Of a DNA stretch of 64,000 nucleotides, positions 1-64,000 are shown piece by piece. This stretch comes from Bacteroidales bacterium (lineage in GTDB: Bacteria; Bacteroidota; Bacteroidia; Bacteroidales; UBA932). Every line of letters begins with the position of its first letter. Within the stretch, counting starts at the first letter, position 1. The position numbers and the translations under genes are program-made. Below the pieces are notes generated by a model that saw nothing but the letters and a program-made list of their open reading frames with translations, did no database searches and was not told the DNA's origin. The stretch covers positions 1 to 64,000 of the forward strand of contig JAFRPW010000001.1 in NCBI GenBank assembly GCA_017428945.1, given 5' to 3'.

Positions 1-16
1 AATTTGTATTAATCCA

Positions 17-589
17 ATGACTGAAAAGGAACTGATGCAATCCGGACTCCCTTATTCTGCGGTTGATTTACAGCTTTTAAGAGAGTTGAATGCTACAAAG
101 GATGTGATTCACAGATACAACTCCGTGATGCCTTCGCAGACAGAGGAATTGCTTTCCATTCTAAGAAATCTGCTGGGCCATATCGGAGACGATCATATCT
201 GTATCAATCAGCCGTTCTACTGCGATTATGGCAAACAAATCAGTGTCGGCAAGCGTTTCTTCGCCAATTTCAATTTCACGGTGTTGGACGAGGCTCCTGT
301 GACCATCGGGGACGACTGCTTTATCGGCCCCAATGTCAGCATTTACACGGCTTGCCACAGCACGGATCCGGTTGAACGTAACAGTCGTAGGGAATGGGCC
401 GAGCCCGTGACCATCGGTAACAATGTATGGATTGGCGGCAGCGTGACCATCCTTCCCGGAGTGACCATCGGAAATAATACCACAATCGGAGCCGGTTCCG
501 TCGTAACCAAGGATATCCCGGCAAACGTTGTTGCAGTCGGCAACCCGTGCAAGGTTATCAGACAATTGTCATTCCCTGATTTAGGTTGA
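17..589 (+). CDS. Maltose/galactoside O-acetyltransferase-like hexapeptide protein
   Basis: A 190-residue protein of the LacA/Maa/NodL family, which moves an acetyl group from acetyl-CoA to a sugar hydroxyl in the cytoplasm as a trimer. The N-terminal helical cap (about residues 1-58) is followed by a left-handed beta-helix of hexapeptide repeats such as VTIGDD, VTIGNN and VTIGNN. The catalytic histidine is expected at H114 in YTACHSTDP, and the C-terminal GNPCKVIR matches the usual family end. Length is normal, so the gene looks intact. No strong ribosome-binding site is seen before the ATG. It stands alone, with degraded sequence downstream. The acceptor sugar cannot be told from the sequence. 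Confidence 0.9.
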   Translation: MTEKELMQSGLPYSAVDLQLLRELNATKDVIHRYNSVMPSQTEELLSILRNLLGHIGDDHICINQPFYCDYGKQISVGKRFFANFNFTVLDEAPVTIGDDCFIGPNVSIYTACHSTDPVERNSRREWAEPVTIGNNVWIGGSVTILPGVTIGNNTTIGAGSVVTKDIPANVVAVGNPCKVIRQLSFPDLG

Positions 590-985
590 CTCCGAGATGT
601 AGGTTGACTTGGTATCGTTATCCCTACTGTTTGTTGTCTTCCCAGATTTTATCCCGGTTAAGGGTTGACTAGAGGGCGTAGGCCCCCCTGAGCGATGATT
701 TCCCGGACCTTGGCCTTCATGGCGGCCTTGATATCTTCTTGAATCTGTTGTTCCAGTGGACCTTTACGCCGCCGGTCTTCACCGACAGGGCAGCAAGGCG
801 GTACTGCGTTACACCATGCTGGAACTAAAGGACAGATTTGCACTGATGTGTGCTGCATTTGGGGAGGAGCAATACAAAGTAGATGACGGGTTTGAGGTGG
901 TTTCGGTTTAAGTTTTGAGAGATTTTCTCAAAACATTTGCATATTTGGCGAAAAAATGCGTTCTTTGTGAAAAATAGAATTTGCT
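590..985. other. Gene-poor stretch with coding debris
   Basis: About 400 bases with no intact gene. On the plus strand an open frame at about 741-911 ends VDDGFEVVSV and reads like the C-terminal tail of a protein I do not recognise. On the minus strand, positions about 709-756 read LEQQIQEDIKAAMKAK, which resembles the first residues of GatB/YqeY proteins, but the similarity stops there. The octamer GGTTGACT occurs at 584-591, 602-609 and 663-670. I read the stretch as decayed remnants left by past insertions or deletions. None of these fragments is identified firmly. Confidence 0.45.
912..934. repeat. Inverted repeat upstream of the RloA/RloB pair
   Basis: Perfect 9-bp arms GTTTTGAGA and TCTCAAAAC are separated by GATTT, 52 bases before the rloA-like start. 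No T-run follows, so it is a poor intrinsic terminator. It could be an operator for the defence operon or part of its leader. An imperfect -7 box (TA, three bases, TTTG) at 975-983 lies immediately before the ATG. Confidence 0.4.
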
Positions 986-2194
986 ATGCTTGTTAATTTC
1001 ACTGTCGGAAACTTCCTTTCATTCCGGGAAAAGAAAACACTGAGCCTGGAGGCAGCGCCAATAAAAGATAGCGGGAGTCAGATTATTGAGGTCGGAAGGC
1101 TTCAACTTCTTCCTTCGGCTGCCCTGTATGGTGCAAACTCCAGCGGGAAGAGTAATTTTCTTCATGCATTAGGAGCGCTATCGGTTATGGTAAATAAATC
1201 ATCTTCCAGTAGCTCCATTACGCGTTTGCCAGTAATTCCTTTTCTTTTGGATGCGAGCAGCGAAAAGGAGCCATCTTTCTTTGAAATTGAAGTTATTACA
1301 CCTTCGCTTAATCACTACCGCTACGGATTTGAGTGTACGCAAGAAATTATTGTAAGTGAGTGGCTGTATAGGATTGGCAGCCGCTCCGAGAAAAACCTTT
1401 TCATCCGTGAAGGAGAAAATATAGGCGTTTCGTCATCATTCAATGAGGGTAAAGGCTTGGAGGAAAGAACGCGTAGCAACGCACTATTTCTTTCAGTGTG
1501 CGATGCTTTTAATGGGCCGATTGCAAAAGAACTGGTCCATAGCATCGTGATTCCGCCTCTTCCTGATAATCCGCAGGAGCTGTTTGATGCACAACTTGCA
1601 TTCATTCAAGCCGCCAAGGAGGTTTATTCCGAGGATGTCATAAAGGTTTTCAAGAATCTTGACTTTGGCTTTACTTCCTTTGAAATACCCTCTTCAGTTG
1701 AAGAAGCCAAGGCGGTGAAGGCTTGGACAACGCATAATGTCTATGATGACAACGGGCACGTCATAGGAAGCAAGCGGTTTTCAATGAAAACATCCGAATC
1801 AGCAGGTACAAACCGTTTATTCGATATTATATATCTGATTATGAGTGCACTTTCGGAAGGATCTCCTTTGGTTGTTGACGAAGTTGACCGGGCGATGCAT
1901 CCTTTGATTACAAAATATGTAATCGGGCTCTTCAATAATGCCAGGACAAACCCTAAAGGTGCCCAGTTGATATTTACGACGCATGATACCAACCTCCTCA
2001 GTTCCAAGATTTTCCGGCGCGACCAAATCTGGTTCGTTGAGAAAGACAAAACGGAATCTTCCGATCTTTATTGCCTTGCTGAATTCAAGGATGCTGAGGG
2101 TGTGAAGGTGCGTAATGACCGCAGTTTCGAAAAGGATTACATCCAGGGGAAATACGGTGCCATCCCTTATCTGAATTACGATTGGGAGGATTAG
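986..2194 (+). CDS. AAA15-family ATPase (RloA/AbiLi-like)
   Basis: A 402-residue ABC/SMC-like ATPase of the AAA15 type. The N-terminal strand MLVNFTVGNFLSFRE is typical of the OLD/RloA group. Walker A is GANSSGKS (49-56), Walker B is SPLVVDEVD (about 293-301) followed by a signature-like AMHP, and the switch-like FTTHD lies near residue 330. In phage-defence systems such ATPases act as sensor and scaffold for a paired effector. The downstream RloB gene begins one base after this stop, so the two form a translationally linked pair as in AbiL and RloA/RloB operons. Base composition is AT-richer than the surrounding core, consistent with acquisition. The trigger is unknown. Confidence 0.87.
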   Translation: MLVNFTVGNFLSFREKKTLSLEAAPIKDSGSQIIEVGRLQLLPSAALYGANSSGKSNFLHALGALSVMVNKSSSSSSITRLPVIPFLLDASSEKEPSFFEIEVITPSLNHYRYGFECTQEIIVSEWLYRIGSRSEKNLFIREGENIGVSSSFNEGKGLEERTRSNALFLSVCDAFNGPIAKELVHSIVIPPLPDNPQELFDAQLAFIQAAKEVYSEDVIKVFKNLDFGFTSFEIPSSVEEAKAVKAWTTHNVYDDNGHVIGSKRFSMKTSESAGTNRLFDIIYLIMSALSEGSPLVVDEVDRAMHPLITKYVIGLFNNARTNPKGAQLIFTTHDTNLLSSKIFRRDQIWFVEKDKTESSDLYCLAEFKDAEGVKVRNDRSFEKDYIQGKYGAIPYLNYDWED

Positions 2195-2195
2195 T

Positions 2196-2897
2196 ATGGG
2201 AAAAGCTATATCATGGAAGGCTATCCGTGAGATGAGAGAGCGGGAGCGAAAGGCCCATCACCTTGAAAAGAAAATCAAGGTGGCCAGCAGGCTCACGCAC
2301 TTGAACTATTTGATTGTCTGCGAGGGTGAAAAGACAGAGCCCAATTACTTCAAAGCGCTTGTGAAGGGCCGTAACTCACAAGTCCTCACAGCTACAATCG
2401 AGGGAGAAGGGGCTAATACAAAGTCTTTGATAGATATTGCTATAAAGAGACGCGCTCTTTCTCCCATCCACTTTGACGTTACCTGGGCGGTATTTGACAA
2501 GGATGATTTCGTGGATTTCAATGAAGCCATTGAGTATGCCAAATCAAATGGAGTTAACACCGCATGGTCCAATGAGGCCTTTGAACTCTGGTATTACCTG
2601 CATTTTCAGTATTTGGACACACAGGTTGGCCGTCATCAGTACATAGAAATGCTCACGCGTGAAGTAAGAAAAGTGTATCCGCAGTTTGAGTATAGAAAGA
2701 ACGATGAGGGTATATACCAACTTCTAACCGAAATTGGAAACCAAGAGCAAGCCATTAAGAGCGCCAAAGCTCTGGAGAGCCGGTATGTAGGTAACGACTA
2801 CGCTTCACATAAACCTTGTACTACAGTTTACAGGCTGGTTAATGAATTAAACAATCCTGAAAACGTAATTGAGCGGATTAATTCTTTGTCTAAATGA
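2196..2897 (+). CDS. RloB-like TOPRIM-type protein (AbiLii-like)
   Basis: A 233-residue protein with the RloB domain, distantly related to TOPRIM nucleases. The acidic strand LIVCEGEKTEPNYF is near residues 40-53. The second acidic motif VFDKDDF is near 97-103. SNEAFELWYYLHF near 126 is a recognisable RloB block. The glutamate and the DxD-like aspartates would bind metal. The gene directly follows the AAA15 ATPase, matching RloA/RloB and AbiL pairs, in which the RloB-type partner is the likely effector. Its stop overlaps the ATG of the next, truncated reading frame (ATGA). Nuclease activity is inferred from the fold and not shown for this protein. Confidence 0.87.
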   Translation: MGKAISWKAIREMRERERKAHHLEKKIKVASRLTHLNYLIVCEGEKTEPNYFKALVKGRNSQVLTATIEGEGANTKSLIDIAIKRRALSPIHFDVTWAVFDKDDFVDFNEAIEYAKSNGVNTAWSNEAFELWYYLHFQYLDTQVGRHQYIEMLTREVRKVYPQFEYRKNDEGIYQLLTEIGNQEQAIKSAKALESRYVGNDYASHKPCTTVYRLVNELNNPENVIERINSLSK

Positions 2898-3163
2898 CTT
2901 ACGAAGAACTTCTGGCCGAAAACATTCGCTTGCGTACGCGTATCCGTGAATTGGAGCAGGAGAATGCCCGTCTGAAAGGTTCTGGCTCTTCGTTGTTGTG
3001 CGAACCGGAGCCGCCACAATATGGTAGTGGCCCTATGCGGCTGGAACGGGACAGGAACACAGAAATCCAACGGCGGCTGTTTCCAGTTCAGGGGTTTTCG
3101 TCACGGATGCCGGTCAGTCCAGTCAGGTGCTATTCCGTGCAGACCATCCGTTTATATACGTGA
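2894..3163 (+). pseudogene. Truncated coiled-coil N-terminus coupled to rloB
   Basis: The ATG overlaps the rloB stop (ATGA), so translation would be coupled. The first 30 or so residues (EELLAENIRLRTRIRELEQE and onward) form a heptad coiled coil like the N-termini of several large helicase/primase-type or transposase proteins. After about residue 35 the frame becomes low-quality sequence (proline and serine rich) and overlaps, out of frame, a serpin tail. I interpret it as the start of a third operon gene whose body was deleted and replaced. The original family cannot be named. Confidence 0.5.
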
Positions 3164-3228
3164 TCTCCGAAGCGGGTTCCGGGGCGGTGCTGTTTGCGGG
3201 GCGGTTTGGAAATAAGAAAGCGGAGTGA
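3028..3228 (+). pseudogene. C-terminal serpin fragment
   Basis: An open frame without a start codon, following an in-frame TAG at 3025-3027, ending at TGA 3226-3228. The peptide FRADHPFIYVISEAGSG with AVLFAGRF is the classic C-terminal serpin signature, and PTAAVSSSGV upstream resembles the hinge of the reactive-centre loop. Only this last part of a serpin (normally near 400 residues) is present, so it cannot be functional. It sits behind an unrelated coiled-coil start, marking a deletion or recombination junction between about 3000 and 3060. Confidence 0.75.
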
Positions 3229-3251
3229 GAATTGAGGCTACCCAGGAGGCA

Positions 3252-4685
3252 TTAAAGTTTTACATTTGCCAATTCTTCTATTAAGGCGGGCCGGTTAGGA
3301 AACTTGTTGCGGTATTCAGCTACGACCTTTGTTGCCAGCGCCTTCCCTGCAGGACAGGTTTTCGCGAGCGCGCTTAGCCTGCTGGCAAGTTCTCTATAAG
3401 ATTTTCTGTTCGCATTATAGCCTATAAATACAGTGAATTCTTTTTCCAGTTTGGCAATGAGGTTTTTCTGCTGTTGAGGTGTAAATGCTTTCGCATATCT
3501 GCTTAGTGCGGACAACAGATTATATTTTGCATTGAGCAGATGATTATAGAGACGGTCTAGCAAACCCTCTTCTTTAAATATCTCCGCCAAAGGCGAATCT
3601 GCCGAATGCCGGAGGTCGGGATTTCCCGCCAACATGGTATCCCTGAAAGAGGGCCATTTTTCGGAATCTATGAGCCCTTTTGCTTTGTAGTAGTACTTCA
3701 GTGTTTCTTGTCCCCGAGCATCTGCAAAAAGGTCTTTGCACAAGAACGCTGCTGCCGTGGCGTCTCCTCTTGCTTCAAGTATTTCCAGTTTGCGCTCCCG
3801 CCATTTGCGCTCCAGTCCAAACAGACTCTGTTTATGTGCCAGTTTGACTCCTTCATCAATGGCCTTCAAAACCTCGACTTCCCGTCCAGATGATTGCAAA
3901 AATCCTATAAATCTGACGCGAAGTTCATCCACCTGGGGATTATCATGAAAAAAGGCTTCCGCTTCATTTGCCCGGCCCAGATCTATCAGGAAATCCCAAA
4001 TGTCACAGGCTAGGGAGCTTTTCCGCCAACCGCTTTCGTTTTTGAAATCCCGTATCATGATGGCAAGATGTTCATCGTCCGTTAGAAGCTCTCCACGCAC
4101 CGAATCGATTAACTCCTGTAAGTCATACTCGGTGTATTCAAGCAGTTCGGAATGATGAAGCCGATCAAGTCGGTCACAGATCTCAAGTTTTTGTTCTTTC
4201 GACATAGAGGGCGAAGATAATGCCTTCTCAATGAGCTTGAAGCAATCATCCAGACATAAATCGTCCGCATCCCAGTCTTCCCGCTCACAGAGATAATCCT
4301 CTTCATATTGCCTGTCATTCATTTCAAGGATTAAGAAGGCGGTTTCTATAGCAATGTCAGGACGCCCGGCAGTGATGCTTGTCTCTGCTCGCTTGATGAC
4401 TTTGTTTAAATCCTTCCCAACCAATTCCCAGTCCAGAAACTTGGGTTGCTGATGCCAATCATGTTCCCAACGGGGCGATTTCATAAAATGCCGATAACAA
4501 CGCAAGACCTCGGTTTTATAGTCAAATGCCACTATCTGGGTTGATGACGTCGCAGCCTTTCCTCCTCTTAGCGCCTCGCAAAAGGCGGGGTGTGTCAAAG
4601 CATATGAACGGACTATCGCGCGAAGTTGCTCCTCTGGCAGTGAGGCTATAAGCTTATCAACAGTTTCTTGTGACAACTTGGTCAT
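3252..4685 (-). CDS. Helical-repeat protein of unknown function
   Basis: A 477-residue, Leu- and charge-rich protein with no signal peptide or membrane segment. It appears almost wholly alpha-helical, with repeat-like segments (such as DIWDFLIDLGRANEAEAFF and LEARGDATAAAFLCKDLF) resembling TPR or SWIM-associated solenoid regions. The start is MTKLSQETVDKL at 4685; an upstream in-frame start at 4733 would place the promoter inside the coding sequence. A good Bacteroidetes promoter (4731-4762) supports the 4685 start. It is followed on the opposite strand by the serpin debris. No catalytic motif is visible. It might be a scaffold, or the C-terminal part of a SWIM-type family that has lost the zinc finger. 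Confidence 0.7.
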   Translation of the reverse strand: MTKLSQETVDKLIASLPEEQLRAIVRSYALTHPAFCEALRGGKAATSSTQIVAFDYKTEVLRCYRHFMKSPRWEHDWHQQPKFLDWELVGKDLNKVIKRAETSITAGRPDIAIETAFLILEMNDRQYEEDYLCEREDWDADDLCLDDCFKLIEKALSSPSMSKEQKLEICDRLDRLHHSELLEYTEYDLQELIDSVRGELLTDDEHLAIMIRDFKNESGWRKSSLACDIWDFLIDLGRANEAEAFFHDNPQVDELRVRFIGFLQSSGREVEVLKAIDEGVKLAHKQSLFGLERKWRERKLEILEARGDATAAAFLCKDLFADARGQETLKYYYKAKGLIDSEKWPSFRDTMLAGNPDLRHSADSPLAEIFKEEGLLDRLYNHLLNAKYNLLSALSRYAKAFTPQQQKNLIAKLEKEFTVFIGYNANRKSYRELASRLSALAKTCPAGKALATKVVAEYRNKFPNRPALIEELANVKL

Positions 4686-4730
4686 AGTTTCTTTTCTGAT
4701 AGTTGATGTATTTGTTGTGGAATACAAAAG

Positions 4731-4762
4731 CAAATGTACGCAAAGATTAGCATTCCTTCAAA
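4731..4762 (-). promoter_or_regulatory. Promoter of the helical-repeat gene
   Basis: On the minus strand TTTG (4759-4762) lies exactly 20 bases before TACATTTG (4731-4738), matching the Bacteroidetes -33/-7 consensus TTTG-N19..20-TAnnTTTG. Transcription would start near 4725, giving a leader of about 40 bases. Confidence 0.65.
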
Positions 4763-4892
4763 TCCATCTTTGCAAAATACCGTGAAGATGGAGCAGAAAC
4801 TGCACCCGCAAATTTGGTGGGGCACGGGTGGGGCGAGAATAAAACAAATCTCCGTATCGAATTGGGAGCAAATAAGATACGGAGAAAATTCG

Positions 4893-4977
4893 TGCCTCGG
4901 GCGGGAATCGAACCCGCACGGCCGTTTCGGGCCAAGGGATTTTAAGTCCCTCGTGTCTACCATTCCACCACCAAGGC
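4893..4977 (-). tRNA. tRNA-Leu(UAA)
   Basis: An 85-nt class II tRNA. The acceptor stem pairs GCCTTGG with CCGAGGC. The anticodon loop CTTAAAA carries UAA, there is a long variable arm (ccctTGGCCCGAAACGGCC region), and the T-arm is GGGTTCGATTCCC. The discriminator is A and CCA is not encoded. A TATCTTTG box precedes it. Confidence 0.95.
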
Positions 4978-4991
4978 GTAATGTGGGACTG

Positions 4992-4999
4992 CAAAGATA
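4992..4999 (-). promoter_or_regulatory. -7 box for tRNA-Leu
   Basis: TATCTTTG on the minus strand, 15 bases upstream of the mature tRNA 5' end, fits TAnnTTTG. No TTG is found at the canonical 19-20 base spacing, so only the -7 element is supported. Confidence 0.5.
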
Positions 5000-5029
5000 G
5001 GTATTTTTTTGCAATCTCACATTGAAACC

Positions 5030-6133
5030 CTAGGCTTTCTTCTCCCCTAACACACACCAGCGGATGAAAGGTATGCGGCGGAGAACCTCGTAAAGGAGCG
5101 GGGACAGCGCGAATACCGCCACGCCCAGGATGAGGTACATGGCCACGGGAGGCAGCTGGGTGTAGGTTTTCATCATATACCCAAACGCCGCCACGGGAAG
5201 ATAATGGACGATATAGAGCCCATAGCTGGAGCGCGTCATATACCCTGCAAAAGCACCGGTGCGGTCATACTTTGCCTTGAACCATCCCATCATGGCAAGG
5301 CACATGAGCCAGCCGTAGAGGCAGTTGAGCGGACTGCCAAGGTATGACGGAGAGGTGTTGTCCTGGCCGAAGGTAGTGACGACGAGCACGGCTCCGGACA
5401 CTACGGCGCAGGCCATGAGCGGGATCCAGGCCTTTCCAACCTTCTCCTGAACCTCGTCGTGAGAGAACACAAAGTATCCCAGAAGGAACGGCACAAGATA
5501 GAAAAGCGGCTTATAAAGGTTCAGAAGACCGTCTGCCGTCTGGGGACGGGGATTTTTTATCAATGTCTGCTCCCCGGCCCAGAACAGCACTCCAAGCAGC
5601 ACAATCCACACGATCCCAGCTTTTCCGCACCAGGTCCAGAACCTGTCCTTGCAGTCCAGGGCACGGACCAGAAGAAGGACGATGCAAAGCAGCCACAGCA
5701 CCTGGATGAACCACAGCGGGCCGGTGCCGCTCACGGCCATTATCATATACTTTATCAGTCCTGGGACGCCCTCGAAAACGCCCTGCCTTTCTGCCACCAC
5801 GGTGTTGAAATACCCCACCATCCAGTGGAATACAAACAGGCCGATGGTTCCCGGCACCAGCAGTTTACGCGTACGGGCCTTGAACCACTCCTTCGAAGGA
5901 TACTTTTCAAGCGCATAACGGGCGCTTATGCCGGCCAGGATGAACAGCAGTGGCATAAACCACGGATACAGGATGTACATCACCACATCCTGGTACTGGG
6001 GGCATGCGGGATACTCTCCAAAACCGCCTATCCCACCAAAGACACCCTTGTTATTATAGAAGTAGATGACGTGATACAGCAGCACCAGGAGCACGGTAAC
6101 CCAGCGCAGATTGTCTATCCAATGCTTTCTCAT
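5030..6133 (-). CDS. Membrane acyltransferase 3 family protein
   Basis: A 367-residue integral membrane protein with about ten hydrophobic segments spread along its whole length. The first segment contains LLVLLYHVIYF, with the histidine (H21) expected to be essential in acyltransferase-3 (OafA/NodX-like) proteins. These O-acylate sugars or cell-envelope glycans at the inner membrane, or in some cases act on small molecules. The start overlaps the stop of the upstream AbrB-type gene (ATGA), so the two are translationally coupled. No periplasmic SGNH domain is fused. The substrate is unknown. Confidence 0.88.
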   Translation of the reverse strand: MRKHWIDNLRWVTVLLVLLYHVIYFYNNKGVFGGIGGFGEYPACPQYQDVVMYILYPWFMPLLFILAGISARYALEKYPSKEWFKARTRKLLVPGTIGLFVFHWMVGYFNTVVAERQGVFEGVPGLIKYMIMAVSGTGPLWFIQVLWLLCIVLLLVRALDCKDRFWTWCGKAGIVWIVLLGVLFWAGEQTLIKNPRPQTADGLLNLYKPLFYLVPFLLGYFVFSHDEVQEKVGKAWIPLMACAVVSGAVLVVTTFGQDNTSPSYLGSPLNCLYGWLMCLAMMGWFKAKYDRTGAFAGYMTRSSYGLYIVHYLPVAAFGYMMKTYTQLPPVAMYLILGVAVFALSPLLYEVLRRIPFIRWCVLGEKKA

Positions 6134-6339
6134 TTGGAAAGGCCCTCCATCACCTGGTCTATTGCACTCTGGAATATTTCCGTCTTTACCAGCGCCATGC
6201 CCTTCTGGTCCCCAAGGAGCAGCAGGGCGGCGCCCGGCTTGATGTCATAGACTTTACGTGCATCGCGCGGGATTACTATCTGGCCTTTGTCGCCCACCTT
6301 CACCACGCCGAAGATGTATTTGCCGTCACTTTCTTGCAT
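6130..6339 (-). CDS. AbrB/MazE-family DNA-binding regulator
   Basis: A 69-residue protein containing the swapped-hairpin SpoVT/AbrB domain: VKVGDKGQIVIPRDARKVYD near residues 13-32, then DIKPGAALLLLG. Proteins of this size dimerise and bind DNA. They are either antitoxins of toxin pairs or transition-state-type regulators. No toxin gene is next to it. The downstream partner is a membrane acyltransferase that overlaps it by four bases, so the likely role is autoregulation of this two-gene unit. The C-terminal helix (FQSAIDQVMEGLSK) is amphipathic and could mediate multimerisation. Confidence 0.85.
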   Translation of the reverse strand: MQESDGKYIFGVVKVGDKGQIVIPRDARKVYDIKPGAALLLLGDQKGMALVKTEIFQSAIDQVMEGLSK

Positions 6340-6364
6340 TGTAGGAATTGTTAGAAATTTCCCA

Positions 6365-6372
6365 CAAATATA
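6365..6372 (-). promoter_or_regulatory. -7 box for the AbrB-acyltransferase unit
   Basis: TATATTTG on the minus strand, 25 bases before the ATG at 6339. It matches TAnnTTTG. The -33 region is not convincing. Confidence 0.45.
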
Positions 6373-6413
6373 ACAATTGTTTTCAATATGATTACATTCC
6401 GGGCAATTATTAT

Positions 6414-6421
6414 TATATTTG
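6414..6421 (+). promoter_or_regulatory. -7 box immediately before the aldo/keto reductase start
   Basis: TATATTTG ends only seven bases before the ATG at 6429, so a transcript starting at the usual distance would have almost no leader. No Shine-Dalgarno sequence is present. The -33 element is weak. Confidence 0.45.
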
Positions 6422-6428
6422 TCTCATT

Positions 6429-7424
6429 ATGATTAACCCTGTATACTCCCCCGACCCCAGCCGTTACCAGAACGGCATCCGCTTCCGCCGCTGCGGAAAA
6501 AGCGGCGTCCTGCTTCCGGAAATCTCCCTGGGCCTCTGGCACAACTTCGGCGACGTGAACCCTTTCGCCAACTCCCTGGAAATGGCGCACTATGCTTTTG
6601 ACCACGGAATTGTGCACTTTGACCTCGCCAACAACTACGGGCCGTCCTACGGGTCGGCGGAAGAAACCTTCGGGCAGATAATGAAAAAGTCTTTCGCCCC
6701 CTTCAGGGACGAGCTCTTCATATCCACCAAGGCTGGGCACGACATGTGGCCGGGACCGTACGGGGAGTGGGGCTCCCGCAAATACCTCATTGCCAGTCTG
6801 GACCAGAGCCTCAGGAGGATGAACCTTGAGTATGTGGACCTTTTCTATTCCCACCGCTTTGACCCGGAGACACCGCTGGAGGAGACCCTCCAGGCCCTTG
6901 TGGACATAGTCCGGGCCGGAAAGGCACTGTATATAGGCATATCCAAGTATCCCCTTGAGGCGGCGCAGTTTGCATACAGGTACCTCAGGGACCGAGACGT
7001 CCCCTGCCTCATCTACCAGGGCCGATACAACATCCTCAACCGGGAGCCGGAAGAAGAGGGCATCCTGGACCAGGCCGCGGAAAACGGAGCCGGCTTCATA
7101 GCCTTCTCTCCCCTGGCGCAGGGCCTTCTCACCAGCCGCTACCTGGACGGTATCCCCGCCGATTCAAGGATGGCAAAGGAGCACTTCCTCAAATCCTCCG
7201 TCCTTACGCCGGAGCTTCACGCATACCTTGTGAAACTGAACGCCCTGGCGGCCAGTCGCGGCCAGTCCCTTGCTCAGATGGCCCTTGCTTGGTGCCTCAA
7301 GGACAGCCGCGTAACAAGCGTAATAGTTGGCGCCAGCAGCGTAGCGCAGCTGGCAGACAACTTCAAAGCCATTGAGAATACGACGTTTACAGCAGAAGAA
7401 CTAGCCGTTATAGACCAGGGGTAA
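6429..7424 (+). CDS. Aldo/keto reductase (YghZ/MgrA-like)
   Basis: A 331-residue NAD(P)H-dependent reductase of the AKR superfamily. The catalytic tetrad is visible: Asp and Tyr in HFDLANNYGP, Lys in STKAG and His in DLFYSHRFD. The cofactor-binding C-terminal block is VTSVIVGASSVAQLADN. It is closest in pattern to the E. coli YghZ / L-glyceraldehyde-3-phosphate reductase group, which also reduces methylglyoxal. I start it at MINPVYSPDP. The longer open frame begins at 6348 but reads through the promoter-like AT-rich region. Its 3' end overlaps the convergent sugar kinase by 17 bases. Confidence 0.9.
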   Translation: MINPVYSPDPSRYQNGIRFRRCGKSGVLLPEISLGLWHNFGDVNPFANSLEMAHYAFDHGIVHFDLANNYGPSYGSAEETFGQIMKKSFAPFRDELFISTKAGHDMWPGPYGEWGSRKYLIASLDQSLRRMNLEYVDLFYSHRFDPETPLEETLQALVDIVRAGKALYIGISKYPLEAAQFAYRYLRDRDVPCLIYQGRYNILNREPEEEGILDQAAENGAGFIAFSPLAQGLLTSRYLDGIPADSRMAKEHFLKSSVLTPELHAYLVKLNALAASRGQSLAQMALAWCLKDSRVTSVIVGASSVAQLADNFKAIENTTFTAEELAVIDQG

Positions 7425-8433
7425 GCTCAAGGATTTCTTCCTCGGTCACGAGGTTGAAGTCTCCCTCCACGGAGTTTTTGAGCATTGCGGCCGTGGTGGC
7501 GAAATCAAGGCCGCGCTGAGGGTCTCCGGGCCACTTTTCCGCAGCATGGATATATGCTGCCACAAAAGCGTCCCCTACACCCACCGGGTCCACTATGTTC
7601 TGGATGTCCCATATCCGGGTGCGGTATATGGTACCGTGGTACCACAGAAGCGCCGTCAGAGTATGGTGTGACGATGTCATCTGGTTCCTCAGCCCCAGCA
7701 TCATGGCCCCGCACCGGGGGAACTGGCGGTGCATTTCCTCGAAATATTTTCCGTAAGCCTCCATGTCAAGCTCTGTATCGGCCTGCATGTGGCCCATGGG
7801 GACCTGGGGGACGGCGGTGGCAACCTCCCACTCGTCCTGGTCTCCGAAGATGAAGTCGCTATACTGCATGAGGCGGCTGAGGGTGGCATGGGCATCCGCG
7901 CCCTCGTATTTCCAGAGGTTCTTTCGGAAGTTGATGTCGCAGGTGATGCGAAGGCCTGCAGCTTTTGCCGTCTCAACGGCCTCGAAGGTAGCCTCTGTGG
8001 CACTCCGGGACACGGCGCAGGTGATTCCGGAGCAGTGGAAGATATCGGCCTTGGAGAAAATTTCCTTCCAGGGATACATGCCCGGGGCCGATGAATAGAA
8101 GGACGATCCCGCCCTGTCGTATATGACCTTTGAGCGGCGGAGGTCCTTTGCCGGCTCATAGTAATAGGTGCCGATGCGCTGGCCGCCAAGAACAACATGG
8201 TTGACGTCCACCCCGCGGTAGCGGAGAGTGCGCTTGCAGGCGGCAGTGAGGTCGTTGTCCGGAAGCCTTGTCACATACTCCACGTTATTGCCAAGGAGCG
8301 CGAGGGAGACCGCCACGTTGGCCTCTGAACCGCCAAACTGGCCTTCCCAGACATTACCCTGTCCAAGGCGCCTTGCACCCTCCTTTGAGTAGCGGAGCAT
8401 GATCTCTCCGAAAGTGACTATCCTCTTTCCCAT
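7408..8433 (-). CDS. kdgK: PfkB-family sugar kinase, probable 2-dehydro-3-deoxygluconokinase
   Basis: A 341-residue ribokinase-fold kinase. The N-terminal substrate motif is GGSEANVAVSLALLG. The anion hole and catalytic base are in DPVGVGDAFVAAYIH near the C-terminus, where the aspartate of GVGDAF takes the proton. The opening KRIVTFGEIMLRYSKEG is characteristic of KDG kinases, which phosphorylate 2-keto-3-deoxygluconate in uronate and pectin breakdown. I chose MGKRIV at 8433; the longer frame to 8550 crosses a -7 box. The gene is not beside other uronate genes here, so the substrate is inferred from sequence pattern alone. Confidence 0.85.
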   Translation of the reverse strand: MGKRIVTFGEIMLRYSKEGARRLGQGNVWEGQFGGSEANVAVSLALLGNNVEYVTRLPDNDLTAACKRTLRYRGVDVNHVVLGGQRIGTYYYEPAKDLRRSKVIYDRAGSSFYSSAPGMYPWKEIFSKADIFHCSGITCAVSRSATEATFEAVETAKAAGLRITCDINFRKNLWKYEGADAHATLSRLMQYSDFIFGDQDEWEVATAVPQVPMGHMQADTELDMEAYGKYFEEMHRQFPRCGAMMLGLRNQMTSSHHTLTALLWYHGTIYRTRIWDIQNIVDPVGVGDAFVAAYIHAAEKWPGDPQRGLDFATTAAMLKNSVEGDFNLVTEEEILELTPGL

Positions 8434-8457
8434 GATAAACTTGATTGAAAAGCGGCT

Positions 8458-8465
8458 CAAAGTTA
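8458..8465 (-). promoter_or_regulatory. -7 box for the sugar kinase
   Basis: TAACTTTG on the minus strand, 24 bases upstream of the ATG at 8433, matches TAnnTTTG. The -33 position is not well matched. Confidence 0.45.
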
Positions 8466-8517
8466 CAAAATTTGTCCGTTTTTTGGCAGAATTGGTAATA
8501 TTTCGAAAACATTTTCC

Positions 8518-8582
8518 TATATTAGTAGACCGAAACAAATATAACAACATCTATATAACACTAATTATCAAAACTTAGGAGG
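8518..8582 (+). promoter_or_regulatory. Hydrogenase operon leader with strong ribosome-binding site
   Basis: A TATATTAG sequence at 8518-8525 resembles the -7 box with one mismatch. AGGAGG at 8577-8582 is an unusually strong Shine-Dalgarno for this group and fixes the start of the first hydrogenase-operon gene at 8589. The promoter call is tentative; the ribosome-binding site is clear. Confidence 0.5.
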
Positions 8583-8588
8583 AAACCT

Positions 8589-8978
8589 ATGGACAAAATC
8601 AGAAATCTCGCGGATCTCCGCAAGATGAAGGAAGGTATGCAGTCCAGGATGTCGCTGCGTGAAAACAGCAACTCCGACGAGGCTATCATTCAAATCAAGG
8701 TCGGAATGGCCACCAGCGGTATCGCCTCGGGTGCAAAGGAAACCATGAACTATCTTATCACCGAGCTTGACAAGCGCCAGATCAAGGCTCTGGTCATGCA
8801 GGTAGGAGACATGGGCTACAGCTATGCAGAACCCACCGTAGAGGTAACCATTCCCGGAAAGGATCCCGTCGTGTTCGGAGACGTTAAAATCCCGCGTGCT
8901 CAGGAAATCATCGAAAAGTACATCGTCGGAGGTGAGCTTATCGAAGGCATCCTGCCCGCCAATTACAGATCCATCTAA
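8589..8978 (+). CDS. Cys-free thioredoxin-like hydrogenase accessory subunit (HydD/HndB-like)
   Basis: A 129-residue protein, first in the hydrogenase operon. A helical N-terminus with DLRKMKEGMQSR is followed by a thioredoxin-like ferredoxin fold (IIQIKVGMATSGIASGAKE, then QVGDMGYSYAEPTVEV, then IIEKYIVGGE). The same fold opens HydB. It corresponds to the HndB/HydD-type small proteins next to bifurcating hydrogenases. The family normally holds a [2Fe-2S] cluster in this fold, but this sequence contains no cysteine, so it cannot bind a Cys-ligated cluster. It may act as a structural or assembly subunit. The operon position and strong ribosome-binding site indicate it is expressed with HydBAC. 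Confidence 0.85.
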   Translation: MDKIRNLADLRKMKEGMQSRMSLRENSNSDEAIIQIKVGMATSGIASGAKETMNYLITELDKRQIKALVMQVGDMGYSYAEPTVEVTIPGKDPVVFGDVKIPRAQEIIEKYIVGGELIEGILPANYRSI

Positions 8979-9005
8979 AACCTTAACCACCCCAAAAGAG
9001 CGATT

Positions 9006-10799
9006 ATGGCAGTAAAAATGCATATTCTGGTATGCGGTGGAACAGGTTGTTCCGCATCCGCAAGCCACGAGATCATCGATCAGCTTAACAAGGAAATCGT
9101 GGCCCACGATCTCACCGATTTCGTAAAAGTGGTAGTCACCGGCTGCTTCGGTTTCTGCGAAAGAGGTCCCATCGTGAAAATCATCCCGGACAATACTTTC
9201 TACACCAGGGTGAAACCGTCCGACGCAAAGGAAATCATCGAGGAGCACATCATCAAGGGACGTAAGGTCCAGCGCCTCCTCTATGTTGCCCCGGACACCA
9301 ACAAGAGCGTTTCTGACTCCAAGCACATGGAGTTCTACAAGAAGCAGCTCAGGATTGCCCTCCGAAACTGCGGCTTCATCGATCCTGAGAATATTGAGGA
9401 ATCAATAGCCCGCGACGGCTATGCCGCCCTGGGCAAGTGCCTCACGGAGATGACCCCGGAACAGGTCATCGCGGAAATCAAGGCCTCCGGCCTCCGCGGA
9501 CGCGGCGGCGCAGGTTTCCCCACCGGCCTCAAATGGGAAATTGCAGCAAAGAGCCGTCCGGGCGAGCAGAAATACGTAGTCTGCAACGCCGACGAAGGAG
9601 ACCCCGGTGCATTCATGGACCGTTCCCTCCTGGAAGGCGACCCTCACTCAATCCTTGAAGCAATGGCCATCTGCGGCTACTGCATCGGCGCATCGAAGGG
9701 TCTCATCTACATCCGTGCAGAGTACCCTCTGGCAATCCACCGCCTGCAGGTTGCAATAGCCCAGGCAGAGGAATACGGCCTCCTTGGCAAGGACATCCTT
9801 GGAACCGGCTTCAACTTCGAGATAGAGCTCCGCTACGGTGCAGGCGCATTCGTCTGCGGTGAGGAAACCGCCCTCATCCACTCCATGGAAGGAAAACGCG
9901 GCGAACCCACCTTCAAACCCCCGTTCCCCGCTCAGTCCGGTTACCTTGGAAAGCCCACCAACGTGAACAACGTGGAGACCTACGCCAACATCCCCGTCAT
10001 CATCAACAAGGGCGCGGCATGGTTCTCCAGCATCGGCACTGAAAAGTCCAAGGGCACCAAGGTGTTCGCCCTGGCCGGCAAGATCAACAACGTAGGTCTC
10101 ATCGAGGTTCCCATGGGCATCACCCTGCGTGAGATCATCTACGAGATTGGCGGCGGCATCAAGGGAGGCAAGAAGTTCAAGGCCGTCCAGACCGGCGGTC
10201 CTTCCGGCGGCTGCCTCACGGAAAAACACCTTGACACCCCCATCGACTACGATTCCCTGGTAGCGGCCGGCTCCATGATGGGCTCCGGCGGCATGATCGT
10301 GATGGACGAGGACGACTGCATGGTTGCCATCGCCAAGTTCTACCTGGGCTTCACCGTAGACGAGTCCTGCGGCAAGTGCACACCCTGCCGCGTGGGCAAC
10401 AGGCGCCTCCTGGAAATCCTCACCAAGATTACGGACGGCAAGGGCACCATGGAAGACCTTGAGCAGCTCAAGAACCTCTCCCAGGTAATCAAGGACACCG
10501 CACTATGCGGCCTTGGCCAGACGTCCCCCAACCCTGTTCTCTCCACCATCAACAACTTCTGGGACGAGTACGTTGAGCACGTCGTGGACAAGAAGTGCCG
10601 CGCCGGCCAGTGCAAGGCCCTCAAGAAGTATGTGATAGATCCTGACAAGTGTAAAGGCTGTACCGCCTGCGCCAGGGCCTGCCCTGTGAGCGCCATCAGC
10701 GGCACCGTCAAGAACCCGCACGTCATCAACCAGCTTGACTGTATCAAGTGCGGCACCTGTATCGAGAAGTGTAAATTCGGTGCCATCAGTCTTAAATAA
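9006..10799 (+). CDS. hydB: Electron-bifurcating [FeFe] hydrogenase, flavin subunit HydB (NuoF-like)
   Basis: A 597-residue subunit that carries FMN and the NAD(P)H site and exchanges electrons between pyridine nucleotide, ferredoxin and HydA. The N-terminal thioredoxin-like [2Fe-2S] domain has C10, C15, C47 and C51. The NuoF core follows: GRGGAGFPTGLKW (nucleotide/FMN loop), NADEGDPGAFMDR and the iron-sulfur motif SCGKCTPCRVGNRR. The C-terminus holds two [4Fe-4S] motifs, CKGCTACARACP and CIKCGTCIEKC. Length matches the HydB/HndC family. It lies between the Cys-free accessory gene and HydA with short gaps, so it is in one operon. Confidence 0.95.
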   Translation: MAVKMHILVCGGTGCSASASHEIIDQLNKEIVAHDLTDFVKVVVTGCFGFCERGPIVKIIPDNTFYTRVKPSDAKEIIEEHIIKGRKVQRLLYVAPDTNKSVSDSKHMEFYKKQLRIALRNCGFIDPENIEESIARDGYAALGKCLTEMTPEQVIAEIKASGLRGRGGAGFPTGLKWEIAAKSRPGEQKYVVCNADEGDPGAFMDRSLLEGDPHSILEAMAICGYCIGASKGLIYIRAEYPLAIHRLQVAIAQAEEYGLLGKDILGTGFNFEIELRYGAGAFVCGEETALIHSMEGKRGEPTFKPPFPAQSGYLGKPTNVNNVETYANIPVIINKGAAWFSSIGTEKSKGTKVFALAGKINNVGLIEVPMGITLREIIYEIGGGIKGGKKFKAVQTGGPSGGCLTEKHLDTPIDYDSLVAAGSMMGSGGMIVMDEDDCMVAIAKFYLGFTVDESCGKCTPCRVGNRRLLEILTKITDGKGTMEDLEQLKNLSQVIKDTALCGLGQTSPNPVLSTINNFWDEYVEHVVDKKCRAGQCKALKKYVIDPDKCKGCTACARACPVSAISGTVKNPHVINQLDCIKCGTCIEKCKFGAISLK

Positions 10800-10813
10800 C
10801 GGAGGAACAGAAT

Positions 10814-12589
10814 ATGGATACTATCAAATTGACTATAGACAACAGAGAAGTGGAAGTGCCCAGGGGTACTACCATTCTTAAAGCTGCCGAGCAGATGGGT
10901 ATCAAGATTCCTACCCTCTGTCATTTCGAGCTTGACGGCCTTGCCCTCGAGAACCGCCCCGGCGGATGCCGCATCTGTGTGGTAGAGGTTGTAGGCCGCA
11001 GGAATCTTGCCCCCGCCTGCATCACCGAGTGCATGCCGGACATGGTCGTCAAGACCAACTCTTTCCGCGCCCTCAACGCCCGCAGGACCGTCCTTGAGCT
11101 CATGCTCTCCGACCACCCCAACGACTGCCTCCAGTGCCCCAAGAGCGGCAAGTGCGAGCTCCAGTCCCTGGCAGCGGACATGGGAATCCGCGAAATCCCC
11201 TTCAAGGGCCAGCAGTCCCAGTACCCCATAGAGCTCTCACCCTCTATCGTACGCGACTCCAACAAGTGCATCATGTGCCGCCGCTGCGAAAGCGTGTGCC
11301 ATGAGTACCAGAGCGTAGGCGCAATCGGCGCAGTGGACAGAGGCTTCCCGGCCGTTGTCAACACCGCGTTTGACGAGCCCCTGGTGAACACCAACTGCGT
11401 ATTCTGCGGCCAGTGCGTGGCAGTGTGCCCCACCGGCGCCCTGTCGGAGGTGGACAACACCGCAAAGGTGCTCCGCGACATTGCAAATCCCGATGTCAAG
11501 ACCTGCGTCCAGGTTGCTCCCGCAGTGCGCGTAGCCCTTGGCGAGGAATTCGGCCTGCCCGCCGGCAGCATCGTCACCGGCAAGATTGCAGCCGCCCTCA
11601 AGGCCATCGGCTTTGACTATGTGTTCGACACCGACTGGTCCGCCGACCTCACCATCATGGAGGAAGGCACGGAGGTCATCGGCCGTCTCAAGGCATTCCT
11701 CTCAGGGGACAAGAGCGTCAAGATTCCCGTCATGACCTCCTGCTGCCCCGCATGGGTGAATTTCTACGAGAAGTTCTATCCGGAGCTCCGCGAGTACCCG
11801 TCAACCGCAAAGTCTCCTCAGCAGATGTTCGGCGCAGTTGCAAAGACATATTTCGCAGACAAGATAGGCGTCACCCGCGACAAGCTGGTCTGCGTGTCCG
11901 TAATGCCTTGCGTTGCCAAGAAGTACGAGACCGAGCGTGAAGAATTCAAGGTGGACGGCACCCCCGATGTGGACTACTCCCTCACCACCCGCGAGCTTGC
12001 ACGCCTCATAAAGATCTGCAACATAGACTTCGCCAACCTCCCGGAGGCAGAGTTCGATTCTCCTCTTGGTGCATCCACCGGCGCAGCCGTCATCTTCGGC
12101 GTAACTGGCGGTGTCATGGAGGCTGCCCTGCGTACCGCAGTGGAGGTCCTCACCGGCAAGACACTTCCCAGGATAGACTTCGAAGAGGTCCGTGGCCTGG
12201 AAGGCATCCGCGAGGCCGTGGTTCCGGTTCCCGGAGTAGCAGACCTGAACGTTGCCGTAGTATATGGCCTCAAGAACGCGCGCACCATCATGGAGCAGAT
12301 AAAGGCAGGCACCTGCAAGTATCACTTCGTGGAGGTGATGGCATGCCCCGGCGGCTGTATCGACGGCGCCGGCCAGCCTTACCACCATGGAGACGCTTCC
12401 ATAGTGAAGGCACGCCACAAGGCCATTTACGAAGCAGACCGCAACATGCCCATCCGCAAGTCCCACGAGAACCCGGAGATCATCGCTATCTACAAGGAGT
12501 TCCTTGGACAGCCCTGCGGTGAGAAGTCCCATCACCTGCTTCACACTCATTACTTCGACAAGAAAATCAAGTTTGACATCGAAAAATAA
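10814..12589 (+). CDS. hydA: [FeFe] hydrogenase catalytic subunit HydA (trimeric, group A3-like)
   Basis: A 591-residue enzyme that interconverts protons and H2. An N-terminal [2Fe-2S] domain (from C36, then GGCRIC) is followed by the His-ligated cluster motif DHPNDCLQC and two [4Fe-4S] motifs, CIMCRRCESVC and CVFCGQCVAVCP. The H-cluster motifs are complete: TSCCPAW (about 307), MPCVAKKYE (about 365) and MACPGGC (about 508). The proton-relay cysteine is kept. A C-terminal small-subunit domain closes the protein. The operon order with HydB and HydC is that of NAD(P)-ferredoxin-dependent bifurcating hydrogenases. An AGGAG site precedes the ATG. Confidence 0.96.
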   Translation: MDTIKLTIDNREVEVPRGTTILKAAEQMGIKIPTLCHFELDGLALENRPGGCRICVVEVVGRRNLAPACITECMPDMVVKTNSFRALNARRTVLELMLSDHPNDCLQCPKSGKCELQSLAADMGIREIPFKGQQSQYPIELSPSIVRDSNKCIMCRRCESVCHEYQSVGAIGAVDRGFPAVVNTAFDEPLVNTNCVFCGQCVAVCPTGALSEVDNTAKVLRDIANPDVKTCVQVAPAVRVALGEEFGLPAGSIVTGKIAAALKAIGFDYVFDTDWSADLTIMEEGTEVIGRLKAFLSGDKSVKIPVMTSCCPAWVNFYEKFYPELREYPSTAKSPQQMFGAVAKTYFADKIGVTRDKLVCVSVMPCVAKKYETEREEFKVDGTPDVDYSLTTRELARLIKICNIDFANLPEAEFDSPLGASTGAAVIFGVTGGVMEAALRTAVEVLTGKTLPRIDFEEVRGLEGIREAVVPVPGVADLNVAVVYGLKNARTIMEQIKAGTCKYHFVEVMACPGGCIDGAGQPYHHGDASIVKARHKAIYEADRNMPIRKSHENPEIIAIYKEFLGQPCGEKSHHLLHTHYFDKKIKFDIEK

Positions 12590-12596
12590 TTAAGCC

Positions 12597-13082
12597 ATGT
12601 GTGGACCCCAGATAAAAATAAATGAAGCCAGCTACCGTACCATCAAGGACATCTGCGCTTCCTTCGATAACAAGCCGGGCGAACTCATCAACATCCTGCA
12701 CAAGACCCAGGAACACTTCGGATATCTTCCGGAAGAGGTCCAGCAGGTAGTTGCAGACTGCCTTGGAATCCCTGTGGGACGCGTTTACGGCGTTGTTTCC
12801 TTCTACAGCTTCTTCACCATGAAGCCCAAGGGCAAATATGCCATCTCCGTATGCCTTGGCACCGCTTGCTACGTCAAGGGTGCAGAGAAGATCCTGGACG
12901 CCCTCAAGAGCGAGCTCAAGATCTCCGAAGGCGGTGTCACAGAGGACGGCAAGTTCTCCCTGGACGTTCTCCGCTGCGTGGGCGCATGCGGCCTTGCCCC
13001 GGTCATGACCATCAACGGCAAGACCTACGGCCGCCTGGTTCCGGAGCACGTCAAGGAAATCCTTGCCGAATACGCGGACTGA
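12597..13082 (+). CDS. hydC: Bifurcating hydrogenase subunit HydC (NuoE-like)
   Basis: A 161-residue [2Fe-2S] protein of the NuoE/HndA family. A helical bundle (about 10-78, including VYGVVSFYSFF) precedes the thioredoxin-like domain, whose four ligands are C86 and C91 (CLGTAC) and C127 and C131 (CVGAC). It completes the HydABC trimer and relays electrons to or from HydB. It starts seven bases after the hydA stop. The next gene starts one base after its stop. Length and motifs are normal for the family. Confidence 0.95.
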   Translation: MCGPQIKINEASYRTIKDICASFDNKPGELINILHKTQEHFGYLPEEVQQVVADCLGIPVGRVYGVVSFYSFFTMKPKGKYAISVCLGTACYVKGAEKILDALKSELKISEGGVTEDGKFSLDVLRCVGACGLAPVMTINGKTYGRLVPEHVKEILAEYAD

Positions 13083-13083
13083 C

Positions 13084-13428
13084 ATGAAGATCAGTGAAAT
13101 TGCAAAACTTGTCGACGGGGTGCTTGTCGGGGCCCCCGTCGACGAGTTTTATGAGGTAGAGAAGGCTTTCGCATCGGACCTCATGAGCGACGTCCTGCGC
13201 TTCAACATGGACCAGACCGTGCTCATTACCGGCCTGTGTAACAACCAGACCATGCGCACCTGCGAGATGGCCGACATCCGCGTCATCCTCATGGGCCGCG
13301 ACAAACAGCCGGACCAGGACATGATAGACCTTGCCGTGGAGAACGATATCGTGATAATCAAGTCCAAATACAGCATCTTCAAACTTAGTGGCATCCTCTA
13401 CGGAGCCGGAATCCAGCCCCTGTACTAG
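13084..13428 (+). CDS. DRTGG-domain protein, first copy
   Basis: A 114-residue single-domain protein similar to the DRTGG domain (KISEIAKLVDG, then SDLMSDVL, then VLITGLCNNQTMRTCEMADI). DRTGG domains also occur with CBS domains and phosphotransacetylases, where they are thought to be ligand-binding. I start it at MKISEI, one base after the hydC stop. A paralogue lies at 15198, and both have the ASDL-SDV block. It opens the sensory cassette between hydC and the sensory hydrogenase. The ligand is unknown; a nucleotide or redox-linked small molecule is plausible but not shown. Confidence 0.8.
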   Translation: MKISEIAKLVDGVLVGAPVDEFYEVEKAFASDLMSDVLRFNMDQTVLITGLCNNQTMRTCEMADIRVILMGRDKQPDQDMIDLAVENDIVIIKSKYSIFKLSGILYGAGIQPLY

Positions 13429-13431
13429 CCT

Positions 13432-13845
13432 ATGCATTACACCTTCAAGATAGAGCGCGGCAACTTTACCGATGCCGGCCAGGCATCCAGCAGCGTCAAA
13501 CGCACGCTCAAGCAGCTTGGCGTTGACCCTGCCAACATAAAGCGCACCGTCGTCGCCCTCTTCGAGGCGGAAATCAACGCCGTGGCCCATGCCTACGGCG
13601 GAACCATAGACGTTGACATCGACGGAGAAAAGATTGTGATGGTGGTGGCCGATGAAGGCCCCGGCATCCCCAACATAGAGCTGGCCATGCAGGAAGGCTG
13701 GTCCACGGCTTCGGCAAAGGTCCGGGAAATGGGCTACGGTGCCGGCATGGGCCTTCCCAACATCAAGAAGAACACCGACGAGCTGAAGATAGACACCAAG
13801 GTGGGAGTGGGCACCACTGTCACCATGACCGTTAACCTGGCCTGA
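13432..13845 (+). CDS. Anti-sigma-factor-type ATPase (RsbW/SpoIIAB-like HATPase)
   Basis: A 137-residue GHKL ATPase domain protein. The N box is FEAEINAVAHAYGG, G1 is DEGPGIPN and G2 is GAGMGLPNIKKN. Such small serine kinases phosphorylate STAS-domain antagonists or bind regulators in partner-switching systems. No histidine-kinase dimerisation domain is present. It starts three bases after the DRTGG gene and four bases before the sensory hydrogenase, so the three are probably co-translated. A phosphatase of the matching type (SpoIIE, 19305-21482) is encoded on the facing strand of the island. No STAS-domain protein is seen in the window. Confidence 0.87.
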   Translation: MHYTFKIERGNFTDAGQASSSVKRTLKQLGVDPANIKRTVVALFEAEINAVAHAYGGTIDVDIDGEKIVMVVADEGPGIPNIELAMQEGWSTASAKVREMGYGAGMGLPNIKKNTDELKIDTKVGVGTTVTMTVNLA

Positions 13846-13849
13846 CCAT

Positions 13850-15193
13850 ATGCCTACCGGAGAGATATACTTCAAGCATTCCCTCAGGGTGAACGGCTAC
13901 CTCTGCAAGGGCTGCACCGCCTGTATGCGCACCTGTCCAACGGCCGCCATACGCATCCGTGAGGGCAAGGCCGTCATCAGCGAGAACAAGTGCGTGGACT
14001 GCGGCGAGTGCATCAAGGCGTGCCCGCACAAGGCAATATACATCAAGCAGGACGATTTTGGCCTTATAGAAAACTACAAGTACAGGGTATGCCTGGTTCC
14101 CACCACGTTCATAGGCCAGTTCGACACCAAGTACAAGACCAAGGCAATATACTCCTGCCTGATAAGACTCGGTTTTACACATATATATGAGGTAGAGCAC
14201 GAGGTGGCGCGCATGATGGAGCTCTACAACTTGTACATGGAGGCCCACCCGGAGATAAGGACGTTCATATCTCCGTACTGCCCTGCGGTGACCCGCCTCA
14301 TCCAGGTGCGGTTCCCTTCCCTTGTAGACAATGTAATCCACGTGAGGGCGCCCCTGGAGCTCGCATCCCGCGTAATTACCAAGAAACTGATTGACGAAGG
14401 CGCCAGGCCGGAGTCCATAGGCGTTTTCTATGTTACGCCGTGCGCGGCCAAGATTGCCGCCGTGAAGTATCCAGTTAGCGGAAAAGACACCTGCGTTGCG
14501 GGGGTGATAAACATGGATTTCCTCTACAACAAGGTGATGCTGATGCTCCACGACTCGGACAAGAACGCCCAGCCCATTAACCACACGCTGAATTCCCGCG
14601 ATGTCCAGTGGTCACTTGCCGGCGGCGAGGCGCCCCATTTCAAGGGGGCGCACTATGCCGTAGACGGCCTGCAGAATGTCCTCAATTTCCTTGAAAGGCT
14701 TGAGGACGAGGCCATCGACGCCCCGGGTCTTGTGGAAATGCGCATATGCGACCAGGGCTGCGTGGGCGGCGTCCTCACCACCCAGGACCGCTTTGTGGCC
14801 CGCAAGCGCCTGGAATACAGGGCCCGCCTGTTCGAGCGCCTGGAGCGAAGCAAGATACGCGAAACCCCGCCCGAGGACCACACCCTTACGCCGCAGTGGA
14901 TAAAGGACATGGAGATATCGGAAATAAAACCCCGCTCCATATACAAGCTCAACGACAACTATGCCGAGGCCTTCAAGATGGCCGAGCGCATGAAAAAGAT
15001 TGAAAAGGCCCTCCCGGGAGTGAACTGCAGCGCCTGCGGAGCCCCTTCCTGCGCCGCCCTGGCGGAAGATATCGTCCGCGGAGACGCCAGCGCAGATACC
15101 TGCGTTTTCATCAACCCCCTCTCCCAGACTTCGAAAGACGCCATGAAGCGCATCTGGGGAGACCGAATTAAAGACACCAATAAAGAAGACTGA
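13850..15193 (+). CDS. Sensory-type [FeFe]-hydrogenase-like protein (HydS, group C3-like)
   Basis: A 447-residue protein with two [4Fe-4S] motifs (C19/22/25/29 and C48/51/54/58), a reduced H-cluster domain and a C-terminal FeS domain of the CxxCGxxxC type (about 391-418). The four cysteine ligands of the H-cluster are kept: C144 in SPYCPAV, C198 in TPCAAK, and C300 and C304 in ICDQGC. The usual TSCCPxW motif reads SPYCPAV, so tyrosine replaces the proton-relay cysteine. Loss of that cysteine is known from HydS sensors, which turn over slowly. There is no PAS or kinase domain, and the neighbours are anti-sigma-type ATPases with a SpoIIE phosphatase nearby. That matches phosphatase-linked sensory (C3) hydrogenases. 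H2 sensing is inferred. Confidence 0.87.
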   Translation: MPTGEIYFKHSLRVNGYLCKGCTACMRTCPTAAIRIREGKAVISENKCVDCGECIKACPHKAIYIKQDDFGLIENYKYRVCLVPTTFIGQFDTKYKTKAIYSCLIRLGFTHIYEVEHEVARMMELYNLYMEAHPEIRTFISPYCPAVTRLIQVRFPSLVDNVIHVRAPLELASRVITKKLIDEGARPESIGVFYVTPCAAKIAAVKYPVSGKDTCVAGVINMDFLYNKVMLMLHDSDKNAQPINHTLNSRDVQWSLAGGEAPHFKGAHYAVDGLQNVLNFLERLEDEAIDAPGLVEMRICDQGCVGGVLTTQDRFVARKRLEYRARLFERLERSKIRETPPEDHTLTPQWIKDMEISEIKPRSIYKLNDNYAEAFKMAERMKKIEKALPGVNCSACGAPSCAALAEDIVRGDASADTCVFINPLSQTSKDAMKRIWGDRIKDTNKED

Positions 15194-15197
15194 TAAC

Positions 15198-15527
15198 ATG
15201 ACCCTGAAAGACATCATCGAAGAACTTGACCTCAAGTGCCTCAACCCCGTGAATCTGGACGCCGAAGTAAGCAGCGCTTACGCATCGGACCTTCTGAGCG
15301 ACGTCATGGGAAACGCCCGCAGCGGCCAGGTGTGGATTACCATGCAGACCCACAAGAACGTAACGGCAATTGCATCCCTGAAGGACATGCCGGCTGTAAT
15401 CATCGTCCGCGACGGTGTGCCTGACGACGACATGCTCCAGCACGCGAAGGATGAGGACATCTGCCTCCTGGTGAGCAAGGACGCCACCTTCGAGGTCTGC
15501 GGCAAGCTCTACGACCTCATAAAGTAA
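15198..15527 (+). CDS. DRTGG-domain protein, second copy
   Basis: A 109-residue paralogue of the protein at 13084. Shared blocks are AYASDLLSDVMG and the strand-turn VWITMQTHKNVTAIASLKD. The C-terminal half (VIIVRDGVPDDDMLQHAKDED) matches the first copy's region IDLAVENDIVIIKS in character. It follows the sensory hydrogenase by four bases and the PHP gene follows by one base. Two DRTGG proteins flanking the sensor suggest that they form a heterodimer or bind two ligands; this is speculation from position. Confidence 0.8.
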   Translation: MTLKDIIEELDLKCLNPVNLDAEVSSAYASDLLSDVMGNARSGQVWITMQTHKNVTAIASLKDMPAVIIVRDGVPDDDMLQHAKDEDICLLVSKDATFEVCGKLYDLIK

Positions 15528-15528
15528 G

Positions 15529-16263
15529 ATGAAGTTCAATGCCGATATGCACATCCACTCGGTGCTCTCCCCCTGCGGAGACATCGAGATGAGCCCTTCT
15601 GCCATAGTTGCCACGGCAAAGGCCCGCGGGATGGACATAATCGGCCTTACGGACCACAACTCCACCCTCAATGCGGACGTCACCCGGCGCCTGGGGGAAA
15701 AGGCCGGGCTGCACGTTCTCATGGGAGCGGAGGTCACCACCAAAGAGGAAGTCCACTGCCTGGCATTCATGCCCACGACGGAAAAACTGACCGAGTTCCA
15801 GGCGTTTCTGGACTCCAGGGTGATCTTCTTTGAGAACGATGTGGACAAGTTCGGCTACCAGCTGGTGGTGGACGAGGAGGAGAACGTGCTGGACCAGGTC
15901 CCTCACCTTCTCATAAACGCCCTGGACCTTCCCATGCTGGAACTCCAGCAGAAGGTGTACCAGATGGGCGGCATCTTTATCCCGGCCCACATAGACAGGC
16001 CCACGTTCAGCCTGAGCTCACAGCTGGGATTCGTGCCATCGGGCCTCAAGTACCATGCAATGGAGCTCAGCTACTACTGCAGGAAGGACGGATACAAGTT
16101 CCTGGAAACGCACCCATGGTTCAGCGACCTCAATTTCATCCAGAGCAGCGACGCCCACTACGTTGAGGACATTGCCAAGATACACAGCGTGCTGGAAATG
16201 CCTTATTTCAGCTTTGAGAATTTCAGAGACGCCCTCCGGCAGGGAGAGCCCGTTATACTATGA
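15529..16263 (+). CDS. PHP-domain metal-dependent phosphoesterase
   Basis: A 244-residue PHP-family protein. The metal-binding motifs are MHIHSVLSPCGD (residues 7-18), GLTDHNS (about 39-45), the mid-region GAEVTTKEE, HIDRP (about 153) and SSDAHY near the C-terminus. PHP enzymes cleave phosphoesters, including nucleotides such as pAp. In this cassette it may turn over a signalling nucleotide or phosphoprotein, but there is no direct evidence. It starts one base after the second DRTGG gene and its stop overlaps the ATG of the following ATPase gene (ATGA), showing tight coupling. Confidence 0.9.
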   Translation: MKFNADMHIHSVLSPCGDIEMSPSAIVATAKARGMDIIGLTDHNSTLNADVTRRLGEKAGLHVLMGAEVTTKEEVHCLAFMPTTEKLTEFQAFLDSRVIFFENDVDKFGYQLVVDEEENVLDQVPHLLINALDLPMLELQQKVYQMGGIFIPAHIDRPTFSLSSQLGFVPSGLKYHAMELSYYCRKDGYKFLETHPWFSDLNFIQSSDAHYVEDIAKIHSVLEMPYFSFENFRDALRQGEPVIL

Positions 16264-16793
16264 AAAGCCTGGATCTTCATATAATTGACATAACCCACAA
16301 CTCCATCCGCGCCGGAGCCACGGAGATTACCATAGAGATGGAAGACAGCGAGGCTAAGGACCTCCTGTCCATAAAGATTGTGGACAACGGCTGCGGAATG
16401 CCTGAGGAGATGATTGAGGCCATCAACAGCCGCTTCTACTCCTGCCGCAAGGAACGTAAAATCGGAATGGGGATAGCCCTCCTTAAGTTCCATTCCGAGC
16501 TTTGCAACGGCAAGTTCTACCTCAAGTCCAAGGTTGGAGTGGGCACGGAGATATACGCCTCCTACCAGCGTTCCCACATAGACCTCCAGCCCAAAGGAGA
16601 CCTTGCCGGCTGCTTTGCCAGCTTCATCTGCCAGTACCAGGATATCAACTTTATAATAAGGTATATAAAGGACGACGACACCTTCGAGCTCTCTACCACC
16701 GATGTCAAGGAAGTCTTCGAAGGGATGAACCTCAACAACCTGGAAATCATAAACAGCCTCACGGAGCTCATCCGTGAGAACATTGGCAGCTAA
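16260..16793 (+). CDS. HATPase-domain protein, second copy in the cassette
   Basis: A 177-residue protein with a GHKL ATPase fold: N box LHIIDITHNSIRAGATE, G1 DNGCGMPEE, G2 KIGMGIALLKFHSEL. It differs from the upstream 13432 protein in having a C-terminal extension of about 65 residues (from SYQRSHIDLQPKGDLAG). This arrangement is seen beside phosphatase-linked sensory hydrogenases. The start overlaps the PHP stop. Its 3' end overlaps the end of the convergent hydF by four bases, so the two operons of the island meet here. Kinase activity is not certain. Confidence 0.82.
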   Translation: MKSLDLHIIDITHNSIRAGATEITIEMEDSEAKDLLSIKIVDNGCGMPEEMIEAINSRFYSCRKERKIGMGIALLKFHSELCNGKFYLKSKVGVGTEIYASYQRSHIDLQPKGDLAGCFASFICQYQDINFIIRYIKDDDTFELSTTDVKEVFEGMNLNNLEIINSLTELIRENIGS

Positions 16794-17881
16794 GGCAGGG
16801 CAACCCTGTCCAGAATGCCCTGCAGGGCGGCTATGGCAATGCCGTAATTTGTGATTGGCACTCCGGCAAGGAGTGCTTTTCTTATGCGGGAGCGTACCAC
16901 TGCAGCGTTTGCCACACAGGCTCCGCAATGGATGATGAGACTGTACGGTGACAGATCTTCCGGGAAGTCGTTGCCTGCGGCTATGACAGCCTCAAGGTCA
17001 GGCACACGCCTGCGGAGCATAGCAGGGATCTTCACCCTTCCGATGTCCTCCGTATCCGGAACGTGGGTGCAAGCCTCCGCAATAAGGACCTTTGCACCCG
17101 GCTTCAAGGCATTGATTGCCTTTGCCCCGGCAACAAACACGTCAATATCGCCCTTTGCCGCCGCCAGAAGAATGGAGAACGATGTTAGAGTCCAGTCAGG
17201 AGGGATTGTCTCATTCACTCTCTTGAACACCTGAGAGTCTGTAATGACCAGCGCCGGAGCGCCTTTAAGGCCCGAGATGGTGCTTCCCAGGCTGTCCGGC
17301 GTGCAGCAAACAGGCGTACAGCCGCGGTCCAGCAGTTCCCTTATAACCTGCACCTGCGGCAGGATGAGCCTGCCCTTCGGAGCCTCGCTGTCCTGCGGCA
17401 TCACAAGCACCACAAGGTCCCCCTTGGTGACCAGACGGCCGGTCAGGAACTTCTCTTCCATCTTTGGGGCAACTGACGCAATACGTTGCAGCAGCGACTC
17501 CACACTCTCTCCCCTTGTATAAGTGACGCAAGGAATACCTGCAAGTGTGACTATCGTCCCAAAATCCGGGACGCGTCCCAATTTTTGGGACGATGAGATC
17601 ACTTCGGGGGCGACGACCAGGACGGCGATGTCGGTTTCGTCCAGGACGGCACGGGTGCGGCGTTCACGCTCCGGCCCGAGTACACCGTTGTCGTCAAGAC
17701 CTGCGGTATCTATAAGTACACAAGGGCCCAAGCCCGGAAGCTCTGCAAGCTTACGGACCGGGTCGGTAGTTGTACCCGGAACGGCACTCACAAGCGACAC
17801 CTCCTGGCCGCAAATGGCGTTTACCAGGGTGGATTTACCGCTGTTGGTGGCACCGAAGAATGCTATGTGAAGCCTTTCCAC
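16790..17881 (-). CDS. hydF: [FeFe] hydrogenase maturation GTPase HydF, GTPase domain missing G4
   Basis: A 363-residue scaffold that carries the diiron precursor to HydA. The P-loop is GATNSGKS (10-17), G3 is DTAGLDD and the HydF-specific block DLVVLVMPQDSEAPKGRLI is intact. The C-terminal cluster ligands are CTH (about 270) and HCGAC (about 318-322). The protein is shorter than usual (about 400 residues) because the segment holding the G4 NKxD guanine-specificity motif is absent. A peptide encoded by a palindromic element at 17553-17594 sits there instead. It starts four bases after the hydG stop, in one operon. Scaffold function is likely retained; GTP selectivity may not be. Confidence 0.92.
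   Translation of the reverse strand: MERLHIAFFGATNSGKSTLVNAICGQEVSLVSAVPGTTTDPVRKLAELPGLGPCVLIDTAGLDDNGVLGPERERRTRAVLDETDIAVLVVAPEVISSSQKLGRVPDFGTIVTLAGIPCVTYTRGESVESLLQRIASVAPKMEEKFLTGRLVTKGDLVVLVMPQDSEAPKGRLILPQVQVIRELLDRGCTPVCCTPDSLGSTISGLKGAPALVITDSQVFKRVNETIPPDWTLTSFSILLAAAKGDIDVFVAGAKAINALKPGAKVLIAEACTHVPDTEDIGRVKIPAMLRRRVPDLEAVIAAGNDFPEDLSPYSLIIHCGACVANAAVVRSRIRKALLAGVPITNYGIAIAALQGILDRVALP
17553..17594. repeat. 42-bp nested palindrome inside hydF
   Basis: Outer arms ATCGTCCCAAAA (17553-17564) and TTTTGGGACGAT (17583-17594) are a perfect 12-bp inverted repeat. The centre GGGACGCGTCCC (17568-17579) is itself a perfect 12-bp palindrome. It is read in frame within hydF, coding for the linker region around QKLGRVPDFGTIV. 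It looks like a small mobile palindromic element or a recombination scar. I saw no second copy in the window. Confidence 0.75.
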
Positions 17882-17885
17882 AGCC

Positions 17886-19301
17886 TTAGAACCTGAAGTC
17901 CCTCTCTCCGTTTTCTATGCGCTGGAGGCGGTCACGGGTTATTTCACGCGTCTTTTCCAGCGGGATGTCCAGAAGGCCCCTCTGGATGAGGGCCTCGCCT
18001 GCGGCACGGGTCTCGGGGGAAGCGTAGTCCATGAGGTACTCCTTGAGGGTCATGAGCGCGTTAGGCGTGCAGCAGAGGCTTATCTTGCCGCTCTTGCAAA
18101 GGCTCATGAAGCGGTCTCCGGTGCGGCCCTCGCGGTAGCAGGCGGTGCAGAACGAAGGGATATGGTCCTTCTCCAGCAGCCAGCGCACCACATCGTCAAG
18201 GGTACGGGTGTCCGACACGTCAAACTGGGCGGTCTCGTTGTGGCGCTCTACGGTGGTGTAGCCACCCACGCTGGTGCGCGAGCCGCCGCTTATCTGAGAG
18301 ATGCCGCAGTCCAGGAGCATGCCCCTCATCTTTGCCGATTCCCTGGTGGAAATGATCATTCCGGTATAGGGAACAGCAATACGGAGCACGGCCACCAGCT
18401 TGTGGAAGATGTTGTCCGGGAGGGCGTCCTTGAAGTCGTCAACGGAGATATCGTCCGCCGGGCAGATGCGCGGTACGGAAATGGTGTGGGGGCCCACTCC
18501 CCATACTGCCTCCAGATGCTCTGCGTGCATGAGGAGGCCTACAAGCTCGTACATGTAGCCGCTGAGGCCGAACAGGACGCCAATTCCCACGTCGTCGCAG
18601 CCGCCTTCCTGGGCGCGGTCCATGGCCTCAGTGTGCCAGTTGTAATTGCTCTTGGGGCCTGTAGGGTGAAGTTTCTGGTAGTTCTCCTTATTATAGGTTT
18701 CCTGAAACAGGATATATGTGCCGATGCCTGCGGCCTTGAGCTTTCGGAAGCTCTCAACGTCAGTTGCGGCGATGTTGATGTTCACCCTGCGGATGGAGTT
18801 TCCGCCTTCGTTTACGCTGTATATGGTCTTGATGGACTCGAGGATATACTCCAGCGGGTTGTTTACCGGGTCTTCTCCGGCTTCAACCGCAAGGCGCTTG
18901 TGGCCCATGCGTATAAGGGCGCGGACCTCCTGGGCTATTTCCTCCTGGGAGAGTTTCTTGCGGGGAATGGTGCGGTTCTTATAGTGGTAAGGGCAATATA
19001 CACAACCGTTTACGCAATAGTTGGAAAGGTACAGCGGGGCAAAAAGCACTATACGGTTGCCGTAGAACTTATGCTTTATTTCCTTTGCAAGGGCAAAGAG
19101 ACGGTCTTCCAGCGTGGGGTCCTCGCAGGCCATCAGGATTGCCGCTTCCCTATGGGTGAGCCCCTTGCAGAGAGCTCCTTTTTCAAGTATTGCCTCTACG
19201 CGAGCGTGGTTCTTTGACTCGCGGGAAGCCTCTTCAAGGCTTTCCAGGATTTCGTCATGATTTATGAAATCATCGGCGTGAGTTGACGAAGGATTGTACA
19301 T
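17886..19301 (-). CDS. hydG: [FeFe] hydrogenase maturase HydG (radical SAM tyrosine lyase)
   Basis: A 471-residue radical-SAM enzyme that cleaves tyrosine to p-cresol and supplies the CO and CN ligands of the H-cluster. The SAM cluster motif CX3CX2C is C96, C100 and C103 in YCVNGCVYC. The C-terminal auxiliary-cluster region is present as FCTACYREGRTGDRF and LCCTPNALMTL. HydG is distinguished from ThiH by this C-terminal CX2C extension. It starts three bases after the phosphatase stop and is followed at four bases by hydF, so the maturases and the phosphatase form one transcription unit. Confidence 0.95.
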   Translation of the reverse strand: MYNPSSTHADDFINHDEILESLEEASRESKNHARVEAILEKGALCKGLTHREAAILMACEDPTLEDRLFALAKEIKHKFYGNRIVLFAPLYLSNYCVNGCVYCPYHYKNRTIPRKKLSQEEIAQEVRALIRMGHKRLAVEAGEDPVNNPLEYILESIKTIYSVNEGGNSIRRVNINIAATDVESFRKLKAAGIGTYILFQETYNKENYQKLHPTGPKSNYNWHTEAMDRAQEGGCDDVGIGVLFGLSGYMYELVGLLMHAEHLEAVWGVGPHTISVPRICPADDISVDDFKDALPDNIFHKLVAVLRIAVPYTGMIISTRESAKMRGMLLDCGISQISGGSRTSVGGYTTVERHNETAQFDVSDTRTLDDVVRWLLEKDHIPSFCTACYREGRTGDRFMSLCKSGKISLCCTPNALMTLKEYLMDYASPETRAAGEALIQRGLLDIPLEKTREITRDRLQRIENGERDFRF

Positions 19302-19304
19302 TAA

Positions 19305-21482
19305 TTATAAGTGTTTTATCATAATAAGACGATTACGGCCGTTTTCCCGGCGGTACTCTATATCGTCCATAATCTTGCGTACCAGGAATATTCCAAGACC
19401 TCCTATGGGCCTTTCATCTGCCCCGAGGGTGATGTCCGCTTCCGGTGCAGTAGTGGGGTCGAAGGGCTGGCCATCGTCAGAGATCACAAACTGCAGGCAG
19501 TCTTCACGCATCTTTGCCTCTATGTCAATCTCCCCTTCCGTACCCTCCGGATATGCATACATCACAACGTTGGTCACGGCTTCCTCAAGGGCCAGGTTTA
19601 TACTGGTTGCCATGGCCGGATCCATGTTGCAGCCCTCTGCAACGGTGTCCATGAAGCCTTCCAGACGGGACAGTTCCTCCACCTTGTTCTTGAGCACAAG
19701 GTTATGAACCTTGCTCAGATAGTGGATAAACAGCATTGTGAGGTCGTCGCTCTGAGGGGCGTCGCCCACAAATTCGGAAACAGCCTCCTGCATGGCCTCA
19801 AGATGCCCCTGGGCGCTACGGCGGCAGGAAAGCACCTTGTCCATGCGCTCCTCTCCGAAGAGGTCGTGATTCATGTTCTCCGCCTCCGTGAGGCCGTCTG
19901 TATAGAGGAAGATTGCATCGTCATACTCCATCACGGTTTCCTGGTCCTGGTATTCCATTCCGTACATGATGCCAAGGGGAAGATTGGGATGCACGGGGAG
20001 GAAACTCTTATGGTCCGTGAGCATCATGGGCGCGTTGTGACCGGCGTTACTGTAGCGCAGACGCCCGGTTCCAAGGTCCAGGATACCGCAGAAGAACGTG
20101 ACGAACATATTGTTCTCGTTGGCCTCCGCCATCGAGTTGTTCATTGCCTCCAGAACCTTTGCAGGGCTGTCCTCATGGGCCGATTCCGCCCTGAACAGGC
20201 TCCTTGTCACCGCCATCACCAGGGAGGCGGGAACGCCCTTTCCGGAGACGTCTCCTATGCAGAAATAGAGTTTTTCGTCACGGATATAGAAATCGTACAG
20301 GTCTCCTCCCACTTCTTTTGCGGGGACGATGGCCGCAGACATGTCTATGTCTTTCCTCTCCGGGAAAGGAGGGAAAATCTTGGGGACCATGGCCATCTGG
20401 ATATTAGAGGCAATGTAGAGCTCGCTCTGCATCCTTTCCCTGGCGTCATTCATGTTCTTGTATTTGAGGAGACTCAGTATGACGCCACGGAGCAGAAGGA
20501 TAAGCATCAGAAGGCCAAGGATCTGGAGGATCGAGACCATGAAGCCCACCCTTTTTACGTTACCGTAAATATCGCTGTCAGGGACGATGATGGACATTGA
20601 CCAGCCGGTCCTTTCCACCGGGGCGAAGAAAACATGGTTCTTGGAGCCTTCGTAATTGAAGGATGCGCTTCCCTTCTTGCCGGAGAGCATGGCCCGGTTG
20701 ATGCCCTTCAGCGCCGCCGTGTCATCCAGCGTGGCGATAGCGTCGTCCACAGTCCTTCTCATCACAAGTGTTTCCGCAGGGCTCACCATTATCTTACCCT
20801 CGCGGCTTACCATCATGCTGAAGGCCGACGGATACACTTTCATGTTGCCCACAAGGTCCGTGAGCCATTCCAGGGAGATATCGGCGGTGAGGACGGCGGC
20901 GACGCGGCCGGAGAGGTCCTTGATGGGCAGGGAATAGGTGGTCATGAGCATGTCTCCGCCACCTTCGTCTATGTATGGCTCCGACCAGTAGCCTTCTCCG
21001 GTTTCCAGCGGCTTTCGGAACCATTCCTGGGAAGGGTAATCGTACTCCGCGGTGGCAAGGCTCTTAAGCGCAGTCTCTCCCGTTTCCGGATTCTTGAAGG
21101 TATATGGCGCAAACAAAGGTGCATTCTTGTAGTAACCGGGAACAACGGCAACCGTGGAGCCCACGATTACCGGATTACCGCTTACGACAAGCCTTGTGAC
21201 TGCGCCCAGGCTGTCCGGGTACTCCAGACACCAGCGGGCTATCCATTCGCTTCCGCGGACTGCGGTTTCCGCCTGATCTACAACGTTCAGGATACGGAGC
21301 TTGGTATTCTCCAGCTGACTCTCCGCCCTGAGGGTTGCTTCCTCGCGTATTGCCTTGCGGGAGAAGTAATACTGCACCAGCGCAGTCGCCTCCAGCGTAA
21401 GGGCGGCTATTATCACCACTAACAGACCGGCCCTTGCCGACTGCCTCAAAAGCGACTTGTCAAATACTTCCGTAACCTTCAT
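19305..21482 (-). CDS. Membrane SpoIIE-family phosphatase with Cache sensor and HATPase domain
   Basis: A 725-residue signalling protein. One membrane segment (about 18-40) and a second (about 316-340) enclose a periplasmic dCache-like sensor (about 45-310). The cytoplasmic PP2C/SpoIIE domain (about 365-580) has metal motifs EVGGDLYDF, GDVSGKGVPASL and YTDGLTEAEN. The C-terminal anti-sigma-type ATPase (about 595-725) has LALEEAVTNVVMYAY, DDGQPFDPT and GGLGIFLVRK. It therefore joins a phosphatase and a putative serine kinase in one chain. It is the first gene of the phosphatase-hydG-hydF operon and faces the sensory hydrogenase cassette. It probably acts on a STAS or similar target outside the window. 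Confidence 0.9.
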   Translation of the reverse strand: MKVTEVFDKSLLRQSARAGLLVVIIAALTLEATALVQYYFSRKAIREEATLRAESQLENTKLRILNVVDQAETAVRGSEWIARWCLEYPDSLGAVTRLVVSGNPVIVGSTVAVVPGYYKNAPLFAPYTFKNPETGETALKSLATAEYDYPSQEWFRKPLETGEGYWSEPYIDEGGGDMLMTTYSLPIKDLSGRVAAVLTADISLEWLTDLVGNMKVYPSAFSMMVSREGKIMVSPAETLVMRRTVDDAIATLDDTAALKGINRAMLSGKKGSASFNYEGSKNHVFFAPVERTGWSMSIIVPDSDIYGNVKRVGFMVSILQILGLLMLILLLRGVILSLLKYKNMNDARERMQSELYIASNIQMAMVPKIFPPFPERKDIDMSAAIVPAKEVGGDLYDFYIRDEKLYFCIGDVSGKGVPASLVMAVTRSLFRAESAHEDSPAKVLEAMNNSMAEANENNMFVTFFCGILDLGTGRLRYSNAGHNAPMMLTDHKSFLPVHPNLPLGIMYGMEYQDQETVMEYDDAIFLYTDGLTEAENMNHDLFGEERMDKVLSCRRSAQGHLEAMQEAVSEFVGDAPQSDDLTMLFIHYLSKVHNLVLKNKVEELSRLEGFMDTVAEGCNMDPAMATSINLALEEAVTNVVMYAYPEGTEGEIDIEAKMREDCLQFVISDDGQPFDPTTAPEADITLGADERPIGGLGIFLVRKIMDDIEYRRENGRNRLIMIKHL

Positions 21483-21540
21483 CGATCCCGTATGTTTTAG
21501 CGTTAATTATGCAAGTTAGCACTTTTCTCCCAAAAACACA

Positions 21541-21566
21541 AAAAAAAGCCAGCCTTAATGGCTGGC
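21541..21566 (-). terminator. Rho-independent terminator after tRNA-Ile
   Basis: On the minus strand the stem GCCAGCC/GGCTGGC encloses ATTAA and is followed by seven T. It separates the tRNA-Ile transcript from the phosphatase gene. A near-consensus TAACTTG at 21512-21518 (minus) could start transcription of the phosphatase operon. Confidence 0.85.
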
Positions 21567-21575
21567 GCTTGAAAG

Positions 21576-21648
21576 TGGCCCCTGCAGGATTTGAACCTGC
21601 GACCCACGGATTATGAGTCCGCTGCTCTAACCGCTGAGCTAAGGGGCC
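21576..21648 (-). tRNA. tRNA-Ile(CAU), lysidine type
   Basis: A 73-nt tRNA with acceptor pair GGCCCCT/AGGGGCC, D-arm AGCTCAGCGGTTAGAGC, anticodon loop CTCATAA and T-arm GCAGGTTCAAATCCTGC. The CAU anticodon could be Met. The body closely follows the E. coli ileX-type pattern (GGCCC...TTAGCTCAG...GACTCATAATC), so I assign Ile2, read after lysidine modification. CCA is not encoded. Confidence 0.88.
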
Positions 21649-21668
21649 GGTGACAATTTGTCGGGACG

Positions 21669-21699
21669 CAAAGTTAGCAATCTTTCCGACAAATTGCAA
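21669..21699 (-). promoter_or_regulatory. Promoter for tRNA-Ile between rpsJ and the tRNA
   Basis: On the minus strand TTG (21697-21699) is 20 bases before TAACTTTG (21669-21676), a good TTTG/TAnnTTTG-type promoter. Transcription would begin near 21663, about 15 bases before the tRNA. Confidence 0.6.
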
Positions 21700-21720
21700 C
21701 TTGATGCCGAGGAATTAACC

Positions 21721-22026
21721 TCAGACCTTGATCTCAACCTCTACTCCGGAAGGAAGTTCCAGTTTCATCAGGGCGTCGACGGTCTTTGCATTGCTGTCGT
21801 CGATGTCGATGAGACGGACATAGGAGTCGAGTTCGAACTGCTCACGGCTCTTCTTGTTGACGAAGGTGGAGCGGTTCACAGTGAAGATCTTCTTGTTGGT
21901 GGGAAGAGGAATGGGACCTACAACCTTTGCACCCGTTGCCTTCACTGTATCTACGATCTTGACTGCGGACTTGTCCACGAGCATGTGATCGAAGGATTTA
22001 AGCTTGATTCTGATTTTCTGGCTCAT
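21721..22026 (-). CDS. rpsJ: 30S ribosomal protein S10
   Basis: A 101-residue S10 protein ([49 protein letters not shown]-type C-terminus). It binds 16S rRNA in the small subunit head. It is last in the str operon after fusA, the usual Bacteroidetes order. Normally rplC follows; here a tRNA gene and a signalling phosphatase follow, so the S10-spc ribosomal operon is not continuous at this site. Confidence 0.97.
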
Positions 22027-22057
22027 ATCACTAATACAATTTTTACTTTGCTAAATG

Positions 22058-24172
22058 TTACTCTTCGTCAAGGGGACGATATCCGCTCTTCTCCACGATT
22101 TCCTTTGCCAGGTTGGCAGGGACCTCTGCATAGTGGTCGAATGTCATGGTGCTGGTTGCTCGTCCGGAGGACAGCGTACGCAGCACTGTGACATAACCGA
22201 ACTGCTCCGAGAGCGGGACGTATGCCTTGACGATGCGTGCTCCATTGGCGGTGGAGTCCATGTTCACAATCTGGCCGCGACGGCGGTTGAGGTCTCCCAC
22301 GATGTCTCCCATGTACTCTTCCGGGGTCACCACCTCAAGGCTCATGATGGGCTCGAGGAGTACCGGATGGCACTTGGGGCAGGCATGGCGGAAAGCCATG
22401 CGGGCAGCGAGTTCGAAGGAGAGCTGGTCTGAATCCACGGGGTGGAAACTGCCGTCCAGAAGCTCCACTTTCAGGGAAGGAACCTCGTAGCCTGCCAAAA
22501 CACCGTTTGCCATAGCCGAGGCAAAACCCTTCTCCACTGAAGGGACGAACTCCTTGGGAACGTTGCCGCCTTTGACCGAATTGATGAACTGAAGACCCTG
22601 TACGCCTTCGTCGGCAGGAGAGATGTTCACTATGATGTCTGCGAACTTTCCGCGTCCGCCGGTCTGCTTCTTGAAGACCTCGCGGAGCTGGTATGCGGTG
22701 GTGATGGACTCCTTGTAATTGACCTGAGGTGCACCCTGGTTGATATCTACGCCGAACTCCCTGCGGAGACGGTCTACGATAATGTCCAGATGGAGTTCGC
22801 CCATACCGCTGATCACGGTCTGGCCGGTCTCCACATCGGACTTGACGGTGAAGGTGGGGTCTTCCTCCGCCAGCTTGGCGAGGGCGATTCCCAGCTTGTC
22901 AAGATCCTTCTGGGTCTTGGGCTCCACGGCGATTCCGATGACGGGATCCGGGAACTCCATGGTTTCGAGGGTGATGGGCTTGGATTCCTCGCACACGGTG
23001 TCTCCGGTGCGGAGGTCCTTGAAACCCACGGCTGCACAGATGTCTCCGGCCTCAACGAACTCGATGGGGTTCTGGTGGTTGGAGTGCATCTGATACAGGC
23101 GTGCAACACGCTCTTTCTTGCCCGTGCGGGTATTGTAGACGTAAGAACCGGCGTCCAGACGGCCGGAGTATGCCCTCATGAAGGCAAGACGACCCACGAA
23201 CGGATCCGTGGCAATCTTGAACACCAGGGCGCAGAACGGCTCTTCTGCGGCGGGCTTACGCTCAATTTCCTTACCTGTACGGGGGTCTGTTCCTGTGACC
23301 GATCCCTTGTCCAGAGGAGAAGGCAGATACCTCATGACGGCATCCAGGAGGAACTGTACGCCCTTGTTCTTGAACGATGATCCGCAGCATGCAGGGACAA
23401 TCTGCATGGAGATGCAGCCCTTGCGGATAGCTGCGATGATCTCATCGCGGGTAAGGGAGTCGGGATCCTCGAAATACTTCTCCATCAGGGTCTCATCGCA
23501 CTCGGCGGCTGCCTCCAGGAGGATGTCCCTCCAGCGGGCGGCCTCTCCCTTGAGCTCTGCGGGAATCTCGCCTTCATGGTAGTTGACGAGCTCCTCGGAG
23601 CTGTTGTAGAAGATGGCTTTCATGTCGATGAGGTCCACGATGCCCTCGAACTTGTCTTCGGCACCGATGGGGAGGCACACGGGAACTGCGGTGGCGCCAA
23701 GCTTGGTTTTGATCTCCTCTACGCATGCGAGGAAGTCTGCGCCAACGCGGTCCATCTTGTTCACATAGGCGATCTTAGGCACGCTGTACTTGTCTGCCTG
23801 GCGCCAGACAGTCTCTGACTGAGGCTGAACACGGCCGACCGCGCAGAAAGTTGCCACCGTGCCGTCCAGGACGCGCAGGCTTCTCTCTACCTCTACGGTA
23901 AAGTCTACGTGACCGGGAGTGTCGATAAGGTTGATCTGGTAGGTTTCTCCGTTGTAGTGCCAGAAAGCGGTGGTTGCGGCAGAAGTAATGGTGATACCCC
24001 TCTCCTGCTCCTGTACCATCCAGTCCATAGTGGCAGCTCCCTCGTGAACCTCACCAATCTTATGGGTTTTCCCGGTGTAGTAGAGGATGCGCTCCGACGT
24101 GGTGGTCTTACCGGCATCGATGTGGGCCATGATGCCGATGTTGCGTGTGTATTTAAGATCTCTCTTTGCCAT
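22058..24172 (-). CDS. fusA: Translation elongation factor G
   Basis: A 704-residue translocase GTPase. G1 is [20 protein letters not shown]3 is DTPGHVDF and G4 is [10 protein letters not shown]. Domain II carries [14 protein letters not shown] and the C-terminal domains contain [18 protein letters not shown]. It moves tRNA and mRNA through the ribosome. It lies between rpsG and rpsJ with short gaps, in the str operon. Full length and no unusual features. Confidence 0.98.
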
Positions 24173-24188
24173 TTAGCATGCAGATGGT

Positions 24189-24665
24189 TTAGAAACGGAA
24201 GTGTGCAAATGCCTTGTTGGCCTCTGCCATTCTGTGCATATCTTCCTTGCGCTTGAATGCACCGCCTTCGTTGTTGAATGCAGCAACGATCTCGGCGCAG
24301 AGCTTCTCTGCCATGGAATGACCGGAACGCTTGCGGGCGAACTGGATCATGTTCTTCATGGCCACGGAGACTTTGCGTTCCGGACGAAGTTCAGTCGGCA
24401 CCTGGAAGTTTGCACCGCCGATTCTGCGGGACTTGACCTCTATCTGAGGGGTCACGTTCTCCAGAGCGGTCTTCCAAATATCGAGAGGAGCCTTGTCAGA
24501 ATCTTTCATCTTCTCGCCGACCATGTCGATGGCATCATAAAAGATAGAATACGCGATACTCTTCTTCCCCTGCAGCATAAGGTTGTTCACGAAACGGGTA
24601 ACTTCCACATCGTGAAACTTAGGATCAGGAAGTAGAATCCTCTTTTTAGGCTTCGCTTTTCTCAT
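24189..24665 (-). CDS. rpsG: 30S ribosomal protein S7
   Basis: A 158-residue S7 protein ([19 protein letters not shown] at the N-terminus, [37 protein letters not shown] at the end). S7 nucleates assembly of the 16S rRNA 3' major domain and in many bacteria represses its own operon. It follows rpsL by 34 bases and precedes fusA by 16 bases. Confidence 0.98.
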
Positions 24666-24699
24666 TTTGAAAAAATGTTAAAGGTGAAAAAATAGGTGA

Positions 24700-25083
24700 T
24701 TACTTCTTAGATTTCTTAGGACGTTTTGCGCCATAGAGAGAACGGGACTGAGTACGTCCGTCCACGCCGGCGGTATCCAAAGCTCCTCTAAGGATGTGGT
24801 AACGTACACCGGGAAGGTCCTTTACACGGCCGCCACGGACCAGCACGATGCTGTGTTCCTGGAGGTTGTGGCCTTCGCCCGGGATGTAGGCATTGACCTC
24901 TTTAGCGTTGGAAAGACGGACACGGGCTACTTTACGCATAGCGGAGTTCGGCTTTTTAGGAGTCGTTGTGTAAACACGCAGACAAACACCACGCTTCTGA
25001 GGGCAAGCATCCAACGCACGAGACTTGCTCTTTACTTCAAGCTGCTCGCGTCCTTTACGGACAAGTTGTTGAATTGTAGGCAT
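24700..25083 (-). CDS. rpsL: 30S ribosomal protein S12
   Basis: A 127-residue S12 protein at the decoding centre. Key blocks are [19 protein letters not shown] and [20 protein letters not shown]. The region linked to streptomycin resistance reads PKKPNS with the usual lysine, so no resistance substitution is evident there. It is the first gene of the str operon, served by a consensus promoter at 25155-25187. Confidence 0.98.
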
Positions 25084-25151
25084 AAATGTTTGTTAATAAA
25101 TAATTTAAGTTACTTCCACTTCTGTGCGTCTTATGTCCGCGCAAAAATGGG

Positions 25152-25182
25152 TTGCAAAGGTACGAAAAAAATATTATATTCG
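25152..25182 (+). promoter_or_regulatory. Promoter of the DUF3298 lipoprotein operon
   Basis: TTG (25152-25154) precedes TATATTCG (25175-25182) by 20 bases. The ATG at 25187 lies only four bases beyond the box, so the transcript would be leaderless or nearly so. It overlaps the divergent rpsL promoter completely. Confidence 0.5.
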
Positions 25183-25187
25183 CAAAA
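25155..25187 (-). promoter_or_regulatory. Promoter of the str operon
   Basis: On the minus strand TTTTG (25183-25187) precedes TACCTTTG (25155-25162) by 20 bases, an excellent Bacteroidetes promoter. Transcription would begin near 25148 and give a leader of about 65 bases before rpsL. Confidence 0.7.
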
Positions 25188-25903
25188 TGAAAAAGCATTT
25201 AATCCTGATAGTCACCGCACTTGCGGTCATTGGCTGCGAATCCATGCGCACGGACGTGTATACGGACGACATGGCCATGCCCGCCGCAGAAGGGTCGGCC
25301 GATTCCCTCCTGATGTCCATCTCCCTGGAATACGTAAAAGCCGGGTTCCCCGCCGCAAAGGCCATTAACCAGGCCGTCCTGTCCGGGGCCCTGGACTTCG
25401 AAAGCTGGGAAGGCTCCGTAGCGGATGCCGCAGCGGCCTACAGGGAAAACCTCATCGACGAATACCTCACGGAGAACTCCGGAGAACAGACCGTCTCCTG
25501 GGAAGACCGCATCACCGGCTCCTTCGGCAGCTCCTTCAAGGGGTGGAAGAACTACGTCCTCACCTATTATAGTTATAAAGGCGGCCCCCACGGCATCCAG
25601 ACCGTCAGTCCCATCGTCTTTGACAAGGACGGGAACATCGTCACGGAAGACGATATCTTTGCCGACGGCTGGCGCGCTCCCGTCACCGGCCTTCTCCGCC
25701 AGGCGGTCCTCTCCTCGATGGAAAAGGAGGCAGAGGAGCTGGCCGGGCTCGTGGAAGAGGAACTCATCGTCCCCAACGGCAACTTCTCCGTAAGCGACAG
25801 CGGCATGGAGTGGATATTCCAGCCCTACGAAGTTGGCCCCTATGCCCTTGGAATAGTGTCCGCAACCCTTTCCTGGAAACAACTCAAGCCCTACCTCAAA
25901 TGA
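25187..25903 (+). CDS. DUF3298/RsiV-like lipoprotein
   Basis: A 238-residue predicted lipoprotein. The signal MKKHLILIVTALAVIGC ends in a lipobox with C17. The mature part has the DUF4163/DUF3298 layout: an N-terminal helical half, then YYSYKGGPHGIQTV and VFDKDGNIVTEDDIFADGW. In Gram-positives the related RsiV domain binds lysozyme; in Bacteroidetes these are surface or periplasmic lipoproteins of unknown role. I chose the ATG at 25187 because the longer frame runs through the promoter and lacks a signal peptide. Its stop overlaps the start of the alkyltransferase gene (ATGA). Confidence 0.83.
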   Translation: MKKHLILIVTALAVIGCESMRTDVYTDDMAMPAAEGSADSLLMSISLEYVKAGFPAAKAINQAVLSGALDFESWEGSVADAAAAYRENLIDEYLTENSGEQTVSWEDRITGSFGSSFKGWKNYVLTYYSYKGGPHGIQTVSPIVFDKDGNIVTEDDIFADGWRAPVTGLLRQAVLSSMEKEAEELAGLVEEELIVPNGNFSVSDSGMEWIFQPYEVGPYALGIVSATLSWKQLKPYLK

Positions 25904-26424
25904 ACTGGATAGTAACAGAAGTGGACGGCAGGATTGCCTCCATATCGGCCGACTACCGTTACCTGGCAAAGGTGTCGGCAGAAGTGGCAGCCCTCTCCCC
26001 GGAAGAGGTGGACGAAGTCCGCACCCTAAAAATCTCCACCGAAGAGCTGCGGGACCTTGCCGGAACCATAAAGTGGGAAGACCTCCGCCTTTTCGGGTCC
26101 GCCTTCCAGATAAAGGTGTGGGAGACGCTTTTCAAAATGCCCCGCAAGCTCCTCAGCTATACAGAGTTTGCAGCCCTGGCAGAGAACCCCGCAGGCGTCA
26201 GGGCCGTGGCCCACGCCGTTGCCATGAACCCGGTGGCATACATTATCCCCTGCCACCTGGTTGTGCCCAAGGAATCCCTGGACAAGGTTCGCCAGATACG
26301 GGAAACGGCGGAAAAGACGCTGTTCAAGGGCTCCGACCTATACCTATTAGATACTATAGACGTGGGCGAATACGCCTACGGAGCAGATATAAAACGTGAA
26401 CTTATCAAGTTGCAGCTTGCATGA
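25900..26424 (+). CDS. Methylated-DNA-protein cysteine methyltransferase-like (Ogt) protein
   Basis: A 174-residue protein. A variable N-terminal domain precedes the alkyltransferase domain with FQIKVWETLFKMP (about 66-78), RAVAHAVAMNPVAYIIPCHL and the active-site PCH (cysteine near residue 118). It would transfer alkyl groups from O6-alkylguanine in DNA to itself. The usual PCHRV reads PCHLV, and the glycine-rich loop that normally follows is replaced by VPKESLDKVRQIRE. It could be a divergent repair enzyme of this lineage. It overlaps both neighbours by four bases, so the lipoprotein, Ogt and PlsC genes are co-translated. Confidence 0.83.
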   Translation: MNWIVTEVDGRIASISADYRYLAKVSAEVAALSPEEVDEVRTLKISTEELRDLAGTIKWEDLRLFGSAFQIKVWETLFKMPRKLLSYTEFAALAENPAGVRAVAHAVAMNPVAYIIPCHLVVPKESLDKVRQIRETAEKTLFKGSDLYLLDTIDVGEYAYGADIKRELIKLQLA

Positions 26425-27695
26425 AAAAACCTTTCAAGCGCTTTGACATGGCCCGTGACCCCGTACGGACCAAATGGTATCTGAAACCCCTTACCAAACT
26501 CCTCAGCTGGCCGGACATGATTACCCACAGGCCGGCAATCCATTTCCACGGCGTTTCCGCCCCGCTGGAGCCTCCGTACCTCCTTCTGTGCAACCACAAC
26601 GCCTTCATGGATTTCAAGGTTGCTACGCAGGTGATTTACCCCTACAGTGCCAATTACGTGGTGGCAATTGACGGGTTCATAGGCCGGGAATGGCTCCTGA
26701 GGGCCGTAGGCTGCGTATGCAAAAGGAAATTCACCAACGACACCGTCCTCATACGGCAGCTTGCCAAGGTAATCAACAACAGGGACATCGCGGTTGTTTA
26801 TCCTGAGGCCAGGTATTCCCTGTGCGGCACCACCGCCGTACTTCCTGCAGCCCTGGGAAAGCTTTGCAAAATGCTCAATGTCCCAGTGGCCACATTCATC
26901 ACCCATGGGCACCACGTAAACTCCCCATTCTGGAACCTGCACGACCGCAAGATTCACACAGAGGCCGATTATACGCTCCTTTTCACGCAGAAGCAGGTAA
27001 AGGAGCTTTCCGTGGACGAAATAAACAGCCGCATAGTGGAAGCCTTCCAGTACGACGACTTCGCCTGGCAGAAAGCTACCGGCACGCTCACCAAATACCC
27101 CAAACGCGCAGAAGGACTCCATAAAGTCCTCTACCAGTGCCCCCACTGCGGCAAGGAATTCCACATGGACTCAAAGGACGATATCCTCTTCTGCGGAGAA
27201 TGCGGCAAGAAATGGCGCATGACGGAGCTGGGTGAACTGGAAGCCCTGGAAGGAGAAACCGAGTTTTCACACATACCGGATTGGTACGAGTGGGAGCGCG
27301 CGAACGTTCGCGCAGAGGTCGAGGCCGGAACCTACGACAGCGGCGTCCTCCAGGTTCATGTAGACAGTCTTCCCAATGCCAAGAAGTTCATCCGTCTTGG
27401 AAACGGCACAATGCAGCACGACATGAACGGCTTCCACGTACACGGAACCGATGTGGACGGAGACCCCTTCGAGATGGAGCTTCCCGTCCCTTCACTTTAC
27501 TCCGTACATATCGAATATGAGTACCTTGGAAAGTACGGCGACTGTGTAGACCTGAACACTCTCCAGGACACCTGGTACACTTACCCGGAACCGGAGCAGA
27601 AGTTCTCCGTCACCAAGATGGCACTTGCCACCGAAGAGCTATACTACGCCTACAGGCGGTCCATCGGCAAGCCCTGCCCTCCGGGGTTGGCGTAA
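26421..27695 (+). CDS. PlsC-like acyltransferase with C-terminal zinc ribbon
   Basis: A 424-residue protein. The N-terminal 230 residues hold a glycerolipid acyltransferase domain: the HX4D catalytic motif in LLCNHNAFMDF and the substrate motif VVYPEARYS. After about residue 235 comes a zinc ribbon, CPHCGKEF then CGECGKKW, and a C-terminal beta-rich domain of about 150 residues. Family members acylate lysophosphatidate or similar lipids at the membrane. Fusion to a zinc ribbon is unusual for PlsC itself. The start overlaps the Ogt stop. The true acyl acceptor is unknown. Confidence 0.83.
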   Translation: MKKPFKRFDMARDPVRTKWYLKPLTKLLSWPDMITHRPAIHFHGVSAPLEPPYLLLCNHNAFMDFKVATQVIYPYSANYVVAIDGFIGREWLLRAVGCVCKRKFTNDTVLIRQLAKVINNRDIAVVYPEARYSLCGTTAVLPAALGKLCKMLNVPVATFITHGHHVNSPFWNLHDRKIHTEADYTLLFTQKQVKELSVDEINSRIVEAFQYDDFAWQKATGTLTKYPKRAEGLHKVLYQCPHCGKEFHMDSKDDILFCGECGKKWRMTELGELEALEGETEFSHIPDWYEWERANVRAEVEAGTYDSGVLQVHVDSLPNAKKFIRLGNGTMQHDMNGFHVHGTDVDGDPFEMELPVPSLYSVHIEYEYLGKYGDCVDLNTLQDTWYTYPEPEQKFSVTKMALATEELYYAYRRSIGKPCPPGLA

Positions 27696-27722
27696 AAAAC
27701 CTCATTACCTAAGAAACAAAGA

Positions 27723-27765
27723 AAGGAGGTGACCTAAGTCAAATTGACTTTTTGGTCACCTCCTT
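27723..27765. repeat. Long nested hairpin between plsC-like gene and tRNA-Gly
   Basis: Arms AAGGAGGTGACC (27723-27734) and GGTCACCTCCTT (27754-27765) are perfectly complementary over 12 bp and enclose a second perfect 7-bp pair AAGTCAA/TTGACTT (27736-27742, 27744-27750). In the minus direction a T-rich tail follows (TCCTTTCTTTG), so it may terminate tRNA-Gly transcription, and it may also stop the convergent operon. The arms contain the Shine-Dalgarno/anti-Shine-Dalgarno sequence. Confidence 0.7.
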
Positions 27766-27767
27766 GG

Positions 27768-27840
<73 letters not shown>

Positions 27841-27929
27841 AGACTCCGTCAGCGCTTTTGTTGGCTGCGCCTCGGAATAAAGTAAACTTTCTTCACTCGG
27901 CTTGCACAACATTTCCGCGAACGGGACTG

Positions 27930-27960
27930 CAAAGATAAGGCAAAAAAATGAATCTGCAAA
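27930..27960 (-). promoter_or_regulatory. Promoter of tRNA-Gly
   Basis: On the minus strand TTTG (27957-27960) precedes TATCTTTG (27930-27937) by 19 bases, a full match to the Bacteroidetes consensus. Confidence 0.68.
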
Positions 27961-28009
27961 TTTTTTCTTATTTTTTTGTGCTAAGGTGCGAACTTTAAAA
28001 AAAGAATAC

Positions 28010-28017
28010 TAAATTTG
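28010..28017 (+). promoter_or_regulatory. -7 box of the OmpA-family gene
   Basis: TAAATTTG matches TAnnTTTG and lies 36 bases before the ATG at 28054. No TTTG is found at the proper distance upstream. Confidence 0.5.
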
Positions 28018-28053
28018 TAAGGTTAAGGGACTACACTTTAAACTTTTAATACT

Positions 28054-28734
28054 ATGAAGAAACTCGTATCATTCCTTCTCTGCGGCGCCATGCTGGTGAG
28101 CTGCGGTATCTCCAACACTGGTAAGGGCACCCTCATCGGTGCAGGTGCAGGTGCTGCTCTTGGTGCCGGCATCGGCTATCTTATCGGTGGCGACGGCAAG
28201 GCCGCTGCAATCGGTGCTGCTGCAGGTACTGCCATCGGTGGCGGTGCAGGTGCTGTAATCGGCAACCAGATGGACAAGAAGGCTGCCCAGCTTGCAGAAC
28301 TTGAGAACGCCCAGGTAGAAACCGTGACCGACGTCAACGGCCTCAAGGGTATCAAGGTCACCTTCGACAGCGGTATCCTCTTCGACTTCAATAAGGCAAA
28401 CCTCGCAGATGCAGCAAAGGTCCAGCTGGACAAGTTCGCAGTTGACATGGCAGACATGACAGAGACCAACATCAATGTCTACGGCCACACTGACAACATC
28501 GGCACCGAGCAGGCAAACAAGAGCGTTTCCACCAAGCGTGCAAAGGCTGTTGCAAACTACCTCAACAGCAAGGGTATCGCCAAGGACCGCCTCATCGCAG
28601 AAGGCCTGGCATATGACTTCCCCGTCGCTTCCAACGACACCGAGGAAGGCCGCGCCCAGAACCGCCGCGTTGAAATCTACATCACCGCCAACGAGAACAT
28701 GATCAAGGCTGCCGAGGAAGGCAAGCTTCAGTAA
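28054..28734 (+). CDS. OmpA-family lipoprotein with glycine zipper
   Basis: A 226-residue lipoprotein (YiaD-like). The signal ends in LLCGAMLVSCG with the lipidated cysteine near residue 17. A glycine-zipper region (about 24-75: GTLIGAGAGAALGAGIGYLI, then IGAAAGTAIGGGAG) is followed by the OmpA domain, with peptidoglycan-binding VYGHTDNIGTEQAN and SAKRA-like STKRAKAVANYL. NRRVEIYI closes the domain. It anchors the outer membrane to peptidoglycan. It is a single-gene unit with its own -7 box and a downstream hairpin. Confidence 0.92.
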   Translation: MKKLVSFLLCGAMLVSCGISNTGKGTLIGAGAGAALGAGIGYLIGGDGKAAAIGAAAGTAIGGGAGAVIGNQMDKKAAQLAELENAQVETVTDVNGLKGIKVTFDSGILFDFNKANLADAAKVQLDKFAVDMADMTETNINVYGHTDNIGTEQANKSVSTKRAKAVANYLNSKGIAKDRLIAEGLAYDFPVASNDTEEGRAQNRRVEIYITANENMIKAAEEGKLQ

Positions 28735-28746
28735 TCCCAAGATGCT

Positions 28747-28775
28747 CCAGGTGTCCCACATCAAGGGACACCTGG
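28747..28775. terminator. Hairpin between convergent OmpA and GH2 genes
   Basis: A perfect 11-bp stem CCAGGTGTCCC/GGGACACCTGG with a 7-base loop, placed between two converging genes. The T-run on the plus side is weak (ATCGTTATT), so it may act as a bidirectional stop or a 3'-end protector. Confidence 0.6.
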
Positions 28776-28779
28776 ATCG

Positions 28780-31197
28780 TTATTCACCAAGACCTGCAGT
28801 ATAAACTAGTTTTTCAGGGGACCCCGTAAATGTAACTGTACGGGAAGCGCCGGGAGCAAGGGAAAAGAAATTATCCGACCACCGGACGGCGGCGTCCAAG
28901 GAGCCATCGGCCTTAAAGGCTTTGAGCACTATCTGGAACGCTACTTCATCACCGGGATTCTTCACCGTTAGACGATTCCCATCCCGGACAAGATCCAGCT
29001 TGGCGGAAGGAAGGTTCGTCACAAAGCCCAGGTCTGCGTAGGTTGATATAGGTGTCTGGTACCAGGAAGAGGCATCCCAGTCATGGATATTCCCCTGAGC
29101 GGGAATCGCATAGAAATTGTCTGCATCTCCGCCGATGAAGGCGAAGATATTTCCGGAAGGGATAGCGACAGACAGCGGAACGCTCGCGGCTTGAGGGATC
29201 TGCACATTCACACGGGTTGAATCAACAAGCCGGGAGGAAGCATCGTAAAAACTGAATGTCACGTCCATCTCGGCCGGGGCGGATGTCCCGTTGACGGCAT
29301 AAAAACGGCGCTCTTCCCAATTATAAAGCACCTGAAGCGGCGCACAACCTTTTTTTACGCCGAAGTATCCGGCCGTCGGAATACCATAATAGTCATATAA
29401 CTGCCAATACAGTGAAGGCCAGGCTGAATTCTGCATCCATTGGATGAGCCCCGTAGTCTGGTTCCTGCGCACGCGAAAAGCCTCGAACATGGCGCGGGTG
29501 GCATCATAATCGACAGCCTGGGCACGAGCCACAAACCCTTCCAACGTTGACGCCTCGCCATACTGACCGGCCACGACCGAACGGATAACATGGGTATCGT
29601 GCATGTCTTCTTTCGAAGAAGTACAGTGGAAATCCCAGGCAGGGCCGAGCGGCCATGCATCATAGCCGAGCATACGCCTGAGAGACTCCAACTGAGGGAT
29701 ATTCATCCCTACGGATGTTTCCGTGTTGAACCCCCAGGCACTGCCGAGACGGTTTTTTGCGTCGTACCAGTATTCCGGGCCAACGTACTCGTAAGGTCCC
29801 ACCATCTTATTCCCGGAGGGCCCCGCCAATGAAGTCTTGTCTGCGGCAGAACATATATAAGGCCTGTCGTCGAGTTCCCGGAAAACCCTTAGATACTCCC
29901 GCTCAAGTTCCGGATTGGGGATGCGGTCGCTGCCGGTAAACCAGGCTATCACCGAAGGGTGGTTGCGCAGCCAGCGCACCTGATCCTTGAAATACCGCAA
30001 GGCAAGGGCATTTTGCTCTTCGTCCATGATGCAGCCATAGCTGGGATCGTGCGGAACGCCGCAGTACACCTCCCATTCCCACTGGCAGCTCCAGCCCACC
30101 AGGGCCAAGATGCCGTATCGGTCGCAAAGGTCGTAAACATAGGCATCTTTTCCCCAGATATTTTCAAAACGGATGCAATTGAGGTTGGCATCGGCGACCA
30201 GCTGCACTTCGTACTCAAGGCTCTCATGGGTGTTCCTGAGAAATATTTCATCAGTCCATCCGCCACCCAGCAGAAGCAGTTTCCGGCCGTTAAGCCAATA
30301 GGCCCGGTGGCCGTTTTCGTCCAGGCGGCTCTCGACACGGCGTACCCCGAAACTGATACGGCTTTCATCTGAAACTTCCTCCTCAAGACGTGCCATGAGC
30401 GAAAGTTCATACAATTCCGGCGTGCCCATGTCCCTGCTCCACCAAAGCCTTGGCTGTGTGAGTACCATGGTATCGGAGACTTCACGCTCTTCGCGGGGAC
30501 CAAGCTGCTTCGGGGAGGAGAAATGAAGGTTCTCCACTTTGCCGTCCAGTGTAACTTCCTGCGGCTTGTCCGAGAGGTTCACCAGGGTGGAGCGCACCAC
30601 CAATGTTGCCGATGCATAATCATCAGAGAGAACCGGCCGGACATAAACGTCCTTGAGTCTCACGGGACCGCTTTCCAGAAGCTTTACATCCCGTACCAGG
30701 CCCAGGCTGTTTCCCGGAGGTACGGGATTCCAGTCTACGAAACCTATGTTCAAGTCTCCGGGCGCCGCTCCCTCCAGACGGACTTCCAGGAGATTGTCCT
30801 TCCTGACAATGCCTGTAATGTCGAATTCCCTCACTGCAAATACGCCGCAGGTGGTGTCCCTGGAGGCAATCTGCTCACCGTTCAAAAAAATATCGGCCCT
30901 GTATCCGACACCCCCGACGTGGAGGGTATAATACCTGGACAAGTCCTTCAGCTTGAATTTCTTCCTGTATGTCCAGGGACCTTCCAGCACAGATAGGTCT
31001 GCGGAAGCCAGGTTGGTCCCTTCCAGCAGGTCTGTCGGAAGGACACCATTGTCCATCAAGGCCCCTGCAACGGTTGAAGGGACGGTTACGGAATAAGTTG
31101 CTCCGCCGGATTCATTGACAAGAGTCCATCCTTCCTCTTGGCACGAGGCGGACAGGAGAGCTGAAACAAAGCAGCCCCATAAATACAGACGCTTCAT
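28780..31197 (-). CDS. GH2 glycoside hydrolase, exo-beta-D-glucosaminidase-like lipoprotein
   Basis: An 805-residue enzyme with a lipobox signal (LLSASCQ). The GH2 layout is an N-terminal jelly-roll (about 60-180, with LHVGGVGYRADIFLNGEQ), immunoglobulin-like domain, then the TIM barrel. The acid/base candidate is in WFTGSDRIP and the nucleophile Glu in FNTETSVGM. PSGNKMVGPYEYV resembles the CsxA-type exo-beta-D-glucosaminidases, while beta-mannosidases are the main alternative. It would remove terminal sugars at the cell surface or in the periplasm. It is divergent from the HTCS gene, which probably controls it. I start at ATG 31197; the frame also allows TTG at 31203. Confidence 0.83.
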   Translation of the reverse strand: MKRLYLWGCFVSALLSASCQEEGWTLVNESGGATYSVTVPSTVAGALMDNGVLPTDLLEGTNLASADLSVLEGPWTYRKKFKLKDLSRYYTLHVGGVGYRADIFLNGEQIASRDTTCGVFAVREFDITGIVRKDNLLEVRLEGAAPGDLNIGFVDWNPVPPGNSLGLVRDVKLLESGPVRLKDVYVRPVLSDDYASATLVVRSTLVNLSDKPQEVTLDGKVENLHFSSPKQLGPREEREVSDTMVLTQPRLWWSRDMGTPELYELSLMARLEEEVSDESRISFGVRRVESRLDENGHRAYWLNGRKLLLLGGGWTDEIFLRNTHESLEYEVQLVADANLNCIRFENIWGKDAYVYDLCDRYGILALVGWSCQWEWEVYCGVPHDPSYGCIMDEEQNALALRYFKDQVRWLRNHPSVIAWFTGSDRIPNPELEREYLRVFRELDDRPYICSAADKTSLAGPSGNKMVGPYEYVGPEYWYDAKNRLGSAWGFNTETSVGMNIPQLESLRRMLGYDAWPLGPAWDFHCTSSKEDMHDTHVIRSVVAGQYGEASTLEGFVARAQAVDYDATRAMFEAFRVRRNQTTGLIQWMQNSAWPSLYWQLYDYYGIPTAGYFGVKKGCAPLQVLYNWEERRFYAVNGTSAPAEMDVTFSFYDASSRLVDSTRVNVQIPQAASVPLSVAIPSGNIFAFIGGDADNFYAIPAQGNIHDWDASSWYQTPISTYADLGFVTNLPSAKLDLVRDGNRLTVKNPGDEVAFQIVLKAFKADGSLDAAVRWSDNFFSLAPGASRTVTFTGSPEKLVYTAGLGE

Positions 31198-31216
31198 AGG
31201 CAAATGATTATATCGG

Positions 31217-31224
31217 CAAATTTA
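31217..31224 (-). promoter_or_regulatory. -7 box of the GH2 gene
   Basis: TAAATTTG on the minus strand, 20 bases before the ATG at 31197. A TTTG lies 24 bases further upstream, longer than the usual 19-20. The 158-base gap to the divergent regulator probably holds its binding site. Confidence 0.45.
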
Positions 31225-31355
31225 AGGATTATTTGGCTTCTCTCTTTTCAAAGCCGCTGCGCGCAGTTACATATTACGTCTAAATTAATTCAGTTTTCGT
31301 CCAAGATATGTGTTCTCCGGATGTCGTCAATCAAAAATAATTCATACATTTGGAC

Positions 31356-34300
31356 ATGAGACTCAAGTTTCTGCTTATCACCTTCCTGTTGCTGCTGACG
31401 GTCTTTCCCGCAGGGGCCTATTGGCACACAAAACAGATAGATATCACCGACGGCCTCTCCCAGCCCAGCATTACCGCCATTACAAGCGACAACAAAGGTA
31501 TCATCTGGATAGGGACCCGCTTCGGCCTGCAAAAATACCGCAACGGCACGCTGAAGACCTACACCGACACGGGGGAAGAAAACCCCATGATCACCGGCAA
31601 TCAGGTTTCCTTCCTTTTCCGCCAGGCCGATGGCACCCTCTGGGTATCCACCGACCGCGGCCTTTCCCATTACAACGAATCTGAAGACCGTTTTGAACTG
31701 ATTCGCAGCGAAGCCATCCTCTGTGCGCTGGAAACCCCCGACTGCATCTGGTTCGGCGGCTACGAGGGCCTTCTCATCTACGACAAGGCAAGCGGCGTGG
31801 CAGAAAGACTCACGCTGGACACTGACGGCACCCCGCTTGTAGTGACAGGCATCTTCAGCGTTGGCCCCGGACGTCTGCTGGCCCTGGGCCGCACTCCGGT
31901 CCTGGTTTCCATCGACATCAAGAGCCGGGCCCTTGAACAGCGCCCCATCACGGGCATGGACGGACAGATGATACAGAACGGGATTCTCTACGGCGGCCGT
32001 CTTTACCTTTCTGTCTTCAGGGAAGGAATTGTCCAGGCCGATCCAATCAGCGGGAATGTGCTCCGCTACTGGAACTCCGGCAACTCCGGCCTCACCTTCG
32101 ACGTAGTGATGAGCATGGCGGTATTCAGAGGGCGCCTGTACCTTGGCACTGACGGCGGGGGAATCTGCGTCATGGATGCCGACCTTGGCATCATCCGCAC
32201 CATGCAGCAACAGCTTAACCTGTCGTCTTCCCCTTTCAACATCACTTCTTTTTCGGCCTTGTACGCCAGCCCCGACGGCAGTCTATGGGCCGGGACGGTC
32301 CGTCACGGGGTATTCAACCTGAGGGAGACTCCCATCCGTTCCTTCGACCATAAGGACGGTCTCACGGAGAATGTCGTGAACGGATTCTACGCCTCCGAAG
32401 ACGGCCTGGTTTGGATAGCCACCGACGGCGGCGGACTCAATATTTACGATCCCCTGACAGAGCGGATAACGGCGTGCAAGAACACTGACGGGCAGAAAGT
32501 TTCTTCCGTTTGCGAAATGCCTGACGGAAGAATGCTCCTCTCCATATATAGTAAAGGTCTTTTCTTTTACAATCCAAAGACCGGGAAGCATTCCCCCTTC
32601 TGCATCGTAAACACCGACGTAAACAGGCAAGAACTCCTGTCTGGTTACACGCCGGAAGTCGTGAGGAACCGGGATGACATCTTCATCCTGGCTTCGGCCG
32701 TATATAAGTACAGCGGCGGCCGTTTCCAGGTAGCTGGAAGAGGGCCGGACTTTTCCGGACTGCATCTTTTCGGGAAAGACCGGGAAGGAAGGCTCCTGTT
32801 CTTTTCATATCTGAACATCTGGCGTCTGGTTCCAGAAACATTGGAATGGGAACGTCTTTACAGGGCCGATGACTCCCATTTCATCAATGCGGCGGCCTTG
32901 TCCGGGGACACGATATGGCTGGGGACAGACTATGGAGTCAGAAGCCTCAGGACAGACACCGGCACGACAGACCGCCTTCCCTCTAATCTTTTCAACCGGG
33001 TAACTTCCCTCCAGGCAACCGAGGACGGCATCCTGTGGATTGCGGCCGACAATTCCCTCTTCCGGTACAGCACGCTTGAGTCCCGACTTGAGATGGTGGA
33101 TGAAGGTGACGGATTTGCTCCCAACGAAATCTTGTCATCGCTCACCGGCAGCCCGGGAGGATACCCGGTGTATCTGGGCTCGCCAAAAGGCTTTATCCTG
33201 GTTTCAGAAGGTACCGGAAAACGCACTGAGCAGCTTGAGACTGAATTCTATGAAGCCATCCTGGACGGGAAACACATATCGCCATCTTCGGAACTCACCC
33301 TTCCCAGGAACTACAAGAATCTGGTAATTGCTACAATTATCAGAGGCCTCAACCCCTTCAGCCGCCGTCAAGTACGCTTCACCCTATCAAGCGGCACCCT
33401 AAAGCAAATCAGCACCTCGTACGAAAACAGCTTCAGAATCGGCGAATTGCCTCCCGGCCACTACACGCTCACGGCCTCCTGCCGCATGCTCAGCGGCGAA
33501 TGGAGCCGGGAAAAAACGCTCATCAGCTTTCACGTCCAGTCACCATGGTACAAGACCATGTGGTTCTACCTCCTGCTGATTACAGTTATCCTCGTAGCCA
33601 TAACTCTTGTCGTTCAATACCTTCATGTGCGCCAGCGTGAGCGCTATGCACAGGACCGTATCCGCTTCCTCACCCAGATAAGCCATGAATTAAAGACCCC
33701 TCTGACCCTAATCTATGTCCCTCTCAAACGCATTCTGAAAGCGGTTTCCGGCAGCGAAGTCGAGCAGCAGCTTACCGGTGTCTTCAAGAACGTGGAGCGC
33801 ATGAGGGACCTGACAAACCTGGTTCTGGACAAAGAACACGCCCACCTGATATATGACCATAAATCAATTTTGGAAGATTCCCTGCAGCCCGCCGGTGACG
33901 CGGCACCGCAGACAGACCTGAGCACCCGGCGGGTGCTGTGCGTGGAGGACAACGTAGAATTAAGGAACCTTCTGCAAGAAGAGCTGAGCCCGTATTTCGC
34001 CGAAATCATGGTGGCCGCCGACGGAGAAGAAGGTCTCACCCGCATCCGCATGGAAAAGCCGGACATCGTAATCAGCGATGTCATGATGCCCCGCATGGAC
34101 GGCTTCGAACTGTGCAGAAGGGTCAAATCAGACCTGGAAATCAGCCATATCCCGTTCGTTCTTTTGACGGCCCGTGGTGATACTACAAGCACAATCACCG
34201 GCTATAAGGCCGGGGCCGATTCCTATCTGGCAAAACCCTTTGAGACGGAACTGCTGGTACAGGTCGTCCAGAATCTGCTGGACACCCGGACAAAACTCCG

Positions 34301-34691
34301 CCAGCGTTTCCTTTCCGTTGACGGCACTGCACCCACTCCGGAAGAAACGACCTTTGCCAACACCGACGAGCAGTTCCTGCTCCGCCTGAACTCTCTCATA
34401 GAAAGCCGCTTGGGCAATGCGGAGATAGATGTCTCCGCCATGGCCATGGAAATGGCAATGTCCCGTGCATCGCTTTACAACAAGGTAAAAGCCCTCACCG
34501 GTCTCGGGGTAGCCCAGTACATAGACACCTTCCGCATCCGGAAAGCCTGCGCCTTGCTTTCGTCCGGTGATGAAAGAGTAGCACAAATTGCCGACAAGCT
34601 CGGCTTCAGTTCACCAAGGTATTTCAGCAGCCATTTCAAGCAAGTGACGGGACTCTCGCCTCTCGCTTACAGAAAAGAAAAAAAAGCATGA
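31356..34691 (+). CDS. HTCS-type regulator lacking the HATPase domain
   Basis: A 1111-residue membrane regulator. After a signal peptide there is a two-lobed propeller of Reg_prop repeats (about 25-640, with GIIWIGTRFGLQ and LWIAADNSL), a Y_Y_Y domain (about 650-725) and one membrane segment (about 733-757). A HisKA box SHELKTP (His near 777), a receiver domain (about 858-975; acidic VEDN, phospho-Asp in ISDVMMPRMDG, Lys in LAKPF) and an AraC-type DNA-binding domain (about 1005-1110) follow. In normal HTCS proteins a HATPase_c domain of about 120 residues lies between HisKA and the receiver. Here only about 50 linker residues separate them, so it cannot autophosphorylate. It overlaps the ROK kinase by four bases. 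Confidence 0.9.
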   Translation: MRLKFLLITFLLLLTVFPAGAYWHTKQIDITDGLSQPSITAITSDNKGIIWIGTRFGLQKYRNGTLKTYTDTGEENPMITGNQVSFLFRQADGTLWVSTDRGLSHYNESEDRFELIRSEAILCALETPDCIWFGGYEGLLIYDKASGVAERLTLDTDGTPLVVTGIFSVGPGRLLALGRTPVLVSIDIKSRALEQRPITGMDGQMIQNGILYGGRLYLSVFREGIVQADPISGNVLRYWNSGNSGLTFDVVMSMAVFRGRLYLGTDGGGICVMDADLGIIRTMQQQLNLSSSPFNITSFSALYASPDGSLWAGTVRHGVFNLRETPIRSFDHKDGLTENVVNGFYASEDGLVWIATDGGGLNIYDPLTERITACKNTDGQKVSSVCEMPDGRMLLSIYSKGLFFYNPKTGKHSPFCIVNTDVNRQELLSGYTPEVVRNRDDIFILASAVYKYSGGRFQVAGRGPDFSGLHLFGKDREGRLLFFSYLNIWRLVPETLEWERLYRADDSHFINAAALSGDTIWLGTDYGVRSLRTDTGTTDRLPSNLFNRVTSLQATEDGILWIAADNSLFRYSTLESRLEMVDEGDGFAPNEILSSLTGSPGGYPVYLGSPKGFILVSEGTGKRTEQLETEFYEAILDGKHISPSSELTLPRNYKNLVIATIIRGLNPFSRRQVRFTLSSGTLKQISTSYENSFRIGELPPGHYTLTASCRMLSGEWSREKTLISFHVQSPWYKTMWFYLLLITVILVAITLVVQYLHVRQRERYAQDRIRFLTQISHELKTPLTLIYVPLKRILKAVSGSEVEQQLTGVFKNVERMRDLTNLVLDKEHAHLIYDHKSILEDSLQPAGDAAPQTDLSTRRVLCVEDNVELRNLLQEELSPYFAEIMVAADGEEGLTRIRMEKPDIVISDVMMPRMDGFELCRRVKSDLEISHIPFVLLTARGDTTSTITGYKAGADSYLAKPFETELLVQVVQNLLDTRTKLRQRFLSVDGTAPTPEETTFANTDEQFLLRLNSLIESRLGNAEIDVSAMAMEMAMSRASLYNKVKALTGLGVAQYIDTFRIRKACALLSSGDERVAQIADKLGFSSPRYFSSHFKQVTGLSPLAYRKEKKA

Positions 34692-35416
34692 GAATAGGTA
34701 TTGACATCGGAGGCACCACCATCGGCGCCGGAGAGGTTCTGGAAGGAAGAATCGAAGAACTCTTCACCGCGGAGACCGAAGGTATCGGGATCGGTGTCCC
34801 GTCAGTCGTAGATCCGGTCAGAGGGATAGTCTATGACACTGCCAACATTCCCTCATGGAAGGAAGTGCATCTGAAGGAAATCCTCGAAAGGCAATTCGGC
34901 GTGCCGGTGAGCATCGACAACGATGCCAATTGTTACGCCATGGGTGCAGCCACATGTTTGAACGCACTCAACGAAATCGTGGTAGTCCTTACACTTGGAA
35001 CCGGTCTGGGCTGCGGCGTAGTGGTGGAAGGCAGGGTCCTGAGGGGCCGCTGCTGCGGTGCCGGGGAACTTTGCTGCCTCCCTTTTCTGGACGGAACCAT
35101 CGAAGACTATACCTCTTCCAAATTCTTCAGCCGTTACGGAACCACCGCCAGGGACGCCGCACTCCAGGGCCGCAAGGATCTCTTTGACCAGTTTGGCAGG
35201 CACATGGCCTATATCGTAAATGCCGCTCTCTACGCTTACGACCCCCACAGAGTGGTCTTCGGAGGCGGTATCGCCCGCAGCTTCTCCCTTTTTGAAAAGC
35301 CCCTGCGAGAAGCACTGAACCAAACTTTTGCCTATACAGGAAATCTGGAGGGGCTCAGGACAGAGGCTGTCACCAGCCCTGACACTGCCCTCCTGGGAGC
35401 CGCAGCCATCATATAG
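34688..35416 (+). CDS. ROK-family sugar kinase/regulator with internal deletion
   Basis: A 242-residue ROK protein. The ATP motif GIDIGGTTIGAGEV opens it, GIGIGVPSVVD begins the second strand set, and SIDNDANCYAMGA and LTLGTGLGCGVVV hold the catalytic Asp and phosphate loop. The zinc CxCGxxGCxE motif is replaced by GELCCLPFLDGTIEDYTS, as in many Bacteroidetes ROK kinases. Members average about 300 residues. Here about 45 residues between the first hairpin and GIGIGVPS are missing, which removes a helix of the N-terminal lobe. It is coupled to the upstream regulator. The kinase may act on a sugar released by the PUL enzymes, if still active. Confidence 0.82.
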   Translation: MRIGIDIGGTTIGAGEVLEGRIEELFTAETEGIGIGVPSVVDPVRGIVYDTANIPSWKEVHLKEILERQFGVPVSIDNDANCYAMGAATCLNALNEIVVVLTLGTGLGCGVVVEGRVLRGRCCGAGELCCLPFLDGTIEDYTSSKFFSRYGTTARDAALQGRKDLFDQFGRHMAYIVNAALYAYDPHRVVFGGGIARSFSLFEKPLREALNQTFAYTGNLEGLRTEAVTSPDTALLGAAAII

Positions 35417-35443
35417 CATCATATCCCCGGGCCGAATTTCACC

Positions 35444-35483
35444 GGCGGCATCCTGAAGACAGGACGCCGCCGCTTGTCTTTTT
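35444..35483 (+). terminator. Terminator after the HTCS-ROK operon
   Basis: Stem GGCGGC-TCCTG/CAGGA-GCCGCC (35444-35471, one A-C mismatch) with loop AAGA is followed by GCTTGTCTTTTT. It separates the regulator operon from the SusC operon. Confidence 0.75.
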
Positions 35484-35561
35484 GGGCCTGCAAATGGCAG
35501 AAATATACAAAACCGAACTTTTTATAGCGATTTTAGGCATGTTGCTCCATTTTATAAAACA

Positions 35562-35569
35562 TATATTTG
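35562..35569 (+). promoter_or_regulatory. -7 box of the first SusC-SusD operon
   Basis: TATATTTG lies 47 bases before the ATG at 35617. A TTG is 17 bases upstream (35542-35544), a little short of the usual spacing. Given the adjacent HTCS-type gene, activation by that protein is likely. Confidence 0.6.
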
Positions 35570-35616
35570 CCTTGCCACCTATCCAACTGAAAATTAATCA
35601 CTAACCAATACTCCGT

Positions 35617-38600
35617 ATGAGAAAACTGCTATTCTGCCTCACCGCCGCCACTACCATTTTCCTTGGAAGTGCCGCTCCGGCATATTGTGAGGTCCCTTCC
35701 GGAACAGATCAGGCAGCGACACTGGTCATTACGGGAACTGTGCTGGACAATACCGGACAGGCCGTTCCCGGCGCCACAGTCATGGAGAAAGATACCACCA
35801 ACGGCATCATCACGGATTTAGATGGGCATTTCTCGCTTCAAGTCCGCTCCGGCGCTGTAATCGTAGTCGCGTGCATCGGCTATTCCGACTACTCTTTCCA
35901 GGCCACCTCCAAAGGTCCCTTCCGGATTGTCCTCGAAGAAGATATCCTTCTGATTGAAGAAACCGTGGTGACGGCCTTTGCCACCCAGAAAAAGGTGAAC
36001 GTCACCGGAGCCATCACCCAGGTTACGGGCGACGATGTCATCCAGGCTCCGGTAGCCAATGTATCATCGGCCCTGGTTGGTATCACACCCGGCCTGAGCG
36101 CCGTGACAGTTTCCGGAGAGCCCGGCCAGGATGCCGCCGACATCGCAATCCGAGGTATTTCCTCATACTCAGGAAACACTTCACCTCTCATTGTCATCGA
36201 CGGAATCGAGCAGCCTTCCAGCCAGGCCCTCGGCATCCTCAACAGCCTGAACCCCAACGATATCTTGGGAATCAGCGTCCTCAAGGATGCCTCCTCTACC
36301 GCCGTGTACGGTATCCGCGCGGCAAACGGAGTCATCATCGTCACCACCCGCCGCGGACAGCAGGGACATCCCAAGGTGAGTTTCTCCGGGAACTTCGGCC
36401 TTACGGGAGCGACGAACGTGCAGCGCGGCCTGTCATCCTACGAATACGCCCTCTTCCGCAACGAGGCCATCAGGAACGAGGTGGAAGGGTATGGCAGCAC
36501 CCCGCTCATGAACTACCTGTTCACCGACGACGACCTCTGGAAATTCCAGCATAACAGGGACTTCACGCCCGCCGAAGTTGATGCCATGTCCTGGCTCACT
36601 CCCGCCCAGAAACAGCAGCTCAAGGACAGCCCCGCCCTGTACTACGGCACCTCCGACGCCTATGCGGAACTCTACAGCCGCATAGCGCCTCAGTGGAGCG
36701 CCAACGTAAGCGTTTCCGGCGGTGCCGAAAGGGTTAAATACTACGTTTCCCTCAACTACTTCGACCAGCAGTCCATCATGCAGAACGCCAATTACTTCGG
36801 CGTTCAGACAGGCTCCCGCTACCAGAGGTACAACGTGAGGGCCAACATAGACGTGGACATTTTCAAGAACACCACACTGAGCGTGAACACCAGCGGCCAA
36901 TTCGGCTCCACAAGCGGCCCAGGCACGGGTTCACTCTACAGCCGCTACAGCGGAATCATGCAGATAATCTATGAAGGCAACCCCTTCACCAACCGAAGCA
37001 TGATCCTGGACGACAAGCTGATTGTGGACTTTGACTACCCCCAGAACTCTGTCCAAGACGGCCTCCACAAACGCACGGACAACGAGATGACGGGCGGCTG
37101 GCTGCCGGCCCTCCTAAGCCGCAGCGTCGGTACCACATCCAATACGCGCGTGGACGTGACCATGCGCCTGAGGCACGACTTCTCCTGGCTCCTCAAGGGC
37201 CTTGACCTCCAGGCCAGCGTCCGCTACCAGGAGAACTACAGCAAGGTTGCGGTCCAGAGCTTTGCCATTCCGCAGTACCGCGTACGCCGCAGCATCACCA
37301 ACCCCAACGAGCTTGAGTTCTTCGGCGGCACAGTTGGCGCAGACGGCTATTCCTCCGGCTCCTGGGGCGGCATGAGGGATTTCTATGCCGACATAGTCCT
37401 CAACTACCAGGGCAATTTCGGCAAGCACAACGTGGGCGGCCTCCTGCTTGGACGCGCCACCAAGTACACCATGCCTTATGACGATTTCCATACGCCTAGC
37501 GGCCTCATAGGTACTTCGGCCCGAATAACCTACGACTACGACACCCGCTACCTTCTGGAGCTGAATTTCGCGCTCAACGGCACGGAGAACTTCGCGGCGG
37601 ACCGCAGGTTTGGTTTCTTCCCTGCGGCATCGGCGGGCTACGTGCTCACCAACGAGCCATGGTTCCCTGAGAATCAGTTCCTTAGCTTCTTCAAGATTCG
37701 CGCGAGCTACGGCATCGTGGGTAATGACCAGATTGGCGGCAAACGCTATCTCTACCTCCCCGGAACCTACCAGATAAACATGGGCCCCGGCAGCCTCACT
37801 TCCACCAGCAGTTCGGGCTCCCTCCAGAGTAACTACTACCAGTTCGGCACAAGCACGGGCACCTACAACACCATCTACACCGGAAGTGCCGAAGGCGCCC
37901 TTGGCAACCCTCTGGTAACCTGGGAAAAGTCCGAGAAGACAAGCGCCGGCCTGGAGACTAAGTTCCTGAGCGACAGGCTCTATTTCAATGCCGATTTCTT
38001 CTGGGAGAACAGGCGTGACATCCTCACGACCCTGGGCGTAATCCCCATCACCTTCGGCGTTCCCTCTTGGGATACGGCGGCCGTGAACGTGGGCCGGGTG
38101 ACCAACCGCGGTTATGAACTGGTGCTTGGATGGAACGAAAGACGCGGAGACCTCCGTTATTATATTGAAGGTAACGTCACTTACGCCAAGAACAAGATAG
38201 AGTACATGGCCGAAGCCCCCAATCCCTACGACTGGATGAATCAGACCGGGCACTCCATCGGCCAGTATTACGGTTACAAGACCGACGGCTTCTACGATAC
38301 CCTTGAGGAACTTAACAACCGTCCGTACTTCTCACAGAGCGCTGGAGCCGTTACCCTTGGCGACATCAAGTACGTGGACCTTGACGGTGACGGCGTCATC
38401 GACTCCAAGGACCAGGGCCCCATAGGCTACCCCAACCGCCCGATGATGAACTTCGGCGGAAAGATAGGCCTGAGCTACAAGGGCTTCGACCTCAAGATGG
38501 TACTCTCCGGTACGGCCATGGGTTCCTACTACATCGCCCGTATCACAAGCCCCTTCTTCAAGAGGGCCGGAAACGCCTTCCTGTGGCAGTATGAAGGCAG

Positions 38601-38970
38601 GTGGACCCCTGAAAAGGTGGCCGCCGGCACACCCATCACATATCCCCGCGCCGTATACGACGCCAGCCAGGACCACTACGACTTCGGCCCCAAGAGCCAG
38701 CTCTGGGTCCTGCCATCTGACCACCTGAGAGTAAAGAACGTGGAGTTCGGCTACACATTCCCGCAGAATTCGGCCTTCCTGAGGAAAGCCCGCATTTCCC
38801 AACTGAGGCTTTACATCAACGCAAACAACCTCTTCACCTTGTTTGACCAGATGAGCCGATACGGAATCGACCCCGAAACCAAGGACAACCTTGGCGGCAG
38901 CGAGGGCAACATCTCCTACGTGTTCCCTCTCACCCGTACCACCAACATCGGCGTAAATATCAACTTCTAA
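35617..38970 (+). CDS. SusC/RagA TonB-dependent glycan importer, copy 1
   Basis: An 1117-residue outer-membrane transporter. A signal peptide (to about residue 25) is followed by a carboxypeptidase-D-like domain (about 37-115: ITGTVLDNTGQAVPGATV, then GHFSLQV), the plug domain (ATQKKVNVTGAITQVTGDDV, then KDASSTAVYGIRAANGVIIV) and a 22-strand barrel whose last strand ends TNIGVNINF. It imports oligosaccharides with energy from TonB. Its SusD partner starts 12 bases downstream. It heads an operon of at least nine genes. Confidence 0.95.
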   Translation: MRKLLFCLTAATTIFLGSAAPAYCEVPSGTDQAATLVITGTVLDNTGQAVPGATVMEKDTTNGIITDLDGHFSLQVRSGAVIVVACIGYSDYSFQATSKGPFRIVLEEDILLIEETVVTAFATQKKVNVTGAITQVTGDDVIQAPVANVSSALVGITPGLSAVTVSGEPGQDAADIAIRGISSYSGNTSPLIVIDGIEQPSSQALGILNSLNPNDILGISVLKDASSTAVYGIRAANGVIIVTTRRGQQGHPKVSFSGNFGLTGATNVQRGLSSYEYALFRNEAIRNEVEGYGSTPLMNYLFTDDDLWKFQHNRDFTPAEVDAMSWLTPAQKQQLKDSPALYYGTSDAYAELYSRIAPQWSANVSVSGGAERVKYYVSLNYFDQQSIMQNANYFGVQTGSRYQRYNVRANIDVDIFKNTTLSVNTSGQFGSTSGPGTGSLYSRYSGIMQIIYEGNPFTNRSMILDDKLIVDFDYPQNSVQDGLHKRTDNEMTGGWLPALLSRSVGTTSNTRVDVTMRLRHDFSWLLKGLDLQASVRYQENYSKVAVQSFAIPQYRVRRSITNPNELEFFGGTVGADGYSSGSWGGMRDFYADIVLNYQGNFGKHNVGGLLLGRATKYTMPYDDFHTPSGLIGTSARITYDYDTRYLLELNFALNGTENFAADRRFGFFPAASAGYVLTNEPWFPENQFLSFFKIRASYGIVGNDQIGGKRYLYLPGTYQINMGPGSLTSTSSSGSLQSNYYQFGTSTGTYNTIYTGSAEGALGNPLVTWEKSEKTSAGLETKFLSDRLYFNADFFWENRRDILTTLGVIPITFGVPSWDTAAVNVGRVTNRGYELVLGWNERRGDLRYYIEGNVTYAKNKIEYMAEAPNPYDWMNQTGHSIGQYYGYKTDGFYDTLEELNNRPYFSQSAGAVTLGDIKYVDLDGDGVIDSKDQGPIGYPNRPMMNFGGKIGLSYKGFDLKMVLSGTAMGSYYIARITSPFFKRAGNAFLWQYEGRWTPEKVAAGTPITYPRAVYDASQDHYDFGPKSQLWVLPSDHLRVKNVEFGYTFPQNSAFLRKARISQLRLYINANNLFTLFDQMSRYGIDPETKDNLGGSEGNISYVFPLTRTTNIGVNINF

Positions 38971-38982
38971 ACGGACAGGATT

Positions 38983-40830
38983 ATGAAAAAGATACGCATA
39001 GTAGCAATCATGACCGCAGTGCTTATGGGTGTAAGCGGCTGCAACCTGTTCCTGGAGATGCCGGAGGTTACCGGCAGCGTCTACCTTGAAGACGTGTTCT
39101 CCAACAGAAAAGACACCGAGGGCATGCTCTGGAGAGCATACCACAGGGGCCTCCGCGAAGGCCTGCCGGAAGGCTGGGCCATCAACCACGGCACCCTTGC
39201 ATCCCTGTCCGGCGAAATCACCCGCGGATACAGCTGGCACGCCGGCTACAACCTTGTGGTGAACGGCCCCACAACCGTCCTGGATGCCTCCGGGCAGTTC
39301 CAGGGCGCACCTGCAAACTTCAACGAGAACTGGGAAGTGATAAGGGCCTGCTGGATCATTATCGCCAACATAGACAAGTGCCCGGAGCTCTCCGACGAAA
39401 TGAAGGAGTACATGAAGGGAGAAGCCTACGCACTCATCGCCTACCGCTACGTGGGCATGTTCCAGCGCTGGGGCGGCGTTCCCATCGTGCGCCAGGCCAA
39501 CGAAATGACAGACGACATAGCATTCCCCCGCGCATCGGCCCAAAAGACCCTTGAATTTGCGCTGGAAATGATTAATGAGGCCGAAACACGCCTCCCGGAC
39601 ACCTGGACGGACATCGAGCCCGGCTGCGGAGACAAGTGGGAAGGCCGAATCACAAAGGGTGCGGTGCTTGCCATGAAGGCACGCCTCCTCACCTTCGCCG
39701 CCCGTCCGCTTTTCAACGCAGAGCAGTCCTACGCCAAGGAATTCGGCATGGCTTACAGCGCTGATTCCCTCATTTGGCTTGGGGGCTATGACAAGGAGCG
39801 CTACAAGAAGGCCATAGATGCACACCTTGCAGTTATCGAATGGGGTAAAGCCCACGGCAAACACCTCATTTTCACCGCCGGAGAAGGTAACCGAAACTCC
39901 TTCGAGCAGGCAATCGACGACTACGGTCGCGGTGTGTCTGAACTCAACGGCCCGGAAGTGCTCCTGGCCTTCAAGATAGAGAGCGACCAGCAGGTGTACA
40001 ACAACATGACGGAGGGCTACAACTGGAGCGCCTACGTAGACGCCGGCGAACGGTCCCTCCGTGGCGTTCTCACCAACTTTGTACGCCTTTACCGCGACAA
40101 GGACGGCGGAGAGATTGACTGGCCGGTGGTTGGAGAAGCCGCCCCCCGCGACATCTCCGACTTTGCCGCCAACATAGACAAGATTGAGCCCCGCTTCCGC
40201 GTAGACATCTGTGTACCCGGCAAATTCGGCCGCTCCAACGACGGCGACGCCAAGTGGAACGAGGGCATCTGGTACATGGGAAGCCTTACCTCCGACGCCG
40301 CAATTGCAGCCTCCATGTCCCGTGCCACCGAAGGCCGCTCAATAGGCGTACCCACCAAGTTCTACTACAAGGCCGGCGCCCGCCGCTGGTTTGAGTTCCC
40401 GCTGTTCCGCCTGGCCGAAGCCTATATGTCCCTGGCCGAATGCTACAACGAATACGGAGATGCCGCCAACGCCCTCAAGTACCTGAATATCATAAGGAAC
40501 AGGGCCGGACTTCCGTCAGTGGCAGAGACAGACCAGGCCAAACTGCGTGAACTGATAGTGCGCGAAAGGGCCCTTGAATTCTTCGAGGAAAACCAGCGCT
40601 ACTACGACGTCAAGCACTGGAAGCATCCGGATATCGGCACCAAGATCCTTGGCGGCCCCATGACGGAGATTTCCTTCCTCACCACGGACGGCGTCAACAC
40701 CATGGCAGCCCTCATCTCCTACTGGGACGCCTACTCCTACACTGGCTACTGGCATCCGAAGTGGTTCCTGGAACCTTTCCGCCAGGACGAGGTGAACAAG
40801 GGAATCATAGCCCAGAACCCCGGTTATTAA
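38983..40830 (+). CDS. SusD/RagB surface glycan-binding lipoprotein, copy 1
   Basis: A 615-residue lipoprotein with lipobox GVSGCN. The SusD N-terminal helical motif is present (KDTEGMLWRAYHRG), the TPR-like core includes KGEAYALIAYRYVGMFQRWGG, and the C-terminus has the family block LIVRERALEFFEENQRYYDVKHW. It caps the SusC barrel and captures glycan. It is paired with the SusC at 35617. The sequence does not show which glycan is bound. Confidence 0.95.
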   Translation: MKKIRIVAIMTAVLMGVSGCNLFLEMPEVTGSVYLEDVFSNRKDTEGMLWRAYHRGLREGLPEGWAINHGTLASLSGEITRGYSWHAGYNLVVNGPTTVLDASGQFQGAPANFNENWEVIRACWIIIANIDKCPELSDEMKEYMKGEAYALIAYRYVGMFQRWGGVPIVRQANEMTDDIAFPRASAQKTLEFALEMINEAETRLPDTWTDIEPGCGDKWEGRITKGAVLAMKARLLTFAARPLFNAEQSYAKEFGMAYSADSLIWLGGYDKERYKKAIDAHLAVIEWGKAHGKHLIFTAGEGNRNSFEQAIDDYGRGVSELNGPEVLLAFKIESDQQVYNNMTEGYNWSAYVDAGERSLRGVLTNFVRLYRDKDGGEIDWPVVGEAAPRDISDFAANIDKIEPRFRVDICVPGKFGRSNDGDAKWNEGIWYMGSLTSDAAIAASMSRATEGRSIGVPTKFYYKAGARRWFEFPLFRLAEAYMSLAECYNEYGDAANALKYLNIIRNRAGLPSVAETDQAKLRELIVRERALEFFEENQRYYDVKHWKHPDIGTKILGGPMTEISFLTTDGVNTMAALISYWDAYSYTGYWHPKWFLEPFRQDEVNKGIIAQNPGY

Positions 40831-40849
40831 CAGATAAATCCGTAGAGCA

Positions 40850-43585
40850 ATGAAAAAACACTTCATAATCACAGTTGCGGCGGGACTCCTTGCTTCCCTT
40901 GCGGGTCATTCCCAGGACCTTGCCAACTTTACGGACGCCCTGGAGGGCAAGTATCCGGGCCTTACCGTCATAAGAAACGACGGCACCCCCGGCGCCGGAG
41001 TCCCCAGGATGATGATCCGCGGAATCGGCTCCTTTGCGCAGGGGACCGACGTCAACACCCTCAAAATCTTTGTGGACGGCTTTGAGGTCCAGCCGGATTT
41101 CATAAGCTATCTTTCCCCGGAAGAGATTGAGTCCGTGGTAGTTTGCAAGAATGCCGCAGACCTTGCCGAATATGGCATGAACGGCGCAAACGGCGTGCTG
41201 GCTATCACCACCAAGCGCGGCACCGTGGGCGCCCCCATAATCACCTTCAAGACCAGCGGCGGAGTCCAGATGCCCATCAATGTGGCAAAACCACTGAACT
41301 CCCAGCGTTACGCCGCCCTCTACAACCAGGCCTGGAGCAACGACCACGGCCGCGAGTGGGACCCCTACTACGACTTTGAGGCCATGAACGCCTACAAAGC
41401 CGGCGAAGGCATAGACGTAAACTGGTACGACGAGGTTTTCAAGCCCCTTACAAACTACGCCGACGGCTCCCTTTCCATCCGCGGCGGCTCCAATACGGCC
41501 CTCTACAGCGTTGTGCTTGACTACGCCAACCAGCAGGGCTTCCTTAACGTAAGGAACACGGACCGCACCAAGAACGTCTCCTTTGTGAAATACGGCATCC
41601 GCACCAATCTTGACATGAAGCTCAATGACATCTTCACGGTAAGCGTGGGTGTGGGCGGCCGCCTTGAAGACCGCAACCGTCCCAACTACAGCGTTTACCA
41701 GCTTGTGAACGATGTAATGAGTTACCCGTCAAATATTTACCCCATTTTTGACGCAGATGCCACTGATCCTATTTCCAACTATTCAGGTACGGCCGTCCAT
41801 CCCAACAACCCTGTAGGTTCGCTCTCCGGGCTCGGATGGACCACAAGCCGCACCAAGCTCATGCAGGCCAACTTCAAGTTCAAGGAAGACCTTGGTTCCC
41901 TTGTCAAGGGCCTGTACCTCCTGCAAGGCTTCTCCTTCTACTCCAGGACCATCGGCAACACCGGAAAAACGCGCACCTACGCCCGTTACAACCAGGGTGT
42001 TCCGCAAACCGCGGATGTTTCCACCTACATCCGCTCAAACGGCTACTGGAGTTCCGGCAAGGAGCGCTGGATGCAGGGCAACGTAACCGTGGGCTGGGAC
42101 TCAGAATTCGGCCTTCACACCCTTAGGACAAAGCTGGATGCCCGCATCTCCGACTTCAGCGGCAGCGGCAGCGCCTTCTACAACTGGAAGTACCACTACG
42201 CAAACTTCGTGGCAAGGGCCGACTGGGCATACGACTCCCGCTTTGACGCCACCCTGGCCCTCTCCGTGTTCGGCTCAGATGCCTACGCTCCCGGAAAGAG
42301 CTTCGTTCCCTATCCCACCGTGGGCTTTGGATGGAACCTCTCCAACGAGGACTTCCTGAAGAGCAGTCCCGTGGTTAACAAACTCAGGCTCAGGGCTTCG
42401 GCCGGATTTAGCGGAGCAACGGAAGCCTATGTGGGAATTGAGGGATTCGAGACCAACGGCAGGTATCTCTATGAGCAGTACTACACCTGGACCGGAAGCT
42501 TTGTCCAGGGCATGGGCCCCAACTTCGGAGGCGGCGCCAGCGGCATACGTCCGCTGTTCATGAGCCACCCGGACGTTACGGCCGAAAAGAGCTTGAAGGC
42601 CGATATCGGCGTAGAGGCCACCCTCTGGAACCTCCTTACCGTCAAGGCCGACTACTTTGCCGATTACCGCACCGGCATCCTCACCCCGGACAACACCCTC
42701 ATGGACTGGGGCGGCGCCCAGGTTGCCTACACCAACCTTGGCAAGATGTTCAACCACGGCGTTGACGCCCAGTTTGTGGTTGCCCAAAAGAGCGGAGAGG
42801 TTGACTGGAGCGTTTTCGGAAACCTCCTCTTTGCAAAGAACAAGATCCTTGAGATGGGCGAAGTTGGGGCCAAATACCCCTACAATGCCGTCACAGGCCT
42901 CCCTTACGGCACCAGGATGGGCCTTGAGAACACAGGCTTCTACAAGGTCACGGACTTCGACCTTGACGGAGAGCTGAACATGGGCCTTCCCGTTCCCCTT
43001 TACGGCGCAATCCAGCCCGGAGACCTCAAGTACAAGGACCAGGACGGGGATTCCTACATTGACGACACCGACATGGTGAAAGTGGGCAACCCTTCTTATC
43101 CTTCCCTCACCCTCAGCCTTGGCGGCGAGGTGGGGTACAAGGGCTTCGACCTTTCATTCCTCATCACCGGCAGCGCAGGCTCCACCGTGAACCTCATGGA
43201 CTACGACGAATGGAAGCCCTTCCTGAACTACGGAAACGCCTTTGAGTGGGCCGAAGGTGCCTGGGTATACTACCCCGAGGCCAAGCTCGACACCCGCGAG
43301 ACCGCCACGTTCCCCCGCCTTTCCACCGGCCAGAACGACAACAACTTCCGCGCAAGCTCCTTCTGGGTGAAGGACAACGCCTGGCTGCGCCTGCAGGAAG
43401 TGGAACTTGGCTACACCATTCCGCTTAACACAAAGGCCATCAAGAACTTCCGTGTTTGCGTAACCGGATACAACCTCCTTACGCTGAGCACCCTCCTGGC
43501 CAAATACAAGATGGACCCGGAGACGGCCAATTACGGATATCCCGCTTCACAGGCGGTAAACCTTGGACTTCAAATAAGTTTCTAA
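40850..43585 (+). CDS. SusC-family transporter, copy 2, without N-terminal domain
   Basis: A 911-residue TonB-dependent transporter. After the signal peptide (ending near GHSQ) the protein goes straight into a plug domain: ALEGKYPGLTVIRNDGTPG, RMMIRGIGSF, and ANGVLAITTKRGTVG. The carboxypeptidase-D-like extension and a recognisable TonB box of full-length SusC proteins are missing, so it is about 100-200 residues shorter than copy 1. The barrel is complete and ends VNLGLQISF. It is followed at four bases by its SusD. Coupling to TonB may differ from copy 1. Confidence 0.92.
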   Translation: MKKHFIITVAAGLLASLAGHSQDLANFTDALEGKYPGLTVIRNDGTPGAGVPRMMIRGIGSFAQGTDVNTLKIFVDGFEVQPDFISYLSPEEIESVVVCKNAADLAEYGMNGANGVLAITTKRGTVGAPIITFKTSGGVQMPINVAKPLNSQRYAALYNQAWSNDHGREWDPYYDFEAMNAYKAGEGIDVNWYDEVFKPLTNYADGSLSIRGGSNTALYSVVLDYANQQGFLNVRNTDRTKNVSFVKYGIRTNLDMKLNDIFTVSVGVGGRLEDRNRPNYSVYQLVNDVMSYPSNIYPIFDADATDPISNYSGTAVHPNNPVGSLSGLGWTTSRTKLMQANFKFKEDLGSLVKGLYLLQGFSFYSRTIGNTGKTRTYARYNQGVPQTADVSTYIRSNGYWSSGKERWMQGNVTVGWDSEFGLHTLRTKLDARISDFSGSGSAFYNWKYHYANFVARADWAYDSRFDATLALSVFGSDAYAPGKSFVPYPTVGFGWNLSNEDFLKSSPVVNKLRLRASAGFSGATEAYVGIEGFETNGRYLYEQYYTWTGSFVQGMGPNFGGGASGIRPLFMSHPDVTAEKSLKADIGVEATLWNLLTVKADYFADYRTGILTPDNTLMDWGGAQVAYTNLGKMFNHGVDAQFVVAQKSGEVDWSVFGNLLFAKNKILEMGEVGAKYPYNAVTGLPYGTRMGLENTGFYKVTDFDLDGELNMGLPVPLYGAIQPGDLKYKDQDGDSYIDDTDMVKVGNPSYPSLTLSLGGEVGYKGFDLSFLITGSAGSTVNLMDYDEWKPFLNYGNAFEWAEGAWVYYPEAKLDTRETATFPRLSTGQNDNNFRASSFWVKDNAWLRLQEVELGYTIPLNTKAIKNFRVCVTGYNLLTLSTLLAKYKMDPETANYGYPASQAVNLGLQISF

Positions 43586-43589
43586 GAGT

Positions 43590-45386
43590 ATGAGCACAAG
43601 TAGGATATACACTATTATAATTGCAGCGGCGGCAGCACTCATGCTCCCTTCCTGCACAAAGTTCCTCAACACCCGCACGGATGTCTTTGACACCATGGAT
43701 AGACTGGAGACGCGTTCAAGCACGCTCACAAGCTTTGCCTACGCGTACTACACCCCCATGGGCAACGGCTTCAACGTGATTGACGGGAACCTCTTTGCAA
43801 GCGCCTCCGACGAAGCCGAACAGGCAGCCCCCACCTCCGAGGCCCAGACCTTCAACAGGGGCCTTCTTTCGGCCGACCTGAACCCGCTCGCCTACAAGTA
43901 CGTAAACTGCTACGAGGGCATCCGCGCGGCGCACTTCTTCCTGGATTACGCCAAGGACGGCGAAAACTTCCTGGCGCTGAACAGGGACACCAGCACGGTT
44001 TACAACCCGGACGGCACCATCTACAGCACGGAGCAGCCCAAGGCCTACAAGAGAGACTGCATCAACCTTGCATGGCAGAGGGCCGAAGCCTACATTGCCG
44101 AAGCTTACTATTATGGTGAGCTCATCAAGATGTACGGCGGAGTCCCGCTCATAGACCCCGAAACCGGAATGGCCCGCCAGGCCACCTACGACGAGGTTGT
44201 GGACCACATCGTGAAGCTTATCGATGACCATGTGGATGAGCTTAACCTTGACTGGAGGGTGGCGCTTGACCAGACCCCGGACAACGCCATCGCAGACGTT
44301 GCAAACTGGAACTTCCGCGACGAAACCGGCCGCTTCGACCGCACCGCAGCCCTTGCCATAAAGGCCCGCGTGCTCCTTTACGCAGCCAGCCCCCGCAACA
44401 ACCCCATGGACGACACAGAGAAATGGGAAAAAGCCGCAAAAGCCGCCAATGACGTGATCCAGCTCCGCAAAGCCATCTTTGCAAAGGGATTCGGCTTTGG
44501 AGAGGGTGCCAAGAGCTACCCGGACTGGCACATGCCCGCCAACAGGGACTACGGCAACTACTTCATAAAGAACAACTCCACCTCCGACGTAGAGTCCATC
44601 TTCCTGGTACGCCAGGCTGCCGGCAGCGCACCCGAAGCTGCCAACTACCCCGTGGCCACCCGCGGCGGCAACAGCGGAGTTTGCCCTACTCAGAACCTTG
44701 TGGACGCCTATGAGTATGTCGGCCCTCAGGTACCCGACCCCTACGCAAACAGGGATCCCCGCCTTTCCGCCACAATCGTGACCAACGGCAGCACCTGGAA
44801 CGGAACCACCATAGACGAGTCCAAGGGCGGAAACTACGACTCCCGCACCGCCGGCGCAAGCCCCACCGGATACTACCTCAGAAAGTTCCTTGCCCCAAAC
44901 CTCAACCTTGTTGAAGGCGGCAGCACAGACCACGTATGGCCCCTTTACCGCTATGCCGAAGTCCTTTTGAACTATGCCGAAGCAATGAACGAGGCCTACG
45001 GCCCGGACGCAGACCCTGAGGGCTACGGAATGACTGCACGCCAGGCGCTTACGGAAGTAAGGAATAGCGCCAGCACCTCTCTCCCTGCCGTTACAGCCAC
45101 CTCCAAGTCCGACTTCCGCAATGCCGTGAAGCAGGAGCGCCGCGTAGAACTTGCATTTGAAGACCACCGCTACTGGGACCTTCTTCGCTGGAAAGACGCA
45201 ATGAGCGTACTCAACAAGTCCATTAAGGGCGTTTCCGTAAGGAAGAACCAGCTTGGCGGCTTCCAGTACACCTATCCCACCGTGGCCTACCGCACCTTCT
45301 ACGAGCGCAACTACTACTTCCCCTTCACCCGCAAGGAGATTGCAAACGGCGCAGGCTCAATTACCCAGAACCCTGAATACAACTAG
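43590..45386 (+). CDS. SusD-family lipoprotein, copy 2
   Basis: A 598-residue lipoprotein (lipobox MLPSCTK). SusD features include EAYIAEAYYYGELIKMYGG, the long barrel-facing middle region, and VKQERRVELAFEDHRYWDLLRWKD near the C-terminus. It differs in detail from copy 1 and belongs with the second SusC, which ends four bases before it. The next gene starts two bases after its stop. It probably selects a second, related glycan or a different length class. Confidence 0.94.
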   Translation: MSTSRIYTIIIAAAAALMLPSCTKFLNTRTDVFDTMDRLETRSSTLTSFAYAYYTPMGNGFNVIDGNLFASASDEAEQAAPTSEAQTFNRGLLSADLNPLAYKYVNCYEGIRAAHFFLDYAKDGENFLALNRDTSTVYNPDGTIYSTEQPKAYKRDCINLAWQRAEAYIAEAYYYGELIKMYGGVPLIDPETGMARQATYDEVVDHIVKLIDDHVDELNLDWRVALDQTPDNAIADVANWNFRDETGRFDRTAALAIKARVLLYAASPRNNPMDDTEKWEKAAKAANDVIQLRKAIFAKGFGFGEGAKSYPDWHMPANRDYGNYFIKNNSTSDVESIFLVRQAAGSAPEAANYPVATRGGNSGVCPTQNLVDAYEYVGPQVPDPYANRDPRLSATIVTNGSTWNGTTIDESKGGNYDSRTAGASPTGYYLRKFLAPNLNLVEGGSTDHVWPLYRYAEVLLNYAEAMNEAYGPDADPEGYGMTARQALTEVRNSASTSLPAVTATSKSDFRNAVKQERRVELAFEDHRYWDLLRWKDAMSVLNKSIKGVSVRKNQLGGFQYTYPTVAYRTFYERNYYFPFTRKEIANGAGSITQNPEYN

Positions 45387-45388
45387 AT

Positions 45389-46030
45389 ATGAAAGCATTT
45401 AAGATAATTCTTACAGCAGCCCTTTCCCTTGCGCTGTGCGCCTGCGGAAAGGAGGATGCAAACAAGGACTACGGCTTTGCCAAGGTATACATCCCGCAGG
45501 CCACGGTGACGGGTATAGACAACTCTTACCCCATCCCCATGGGGCCCTTCTACCAGAACTCCAAGTACACCTGCTCCTACAGCAAGGAAACAGGCAAGCT
45601 GGACATTGTGGTTGGGGTAATCCGCTCAGGGTATTTTGCCGTCCAGAAGGGCTACAGCGTATCCCTGGCGGCATCTGCGGAGCTTACCGCAGAGAAAGCT
45701 GCAGTTGTAGAAGGAGTGGCGCTTCCAACGTCCGTATGTACCATCCCGGGCACGATAAGCGTCCCGGACGGAGAAAGCGGCGCCACGGTGAAGGTTGGCA
45801 TAGACCTCAAGGCCCTTGCCTCTCAGCGCTCCACCTTCTACAGCGGCGGAGAGTACAAGAAACTGATCCTCGGGCTGGAGATTTCTAACCTCCATGGCCC
45901 CTCAGACTATACTCTGGCCGATTCCAACACCTCCGTTGCCATTGTCCTGGACCTTGGCAGCGAGCATTGGGACAGCGTCCCGGCCGGAAAGCCCGAGGCC
46001 GAAGTCCGCACGCTTTTCCCCTTTGACTGA
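45389..46030 (+). CDS. Small surface lipoprotein at the SusE position
   Basis: A 213-residue lipoprotein with lipobox LALCACG. The mature part is beta-rich and resembles the N-terminal DUF1735 (BT_3987-type) domain: KVYIPQATVTG, YFAVQKGYSVSLAASAEL, and PSVCTIPG-like VCTIPGTISVPDGE. In PULs such proteins sit beside SusD and bind glycan at the cell surface. It starts two bases after SusD copy 2. No catalytic motif is seen. Function as a SusE-like binding protein is inferred from position. Confidence 0.78.
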   Translation: MKAFKIILTAALSLALCACGKEDANKDYGFAKVYIPQATVTGIDNSYPIPMGPFYQNSKYTCSYSKETGKLDIVVGVIRSGYFAVQKGYSVSLAASAELTAEKAAVVEGVALPTSVCTIPGTISVPDGESGATVKVGIDLKALASQRSTFYSGGEYKKLILGLEISNLHGPSDYTLADSNTSVAIVLDLGSEHWDSVPAGKPEAEVRTLFPFD

Positions 46031-46080
46031 CAATTATCCCTAAACCAAATCATTAACCAATTTTTTAACACATGTGTTTT

Positions 46081-47349
46081 ATGAAAAAAGTTCTTTATTT
46101 CCTCGCCGCAGCCGCCGTTGCAGCAGCAATGGCAGCCTGCGAAAAGCCTGACGACAGTGGTGAGAACAACAACGGCAAGACTCCCGAGGCTGCCGCCCCC
46201 ACTGCAGACTTCGAGTACGCCGTAGACGGCCTTAAGGTGACTTTCACCAACAAGAGCCAGAACGCCACCGCCTACAAGTGGAACTTCGGCGACGACGAGA
46301 CTTCCAAGGAAGCCAACCCTGAGCACACCTATGCTGCAGCCGGCACCTACACCGTGAAGCTCACCTCAGCCAACGCAGACGGCGCCACCGCTTCCAAGGA
46401 GGCCACTCTCACCCTTGCAGGTGCTCCTAAGGCCTATTTCACCTTCGCCGCCCAGACCGACCGTGCCGGTAAGTTCGGCCTTACCGTAAACTTCGACGCA
46501 ACCGCTTCAGAGAATGCCAGCAGCATTTCCTGGGACTTCGGCGACGGCGGCGAGGGCAGCACTGAATTCAAGCCCGTCCACATTTTCCCCGACTATGGCA
46601 AGTACACCGTAAAGGCCACCGTCAAGAACGAGGCCGGTGCAGAGAACACCTATGAGGCCGAAGTTGACGTAATTGCCTACAACGAGCTCCTTAAGGGCGG
46701 TGAAATGGAAGAGGACGATGCTCAGTACTGGACAGTGGTGAGTACCGAGGTCCTTGACGGCGACTACGCACCCATGGCCGGTGTCTACAGCTGGGTTCCC
46801 ACCTTCGGCTACACCGAGGTAAAACCTGCCGGTGGCAACGGTGGCTGCCTCAGGCTCTCCTCCGAGAACCAGATCCACGACCAGGCCAACAACGTCATTG
46901 TCTATCAGGCAATTGAGGTTGAAGAAGGCGACTACCTCGAGATCTCTGCCCAGATGAAGTGGGGCGAGGAGACCAACGACAGCGGCCTGCTGTGGTTTGG
47001 TATCTCCCCCGACACCCAGGGCTTTGACGGTGCATCCAGCACGGACGGTACTTCCATTGTTGAAATGTACAACTACTGGAATTCCGGATTTGAAAATCCC
47101 GGTTCAGAGGCCGTTCCCGCATTTGACGGCGGCTTTGGCGCCAACGAGAGCTACATTGCAAAGAATACCGAACTTGGCCTTGGCTACAGCAACGGCGGCG
47201 AGCCCGTCGCTCACTACTGGGCACAGACTTCTGGAACCGTCTACTTCTATGTGAACCTCCGTTCCGTATGGGGCAGCCGCTTCGGGCCCGGCAAGGATTA
47301 CTTCTTTGACTGCCTCAGCGTCAAGGTTGTTCCTGCACCTGCAGAGTAA
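46081..47349 (+). CDS. PKD-domain surface lipoprotein
   Basis: A 422-residue lipoprotein (lipobox AAMAACE). Two PKD domains follow the signal: AYKWNFGDDETSKEANPEHTY (first, about 40-115) and SISWDFGDGG with FPDYGKYTVKATV (second, about 120-200). The last 200 residues form a jelly-roll-like domain (QYWTVVSTEVLDGDYAPM, then IVYQAIEVEEGDYLEISAQM) of the carbohydrate-binding type. It is a candidate SusF-like surface glycan-binding protein. I start at MKKVLYF; an ATG nine bases upstream (46072) is possible. It lies 50 bases after the SusE-like gene in the same operon. Confidence 0.85.
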   Translation: MKKVLYFLAAAAVAAAMAACEKPDDSGENNNGKTPEAAAPTADFEYAVDGLKVTFTNKSQNATAYKWNFGDDETSKEANPEHTYAAAGTYTVKLTSANADGATASKEATLTLAGAPKAYFTFAAQTDRAGKFGLTVNFDATASENASSISWDFGDGGEGSTEFKPVHIFPDYGKYTVKATVKNEAGAENTYEAEVDVIAYNELLKGGEMEEDDAQYWTVVSTEVLDGDYAPMAGVYSWVPTFGYTEVKPAGGNGGCLRLSSENQIHDQANNVIVYQAIEVEEGDYLEISAQMKWGEETNDSGLLWFGISPDTQGFDGASSTDGTSIVEMYNYWNSGFENPGSEAVPAFDGGFGANESYIAKNTELGLGYSNGGEPVAHYWAQTSGTVYFYVNLRSVWGSRFGPGKDYFFDCLSVKVVPAPAE

Positions 47350-47359
47350 TTTTAAGGGA

Positions 47360-47381
47360 CAGGGCGGCTGACCCCGCCCTG
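47360..47381 (+). other. Intercistronic hairpin
   Basis: Perfect 8-bp stem CAGGGCGG/CCGCCCTG with loop CTGACC between the PKD lipoprotein and the first GH16 gene. No T-run follows, so it is more likely an mRNA-stabilising or attenuating structure than a terminator. Confidence 0.5.
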
Positions 47382-47411
47382 CCTCTCCAGGTATTATAAT
47401 CATAAGGAAAG

Positions 47412-48344
47412 ATGAAAAGACTTTCGGCTATTATTGCGCTCCTTATTCCGGCTCTTGTCTGGGCACAGGACCCCGACACCCGCTTCATGGGAGCCTTCAA
47501 AGAGGATTTCGACGGCTCAAAACCTCAGTACTTCAGCGGCGGAAGCGCCCCCAGGCTGTTTTTCGGCGTGCCATCCCTTTCGGAGAAGGGCTCTACCGTC
47601 ATGCTTGAGCGCATCCAGCCCTCGGACCCTGCCGGAGCAGGCCGCGGCCCGGAAATTTCCTCCAACAAACGCACCCACTTCGGCACATATTCGGCCCGCC
47701 TCCGTGTTCCGGATGTAAAGAAAGCTCAGGCAAACGTAGGTGCGGTGGTGGGTTATTTCACCTACAGGTTTACTCAGGGGTTCGGCCTGTCCGAAATTGA
47801 TTTCGAGTGGCTTATCGCAGACCCACGGCTCATCTACATTGGCACCTGGACCAGCGCTCCGGACAATGTGAATAACCTCCAGAGGGTGGGCCGGACCATA
47901 AACCTGACCGAAGGTAAAATCCTCTACACCAATTACCGTTCATACCACGACGGCAACCTCAACCATAACTTTGACAGCAGTGACGATGCCGCCCTTACGC
48001 CGCGCACCATACAAGCCATTCCGGACTATGATGCATCAAAAAAGTTCTACGTGTACGGCTTTGACTGGTATCCCGACCGTCTCACCTGGTGGATACAGCA
48101 TCCGGATAGCGGGGATAAGATCATTCTCTGGGATTATCGGGGTACTACGCCCAATTTCTCCGGCATCCCGCAGCCGCCGACCACATACATGCTCAATTTC
48201 TGGCATACCAAAGACTGGTCGGTGGACACCAATCCGCGTTCCAAGGAAGCCCCGAAGTATCCATACTGCCTGGAAGTTGACTGGATGAAATATGAACCCT
48301 ATGATGATCTGAACATAAAATGGAGGGAAGAAAATGGTTTTTAG
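47412..48344 (+). CDS. GH16-family glycoside hydrolase, first of three
   Basis: A 310-residue secreted enzyme with a type I signal (ending LVWAQ). The concanavalin-like fold carries the GH16 catalytic motif SEIDFEWL (about residues 125-132), with nucleophile and acid/base glutamates in E-I-D-F-E. The neighbouring blocks are GRGPEISSNKRTHFGTYSAR upstream and FYVYGFDWYPDRLTWWI downstream. GH16 enzymes cut beta-1,3/1,4-glucans, agars, carrageenans or galactans. The exact target cannot be read here. The 3' end overlaps the next gene by 11 bases. It is a close paralogue of the protein at 49056. Confidence 0.87.
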   Translation: MKRLSAIIALLIPALVWAQDPDTRFMGAFKEDFDGSKPQYFSGGSAPRLFFGVPSLSEKGSTVMLERIQPSDPAGAGRGPEISSNKRTHFGTYSARLRVPDVKKAQANVGAVVGYFTYRFTQGFGLSEIDFEWLIADPRLIYIGTWTSAPDNVNNLQRVGRTINLTEGKILYTNYRSYHDGNLNHNFDSSDDAALTPRTIQAIPDYDASKKFYVYGFDWYPDRLTWWIQHPDSGDKIILWDYRGTTPNFSGIPQPPTTYMLNFWHTKDWSVDTNPRSKEAPKYPYCLEVDWMKYEPYDDLNIKWREENGF

Positions 48345-49059
48345 GTGGTTAATGTTATTGGTGGCCCTTGGGGCGGCGTTTTCGTGCAGCGGCGGAAAAT
48401 ATCCGCTGCCTCCTGTAGAAACGCCGTCCTCCGGGGAGCCTGCGGTCGATCCCCCCGTAGAACCGGTTGAGCCCTCCATAGAAGTGACAATGGCCGAAGC
48501 GTTCAACGAGGGTTTTGACAGCGATGCCGTGACGTCGGCCCTCGTGTTTGACGCCCCGGAGAAAGGCCTCCGTTATTTCCCCGGATTTCCTTCGCTTACT
48601 GAGAACGGAAAAACAATACTCATGATGAGGCTCGGCCTGGATGACGCCGTGGGAACCGGACCTGCTGTCACCACCAAGGACTGCGTCCATTTCGGGAGCT
48701 TCTCCGTGCGCATGAAACTGCCGGACACAAAATCCGTGCAGCCAAAGCTTGGCGCAAGGGTGGAATTCGGCCCTGAAGGGCTTGAACTGGGCATAGACCT
48801 GTCGTCTCCCACCGTAGGCTCGTACAATGCCGCTTCGAAGTTCTATATCTACGGCATGGACTGGAGCGGGGAAAAGGTGACGCGGTGGATAAAGACATCC
48901 GCTTCCGGAAGCAGGAAAGTGCTGGAAGAAATCACGGAAAACGTGCCTCAAGAGCCCCGAAAGCTTGTATTAAAGTATTATCATGACAAAGACCAGGCTC
49001 CTTATTACCCTTACGAGCTTGAGGTAGATTGGATAGATTACAGCCCCGCAGAACAATGA
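48334..49059 (+). CDS. GH16-like lipoprotein without the catalytic motif
   Basis: A 241-residue lipoprotein (lipobox GAAFSCS, then a proline-rich linker PPVEPVEPSIEV). The body aligns by eye with the neighbouring GH16 proteins: FPSLTENGKTILMMRL, VHFGSFSVRMKLPD, FYIYGMDWSGEKVTRWI and YPYELEVDWIDY. The strand that holds EIDFE in the paralogues is shortened and reads GPEGLELGIDLSSP, so the catalytic glutamate pair is lost. It is probably a surface glycan-binding derivative of the enzyme. It overlaps the genes on both sides (11 and 4 bases), indicating coordinated translation. Confidence 0.82.
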   Translation: MVFRWLMLLVALGAAFSCSGGKYPLPPVETPSSGEPAVDPPVEPVEPSIEVTMAEAFNEGFDSDAVTSALVFDAPEKGLRYFPGFPSLTENGKTILMMRLGLDDAVGTGPAVTTKDCVHFGSFSVRMKLPDTKSVQPKLGARVEFGPEGLELGIDLSSPTVGSYNAASKFYIYGMDWSGEKVTRWIKTSASGSRKVLEEITENVPQEPRKLVLKYYHDKDQAPYYPYELEVDWIDYSPAEQ

Positions 49060-50006
49060 AGCGATATTTGACTTTATGCCTCGGGCTGCTGCTGTGCGCG
49101 GCGGCCGTCGGCCAGGAAACGCCCAGATTCCACGATGCGTTCAAGGAAGACTTCTCGGAAGCCTCTTCTGAGTACTTTGATTTTAACTACAGGCCTTCCG
49201 GTGAAGATTTCCGCTACTTCTCAAGCTTTCCGTCGCTTTCCGAGGAAGGCACGGTAGTGATGCTTTACCGGATGGACCCGGCCGATCCTGCAGGGGCGGG
49301 CCGCGGACCGGAGATAATCTCCAAGGATTACACCTTCTACGGCAGTTATTCGGCCCGTATCAAGGTTCCTGACGTGAGGGACGTCCAGCCCGATGCAGGT
49401 GCCGTCGTAGGCTATTTCACCTACAATATCGACCGGGAACTGGGCCAGAGCGAGATTGACATCGAATGGCTCATCGCCGACCCCCGCATCATCTATGTGG
49501 GAACCTGGACAGGAAAAAGAGGAGCCCACAACCGGATAGGGCGCATCATCAACCTGGCAACGGGAGAAATCATGGAGACAATATGGCGCAGCGAAGTGCG
49601 CCATCCCGACGGCACCATTACCCGCGTGCCCAACACGGCCTTCAAGGGGCGGCAGAACAAGCCTTCCAGGATAGAGGCTATCGAGGATTATGACGCATCG
49701 GCCCGGTTCTACACCTATGGCTGGGACTGGTATCCTGACCGCATGGTCTGGTGGATTATACATCCCACCAGCGGGAAGAAAATCATCCTCTGGGACTACA
49801 AAGGCAAAAAGGTCTTCCCCGACCAGCCTTCCAAAACCGGCGTTCCCTGCCTCAAGAGCAAGTACCGGCTCAATTTCTGGCACACGAACAACTGGCCCGT
49901 GGAGACCAATCCTTCTTCGGTGGAAAAACCTCTCTACCCTTACGAACTCGAGATAGACTGGATGGCTTATACGCCCTTTGACCGCTACAATCCCTATCTT
50001 AACTAG
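49056..50006 (+). CDS. GH16-family glycoside hydrolase, third of three
   Basis: A 316-residue secreted GH16 enzyme with a type I signal (ending AAAVGQ). The catalytic motif SEIDIEWLIADPR is intact. Flanking blocks GRGPEIISKDYTFYGSYSAR and YTYGWDWYPDRMVWWI match the paralogue at 47412. An insertion of about 25 residues (HPDGTITRVPNTAFKGRQ) distinguishes it. The start is ATG 49056, overlapping the preceding stop (ATGA). A longer frame from 49029 would lose the signal peptide position. It is the last gene of the SusC-SusD operon, and the facing strand holds a GH3 pseudogene. Confidence 0.88.
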   Translation: MKRYLTLCLGLLLCAAAVGQETPRFHDAFKEDFSEASSEYFDFNYRPSGEDFRYFSSFPSLSEEGTVVMLYRMDPADPAGAGRGPEIISKDYTFYGSYSARIKVPDVRDVQPDAGAVVGYFTYNIDRELGQSEIDIEWLIADPRIIYVGTWTGKRGAHNRIGRIINLATGEIMETIWRSEVRHPDGTITRVPNTAFKGRQNKPSRIEAIEDYDASARFYTYGWDWYPDRMVWWIIHPTSGKKIILWDYKGKKVFPDQPSKTGVPCLKSKYRLNFWHTNNWPVETNPSSVEKPLYPYELEIDWMAYTPFDRYNPYLN

Positions 50007-50413
50007 TACGTCTTAGCTTATATATGCGGCGCAGGGACTCATCTATGCGGGATTCCGGAATGCGGCCACTCTCAACGGCCGCCACTATCGCATCGACGCA
50101 GCGGCGGTAGTTCCTCGCGTGTCCTATGGCTCACGGCATAGCCCAGATGGGTATCGGCCTTGGTGTCTCCGTGGCCAGGGTAATGCTTGAGGCAACCGCT
50201 CACGCCCTGCTTCTGGAGCGCCTTCAGGTACATCTGCACCATCTTTCCGGCGGTTTCAGGCTCGTCGGAAAAAGCCCTTGGGCCGATGATGATGTTCTCC
50301 GGGGTGGTGTTCACATCGGCAACGGGGGCGAAATCTACGTCGAAGCCGTAGCTGTTCCGACAGCAACTTTGCGAAAGGAAGCACCTTTGCGCCGCCCTAA
50401 AAGACGTCTTCAA
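49999..50413 (-). pseudogene. GH3 (NagZ-like) glycosidase remnant
   Basis: The minus strand reads GFDVDFAPVADVNTTPEN and LKHYPGHGDTKADTHLGYA, the diagnostic centre of bacterial GH3 beta-N-acetylhexosaminidases. It then shifts frame and jumps to VESGRIPESRIDESLRRIYK, which belongs much nearer the C-terminus of the barrel domain. Both the N-terminal part and the segment between the two blocks are missing. No start codon fits. This is a broken gene with an internal deletion, and its last bases overlap the end of the GH16 gene. Confidence 0.85.
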
Positions 50414-50517
50414 TTGCCTTGAGAAGACACTATTTTTACTCCTATTTTACTCCTAACGTCTTTTAGGATAAGCATAATAAGCTAATTATAAATAATTTGT
50501 AAATAATAATTCAGCGG

Positions 50518-50534
50518 TCGTTTTCCGCTCCAAA
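50518..50534 (+). repeat. tRNA-Gly 3' tail, left copy
   Basis: TCGTTTTCCGCTCCAAA is identical to 51295-51311, and its first 16 bases equal the end of tRNA-Gly(GCC) at 27768 plus flank. It is followed by a tRNA-type terminator, so it looks like the tail of a lost tRNA-Gly gene or an attachment-site half. Confidence 0.75.
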
Positions 50535-50564
50535 ACGCATCGGCAGAACCGATGCGTTTTTTTT
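50534..50564 (+). terminator. Strong rho-independent terminator after the tRNA-Gly tail
   Basis: Stem AACGCATCGG/CCGATGCGTT with loop CAGAA, then eight T in all. It is placed as the natural terminator of the lost tRNA gene. Confidence 0.85.
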
Positions 50565-50579
50565 GTTTGTCTTTTTCGC

Positions 50580-50587
50580 TATATTTG
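50580..50587 (+). promoter_or_regulatory. -7 box of the MNT/HEPN operon
   Basis: TATATTTG ends seven bases before the ATG at 50595, again suggesting a leaderless transcript. The -33 element is not clear. Confidence 0.5.
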
Positions 50588-50594
50588 CAGCGAT

Positions 50595-50915
50595 ATGAGG
50601 TTGATTCGGAGAAATATGGCTCAAATTATCGCTTTGTGTGAAAAACACAAAGTGTTGCAGCTATATGTTTTTGGATCAATTCTTACTGACAAGTTCAACA
50701 AAGACAGCGATGTGGATTTCACGGTAATCTTTGACCGGGACTCAATGCCGCTTCTTACTTATGGAGAAAACTATTTTGACTTCAAATATGCTCTGGAAGA
50801 TTTGCTCAATCGGGAGGTGGATTTGGTAGTTTACGACTCAATCAAGAATCCATATTTCAAGCGCAATCTTGACAGAAATAAGGAGTTGGTTTATGGAAGA
50901 GCACGAGAAAACTGA
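50595..50915 (+). CDS. MNT-type nucleotidyltransferase antitoxin (MntA-like)
   Basis: A 106-residue minimal nucleotidyltransferase. The family motif GSX10DXD is seen as GSILTDKFNKDSDVDF (about residues 31-46), with the metal aspartates in DVD. MntA antitoxins neutralise HEPN RNases by adding AMP residues next to the active site. The HEPN partner starts 23 bases before this gene ends. The gene is AT-rich compared with its neighbours, in line with acquisition. Length is normal for the family. The start ATG is just downstream of a -7 box. Confidence 0.88.
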   Translation: MRLIRRNMAQIIALCEKHKVLQLYVFGSILTDKFNKDSDVDFTVIFDRDSMPLLTYGENYFDFKYALEDLLNREVDLVVYDSIKNPYFKRNLDRNKELVYGRAREN

Positions 50916-51270
50916 GTATATCAACAAATACCTCTTTGATATACTGACCGCAATAAATGAGATTGAATCGTTCATTGCCGGGAAACCTCGTTTGTTTAAA
51001 GACTTCTGTGAGGATTTAATGCTTCATCGTGCCATTGAACGGAATATTGAAATCATTGGGGAAGCTTCAAATCGTATATTAAAACTTGATGCAAGTATTC
51101 CAATTGCCAATGCAAGACAAGCAGTGGACACCAGAAATTTTGTGGTCCATGGCTATGATAAGATTGATGACTCTATTCTTTGGAGTATTGTGATAAATGA
51201 TCTTCCCATATTGAAGGCAGAAGTATTATCTATCTTACCCAAGGAAGACTTAGAATTGTTCGGTCTTTAA
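50893..51270 (+). CDS. HEPN-domain toxin (HepT-like, DUF86)
   Basis: A 125-residue all-helical HEPN protein. The RNase motif RX4-6H is present as RNFVVHGYD near residue 95, and IERNIEIIGEASNRI is the typical DUF86 helix. HepT toxins cleave RNA and are silenced by tandem AMPylation of the tyrosine in this motif region, supplied by MntA; the tyrosine in HGYD is present. I start it at MEEHEKTEYI, with AGGAG at 50881-50885, and not at the longer frame from 50869. It overlaps MntA by 23 bases. Confidence 0.88.
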   Translation: MEEHEKTEYINKYLFDILTAINEIESFIAGKPRLFKDFCEDLMLHRAIERNIEIIGEASNRILKLDASIPIANARQAVDTRNFVVHGYDKIDDSILWSIVINDLPILKAEVLSILPKEDLELFGL

Positions 51271-51311
51271 AGGACGGGGTCGCGAGTTCGAGTCTCGTTT
51301 TCCGCTCCAAA
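51270..51311 (+). repeat. tRNA-Gly 3' half, right copy
   Basis: From position 51270 onward about 40 bases match the tRNA-Gly(GCC) gene from just after the anticodon loop to its 3' flank with one mismatch (A at 51274 for T). The last 17 bases repeat 50518-50534. No 5' half is present, so this is a fragment and not a functional tRNA. The HepT stop codon abuts it. Confidence 0.82.
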
Positions 51312-51323
51312 TGAAGCAATTAA

Positions 51324-51353
51324 CCACTGACATTATGTCAGTGGCTTTTTTGG
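51324..51353 (+). terminator. Rho-independent terminator after the right tRNA-Gly fragment
   Basis: Stem CCACTGACA/TGTCAGTGG with loop TTA followed by CTTTTTT. It would end the HepT transcript and resembles the terminator of a tRNA gene. Confidence 0.82.
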
Positions 51354-51372
51354 TATATTTCATAAATCAGGC

Positions 51373-54036
51373 TTACGAATTCTTCCGGAAGGTGAGCGGA
51401 GAAATGCCAACGGCCTGCTTGAAGCGCATGCTGAAGTAGTTGGGGGAGGAAAAGCCCACTTCTTCGGAGATTTCGGCAACGCTCTTGCGGGTTTCCTTCA
51501 GAAGATGGCATGCGCGGCGGATACGGAGGTCCTCCACGTACTGCGCAACGCCCATTCCGGTAATTGCCTTCACCTTGCTGTACAGGGAGGCCCTGCTCAT
51601 GGCGGCCTCCCTTGCTATATCCGCAACGTTCAGGGTGTTGTCGGACATGTGCTCTTCCACATAGCTGTTCAGCTTCCCTATAAGTTCGGCCTCATCCTGG
51701 CCAAGCGGCGACGGATGGGGCTCAGAAGGGCTTTCCACGGAGGTTTCCACCCAGCGGGAGAGCGTGGTGGCAAGGGCTTTCTGGGAGCGGCGGTTGTACT
51801 GCACCACAGAAGAAACCATCAGGAACACCGCAATGAGAAGGAGGGCCGAATAGAACCACCAGCTGCGGTACCACGGCGGCATTACCACTATCTCCAGCAC
51901 CGGCACCGGGCTGCTCCAGGAGCCGTCCCTTTGCAGATAGGAGGCGTTGATGTGATAGGTGCCGTCCGTGAGGCCCGGGAGCGAAATGACATCTTCATAG
52001 GTTTCCGTGAGGGACGGAGAGCCTGCCCCCGTAACCTCAAAACGGTACATTTCCTTCTGGAAAGGGTCTATTCCCTTGAGGTTGACGCCCACAAGGAGGG
52101 TTCCGTAGTTCCAGGGGATCCTGACGGAGCCGCCGGTGCCGCAATGAATGCGCTCTCCGGAAACGCTGACCTCGTAAAGGCCCAGTTCCAGGGATGGGTT
52201 TTCCCTTGATGCCGCCCGTATGTCTATCCTTACAAAACCGCCGGTGCCGCCAAGGTACACAGCCTGGTCTTCCCATGTGTTGGAGATGCTTGTAGACAGG
52301 ATTTCATTGGCCGGGAAACCGTCGCTTTCATCGATAATCTCTATGCGGGAGCCGCTTTCCATGCTGAAGAGCATGTTGTCCGCGGCTATCCAGAGGCGGC
52401 CGTCCTGCCATGCCTTGAGCTGGGTTACCCGGGAGAACTGGCTGGTTATTACGGGTTCAAGTTTTTCGGCCCCTTTTTTCAAGGAGAAAAGCCCGCGGTT
52501 GGTCCCTACCCAGAAAGTGCCGTTTACGGCAAGCGTGGCACAGTTGATGGTCTGGCCCCCGGAGAACTCATAAATGCGCTCTATGTCAAGTTTCTTGACG
52601 TCTATCCTAAATATTCCGCCATGGGAAAAGGCGTAATAAAAGCCATTGTTGTCCTGGCCGAAAAGGGTCATTTCGGATACGTCCAGCCATTCTTTTCCAA
52701 CGTTGAAACGGGAAAAACGGTTTTGCCGGACATCGTACAGGAAGGTTCTGATGGCAAGGATGAGGATTTTGCCGTCCGGAAGGGCATAGATGTTGGGCGA
52801 ACCGCCGCTGGAGCACTCCTGAGTGTTGGTTTCGGCATTTACAATAAGGAAAGGAGAACGCCGCCCGGTCTTTTTGTCGAAGAGCTGAAGTCCCTGGCTG
52901 TAGACCGACAGTACAAGGCGCCTGTTGTCGAATTCCGTAAGCGAATGCACTTTCACGCCCTCCTGCCCGGGGAAATCCGTTATGGCTGAACTGCCCGGAC
53001 GGAAAAGGGTAACCCCCATGCCGTCCGTCCCTATCCACACATCCCCGTTACCGGCCTTCCAGATGCTGTTTACAACGTTTCCGGAAAGCGGATACTGGCG
53101 GATATCGGTGGCCTTTAAGGAAAACGCCCCGTTTCTCACGGTCCCGGCCCACACCGTTCCGCGGGAATCGTGGTAAAGACAAGTAACTGAGCCTGAGGGA
53201 ATTTCATCAAGCTTACGGATTGTGCCGCGGTCCAGGATGCATATTCCGCCGCCATCTGTTCCCATCCACAGCCTGCCGTCGATTTCCATAAGGGAGAGGA
53301 TGATATCAAAGGAAAGTCCGGAAGTTGAACTCCTGAACTCCCTCACAACCTCCTTCCGCTCAAGGTCCACCTCATGGAGCCCCCTGTTATATATGGCAAG
53401 ATAAAGGTGGGAGTCATAGATGCAGCCGTCCATGATGATGGACTGCTCGAGGCCGGGGACATGCAGCTTTTCCAAAGAATTGTCTTCGGGGGAAAATACC
53501 ATGAGCCCGAGTCCCCTGTCCACTATGAGAAAACGGCCGCCGTCCAGCGGGAATATCCTTACCACAAAGGCGCCATCTATGTGCACGCGCTCCCTTGTAA
53601 ACTCTCCGGTGTCCGGGTCATAGAAATGAAGGCCTTCGGATGTGCCGAAATACACGCTCCCGCCGGCCTCCAGGGCACAGTGGACTATGGTATGCCCTGC
53701 AACCTGCCGGAAGCCGTCTGCGCCGGGCCCTTTTACAAAGAGCCCGTTCTCCGTTCCGGCCCAAAGGTTGTCCCTTGAATCCCGGAAAAGGGAGTAAACA
53801 TAGTCTGTCCCCTCTATGCTTATCCTGTTGCTCCGGTACTTGTTGAGGCCGAACCTTGTGCCTATCCAAACCGCACCCTGGTTGTCTGAAATGATGGAAG
53901 TGACGCTTGGCTGCGAAAGGCCCTCCTTGATGTCTACGCGCTTGCAGTAGAAGCTGTCGGCCATGGCGGCAGACGGGACAAGAAAAAGGGACAAGGCCAG
54001 GATTCTCAGTTTTTTACATACGATTTGGACACCCAT
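51373..54036 (-). CDS. Membrane AraC-type regulator with HTCS sensor but no phosphorelay domains
   Basis: An 887-residue protein. The signal peptide (about 1-27) leads to a Reg_prop double propeller (about 30-625; GAVWIGTRFGLNKYR, RLWMGTDGGGICI) and a Y_Y_Y domain (about 640-720), then a single membrane segment (FYSALLLIAVFLMVSSVVQY). Only about 50 residues later comes an AraC-type HTH domain (SRASLYSKVKAITGMGVAQY, VGFSSPNYFSMRFKQ). HisKA, HATPase and receiver domains are all absent. The sensor half is clearly homologous to that of the regulator at 31356. I start at MGVQIVCKK (54036). It is divergent from SusC copy 3 and probably controls it by direct ligand-induced dimerisation. Confidence 0.9.
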   Translation of the reverse strand: MGVQIVCKKLRILALSLFLVPSAAMADSFYCKRVDIKEGLSQPSVTSIISDNQGAVWIGTRFGLNKYRSNRISIEGTDYVYSLFRDSRDNLWAGTENGLFVKGPGADGFRQVAGHTIVHCALEAGGSVYFGTSEGLHFYDPDTGEFTRERVHIDGAFVVRIFPLDGGRFLIVDRGLGLMVFSPEDNSLEKLHVPGLEQSIIMDGCIYDSHLYLAIYNRGLHEVDLERKEVVREFRSSTSGLSFDIILSLMEIDGRLWMGTDGGGICILDRGTIRKLDEIPSGSVTCLYHDSRGTVWAGTVRNGAFSLKATDIRQYPLSGNVVNSIWKAGNGDVWIGTDGMGVTLFRPGSSAITDFPGQEGVKVHSLTEFDNRRLVLSVYSQGLQLFDKKTGRRSPFLIVNAETNTQECSSGGSPNIYALPDGKILILAIRTFLYDVRQNRFSRFNVGKEWLDVSEMTLFGQDNNGFYYAFSHGGIFRIDVKKLDIERIYEFSGGQTINCATLAVNGTFWVGTNRGLFSLKKGAEKLEPVITSQFSRVTQLKAWQDGRLWIAADNMLFSMESGSRIEIIDESDGFPANEILSTSISNTWEDQAVYLGGTGGFVRIDIRAASRENPSLELGLYEVSVSGERIHCGTGGSVRIPWNYGTLLVGVNLKGIDPFQKEMYRFEVTGAGSPSLTETYEDVISLPGLTDGTYHINASYLQRDGSWSSPVPVLEIVVMPPWYRSWWFYSALLLIAVFLMVSSVVQYNRRSQKALATTLSRWVETSVESPSEPHPSPLGQDEAELIGKLNSYVEEHMSDNTLNVADIAREAAMSRASLYSKVKAITGMGVAQYVEDLRIRRACHLLKETRKSVAEISEEVGFSSPNYFSMRFKQAVGISPLTFRKNS

Positions 54037-54052
54037 AAAGTATAATTTTAGA

Positions 54053-54060
54053 CAAAAGTA
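54053..54060 (-). promoter_or_regulatory. -7 box of the one-component regulator
   Basis: TACTTTTG on the minus strand, 16 bases before the ATG at 54036, matches TAnnTTTG. The gap to the divergent SusC gene is only about 100 bases, and no clear SusC promoter was found in it. Confidence 0.45.
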
Positions 54061-54137
54061 TACTTTTTTCAGCAAAAATCATTACCGGCTATGCTTTTAT
54101 TTGTGCAATTTTGCAAAAGACGATAACCAATTGCTTT

Positions 54138-57100
54138 ATGCGCAATCTCATTTTAAGACTAACTCTCCTCCTGGCGGCGGTGGCGGTGTCATTTTCGGCA
54201 TACGCCCAGCAAACCGTAAAAGGCGTTGTCCAGGACGAAAACGGTGCTCCCGTGGCCGGAGCCTTCATCCTTATTCAAGGTACAACCGCAGGTGTGACCT
54301 CCGACAACAACGGACTTTTTGAAATCAAGGCATCCAAGGGCCAGACCCTTGAGGTCTCCTGCCTTGGAATGGTGACGGAAACCGTTACTGTCACCGGCCC
54401 TTCCGTAGCGGTGCACATGCAGACAGACGCCGAAATCCTGGAAGACGTTGTGGTGGTAGGTTACGGCGTAACCCGCAAGCGTGACCTTGCCGGAAGCGTC
54501 TCCTCCATCAAGGCCGACGAAGTGAAGGCCGGCGTCATCACCAACACCGCAGACCTCCTGAGAGGCCGTGCGGCCGGTGTCGCGGTAAGGCAGACCTCCT
54601 TCGAACCCGGCGGCGGCATCAACATCCGCGTGAGAGGTTCGTCATCTATTTCGGCCAGCAATGACCCTTTATATGTAGTGGACGGAGTCCAGAGCAACGT
54701 GGGCAACCAGGTGAGCCCGGAGGACATCGAGAGCATTGAAATCCTCAAGGACGCCGCCGCAACGGCAATTTACGGTGCGCGCGGCGCCAACGGCGTTATC
54801 CTCATAACCACAAAGCAGGGTGCCGCAGGGCGTTTTTCCGTGGATTATTCCTACAATCTGTCGGCAAAGGTGCTGCGCAATCCCTGGAAGCTCATGAATG
54901 CCGAAGACAAGATCAACTTTGACATGGATGTATGGCGGCAAAACGGCAGCGCCGGTGACCCTCCGTACACAGAGGAACAGCAGGCCTTCAAGGGCGCTGG
55001 CACGGACTGGATCAAGCAGATGACCCGCACCGCCCTCACCCAGACGCACGCCGTGAACGTTCAGGGCGGCAACGACAAGGTAAGGGCCGCCGCAAGCTTT
55101 GTGAACACCAGTGACAAGGGCCTTGTGATGAACTCCGACTTCGGCCGCACCAGCGCCCGCATCAACGCGGACTTCACCCCCACAAACTGGCTCAGGATGG
55201 GAATAAACGCCTATCTGGCCGCCACAAAGCGCACCTACTTCAGCACCGGCACGGCAAGCTCCACCTCCAACGTCATCTACTGGATGTTCCTTGCAAATCC
55301 CCTCAACACCATAGAGGGCAAGGACGTGTTCGGCCGTGACGCCCGCGTGGAAAAGGTTTACTATGAAACCATGTACCAGGACTACAACGTAAACGTGAAC
55401 AACAACTACGTTACGCTGTATGCCGAAGTAGACCCCTTCCCCTTCCTGAAGGCCCGCGTGCAGTACTCCACAAGCCGTGAAAACGACAAGTACCAAAGTT
55501 ACTTCGACCGCAACACCTCCGTGGGAGCCTCCTACAACGGACAGGCGACCGTAGAGCAGGAAGACGTTCACTACCAGCAGCTTGAGGGCATCCTCACCTT
55601 CCACAAGAAGTTCGGCTCGGCCCACGACGTAAAGGTGATAGGCGGCGCCAGCTGGATAAGCAACGTGTACAACTACTCCGGAATCGGCGCCCACGACTTC
55701 ACAACGGACGTGTTCTCATATAATAACATGGGAGCCGCCAACGTAATGGACTGGATTGCCACGGCAAAGACGGAAAAGACCAACATCTCCTTCTTCGGCA
55801 GGGCCGAATATGTGCTCCTTGACAAGTACATCTTCAACGCCAGCGTGCGTTTTGACGGCGCCTCCAACTTCGGCGAAGGCAGCAAGTGGGGCATCTTCCC
55901 CGCCGGTTCCTTTGCATGGCAGATTGGCGACGAACCCTTCATGGAGTTCACAAAGCCCCTTTTCAACTCCATCAAGCTGCGCGCCAGTTACGGCCGCACC
56001 GGTAACGACGGCATAGGCACATACAAATCCCTGCGCACATTCGCCTTCCAGGACATCTACCTTGGCGGCAACAGCATTGTGAAGGGCATGCACCCCAACA
56101 ACGCCGGAAACGACCTTCTGCACTGGGAGACCACTTCCCAGCTGGACTTCGGCCTGGATGCCGCCCTGCTTGACAATAAACTGGAAATCAACTTCGACTG
56201 GTACGACAAGGTTACAACGGACCTCCTCTCGGATGTCAACATTTCCATGACCACGGTGGGCCTCCAGACCCAGAAGGGCAACAACGGCGCCATCCGCAAC
56301 CGCGGCGTTGAGCTGTTTGCGAAATACCACGTGTTTGACACCCGTGACTTCTCCTGGCAGACCACCCTCAACATGGCCCACAACCGCAACACCGTGATTT
56401 CAATTGAGACTCCTACCTATTATACGGTGCGCCCTCACGGCAGCTACGACTACGTGCAGTACGCCATGGTGAAGGAAGGGGAGCCCCTCTCCACAATCTT
56501 CGGCTATGAGTGGGATGGAATTATCCAGTCAGGTGAAACTTACGCCCCTCAGCCCAAGTCCACGGAGGGCGAGCCTAAATTCGTGGACCTCAACAAGGAC
56601 GGCGTCATCACCGACGAAGACCGCCACTCCCTTGGACACGGAGAGCCAGATTTTGTGCTTGGCTGGGGCAACACCATCCGCTGGAAGGACTTTGACTTCA
56701 CCATCTTCTTCGACGCCGCAATTGGCGGCTCCATGCTCAACATTTCCCGCGTCCTGCTGCAGGACAACAACCGCCTCAAGGAATGCGCCGACCGCTGGAC
56801 CAAGACCAACCCCTCTACAAGGATCATTGCCGGAACATGGCAGCGTGAGGGCGGTCCCCAGTACGGCAGTTTTGTGAACTCCAGCTATGTGGAGGACGCC
56901 AGCTACCTGCGCCTCAGCAATATTGAAGTGGGTTACACCCTTCCGCTCAAAGACTGGGGCGTGACCTTCATAAAGGGCGCTCGCTTATTTGTGGGCGCAA
57001 ACCGCCTCCTTACCCTTACCAAGTACAGCGGCTTTGACCCGGAGGTTTCCACCAACGGCGCCAGCGCCGTCACGCAGGGCCTGGATTTCAACACCTATCC

Positions 57101-57143
57101 GGCTTACAGGCAGGTTAACGCAGGTGTGAAAGTAACCTTCTAA
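54138..57143 (+). CDS. SusC/RagA transporter, copy 3
   Basis: A 1001-residue outer-membrane transporter. The signal peptide ends at AYAQ. The carboxypeptidase-D-like domain is about 22-100 (VKGVVQDENGAPVAGAFILI, then FEIKASKGQTLEVSCLGM) and a TonB-box-like EDVVVVGYGV follows. The plug has IRVRGSSSISASNDPLYVVD and AIYGARGANGVILITTKQG. The barrel ends QVNAGVKVTF. I start at ATG 54138; the open frame continues upstream to a TTG at 54111. The SusD gene follows at 12 bases. It heads the second glycan operon, divergent from the regulator at 51373. Confidence 0.95.
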   Translation: MRNLILRLTLLLAAVAVSFSAYAQQTVKGVVQDENGAPVAGAFILIQGTTAGVTSDNNGLFEIKASKGQTLEVSCLGMVTETVTVTGPSVAVHMQTDAEILEDVVVVGYGVTRKRDLAGSVSSIKADEVKAGVITNTADLLRGRAAGVAVRQTSFEPGGGINIRVRGSSSISASNDPLYVVDGVQSNVGNQVSPEDIESIEILKDAAATAIYGARGANGVILITTKQGAAGRFSVDYSYNLSAKVLRNPWKLMNAEDKINFDMDVWRQNGSAGDPPYTEEQQAFKGAGTDWIKQMTRTALTQTHAVNVQGGNDKVRAAASFVNTSDKGLVMNSDFGRTSARINADFTPTNWLRMGINAYLAATKRTYFSTGTASSTSNVIYWMFLANPLNTIEGKDVFGRDARVEKVYYETMYQDYNVNVNNNYVTLYAEVDPFPFLKARVQYSTSRENDKYQSYFDRNTSVGASYNGQATVEQEDVHYQQLEGILTFHKKFGSAHDVKVIGGASWISNVYNYSGIGAHDFTTDVFSYNNMGAANVMDWIATAKTEKTNISFFGRAEYVLLDKYIFNASVRFDGASNFGEGSKWGIFPAGSFAWQIGDEPFMEFTKPLFNSIKLRASYGRTGNDGIGTYKSLRTFAFQDIYLGGNSIVKGMHPNNAGNDLLHWETTSQLDFGLDAALLDNKLEINFDWYDKVTTDLLSDVNISMTTVGLQTQKGNNGAIRNRGVELFAKYHVFDTRDFSWQTTLNMAHNRNTVISIETPTYYTVRPHGSYDYVQYAMVKEGEPLSTIFGYEWDGIIQSGETYAPQPKSTEGEPKFVDLNKDGVITDEDRHSLGHGEPDFVLGWGNTIRWKDFDFTIFFDAAIGGSMLNISRVLLQDNNRLKECADRWTKTNPSTRIIAGTWQREGGPQYGSFVNSSYVEDASYLRLSNIEVGYTLPLKDWGVTFIKGARLFVGANRLLTLTKYSGFDPEVSTNGASAVTQGLDFNTYPAYRQVNAGVKVTF

Positions 57144-57155
57144 AAGAAAGCAGCC

Positions 57156-58820
57156 ATGAAAAAACTCATATACATTTCTCTATTGCTTCTTGCCGCCGTT
57201 TCTTGCCAGAAACAGCTCAAGGAGGTTGTGTACTCCAACCTGACCGACGAAAACGCATTTACCACCGCCGAAAATGCCCAGGCGGCGGTGAACAGCCTCT
57301 ACTCCTCCCTCCACCTCACCTACAGGGAGCCAATGTTCTACATCAACGACATCTCCACGGACGGCGGATATAAAGGAGACAGTTACTTCGAGTCCATGAA
57401 CGACGTTGCCATTTACAACGACAACCGTATCCTAGTGGCTTGGAACGGCTTTTTTGAGATTGTCACCCGCGCCAACATCGTGATAGACCAGGTGCCGGAA
57501 ATGGCCGACAACCTGTTTGCCGGCGGCGTAACAAAGGAACAGCTTCTTGGAGAGGCCTACTTCATGAGGGCCTTTGCCTACTACAACCTCACGGACGTAT
57601 TCTTCCAGGTGCCGCTTGTCACCTCCAGCAAGATAGACCCCACCGCAAGGGAGCCCTATGCGCCCCTAGCAAAGATAGAGACGCTCATTGAGAACGACCT
57701 TTTCAACGCCTGCGACTACCTACCCAAGTCCTATGCCTCCAACAAGGACGCCGGCCGTCCCTCCTACGGCGCCGCCCACGGTTATCTGGCACGCCTTTAC
57801 ATGAGGCAGGCAGGCCGTGCACGCCAGAATGCCGAGGACGCATCCGGCCTTTGGAAAGACGCCCTCAACGAGGTTAACAAGGTTCTTGCCCTGGAAGGCA
57901 GCGTGTACTCCCTCCAGCCCACGGTATGGAATGTGTTCGACCCCACCTCCGAGGCCGGCATCTACAACAACGAGCTCATATTTGCAATCAGGGCCAGCGG
58001 CAACGACCTCCCTTCCGGCTCTTGGGACCTCGGCCTCCAGTTTACCGGATGGAACTACGACATGGGCTGGGGCAACATGTACCAGCCCCTGGAGATGACC
58101 TGGCAGTTTGACCCCGCAGACGAGCGCCTTACCGTGCTGCAGGTAACTGAGTATGAGGACGTTTACTCCCCCGACGAGACCTATTACAGGGCTCCTTCCA
58201 ACCTTGCCGAAACCGGCGCGGTGAACAAGAACCACACGGTAAACGGCAAAACCTATGTGCTCATGAACGAGCTTGCCGAAACTTACACCCAGAAGTACAA
58301 GTTCCTCAACACTTGGAAGTACATCTACGACACTCCCAACAACCTCCCGCTCATGCGCCTTTCGGACATGATCCTTTGCAAGGCCGAAATCCTCAACGAG
58401 ATAAGCGGCCCCACCCAGGAGGCCATAGACCTCATAAACAGGGTGCGCGACCGTGCCTTCCAGGACAGCGCCCACGGGCTTTCCCTGGCCTCCTATGCCG
58501 GCAAGGAGGACCTCCGCAGCGCAATCTGCGACGAACGCCTGTTTGAGCTTAACATGGAGTGCCAGCGCCGCCCGGACCTCATCCGGATGGGCCTCTGGAA
58601 AGACCGCATGACAAAGTACATCAACACCATAAAGCAGCGTTATGTTCAAAAAGCCGCCAACGAAGGCCAGGAAGCCGGCTACTATGACCCGGCATGGGCT
58701 GCATACCCGGATGTTGCAACCCTCACCGACGACGACATCCGCCGCTACATGCCCGTCCCTTACCGCGAGGTTACCCTCAACCCCTCGCTGAAGGACGCCA
58801 GGACGCTGAAAACCGAATAA
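57156..58820 (+). CDS. SusD/RagB lipoprotein, copy 3
   Basis: A 554-residue lipoprotein (lipobox AAVSCQK). Typical SusD blocks are LTDENAFTTAENAQAAVNSL at the N-terminus, LGEAYFMRAFAYYNLTDVFF in the core and ICDERLFELNMECQRRPDLI near the end. It pairs with SusC copy 3. Six bases separate it from the tandem GH16-like lipoprotein, so these are co-transcribed. Confidence 0.95.
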   Translation: MKKLIYISLLLLAAVSCQKQLKEVVYSNLTDENAFTTAENAQAAVNSLYSSLHLTYREPMFYINDISTDGGYKGDSYFESMNDVAIYNDNRILVAWNGFFEIVTRANIVIDQVPEMADNLFAGGVTKEQLLGEAYFMRAFAYYNLTDVFFQVPLVTSSKIDPTAREPYAPLAKIETLIENDLFNACDYLPKSYASNKDAGRPSYGAAHGYLARLYMRQAGRARQNAEDASGLWKDALNEVNKVLALEGSVYSLQPTVWNVFDPTSEAGIYNNELIFAIRASGNDLPSGSWDLGLQFTGWNYDMGWGNMYQPLEMTWQFDPADERLTVLQVTEYEDVYSPDETYYRAPSNLAETGAVNKNHTVNGKTYVLMNELAETYTQKYKFLNTWKYIYDTPNNLPLMRLSDMILCKAEILNEISGPTQEAIDLINRVRDRAFQDSAHGLSLASYAGKEDLRSAICDERLFELNMECQRRPDLIRMGLWKDRMTKYINTIKQRYVQKAANEGQEAGYYDPAWAAYPDVATLTDDDIRRYMPVPYREVTLNPSLKDARTLKTE

Positions 58821-58826
58821 ACCGCT

Positions 58827-60245
58827 ATGAAAAGAATCCTTTTCCTTCTTGCCGCTGCGGCCATAATGTCCTGCTGTGCCTGTCAGTCAAAGACAGACAC
58901 GGAAACTCCGGACAACGGCCAAAAGAAAGAAAACATTGTGTATGTAAAGGACGGGTGGCCCTCCGTCACCTGGAACTTTGACAATGCCGAAGGCTGGGAA
59001 TACACCCACCAGGACGACGCCCCCAAGGAGCAGTACAGCATTGAGGGCGGCATACTGAAGCTCTGGACCAGGGCCGGCTCCACGGACCGCTCAAAGCTGA
59101 GGACCCTCAAGGACAACTTCGGCGAGGGCCTTTACACGTGGAAAATCCAGATTCCCTCCATTGCTCCCGGAGAGCAGGCCAGCATTGCGGGCTTTATCTA
59201 CCAGGACGATGCCCATGAACTTGACTTTGAGATTGGCTACGGCACTGCCGAAACCCGCGAAAAATGCGGAGCCAAGGATGGCCAGATGGTGGCCTGCATG
59301 ACCAACCAGGGCTTCCCCTTCATCTCTGAATATACGCCCGTCGATCCGGGCTGGCACGAGTTTGCAATCAGCCTCCTGGAGGAGGACGGCAAGTACACCG
59401 CCCGCTGGATCATTGACGGGAAACTGAGTCAGACCCAGAAACTTATGTTCGGCCCGGAGACTGAATTCAAGGTTTACTGCAGCGTGGAGAACCTCCGTTT
59501 CATGGGAGACCACGTGCCCGAATATGACAATTCGGCCCTCTTTGACTGGGTTTCCTTTACGGGCCCCAATGCCGACAAAGAGCCCGAGACTCCTCCCGTG
59601 GTGGACCCTCCGGCACCGGAAGGAAAGGTTGTCCGCTGGGATTTTGACACTGTTGACGGATGGTACTACTACACCCATAACCCCGGTCCCGTGGAATACT
59701 ATTCCATCAAGGACGGCTTGCTCTCCATTACCACCAAGGGCAACACCATGGACCGCAACAAGCTCCAGAGCAACGACCGCTTTGGAAAGGGAGTCTATAC
59801 CTGGAGGCTGTATGTTCCCGAGATTGAAAAACAGGCCCAGGTTAGCGTAGGGGCGTTCATTTACCAGAACGACGAACACGAGCTTGACTTTGAGATTGGC
59901 TACGGAAAGGCCTATGCACGTGAAAGCTGCAGCGCAGCCGAAGACGAGCTTGTGGCCTGCCTTACTAACCAGCATAACCCCCATAACTCCACCTATGTGC
60001 CCATCAAGCCCGGCTGGCACGTGGTTGCGATAAGGATGGACGTTGACGCCACCAACTACTACAAGGCATCCTGGGTGATAGACGGGGAAACCGTGAAAAC
60101 GCTTCCGCTGAACTTCGGCCCGGACAAATACTCCCGCTTCCTGGTTGCCTGCAGCGTAGAGAACCTTACTTTCCTGGGAGACCACCAGCCCACCCGTGAC
60201 CACACCGCCCTGTTTGACTGGGTAACAGTGGAAATACCTGAATAA
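58827..60245 (+). CDS. Lipoprotein with two GH16-like domains in tandem
   Basis: A 472-residue lipoprotein (lipobox region SCCACQ). Two homologous concanavalin-like domains of about 220 residues each are joined by a proline-rich linker (PETPPVVDPPAPEG). Each carries HELDFEIGYG (near residues 130 and 351), which fits the E-x-D-x-E pattern of GH16 enzymes. Each also has a GxYTW strand (GLYTWKIQIP, GVYTWRLYVP) and a C-terminal FDWV. It sits in the SusE/F position of the operon. It may be a double-headed surface glycanase or a glycan-binding protein derived from one. The E-L-D-F-E motif suggests catalysis is possible. Confidence 0.8.
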   Translation: MKRILFLLAAAAIMSCCACQSKTDTETPDNGQKKENIVYVKDGWPSVTWNFDNAEGWEYTHQDDAPKEQYSIEGGILKLWTRAGSTDRSKLRTLKDNFGEGLYTWKIQIPSIAPGEQASIAGFIYQDDAHELDFEIGYGTAETREKCGAKDGQMVACMTNQGFPFISEYTPVDPGWHEFAISLLEEDGKYTARWIIDGKLSQTQKLMFGPETEFKVYCSVENLRFMGDHVPEYDNSALFDWVSFTGPNADKEPETPPVVDPPAPEGKVVRWDFDTVDGWYYYTHNPGPVEYYSIKDGLLSITTKGNTMDRNKLQSNDRFGKGVYTWRLYVPEIEKQAQVSVGAFIYQNDEHELDFEIGYGKAYARESCSAAEDELVACLTNQHNPHNSTYVPIKPGWHVVAIRMDVDATNYYKASWVIDGETVKTLPLNFGPDKYSRFLVACSVENLTFLGDHQPTRDHTALFDWVTVEIPE

Positions 60246-60270
60246 TAAACCATTAACCAATAATTTGCAT

Positions 60271-61998
60271 ATGAAACGTACTCTTCTTTGGCTTTTTGCC
60301 GTTGCAGCCGTAGCCGCGGCTTGCCAGAAGCCCGAAAACGGGAATAACCCGGACGGCCCCGCCCCCGTATCCGGCGACAAGACATTCAAGGCCACCCTGG
60401 CCCCTCTTACCAAGGTTACCCTTGAGGACGGACTGGCCCTCTCATGGACCAAGGCCGACAAGGTGAGCGTCTTTGACGGCACCGGCAACAAGCAGTTCCG
60501 CGCACAGGGCAGCGGCGCCACCGCCGAACTCCTTGGCAGCGCTGCGGCAGCCGACACCTACTACGCCATTTTCCCCTACGACGCTTCGGCAACCCTGAGC
60601 GGCAGCATTGTCCAGACAAAGATTGCCTCAGAGCAGACCGCAAGTGCCGGCGGCGCCGACATCCAGGTGCTTTCGGCCGCAAAGAGCGACGGCGACAACC
60701 TTGCCTTCAGCCCTGTTTCGGCCGTTCTCCGCTTCTCCCTTGACGAGGACGCCGAGGGTGTAAACTCCGTGAAAATCAAGACTGCCGAAGGCGCCCTTGC
60801 TGGCACGGTGAGCGTCGACTGCGGCGGAAGACCCGTCCTCAGCGCAGGCTCAACCTCTTCCGAAATCAAGGTTTCGGCCTTTGAGGGCACTTTCAAGGCT
60901 GGTGCCACATACTACGTGAACGCCATTCCCGGAAAGGTGGGCAAGATAACCCTCACCTACACTGTTGGCTCTGACGAAATGGAAGTTTCGGCCGATGCCA
61001 CCACCCTTACAGCCGGCGGCGTTTATGAGCTTCCGAACCTCACCCGCGCAATGAGTGCCGAAGAAAAGGCTTTCCTTGGCACCTGGCTGTTGCTCAAGTA
61101 CGGTTCCCGCGGCGCAGACGGCACTCCCGGCGTATATCCTTGGGTAAACATCGAGCGCGGATTTGAGAATCCCGCTTCCGTTGTTGGAGACTTCATCACC
61201 TTCAAGAGCGACGGCAGCGTTGTGATGGACCTTGGAGAGGCTTCCGACACCTACAACAACACCACCTATGAGGCCCAGAAAGTGGAGATGACCGGAAAGG
61301 AAAGCTGGGTGATAGTAAAGGAAGGTGACGTGACTTACGTGCAGTTTGGCGGAAACGCCTTCCCGCTCATGATTGCCGACAATAGCGGCATCGGCGGAAA
61401 GTATTCCGTTGTAAGCGTCAGCGAATCGGAAATGCTGCTTGAGTATCCCTATCAGGGCGAAGAAGGCCCTTCAGTGCTTGGCATCTTCCTCCAGCCCAAG
61501 GGCAAGGAGACTTATGTGCATAGCTTCAAGAACGGAGACTTCGGCGTAACCGATGAAGGTGCCGAAGAAGTGAGGCCTATGGAAGATCAGGGCACAACCT
61601 GGTTCGTGGAGATAGAGGCCGACATGCCTTTCTTCTACATGAATCCAAACGCCGGACTTATGATCGGGCGCGCATGGGGAGCCAACGCCGCGGCCGAAAC
61701 CGCCAAGAGCGCCCGCATGTGGACCGAAAGCTTCACCGACAAGAAGGTTGCTTCCGTAACCGTGAGCACCGCCCGCTTCGCTCCCGAGGAAGGAGAAGAC
61801 AAGAGTGCCGCCGAACTTGAAGTGTACATCGGAGGCGTCAAGATTGGCACAACTTATCACCTTGTGAACGACATGACCCCTTACACCTTTACCGCTCCGG
61901 ATCCTGTGGGAGGCCTTCTGGAAATCAAGTGGAAGACCACCAACGACGAAGTCAACTGCTTCTGGGTGAAGTCCGTACAGGTAATTTATGAGAATTAA
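60271..61998 (+). CDS. Fimbrillin-like/lipocalin-like surface lipoprotein
   Basis: A 575-residue lipoprotein (lipobox AVAAACQ). The N-terminal half resembles Bacteroidetes fimbrillin-like domains (TKVTLEDGLALSWTKADKVS, TYYAIFPYD). From about residue 265 (EEKAFLGTWLLLKYG) a lipocalin-like barrel begins (DFITFKSDGSVVMDL), and the last part (SFTDKKVASVTVSTARF) is a beta-sandwich. No enzyme motif is visible. In this operon it is likely to be a surface-exposed binding or adhesion protein. I start at ATG 60271; a TTG six bases upstream is also in frame. The next gene overlaps its end by 11 bases. Confidence 0.72.
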   Translation: MKRTLLWLFAVAAVAAACQKPENGNNPDGPAPVSGDKTFKATLAPLTKVTLEDGLALSWTKADKVSVFDGTGNKQFRAQGSGATAELLGSAAAADTYYAIFPYDASATLSGSIVQTKIASEQTASAGGADIQVLSAAKSDGDNLAFSPVSAVLRFSLDEDAEGVNSVKIKTAEGALAGTVSVDCGGRPVLSAGSTSSEIKVSAFEGTFKAGATYYVNAIPGKVGKITLTYTVGSDEMEVSADATTLTAGGVYELPNLTRAMSAEEKAFLGTWLLLKYGSRGADGTPGVYPWVNIERGFENPASVVGDFITFKSDGSVVMDLGEASDTYNNTTYEAQKVEMTGKESWVIVKEGDVTYVQFGGNAFPLMIADNSGIGGKYSVVSVSESEMLLEYPYQGEEGPSVLGIFLQPKGKETYVHSFKNGDFGVTDEGAEEVRPMEDQGTTWFVEIEADMPFFYMNPNAGLMIGRAWGANAAAETAKSARMWTESFTDKKVASVTVSTARFAPEEGEDKSAAELEVYIGGVKIGTTYHLVNDMTPYTFTAPDPVGGLLEIKWKTTNDEVNCFWVKSVQVIYEN

Positions 61999-63349
61999 AA
62001 TACTTGCGTTAACAGCATTTATCGCCCTTGTTTCGTGCGGCAGGTCTGTGAGCCCGGAAGGGTTCGCGGACTTCGCCGCATTTGTAAGCATAGCCCCAAC
62101 GGATAATTCCCTCCGTTTTGCCGTCAATGTAGATTTCACCACGCCGTGCAACTGGAGCGTCCTGTACTGGGAAACCGCCAAAGGCCGCAGCGCAGCGCAG
62201 AAAACAGCCTTCCGCCACACTGAGGGCGGCAGGGAAAGCGTGGTGCTCAAATTCCTGTATCCCAATACGGAATATGAGTTTGTGGTGGTCCCGGAAGGGA
62301 ACGCCGCGGCCGAATCAAAGCCCATGACCTTCAAAACAGGCTCACTTCCCGCCGACTGCCCCATTTACACCGTGGACAAGGACGGGGAAACGGGCCTGGA
62401 CGGCTACCTGATGCAGTGGGAGGCCTCTCCGGCAGGATATGTGACCTTCTGCGACATAGACGGAAAGGTTGTCTGGTACGAAGCCTTCGGGGAAGAAATC
62501 CGCGTGGGCTGGTGCAACCCCCGGGCGAACCGCCTTGCCGTCCTCACCGGCTTTCAGGACCAGGACCTCCAGAGACTGTGCGCCCATACGGTGGTCACGG
62601 ACCTTGACGGCAACCGCATCCTCTACTGGACGTCCGGGAAAGGCAACATAGAGTATCCTCACCATGAGGTAAAGGTCCTTGACGACGGCAACCTCATGTT
62701 TGTGAACAACGTACTGAAAGACTATCCCATTGGGACAGTATGGGGCGACGGCTTTACCGTCATCAGCCCTGAGCGCGAAGTCATAAGGCAGTGGGACTGC
62801 TTTGCGGCGCTTGGAGATCTTTCGGCCCCGTATCTCAAGGCCGAAAAACGCCTTACGGACCTTGTACACGCCAATTCCGTGGCACAGGATTCCGAAGGAG
62901 ACTACTACATGACTTTCAATGCGCTCAGCGAGCTGTGGAAGATTGACGGGAAAACCGGGGACGTAGTATACAGGGTGGGAATAAACGGAGATGTAGCCCT
63001 GGACGGGGAGTTCCCCACGGGAGGCCTCCATGCCGCCACTCCGCTGGCCCCGGACCGCATCCTGTGCTATTCCAACGGGCGTGACATCAAGCGTTCAAGC
63101 GCTGTCATTTTCCACGTGGATCCCGTGGCAAAAACTGCTGTGTATGAGTTGAACATCTCCCTTCCGGAGGAATACAGTTCCCGCGACCGCAGCAACGCCC
63201 AGTTCCTTGAGGACGAGGGAATAATGATGCTCAGCAGCACCGTTTCCCGCAAAGTTGTGTTCACGGACCTTCAGGGCAACATCCTAAGGGTAATCGGCCG
63301 TGAGGGAATATCATACAGGGCATATTGGTTCAACAAATTTGAATACTGA
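61988..63349 (+). CDS. Arylsulfotransferase (ASST)-family lipoprotein
   Basis: A 453-residue lipoprotein (lipobox LVSCGR). An N-terminal fibronectin-like strand region (to about 115) leads into a beta-propeller with ASST features: IEYPHHEVKVLDDGNLMFV, DLVHANSVAQDSEGDYYMTF and FPTGGLHAATPLAPDRIL. AssT enzymes transfer sulfate between phenolic compounds in the periplasm through a histidine intermediate. Here several propeller histidines are kept, but which one is catalytic cannot be settled by eye. It overlaps the upstream gene by 11 bases. Its presence at the end of a SusC-SusD operon suggests action on sulfated material or aromatic decorations, which is inference. Confidence 0.8.
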   Translation: MRIKILALTAFIALVSCGRSVSPEGFADFAAFVSIAPTDNSLRFAVNVDFTTPCNWSVLYWETAKGRSAAQKTAFRHTEGGRESVVLKFLYPNTEYEFVVVPEGNAAAESKPMTFKTGSLPADCPIYTVDKDGETGLDGYLMQWEASPAGYVTFCDIDGKVVWYEAFGEEIRVGWCNPRANRLAVLTGFQDQDLQRLCAHTVVTDLDGNRILYWTSGKGNIEYPHHEVKVLDDGNLMFVNNVLKDYPIGTVWGDGFTVISPEREVIRQWDCFAALGDLSAPYLKAEKRLTDLVHANSVAQDSEGDYYMTFNALSELWKIDGKTGDVVYRVGINGDVALDGEFPTGGLHAATPLAPDRILCYSNGRDIKRSSAVIFHVDPVAKTAVYELNISLPEEYSSRDRSNAQFLEDEGIMMLSSTVSRKVVFTDLQGNILRVIGREGISYRAYWFNKFEY

Positions 63350-63353
63350 CACC

Positions 63354-64000
63354 GTGTCTATTTTTAAAGGAAAAACAGTTCTGATCACCGGCGGAACCGG
63401 AAGTTTCGGGTCGGCCGCACTTAAACGAATGCTCTCAGAGGGTGCATCTGAAGTAAGGATTCTCTCCCGCGACGCCTGCAAGCAGGCCTGCCTGAGAGAC
63501 CTCTATCACGGTGATTCCAGGCTCCGGTTCTTTGCCGGAAGCATCACTTCCCGGGAACTTTGCCGGGAGGCCGTAAAAGGGGCGCATTACCTCTTCCACG
63601 CCGCAGCCATGAAGGACATTCCCGGCTGCGAAAAAGACCCCGTAGGGGCCGTGGAAACCAATATTCTTGGCACTACCGTCCTCTTTGAGGAGGCCGTTAC
63701 GGCCGGAGTTGAGGCCGCCGTGTACCTGTCTACGGACAAGGCTGCGTACCCAGTGAACGTAATGGGAAACACCAAGGCCATAGGCGAAAAAATTGCCGTT
63801 TCGCTTTCTGGAAAAGGCACTCGCATCATGTGCACCCGCTTTGGGAACGTACTGTGCTCCCAGGGCTCCGTGGTGCCCCTTTGGAAGCGCCAGATGGCCG
63901 AAGGAAAACCGGTTTCCGTGACCAATCCGGACATGACCCGCTTCATCATGACAATTGAGGAAGCCATAGACCTTGTGATCTACGCCTTTGAGAACGGAAA
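63354..64000 (+). CDS. UDP-sugar 4,6-dehydratase-like SDR (PseB/CapD type), cut by window end
   Basis: The first 215 residues of an extended short-chain dehydrogenase. The nucleotide motif TGGTGSFGSAA is at residues 11-21. AAAMKDIPGCEKDP follows and the active-site region reads STDKAAYPVNVMGNTKA, as in UDP-GlcNAc 4,6-dehydratases for capsule, O-antigen or pseudaminic acid synthesis. MCTRFGNVLCSQGSVVPL is another family block. Translation appears to begin at GTG 63354, four bases after the sulfotransferase stop; no ATG fits. It starts a new functional theme, surface polysaccharide synthesis, that continues beyond the window. Confidence 0.88.
   Translation, partial: MSIFKGKTVLITGGTGSFGSAALKRMLSEGASEVRILSRDACKQACLRDLYHGDSRLRFFAGSITSRELCREAVKGAHYLFHAAAMKDIPGCEKDPVGAVETNILGTTVLFEEAVTAGVEAAVYLSTDKAAYPVNVMGNTKAIGEKIAVSLSGKGTRIMCTRFGNVLCSQGSVVPLWKRQMAEGKPVSVTNPDMTRFIMTIEEAIDLVIYAFENG

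Follow-up and report, generated by a model that had tools for sequence, protein, structure and literature searches.

A six-gene cassette around a group D-type [FeFe] hydrogenase, a candidate control module for HydABC in Bacteroidales

The window analysed here, 64,000 nucleotides of a Bacteroidales genome (contig JAFRPW010000001.1), contains directly 3' of HydB-HydA-HydC six plus-strand genes (13084-16793) in the order DRTGG1-HATPase1-HydS-DRTGG2-PHP-HATPase2, and it is these six that make up the real unit of the block. Whether they constitute a self-contained, H2- or redox-responsive and ATP-dependent control module for the HydABC of the same genome is in our judgement evenly balanced, their function being read from sequence. 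The five small proteins inherited with HydS can now be named, and the set is tied to one HydABC type. A preliminary description of this stretch had joined these genes to a neighbouring SpoIIE-type phosphatase; the tie of HydS to HydABC and to small HATPases stands, whereas the Cache-SpoIIE-HATPase phosphatase (19305-21482) is probably a chance neighbour and no part of the cassette.

The open reading frames of the window were listed and their domains named by Pfam and NCBIfam profiles, and both confirm the positions and the two facing gene sets described earlier:

8589..8978, +, thioredoxin-like protein of the hyd operon, Cys-free and without a Pfam match
9006..10799, +, HydB (domain search)
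10814..12589, +, HydA, group A [FeFe] hydrogenase (NCBIfam NF040763, 862 bits versus a cut-off of 765)
12597..13082, +, HydC (domain search)
13084..13428, +, DRTGG1 (DR1), cassette gene 1 (weak, Pfam 17.6 bits versus a cut-off of 25.2)
13432..13845, +, HATPase1 (HAT1), SpoIIAB/RsbW-like ATPase or kinase (spIIAB 58 bits versus an equivalog cut-off of 135)
13850..15193, +, HydS, group D-type [FeFe] hydrogenase of 447 aa without PAS
15198..15527, +, DRTGG2 (DR2), relative of DRTGG1 (Pfam Hpr_kinase_N 24.6 bits versus a cut-off of 24)
15529..16263, +, PHP metallo-phosphoesterase, presumed metal ligands retained
16260..16793, +, HATPase2 (HAT2), second GHKL ATPase, Asp replacing Glu at the base position
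16790..17881, -, HydF maturase, convergent with HATPase2
17886..19301, -, HydG maturase
19305..21482, -, Cache-SpoIIE-HATPase phosphatase, with Cache domains and a C-terminal HATPase

Because the intergenic gaps inside each strand's set are at most 27 bases, the map can fairly be called "two facing operons". The ORF list starts DRTGG1 at a TTG (13063), while its relatives begin at the position of the ATG at 13084. The gene at 8589-8978, not named in the preliminary description, is a member of the hyd gene set in relatives, and its Cys residues were lost in the window's branch. HydA, HydB and HydC are present with the Fe-S and FMN domains predicted for an electron-bifurcating HydABC, and the best HydA model is labelled NADH-dependent, group A6, by NCBIfam. 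HydE is required together with HydF and HydG; its gene lies on another contig (C44:8044-9048, 348 bits versus a cut-off of 254.6), the window contig, C22, being taken as part of the same genome. HydF is also found opposite HydS in 16 of 80 named loci, and HydG in 15 of 80.

The co-occurrence of the cassette genes, which the preliminary description had put forward as its test, proved to be strong. A scan of 198 genomes from the order found short HydS in 58, PHP in 60 and both in 55, counts uncorrected for shared descent and drawn, like the HydA and SpoIIE-STAS counts below, from hand-compiled genome lists. Short HydS here denotes a best match judged to be of cassette type, at E about 1e-54 or lower; in two of the 58 genomes (G005 and G177) it is split or fragmentary, and loci were excised for 56, leaving out the window itself and G177. 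All six genes stand in order in 40 of the 50 order-drawn loci with enough flank and in 61 of 69 such named loci, two sets that overlap in their genomes. Both halves of the cassette are retained even where they are separated, as in G120, G132, G148 and G183, each with the halves on separate contigs, and in G001, with about 26 kb between them. The genes flanking some half-cassettes look housekeeping-like by their N-termini and do not resemble targets. HydS is not indispensable, since four loci (G032, G089, G146 and G149) keep the other five genes without it; G149 gave no HydS match at E <= 1e-20. In the window's genus, none of the 8 other genomes has this HydS. The adjacency of HydS-D, a HATPase and HydABC has already been published (PMC8163306, PMC3608648, accessible text), but a description of the DRTGG/PHP cassette did not turn up in the literature searched.

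HydS itself fits the group D [FeFe] hydrogenases by its sequence, and not the phosphatase-linked group C3 to which it had first been assigned. The H-cluster cysteines C144, C198, C300 and C304 are present in all 141 HydS sequences, and the cysteines of two N-terminal [4Fe-4S] sites (C19/22/25/29/48/51/54/58) and of a C-terminal Cx2Cx4Cx16C motif (C393/396/401/418) each in at least 139. No PAS domain was detected in HydS at E <= 0.01 in Pfam, and there is no room for one, because the Fe-S match stops at residue 420 of 447 and only 27 residues follow the motif. At positions matched by motif to those of CpI, M353 is replaced by Thr (T196; Thr in 134 and Ser in 7 of 141) and C299 (position 143) is never Cys (Phe in 101, Tyr in 40), while the M497 position is Arg in 139 of 141. 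Putative proton-path residues E260 (139/141), E296 (141/141) and D272 (139/141) were paired by motif spacing with E252, E289 and D265 of TamHydS, the group D/M2e enzyme of Thermoanaerobacter mathranii. According to the accessible text of PMC8163306 and PMC3608648, TamHydS likewise lacks PAS, carries a C-terminal Cx2Cx4Cx16C, has a non-Cys residue at the C299 position and Ser or Thr at that of M353, and its gene lies close to those of a trimeric group A hydrogenase and a histidine-kinase-like ATPase. Differences are Leu in place of Arg at the M497 position, an AraC regulator reported at the TamHydS locus and lacking from the cassette, and DRTGG and PHP genes, of which no mention was found for that locus in the same text.

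In a tree of 18 short and 11 long HydS sequences, with long HydS and Ruminococcus albus HydS trimmed to their first 430 residues, HydA to residues 131-525, and a Subdoligranulum row falling below the score filter, the short HydS formed a clade (100/100), and the window HydS fell outside the clade of long C-type and R. albus HydS (98/88, subject to a long-branch warning). Directly 3' of the window hydS lies the DRTGG2 gene and not a SpoIIE gene, whereas R. albus hydS overlaps one. On length, motif, neighbouring gene and tree we reject the C3 label. The C3 systems of R. albus (HydS) and Thermoanaerobacterium (HfsB-HfsC) do share with this locus a putative sensory hydrogenase and a Ser/Thr-type signalling protein in a hydrogenase locus (PMC5707799, PMC11837493, accessible text). 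PAS domains are reported in the literature for group C3, unlike the cassette HydS, and the one long C3-type HydS that we scanned (L071) gave no PAS match in Pfam. Where Bacteroidales carry C3-type HydS-SpoIIE pairs (L071, L176), these are separate genes beside the cassette.

HATPase1, PHP and HydS show hardly any variation in their catalytic motifs. HATPase1 has the motif set of the SpoIIAB-type ATPases known from the SpoIIAB/SpoIIAA and RsbW/RsbV switches, with N-box Glu and Asn, DxGxG and GxGxGL present in 138 of 138 sequences (E45, N49, D74, G76, G78, G103 and G105, all invariant). In HATPase2 the usual Glu is replaced by Asp in 128 of 128 sequences, for which reason it may not be a kinase; among solved structures it matched only histidine kinases and MutL/PMS2 types. 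The kinship of DRTGG2 with DRTGG1 comes from profile searches, and DRTGG1 had no credible match among solved structures. For PHP the structural matches were limited to distant PHP-type proteins, and its nearest named families are TrlF, nucleoside bisphosphate phosphatase and CehA types, all far below cut-off. Domain searches of the six genes found no DNA-binding or receiver domain and, in a departure from the SpoIIAB/RsbW switches, neither STAS nor PP2C. A defence-system reading was rejected for DRTGG2, PHP and both HATPases, none of which had a PADLOC match.

Although speculative and rather unlikely, one reading of these proteins is a partner switch free of both STAS and PP2C, in which DRTGG would stand in for STAS, binding a SpoIIAB-like HATPase and perhaps accepting its phosphate, PHP would replace PP2C, and a group D hydrogenase would provide the H2 input. 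It draws on an SDLxSDV motif conserved in both DRTGG genes and on natural fusions of DRTGG to HATPase at two divergent loci (G069 and G145), where HydS is 25-26% identical and both PHP and window-type HydA are missing. If true, it would answer how PAS-less group D hydrogenases pass on their signal, a question raised in the accessible text of PMC8163306. We think it doubtful that PHP instead produces or breaks down a phosphorylated nucleotide or metabolite bound by the DRTGG domains, in a loop tuned by HydS or redox state: the nearest named PHP families and the occurrence of DRTGG domains in ligand-binding regulatory regions of other enzymes lean that way, but the domain searches of the cassette detected neither a nucleotide cyclase nor a synthetase domain.

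The cassette follows one type of HydABC. PHP and window-type HydA occur together in 57 of the 60 PHP genomes (shared descent uncorrected), and only 1 of 51 genomes with solely the other HydA type has PHP. Six of the 32 order-drawn loci with sequence on both sides have no HydB or HydA near the cassette, and in the genomes concerned (G003, G034, G073, G081, G105 and G185) window-type HydA is encoded elsewhere. A rival reading takes the five non-HydS genes to serve the assembly, repair or activity of HydABC and casts HydS as an auxiliary redox protein, not a sensor; we regard it as a real contender, if on the unlikely side. HydS-less cassettes do persist, 3 of the 4 running straight into fdlike-hydB-hydA-hydC; 27 of the 35 order-drawn six-gene loci that extend for at least 7 kb carry HydB or HydA downstream; a Subdoligranulum record has a HATPase2 relative placed between hydC and hydB; and the maturases HydF and HydG adjoin the cassette in rumen relatives. 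Yet the same HydA type is found without PHP in 17 of 74 genomes, including one of the window's own genus (G008), HydS still has its cluster ligands along with substitutions of the group D type, and low activity is reported for the group D enzyme examined (PMC10407848, accessible text).

The SpoIIE phosphatase is where we depart most from the preliminary description, which had HydS, the two small ATPases and this phosphatase jointly determine the phosphorylation of a target, taken here as a STAS protein that controls a sigma factor. We consider that model very improbable. No relative of the window SpoIIE protein occurs among the 4,523 + 6,015 ORFs of 60 + 80 neighbourhoods, these 140, some of them on short contigs, lying around short HydS (56 + 80) or long HydS (4, L095-L098). 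In 13 of the 140 a convergent hydG is shared, at least 7 kb of sequence follow HydS, and still no SpoIIE relative is seen. The SpoIIE domain profile gave 10 matches in the 10,538 ORFs, nine of them of 394-396 aa, the length of the C3 partners, and one of 416 aa (L076); it missed 1 of 3 positive controls (L071), and divergent SpoIIE genes could therefore be overlooked. Twenty-six further loci added a 394-aa match beside a long HydS (L197) and, at the HydS-less locus of G149 (L198), a 1139-aa SpoIIE-domain protein two genes from HydC, which speaks for the model. So do the window SpoIIE gene ending 3 bp before hydG, with which it could be co-transcribed, the presence of one SpoIIE and one STAS protein above the Pfam cut-off in the window genome, and SpoIIE occurring in 53 of 58 short-HydS genomes versus 148 of 198 overall (p 3e-4, shared descent uncorrected).

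Against the model stand the surroundings of other SpoIIE genes in the order. At least 17 of the best-scoring 29 SpoIIE places, the window's included, have a listed STAS within 2.5 kb; a wider count gave 29 of 42, but 13 had been chosen after STAS was noticed on their contigs, and the 29 are the unbroken top. In G081 (L254) the order is HATPase-SpoIIE-STAS-RelA/SpoT, and in G101 (L256) a Cache-HAMP-SpoIIE-HATPase gene is followed by STAS; both have the same domain kinds as the window gene, with HATPase a separate gene in G081 and fused to SpoIIE in G101 and the window, but they adjoin STAS and not hydrogenase genes. The only clear STAS of the window genome likewise lies 3' of RelA/SpoT and HD genes, on contig C44 and not on the window contig. 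The absence from the 140 neighbourhoods and the STAS-linked places lead us to reject SpoIIE as a probable cassette part, and its adjacency would, we argue, mislead experiments. A STAS protein as the necessary output is also weakened, with no match at E <= 0.001 in 11 of 60 PHP genomes among the matches listed, though it could serve where one exists.

In the control module that we favour, HydS would sense H2 or redox state at its H-cluster, as suggested by analogy with group D biochemistry and its proposed sensory role (PMC8163306, PMC10407848, PMC13104023, accessible text), and would signal by contact to HATPase1, with DRTGG1 as the latter's main partner. The remaining three, DRTGG2, PHP and HATPase2, would act as the other half, either resetting the state or passing it on; PHP would strip a phosphate from a protein or small molecule, and the end effect would fall on the activity, assembly or expression of HydABC. 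Genomes without this HydS presumably feed the other five genes from elsewhere. Speaking for the module are the co-occurrence and kept gene order, the halves retained when apart, the tie to one HydA type, the near-invariant sites and the natural DRTGG-HATPase fusions. Counting against it are the HydS-less loci, window-type HydA without PHP, the divergence of the fusion loci, the Asp in HATPase2 and the failure to find a DNA-binding or receiver domain that would point to an output.

In the rumen, H2 partial pressure sets the fermentation balance, and rumen Bacteroidales are, by record titles, among the cassette carriers. A Parabacteroides distasonis record holds all six genes, and the cassette is therefore testable by gene removal.

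Across 198 genomes of the order we found that the six genes of the hyd-linked cassette keep company, a co-occurrence that the preliminary description had proposed to check, and an ORF listing with domain scans confirmed the genes and positions that it gave for the window. The locus reads as follows:

8589-8978, + strand: cysteine-less thioredoxin-like gene, followed by hydB, hydA (10814-12589) and hydC
13084-16793, + strand: the cassette, in the order DRTGG1, HATPase1, hydS, DRTGG2, PHP, HATPase2
Convergent with HATPase2, - strand: SpoIIE-HATPase, hydG, hydF

The Pfam matches of the DRTGG proteins are weak (DRTGG1 17.6 bits as DRTGG, under cut-off; DRTGG2 24.6 bits as Hpr_kinase_N), and as queries each matches 103-104 ORFs in the neighbourhoods that we cut out. 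HydE is encoded on another contig, and thus all three H-cluster maturases are present in the genome. In the thioredoxin-like gene of this hyd operon the cysteines have been lost: of 102 aligned rows, 27 show Ser or Asp in two of the three conserved Cys columns, and 18 show Ser in the remaining one.

Short HydS, the cassette type, was found in 58 genomes, PHP in 60 and both in 55 (Fisher p about 4e-39, uncorrected for shared descent), with the PHP genomes spread over 43 family labels by hand count. Among 56 HydS loci drawn from the order, 50 had enough flank and 40 of these carried all six genes in order; the complete ordered six were likewise seen in 61 of the 69 loci with enough flank among 80 from named records, a set that overlaps the first. 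The exceptions are:

L053, L060, L080, L089 (order-drawn): solely DRTGG1-HATPase1-HydS, the remaining half on another contig
L077 (order-drawn): halves swapped
L079, L085, L091 (order-drawn): no call for DRTGG2 or HATPase2
L093, L094 (order-drawn): DRTGG-HATPase fused, PHP absent
L099, L118, L119, L121, L145, L163 (swapped), L167, L170: the eight named-locus exceptions

In one further genome (G001) some 26 kb separates the two halves on a single contig (L090, L192). Since split and swapped loci keep both parts, the cassette is made up of two three-gene halves that are separable yet retained in the same genome.

Window-type HydA (E < 1e-240) was found in 74/198 genomes and accompanied PHP in 57 of the 60 PHP genomes; where HydA was solely of the other type, PHP occurred in 1/51. 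Of the three PHP genomes without window-type HydA, two (G050, G089) nevertheless have fdlike-hydB next to the cassette. HydB and HydA were not nearby in 6 of the 32 order-drawn loci with both flanks (L040, L041, L043, L069, L082, L088), and all six genomes concerned (G081, G185, G034, G073, G105, G003) have window-type HydA, so that the link to HydA holds without adjacency. In 13/35 order-drawn loci the cassette has hyd genes upstream; these can be of the other HydA type, with window-type HydA downstream (e.g. G097, G024, G080), and in the window it is the window-type set that stands upstream. A Parabacteroides distasonis record shows all six cassette genes and no hydrogenase operon within the displayed stretch. 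Window-type HydA occurs without PHP in 17/74 genomes, and the cassette is therefore not a constant companion of HydABC.

The set DRTGG1-HATPase1-DRTGG2-PHP-HATPase2 is retained in four loci (L194, L195, L197, L198) where HydS is missing from its place after HATPase1, which argues that HydS is an input open to loss or exchange. Three of them continue into fdlike-hydB-hydA-hydC; L194 stops near HATPase2, and upstream of its cassette lie hyd genes of the other type and, by reading of the sequence, a Rex-like gene. Of the genomes with such cassettes, G032 and G146 carry a long HydS (group C type, R. albus-like), G089 has one adjoining HydABC, and G149 is absent from the genomes with a HydS match at E <= 1e-20. 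PHP without short HydS also occurs in a fifth genome, G071, where the gene sits at the end of a contig.

Cassette HydS retains the four H-cluster cysteines, and its other cluster cysteines, eight N-terminal and four C-terminal, are each found in at least 139/141 sequences, the latter with the Cx2Cx4Cx16C spacing described by Land et al. for groups C and D (PMC8163306). The window protein ends only 27 residues past the C-terminal FeS match, leaving no room for PAS. Thr or Ser stands at the M353 position in 141/141, and Phe or Tyr at C299. Glu, Glu and Asp (139, 141 and 139 of 141) may correspond, by their spacing, to the proton path residues (PMC10407848) of TamHydS, the group D HydS of Thermoanaerobacter mathranii. 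The M497 position, by contrast, is Arg in 139/141 and Leu in TamHydS; according to PMC8163306, conservation at this position is poor across groups C and D. A 36-row tree places the 18 short HydS in a single clade (support 100/100) and R. albus HydS with long HydS (98/88), the tool having warned of long branches. R. albus hydS and a SpoIIE gene share an 8-base overlap, and long HydS of several Bacteroidales loci (L071, L083, L085, L095, L133, L166, L176) adjoin an ORF of 394-400 aa; that of L071, the only one scanned with Pfam, is SpoIIE above cut-off. Pfam gave no PAS match in the long HydS of L071, and those of L096 and L098 bear a histidine-kinase tail. The label of phosphatase-linked C3 enzyme first attached to the window HydS thus fits another gene, the long HydS beside SpoIIE. 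Cassette-type HydS gave no match at E <= 1e-40 in any of the eight other genomes examined from the window's genus, though one (G008) carries window-type HydA; the difference may reflect a gain, a loss or a misplaced contig.

PHP keeps H8, H10, D42, H43, E68, H76, H154, D208 and H210, presumed metal ligands as in other PHP proteins, each in 135-137 of the 137 rows; Cys16 is present in 135, the other two having gaps. It is probably an active metallo-phosphoesterase. HATPase1 retains its ATP-binding motifs and N-box Glu (138/138), and HATPase2 its ATP-binding motifs, with Asp at the N-box Glu position (128/128). Both DRTGG proteins share SDLxSDV, with Ser42 of DRTGG1 in 141/142 rows and Ser34 of DRTGG2 in 125/125. 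DRTGG and HATPase are fused in one frame in two genomes (G069, G145), at divergent loci whose HydS is 25-26% identical to that of the window, with PHP absent and HydA solely of the other type. Because of these fusions, and because the fused query aligns across the DRTGG1/HATPase1 stop in the window, G029 and G105, HATPase1 and DRTGG1 probably touch. At E <= 1e-35 that query matched 5/345 genomes class-wide, all in the window's own order; a divergent cassette-like set is present in a Subdoligranulum record (Bacillota).

In the best-supported scheme that we infer, HydS would read H2 or redox state, HATPase1 would pair with DRTGG1 as the first switch, the second half would consist of DRTGG2, PHP and HATPase2, and HydABC would be the client. 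The sole group D enzyme studied is reported to show low H2 evolution, a Km for H2 below groups A and C, and a C-terminal cluster without redox response to H2 (PMC10407848, PMC13104023); a conformational signal from HydS thus seems more likely than electron transfer via that cluster. Thermoanaerobacter genomes are reported to carry, ahead of the bifurcating genes, a histidine kinase and a group D-like hydrogenase gene (PMC3608648). We found no literature joining PHP domain, DRTGG and hydrogenase, in a search with incomplete coverage of subscription papers that leaves absence unproven.

The window SpoIIE-HATPase, 3 bp from hydG, had been proposed to work with HydS, a role that we now consider unlikely. 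No relatives of it were found among the 4,523 + 6,015 ORFs of 60 + 80 neighbourhoods, 13 of which have hydG in convergent orientation and extend 7 kb or more beyond HydS; there the SpoIIE profile matches chiefly proteins of C3-partner length. Additional loci supplied another of that length, beside long HydS in L197, and in L198 a 1139-aa SpoIIE-domain protein of different architecture near HydC. Among the 29 top-scoring SpoIIE sites in the order, a set that includes the window's own, at least 17 have a STAS within 2.5 kb. G081 has the order HATPase, Cache-HAMP-SpoIIE, STAS, RelA/SpoT, and G101 Cache-HAMP-SpoIIE-HATPase, then STAS. The sole STAS above the Pfam cut-off in the window genome lies within contig C44:22741-26028 (L002), after RelA/SpoT and HD-domain genes. 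From the lack of relatives at cassette loci and the STAS genes near other SpoIIE genes, the most likely home of the window phosphatase is a switch linked to STAS and RelA/SpoT. One observation speaks against this: genomes with short HydS tend to have SpoIIE as well (53/58), an association that C3 pairs and descent may explain. The C44 STAS gene precedes an APH-like phosphotransferase gene, with hydE about 15 kb away.

The - strand also carries the str operon genes rpsL, rpsG, fusA and rpsJ (21721-25083; S12, S7 and S10 by Pfam, fusA by eye). Where rplC would usually come after rpsJ, SpoIIE-hydG-hydF stand next in the same orientation; the ribosomal operon is apparently interrupted at this point. 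Large-gene runs at 35617-49056 and 54111-58817 resemble SusC/SusD-type outer-membrane pairs, judged from N-termini, and two small overlapping ORFs at 50595-51267 have by eye the appearance of a nucleotidyltransferase/HEPN-type pair.
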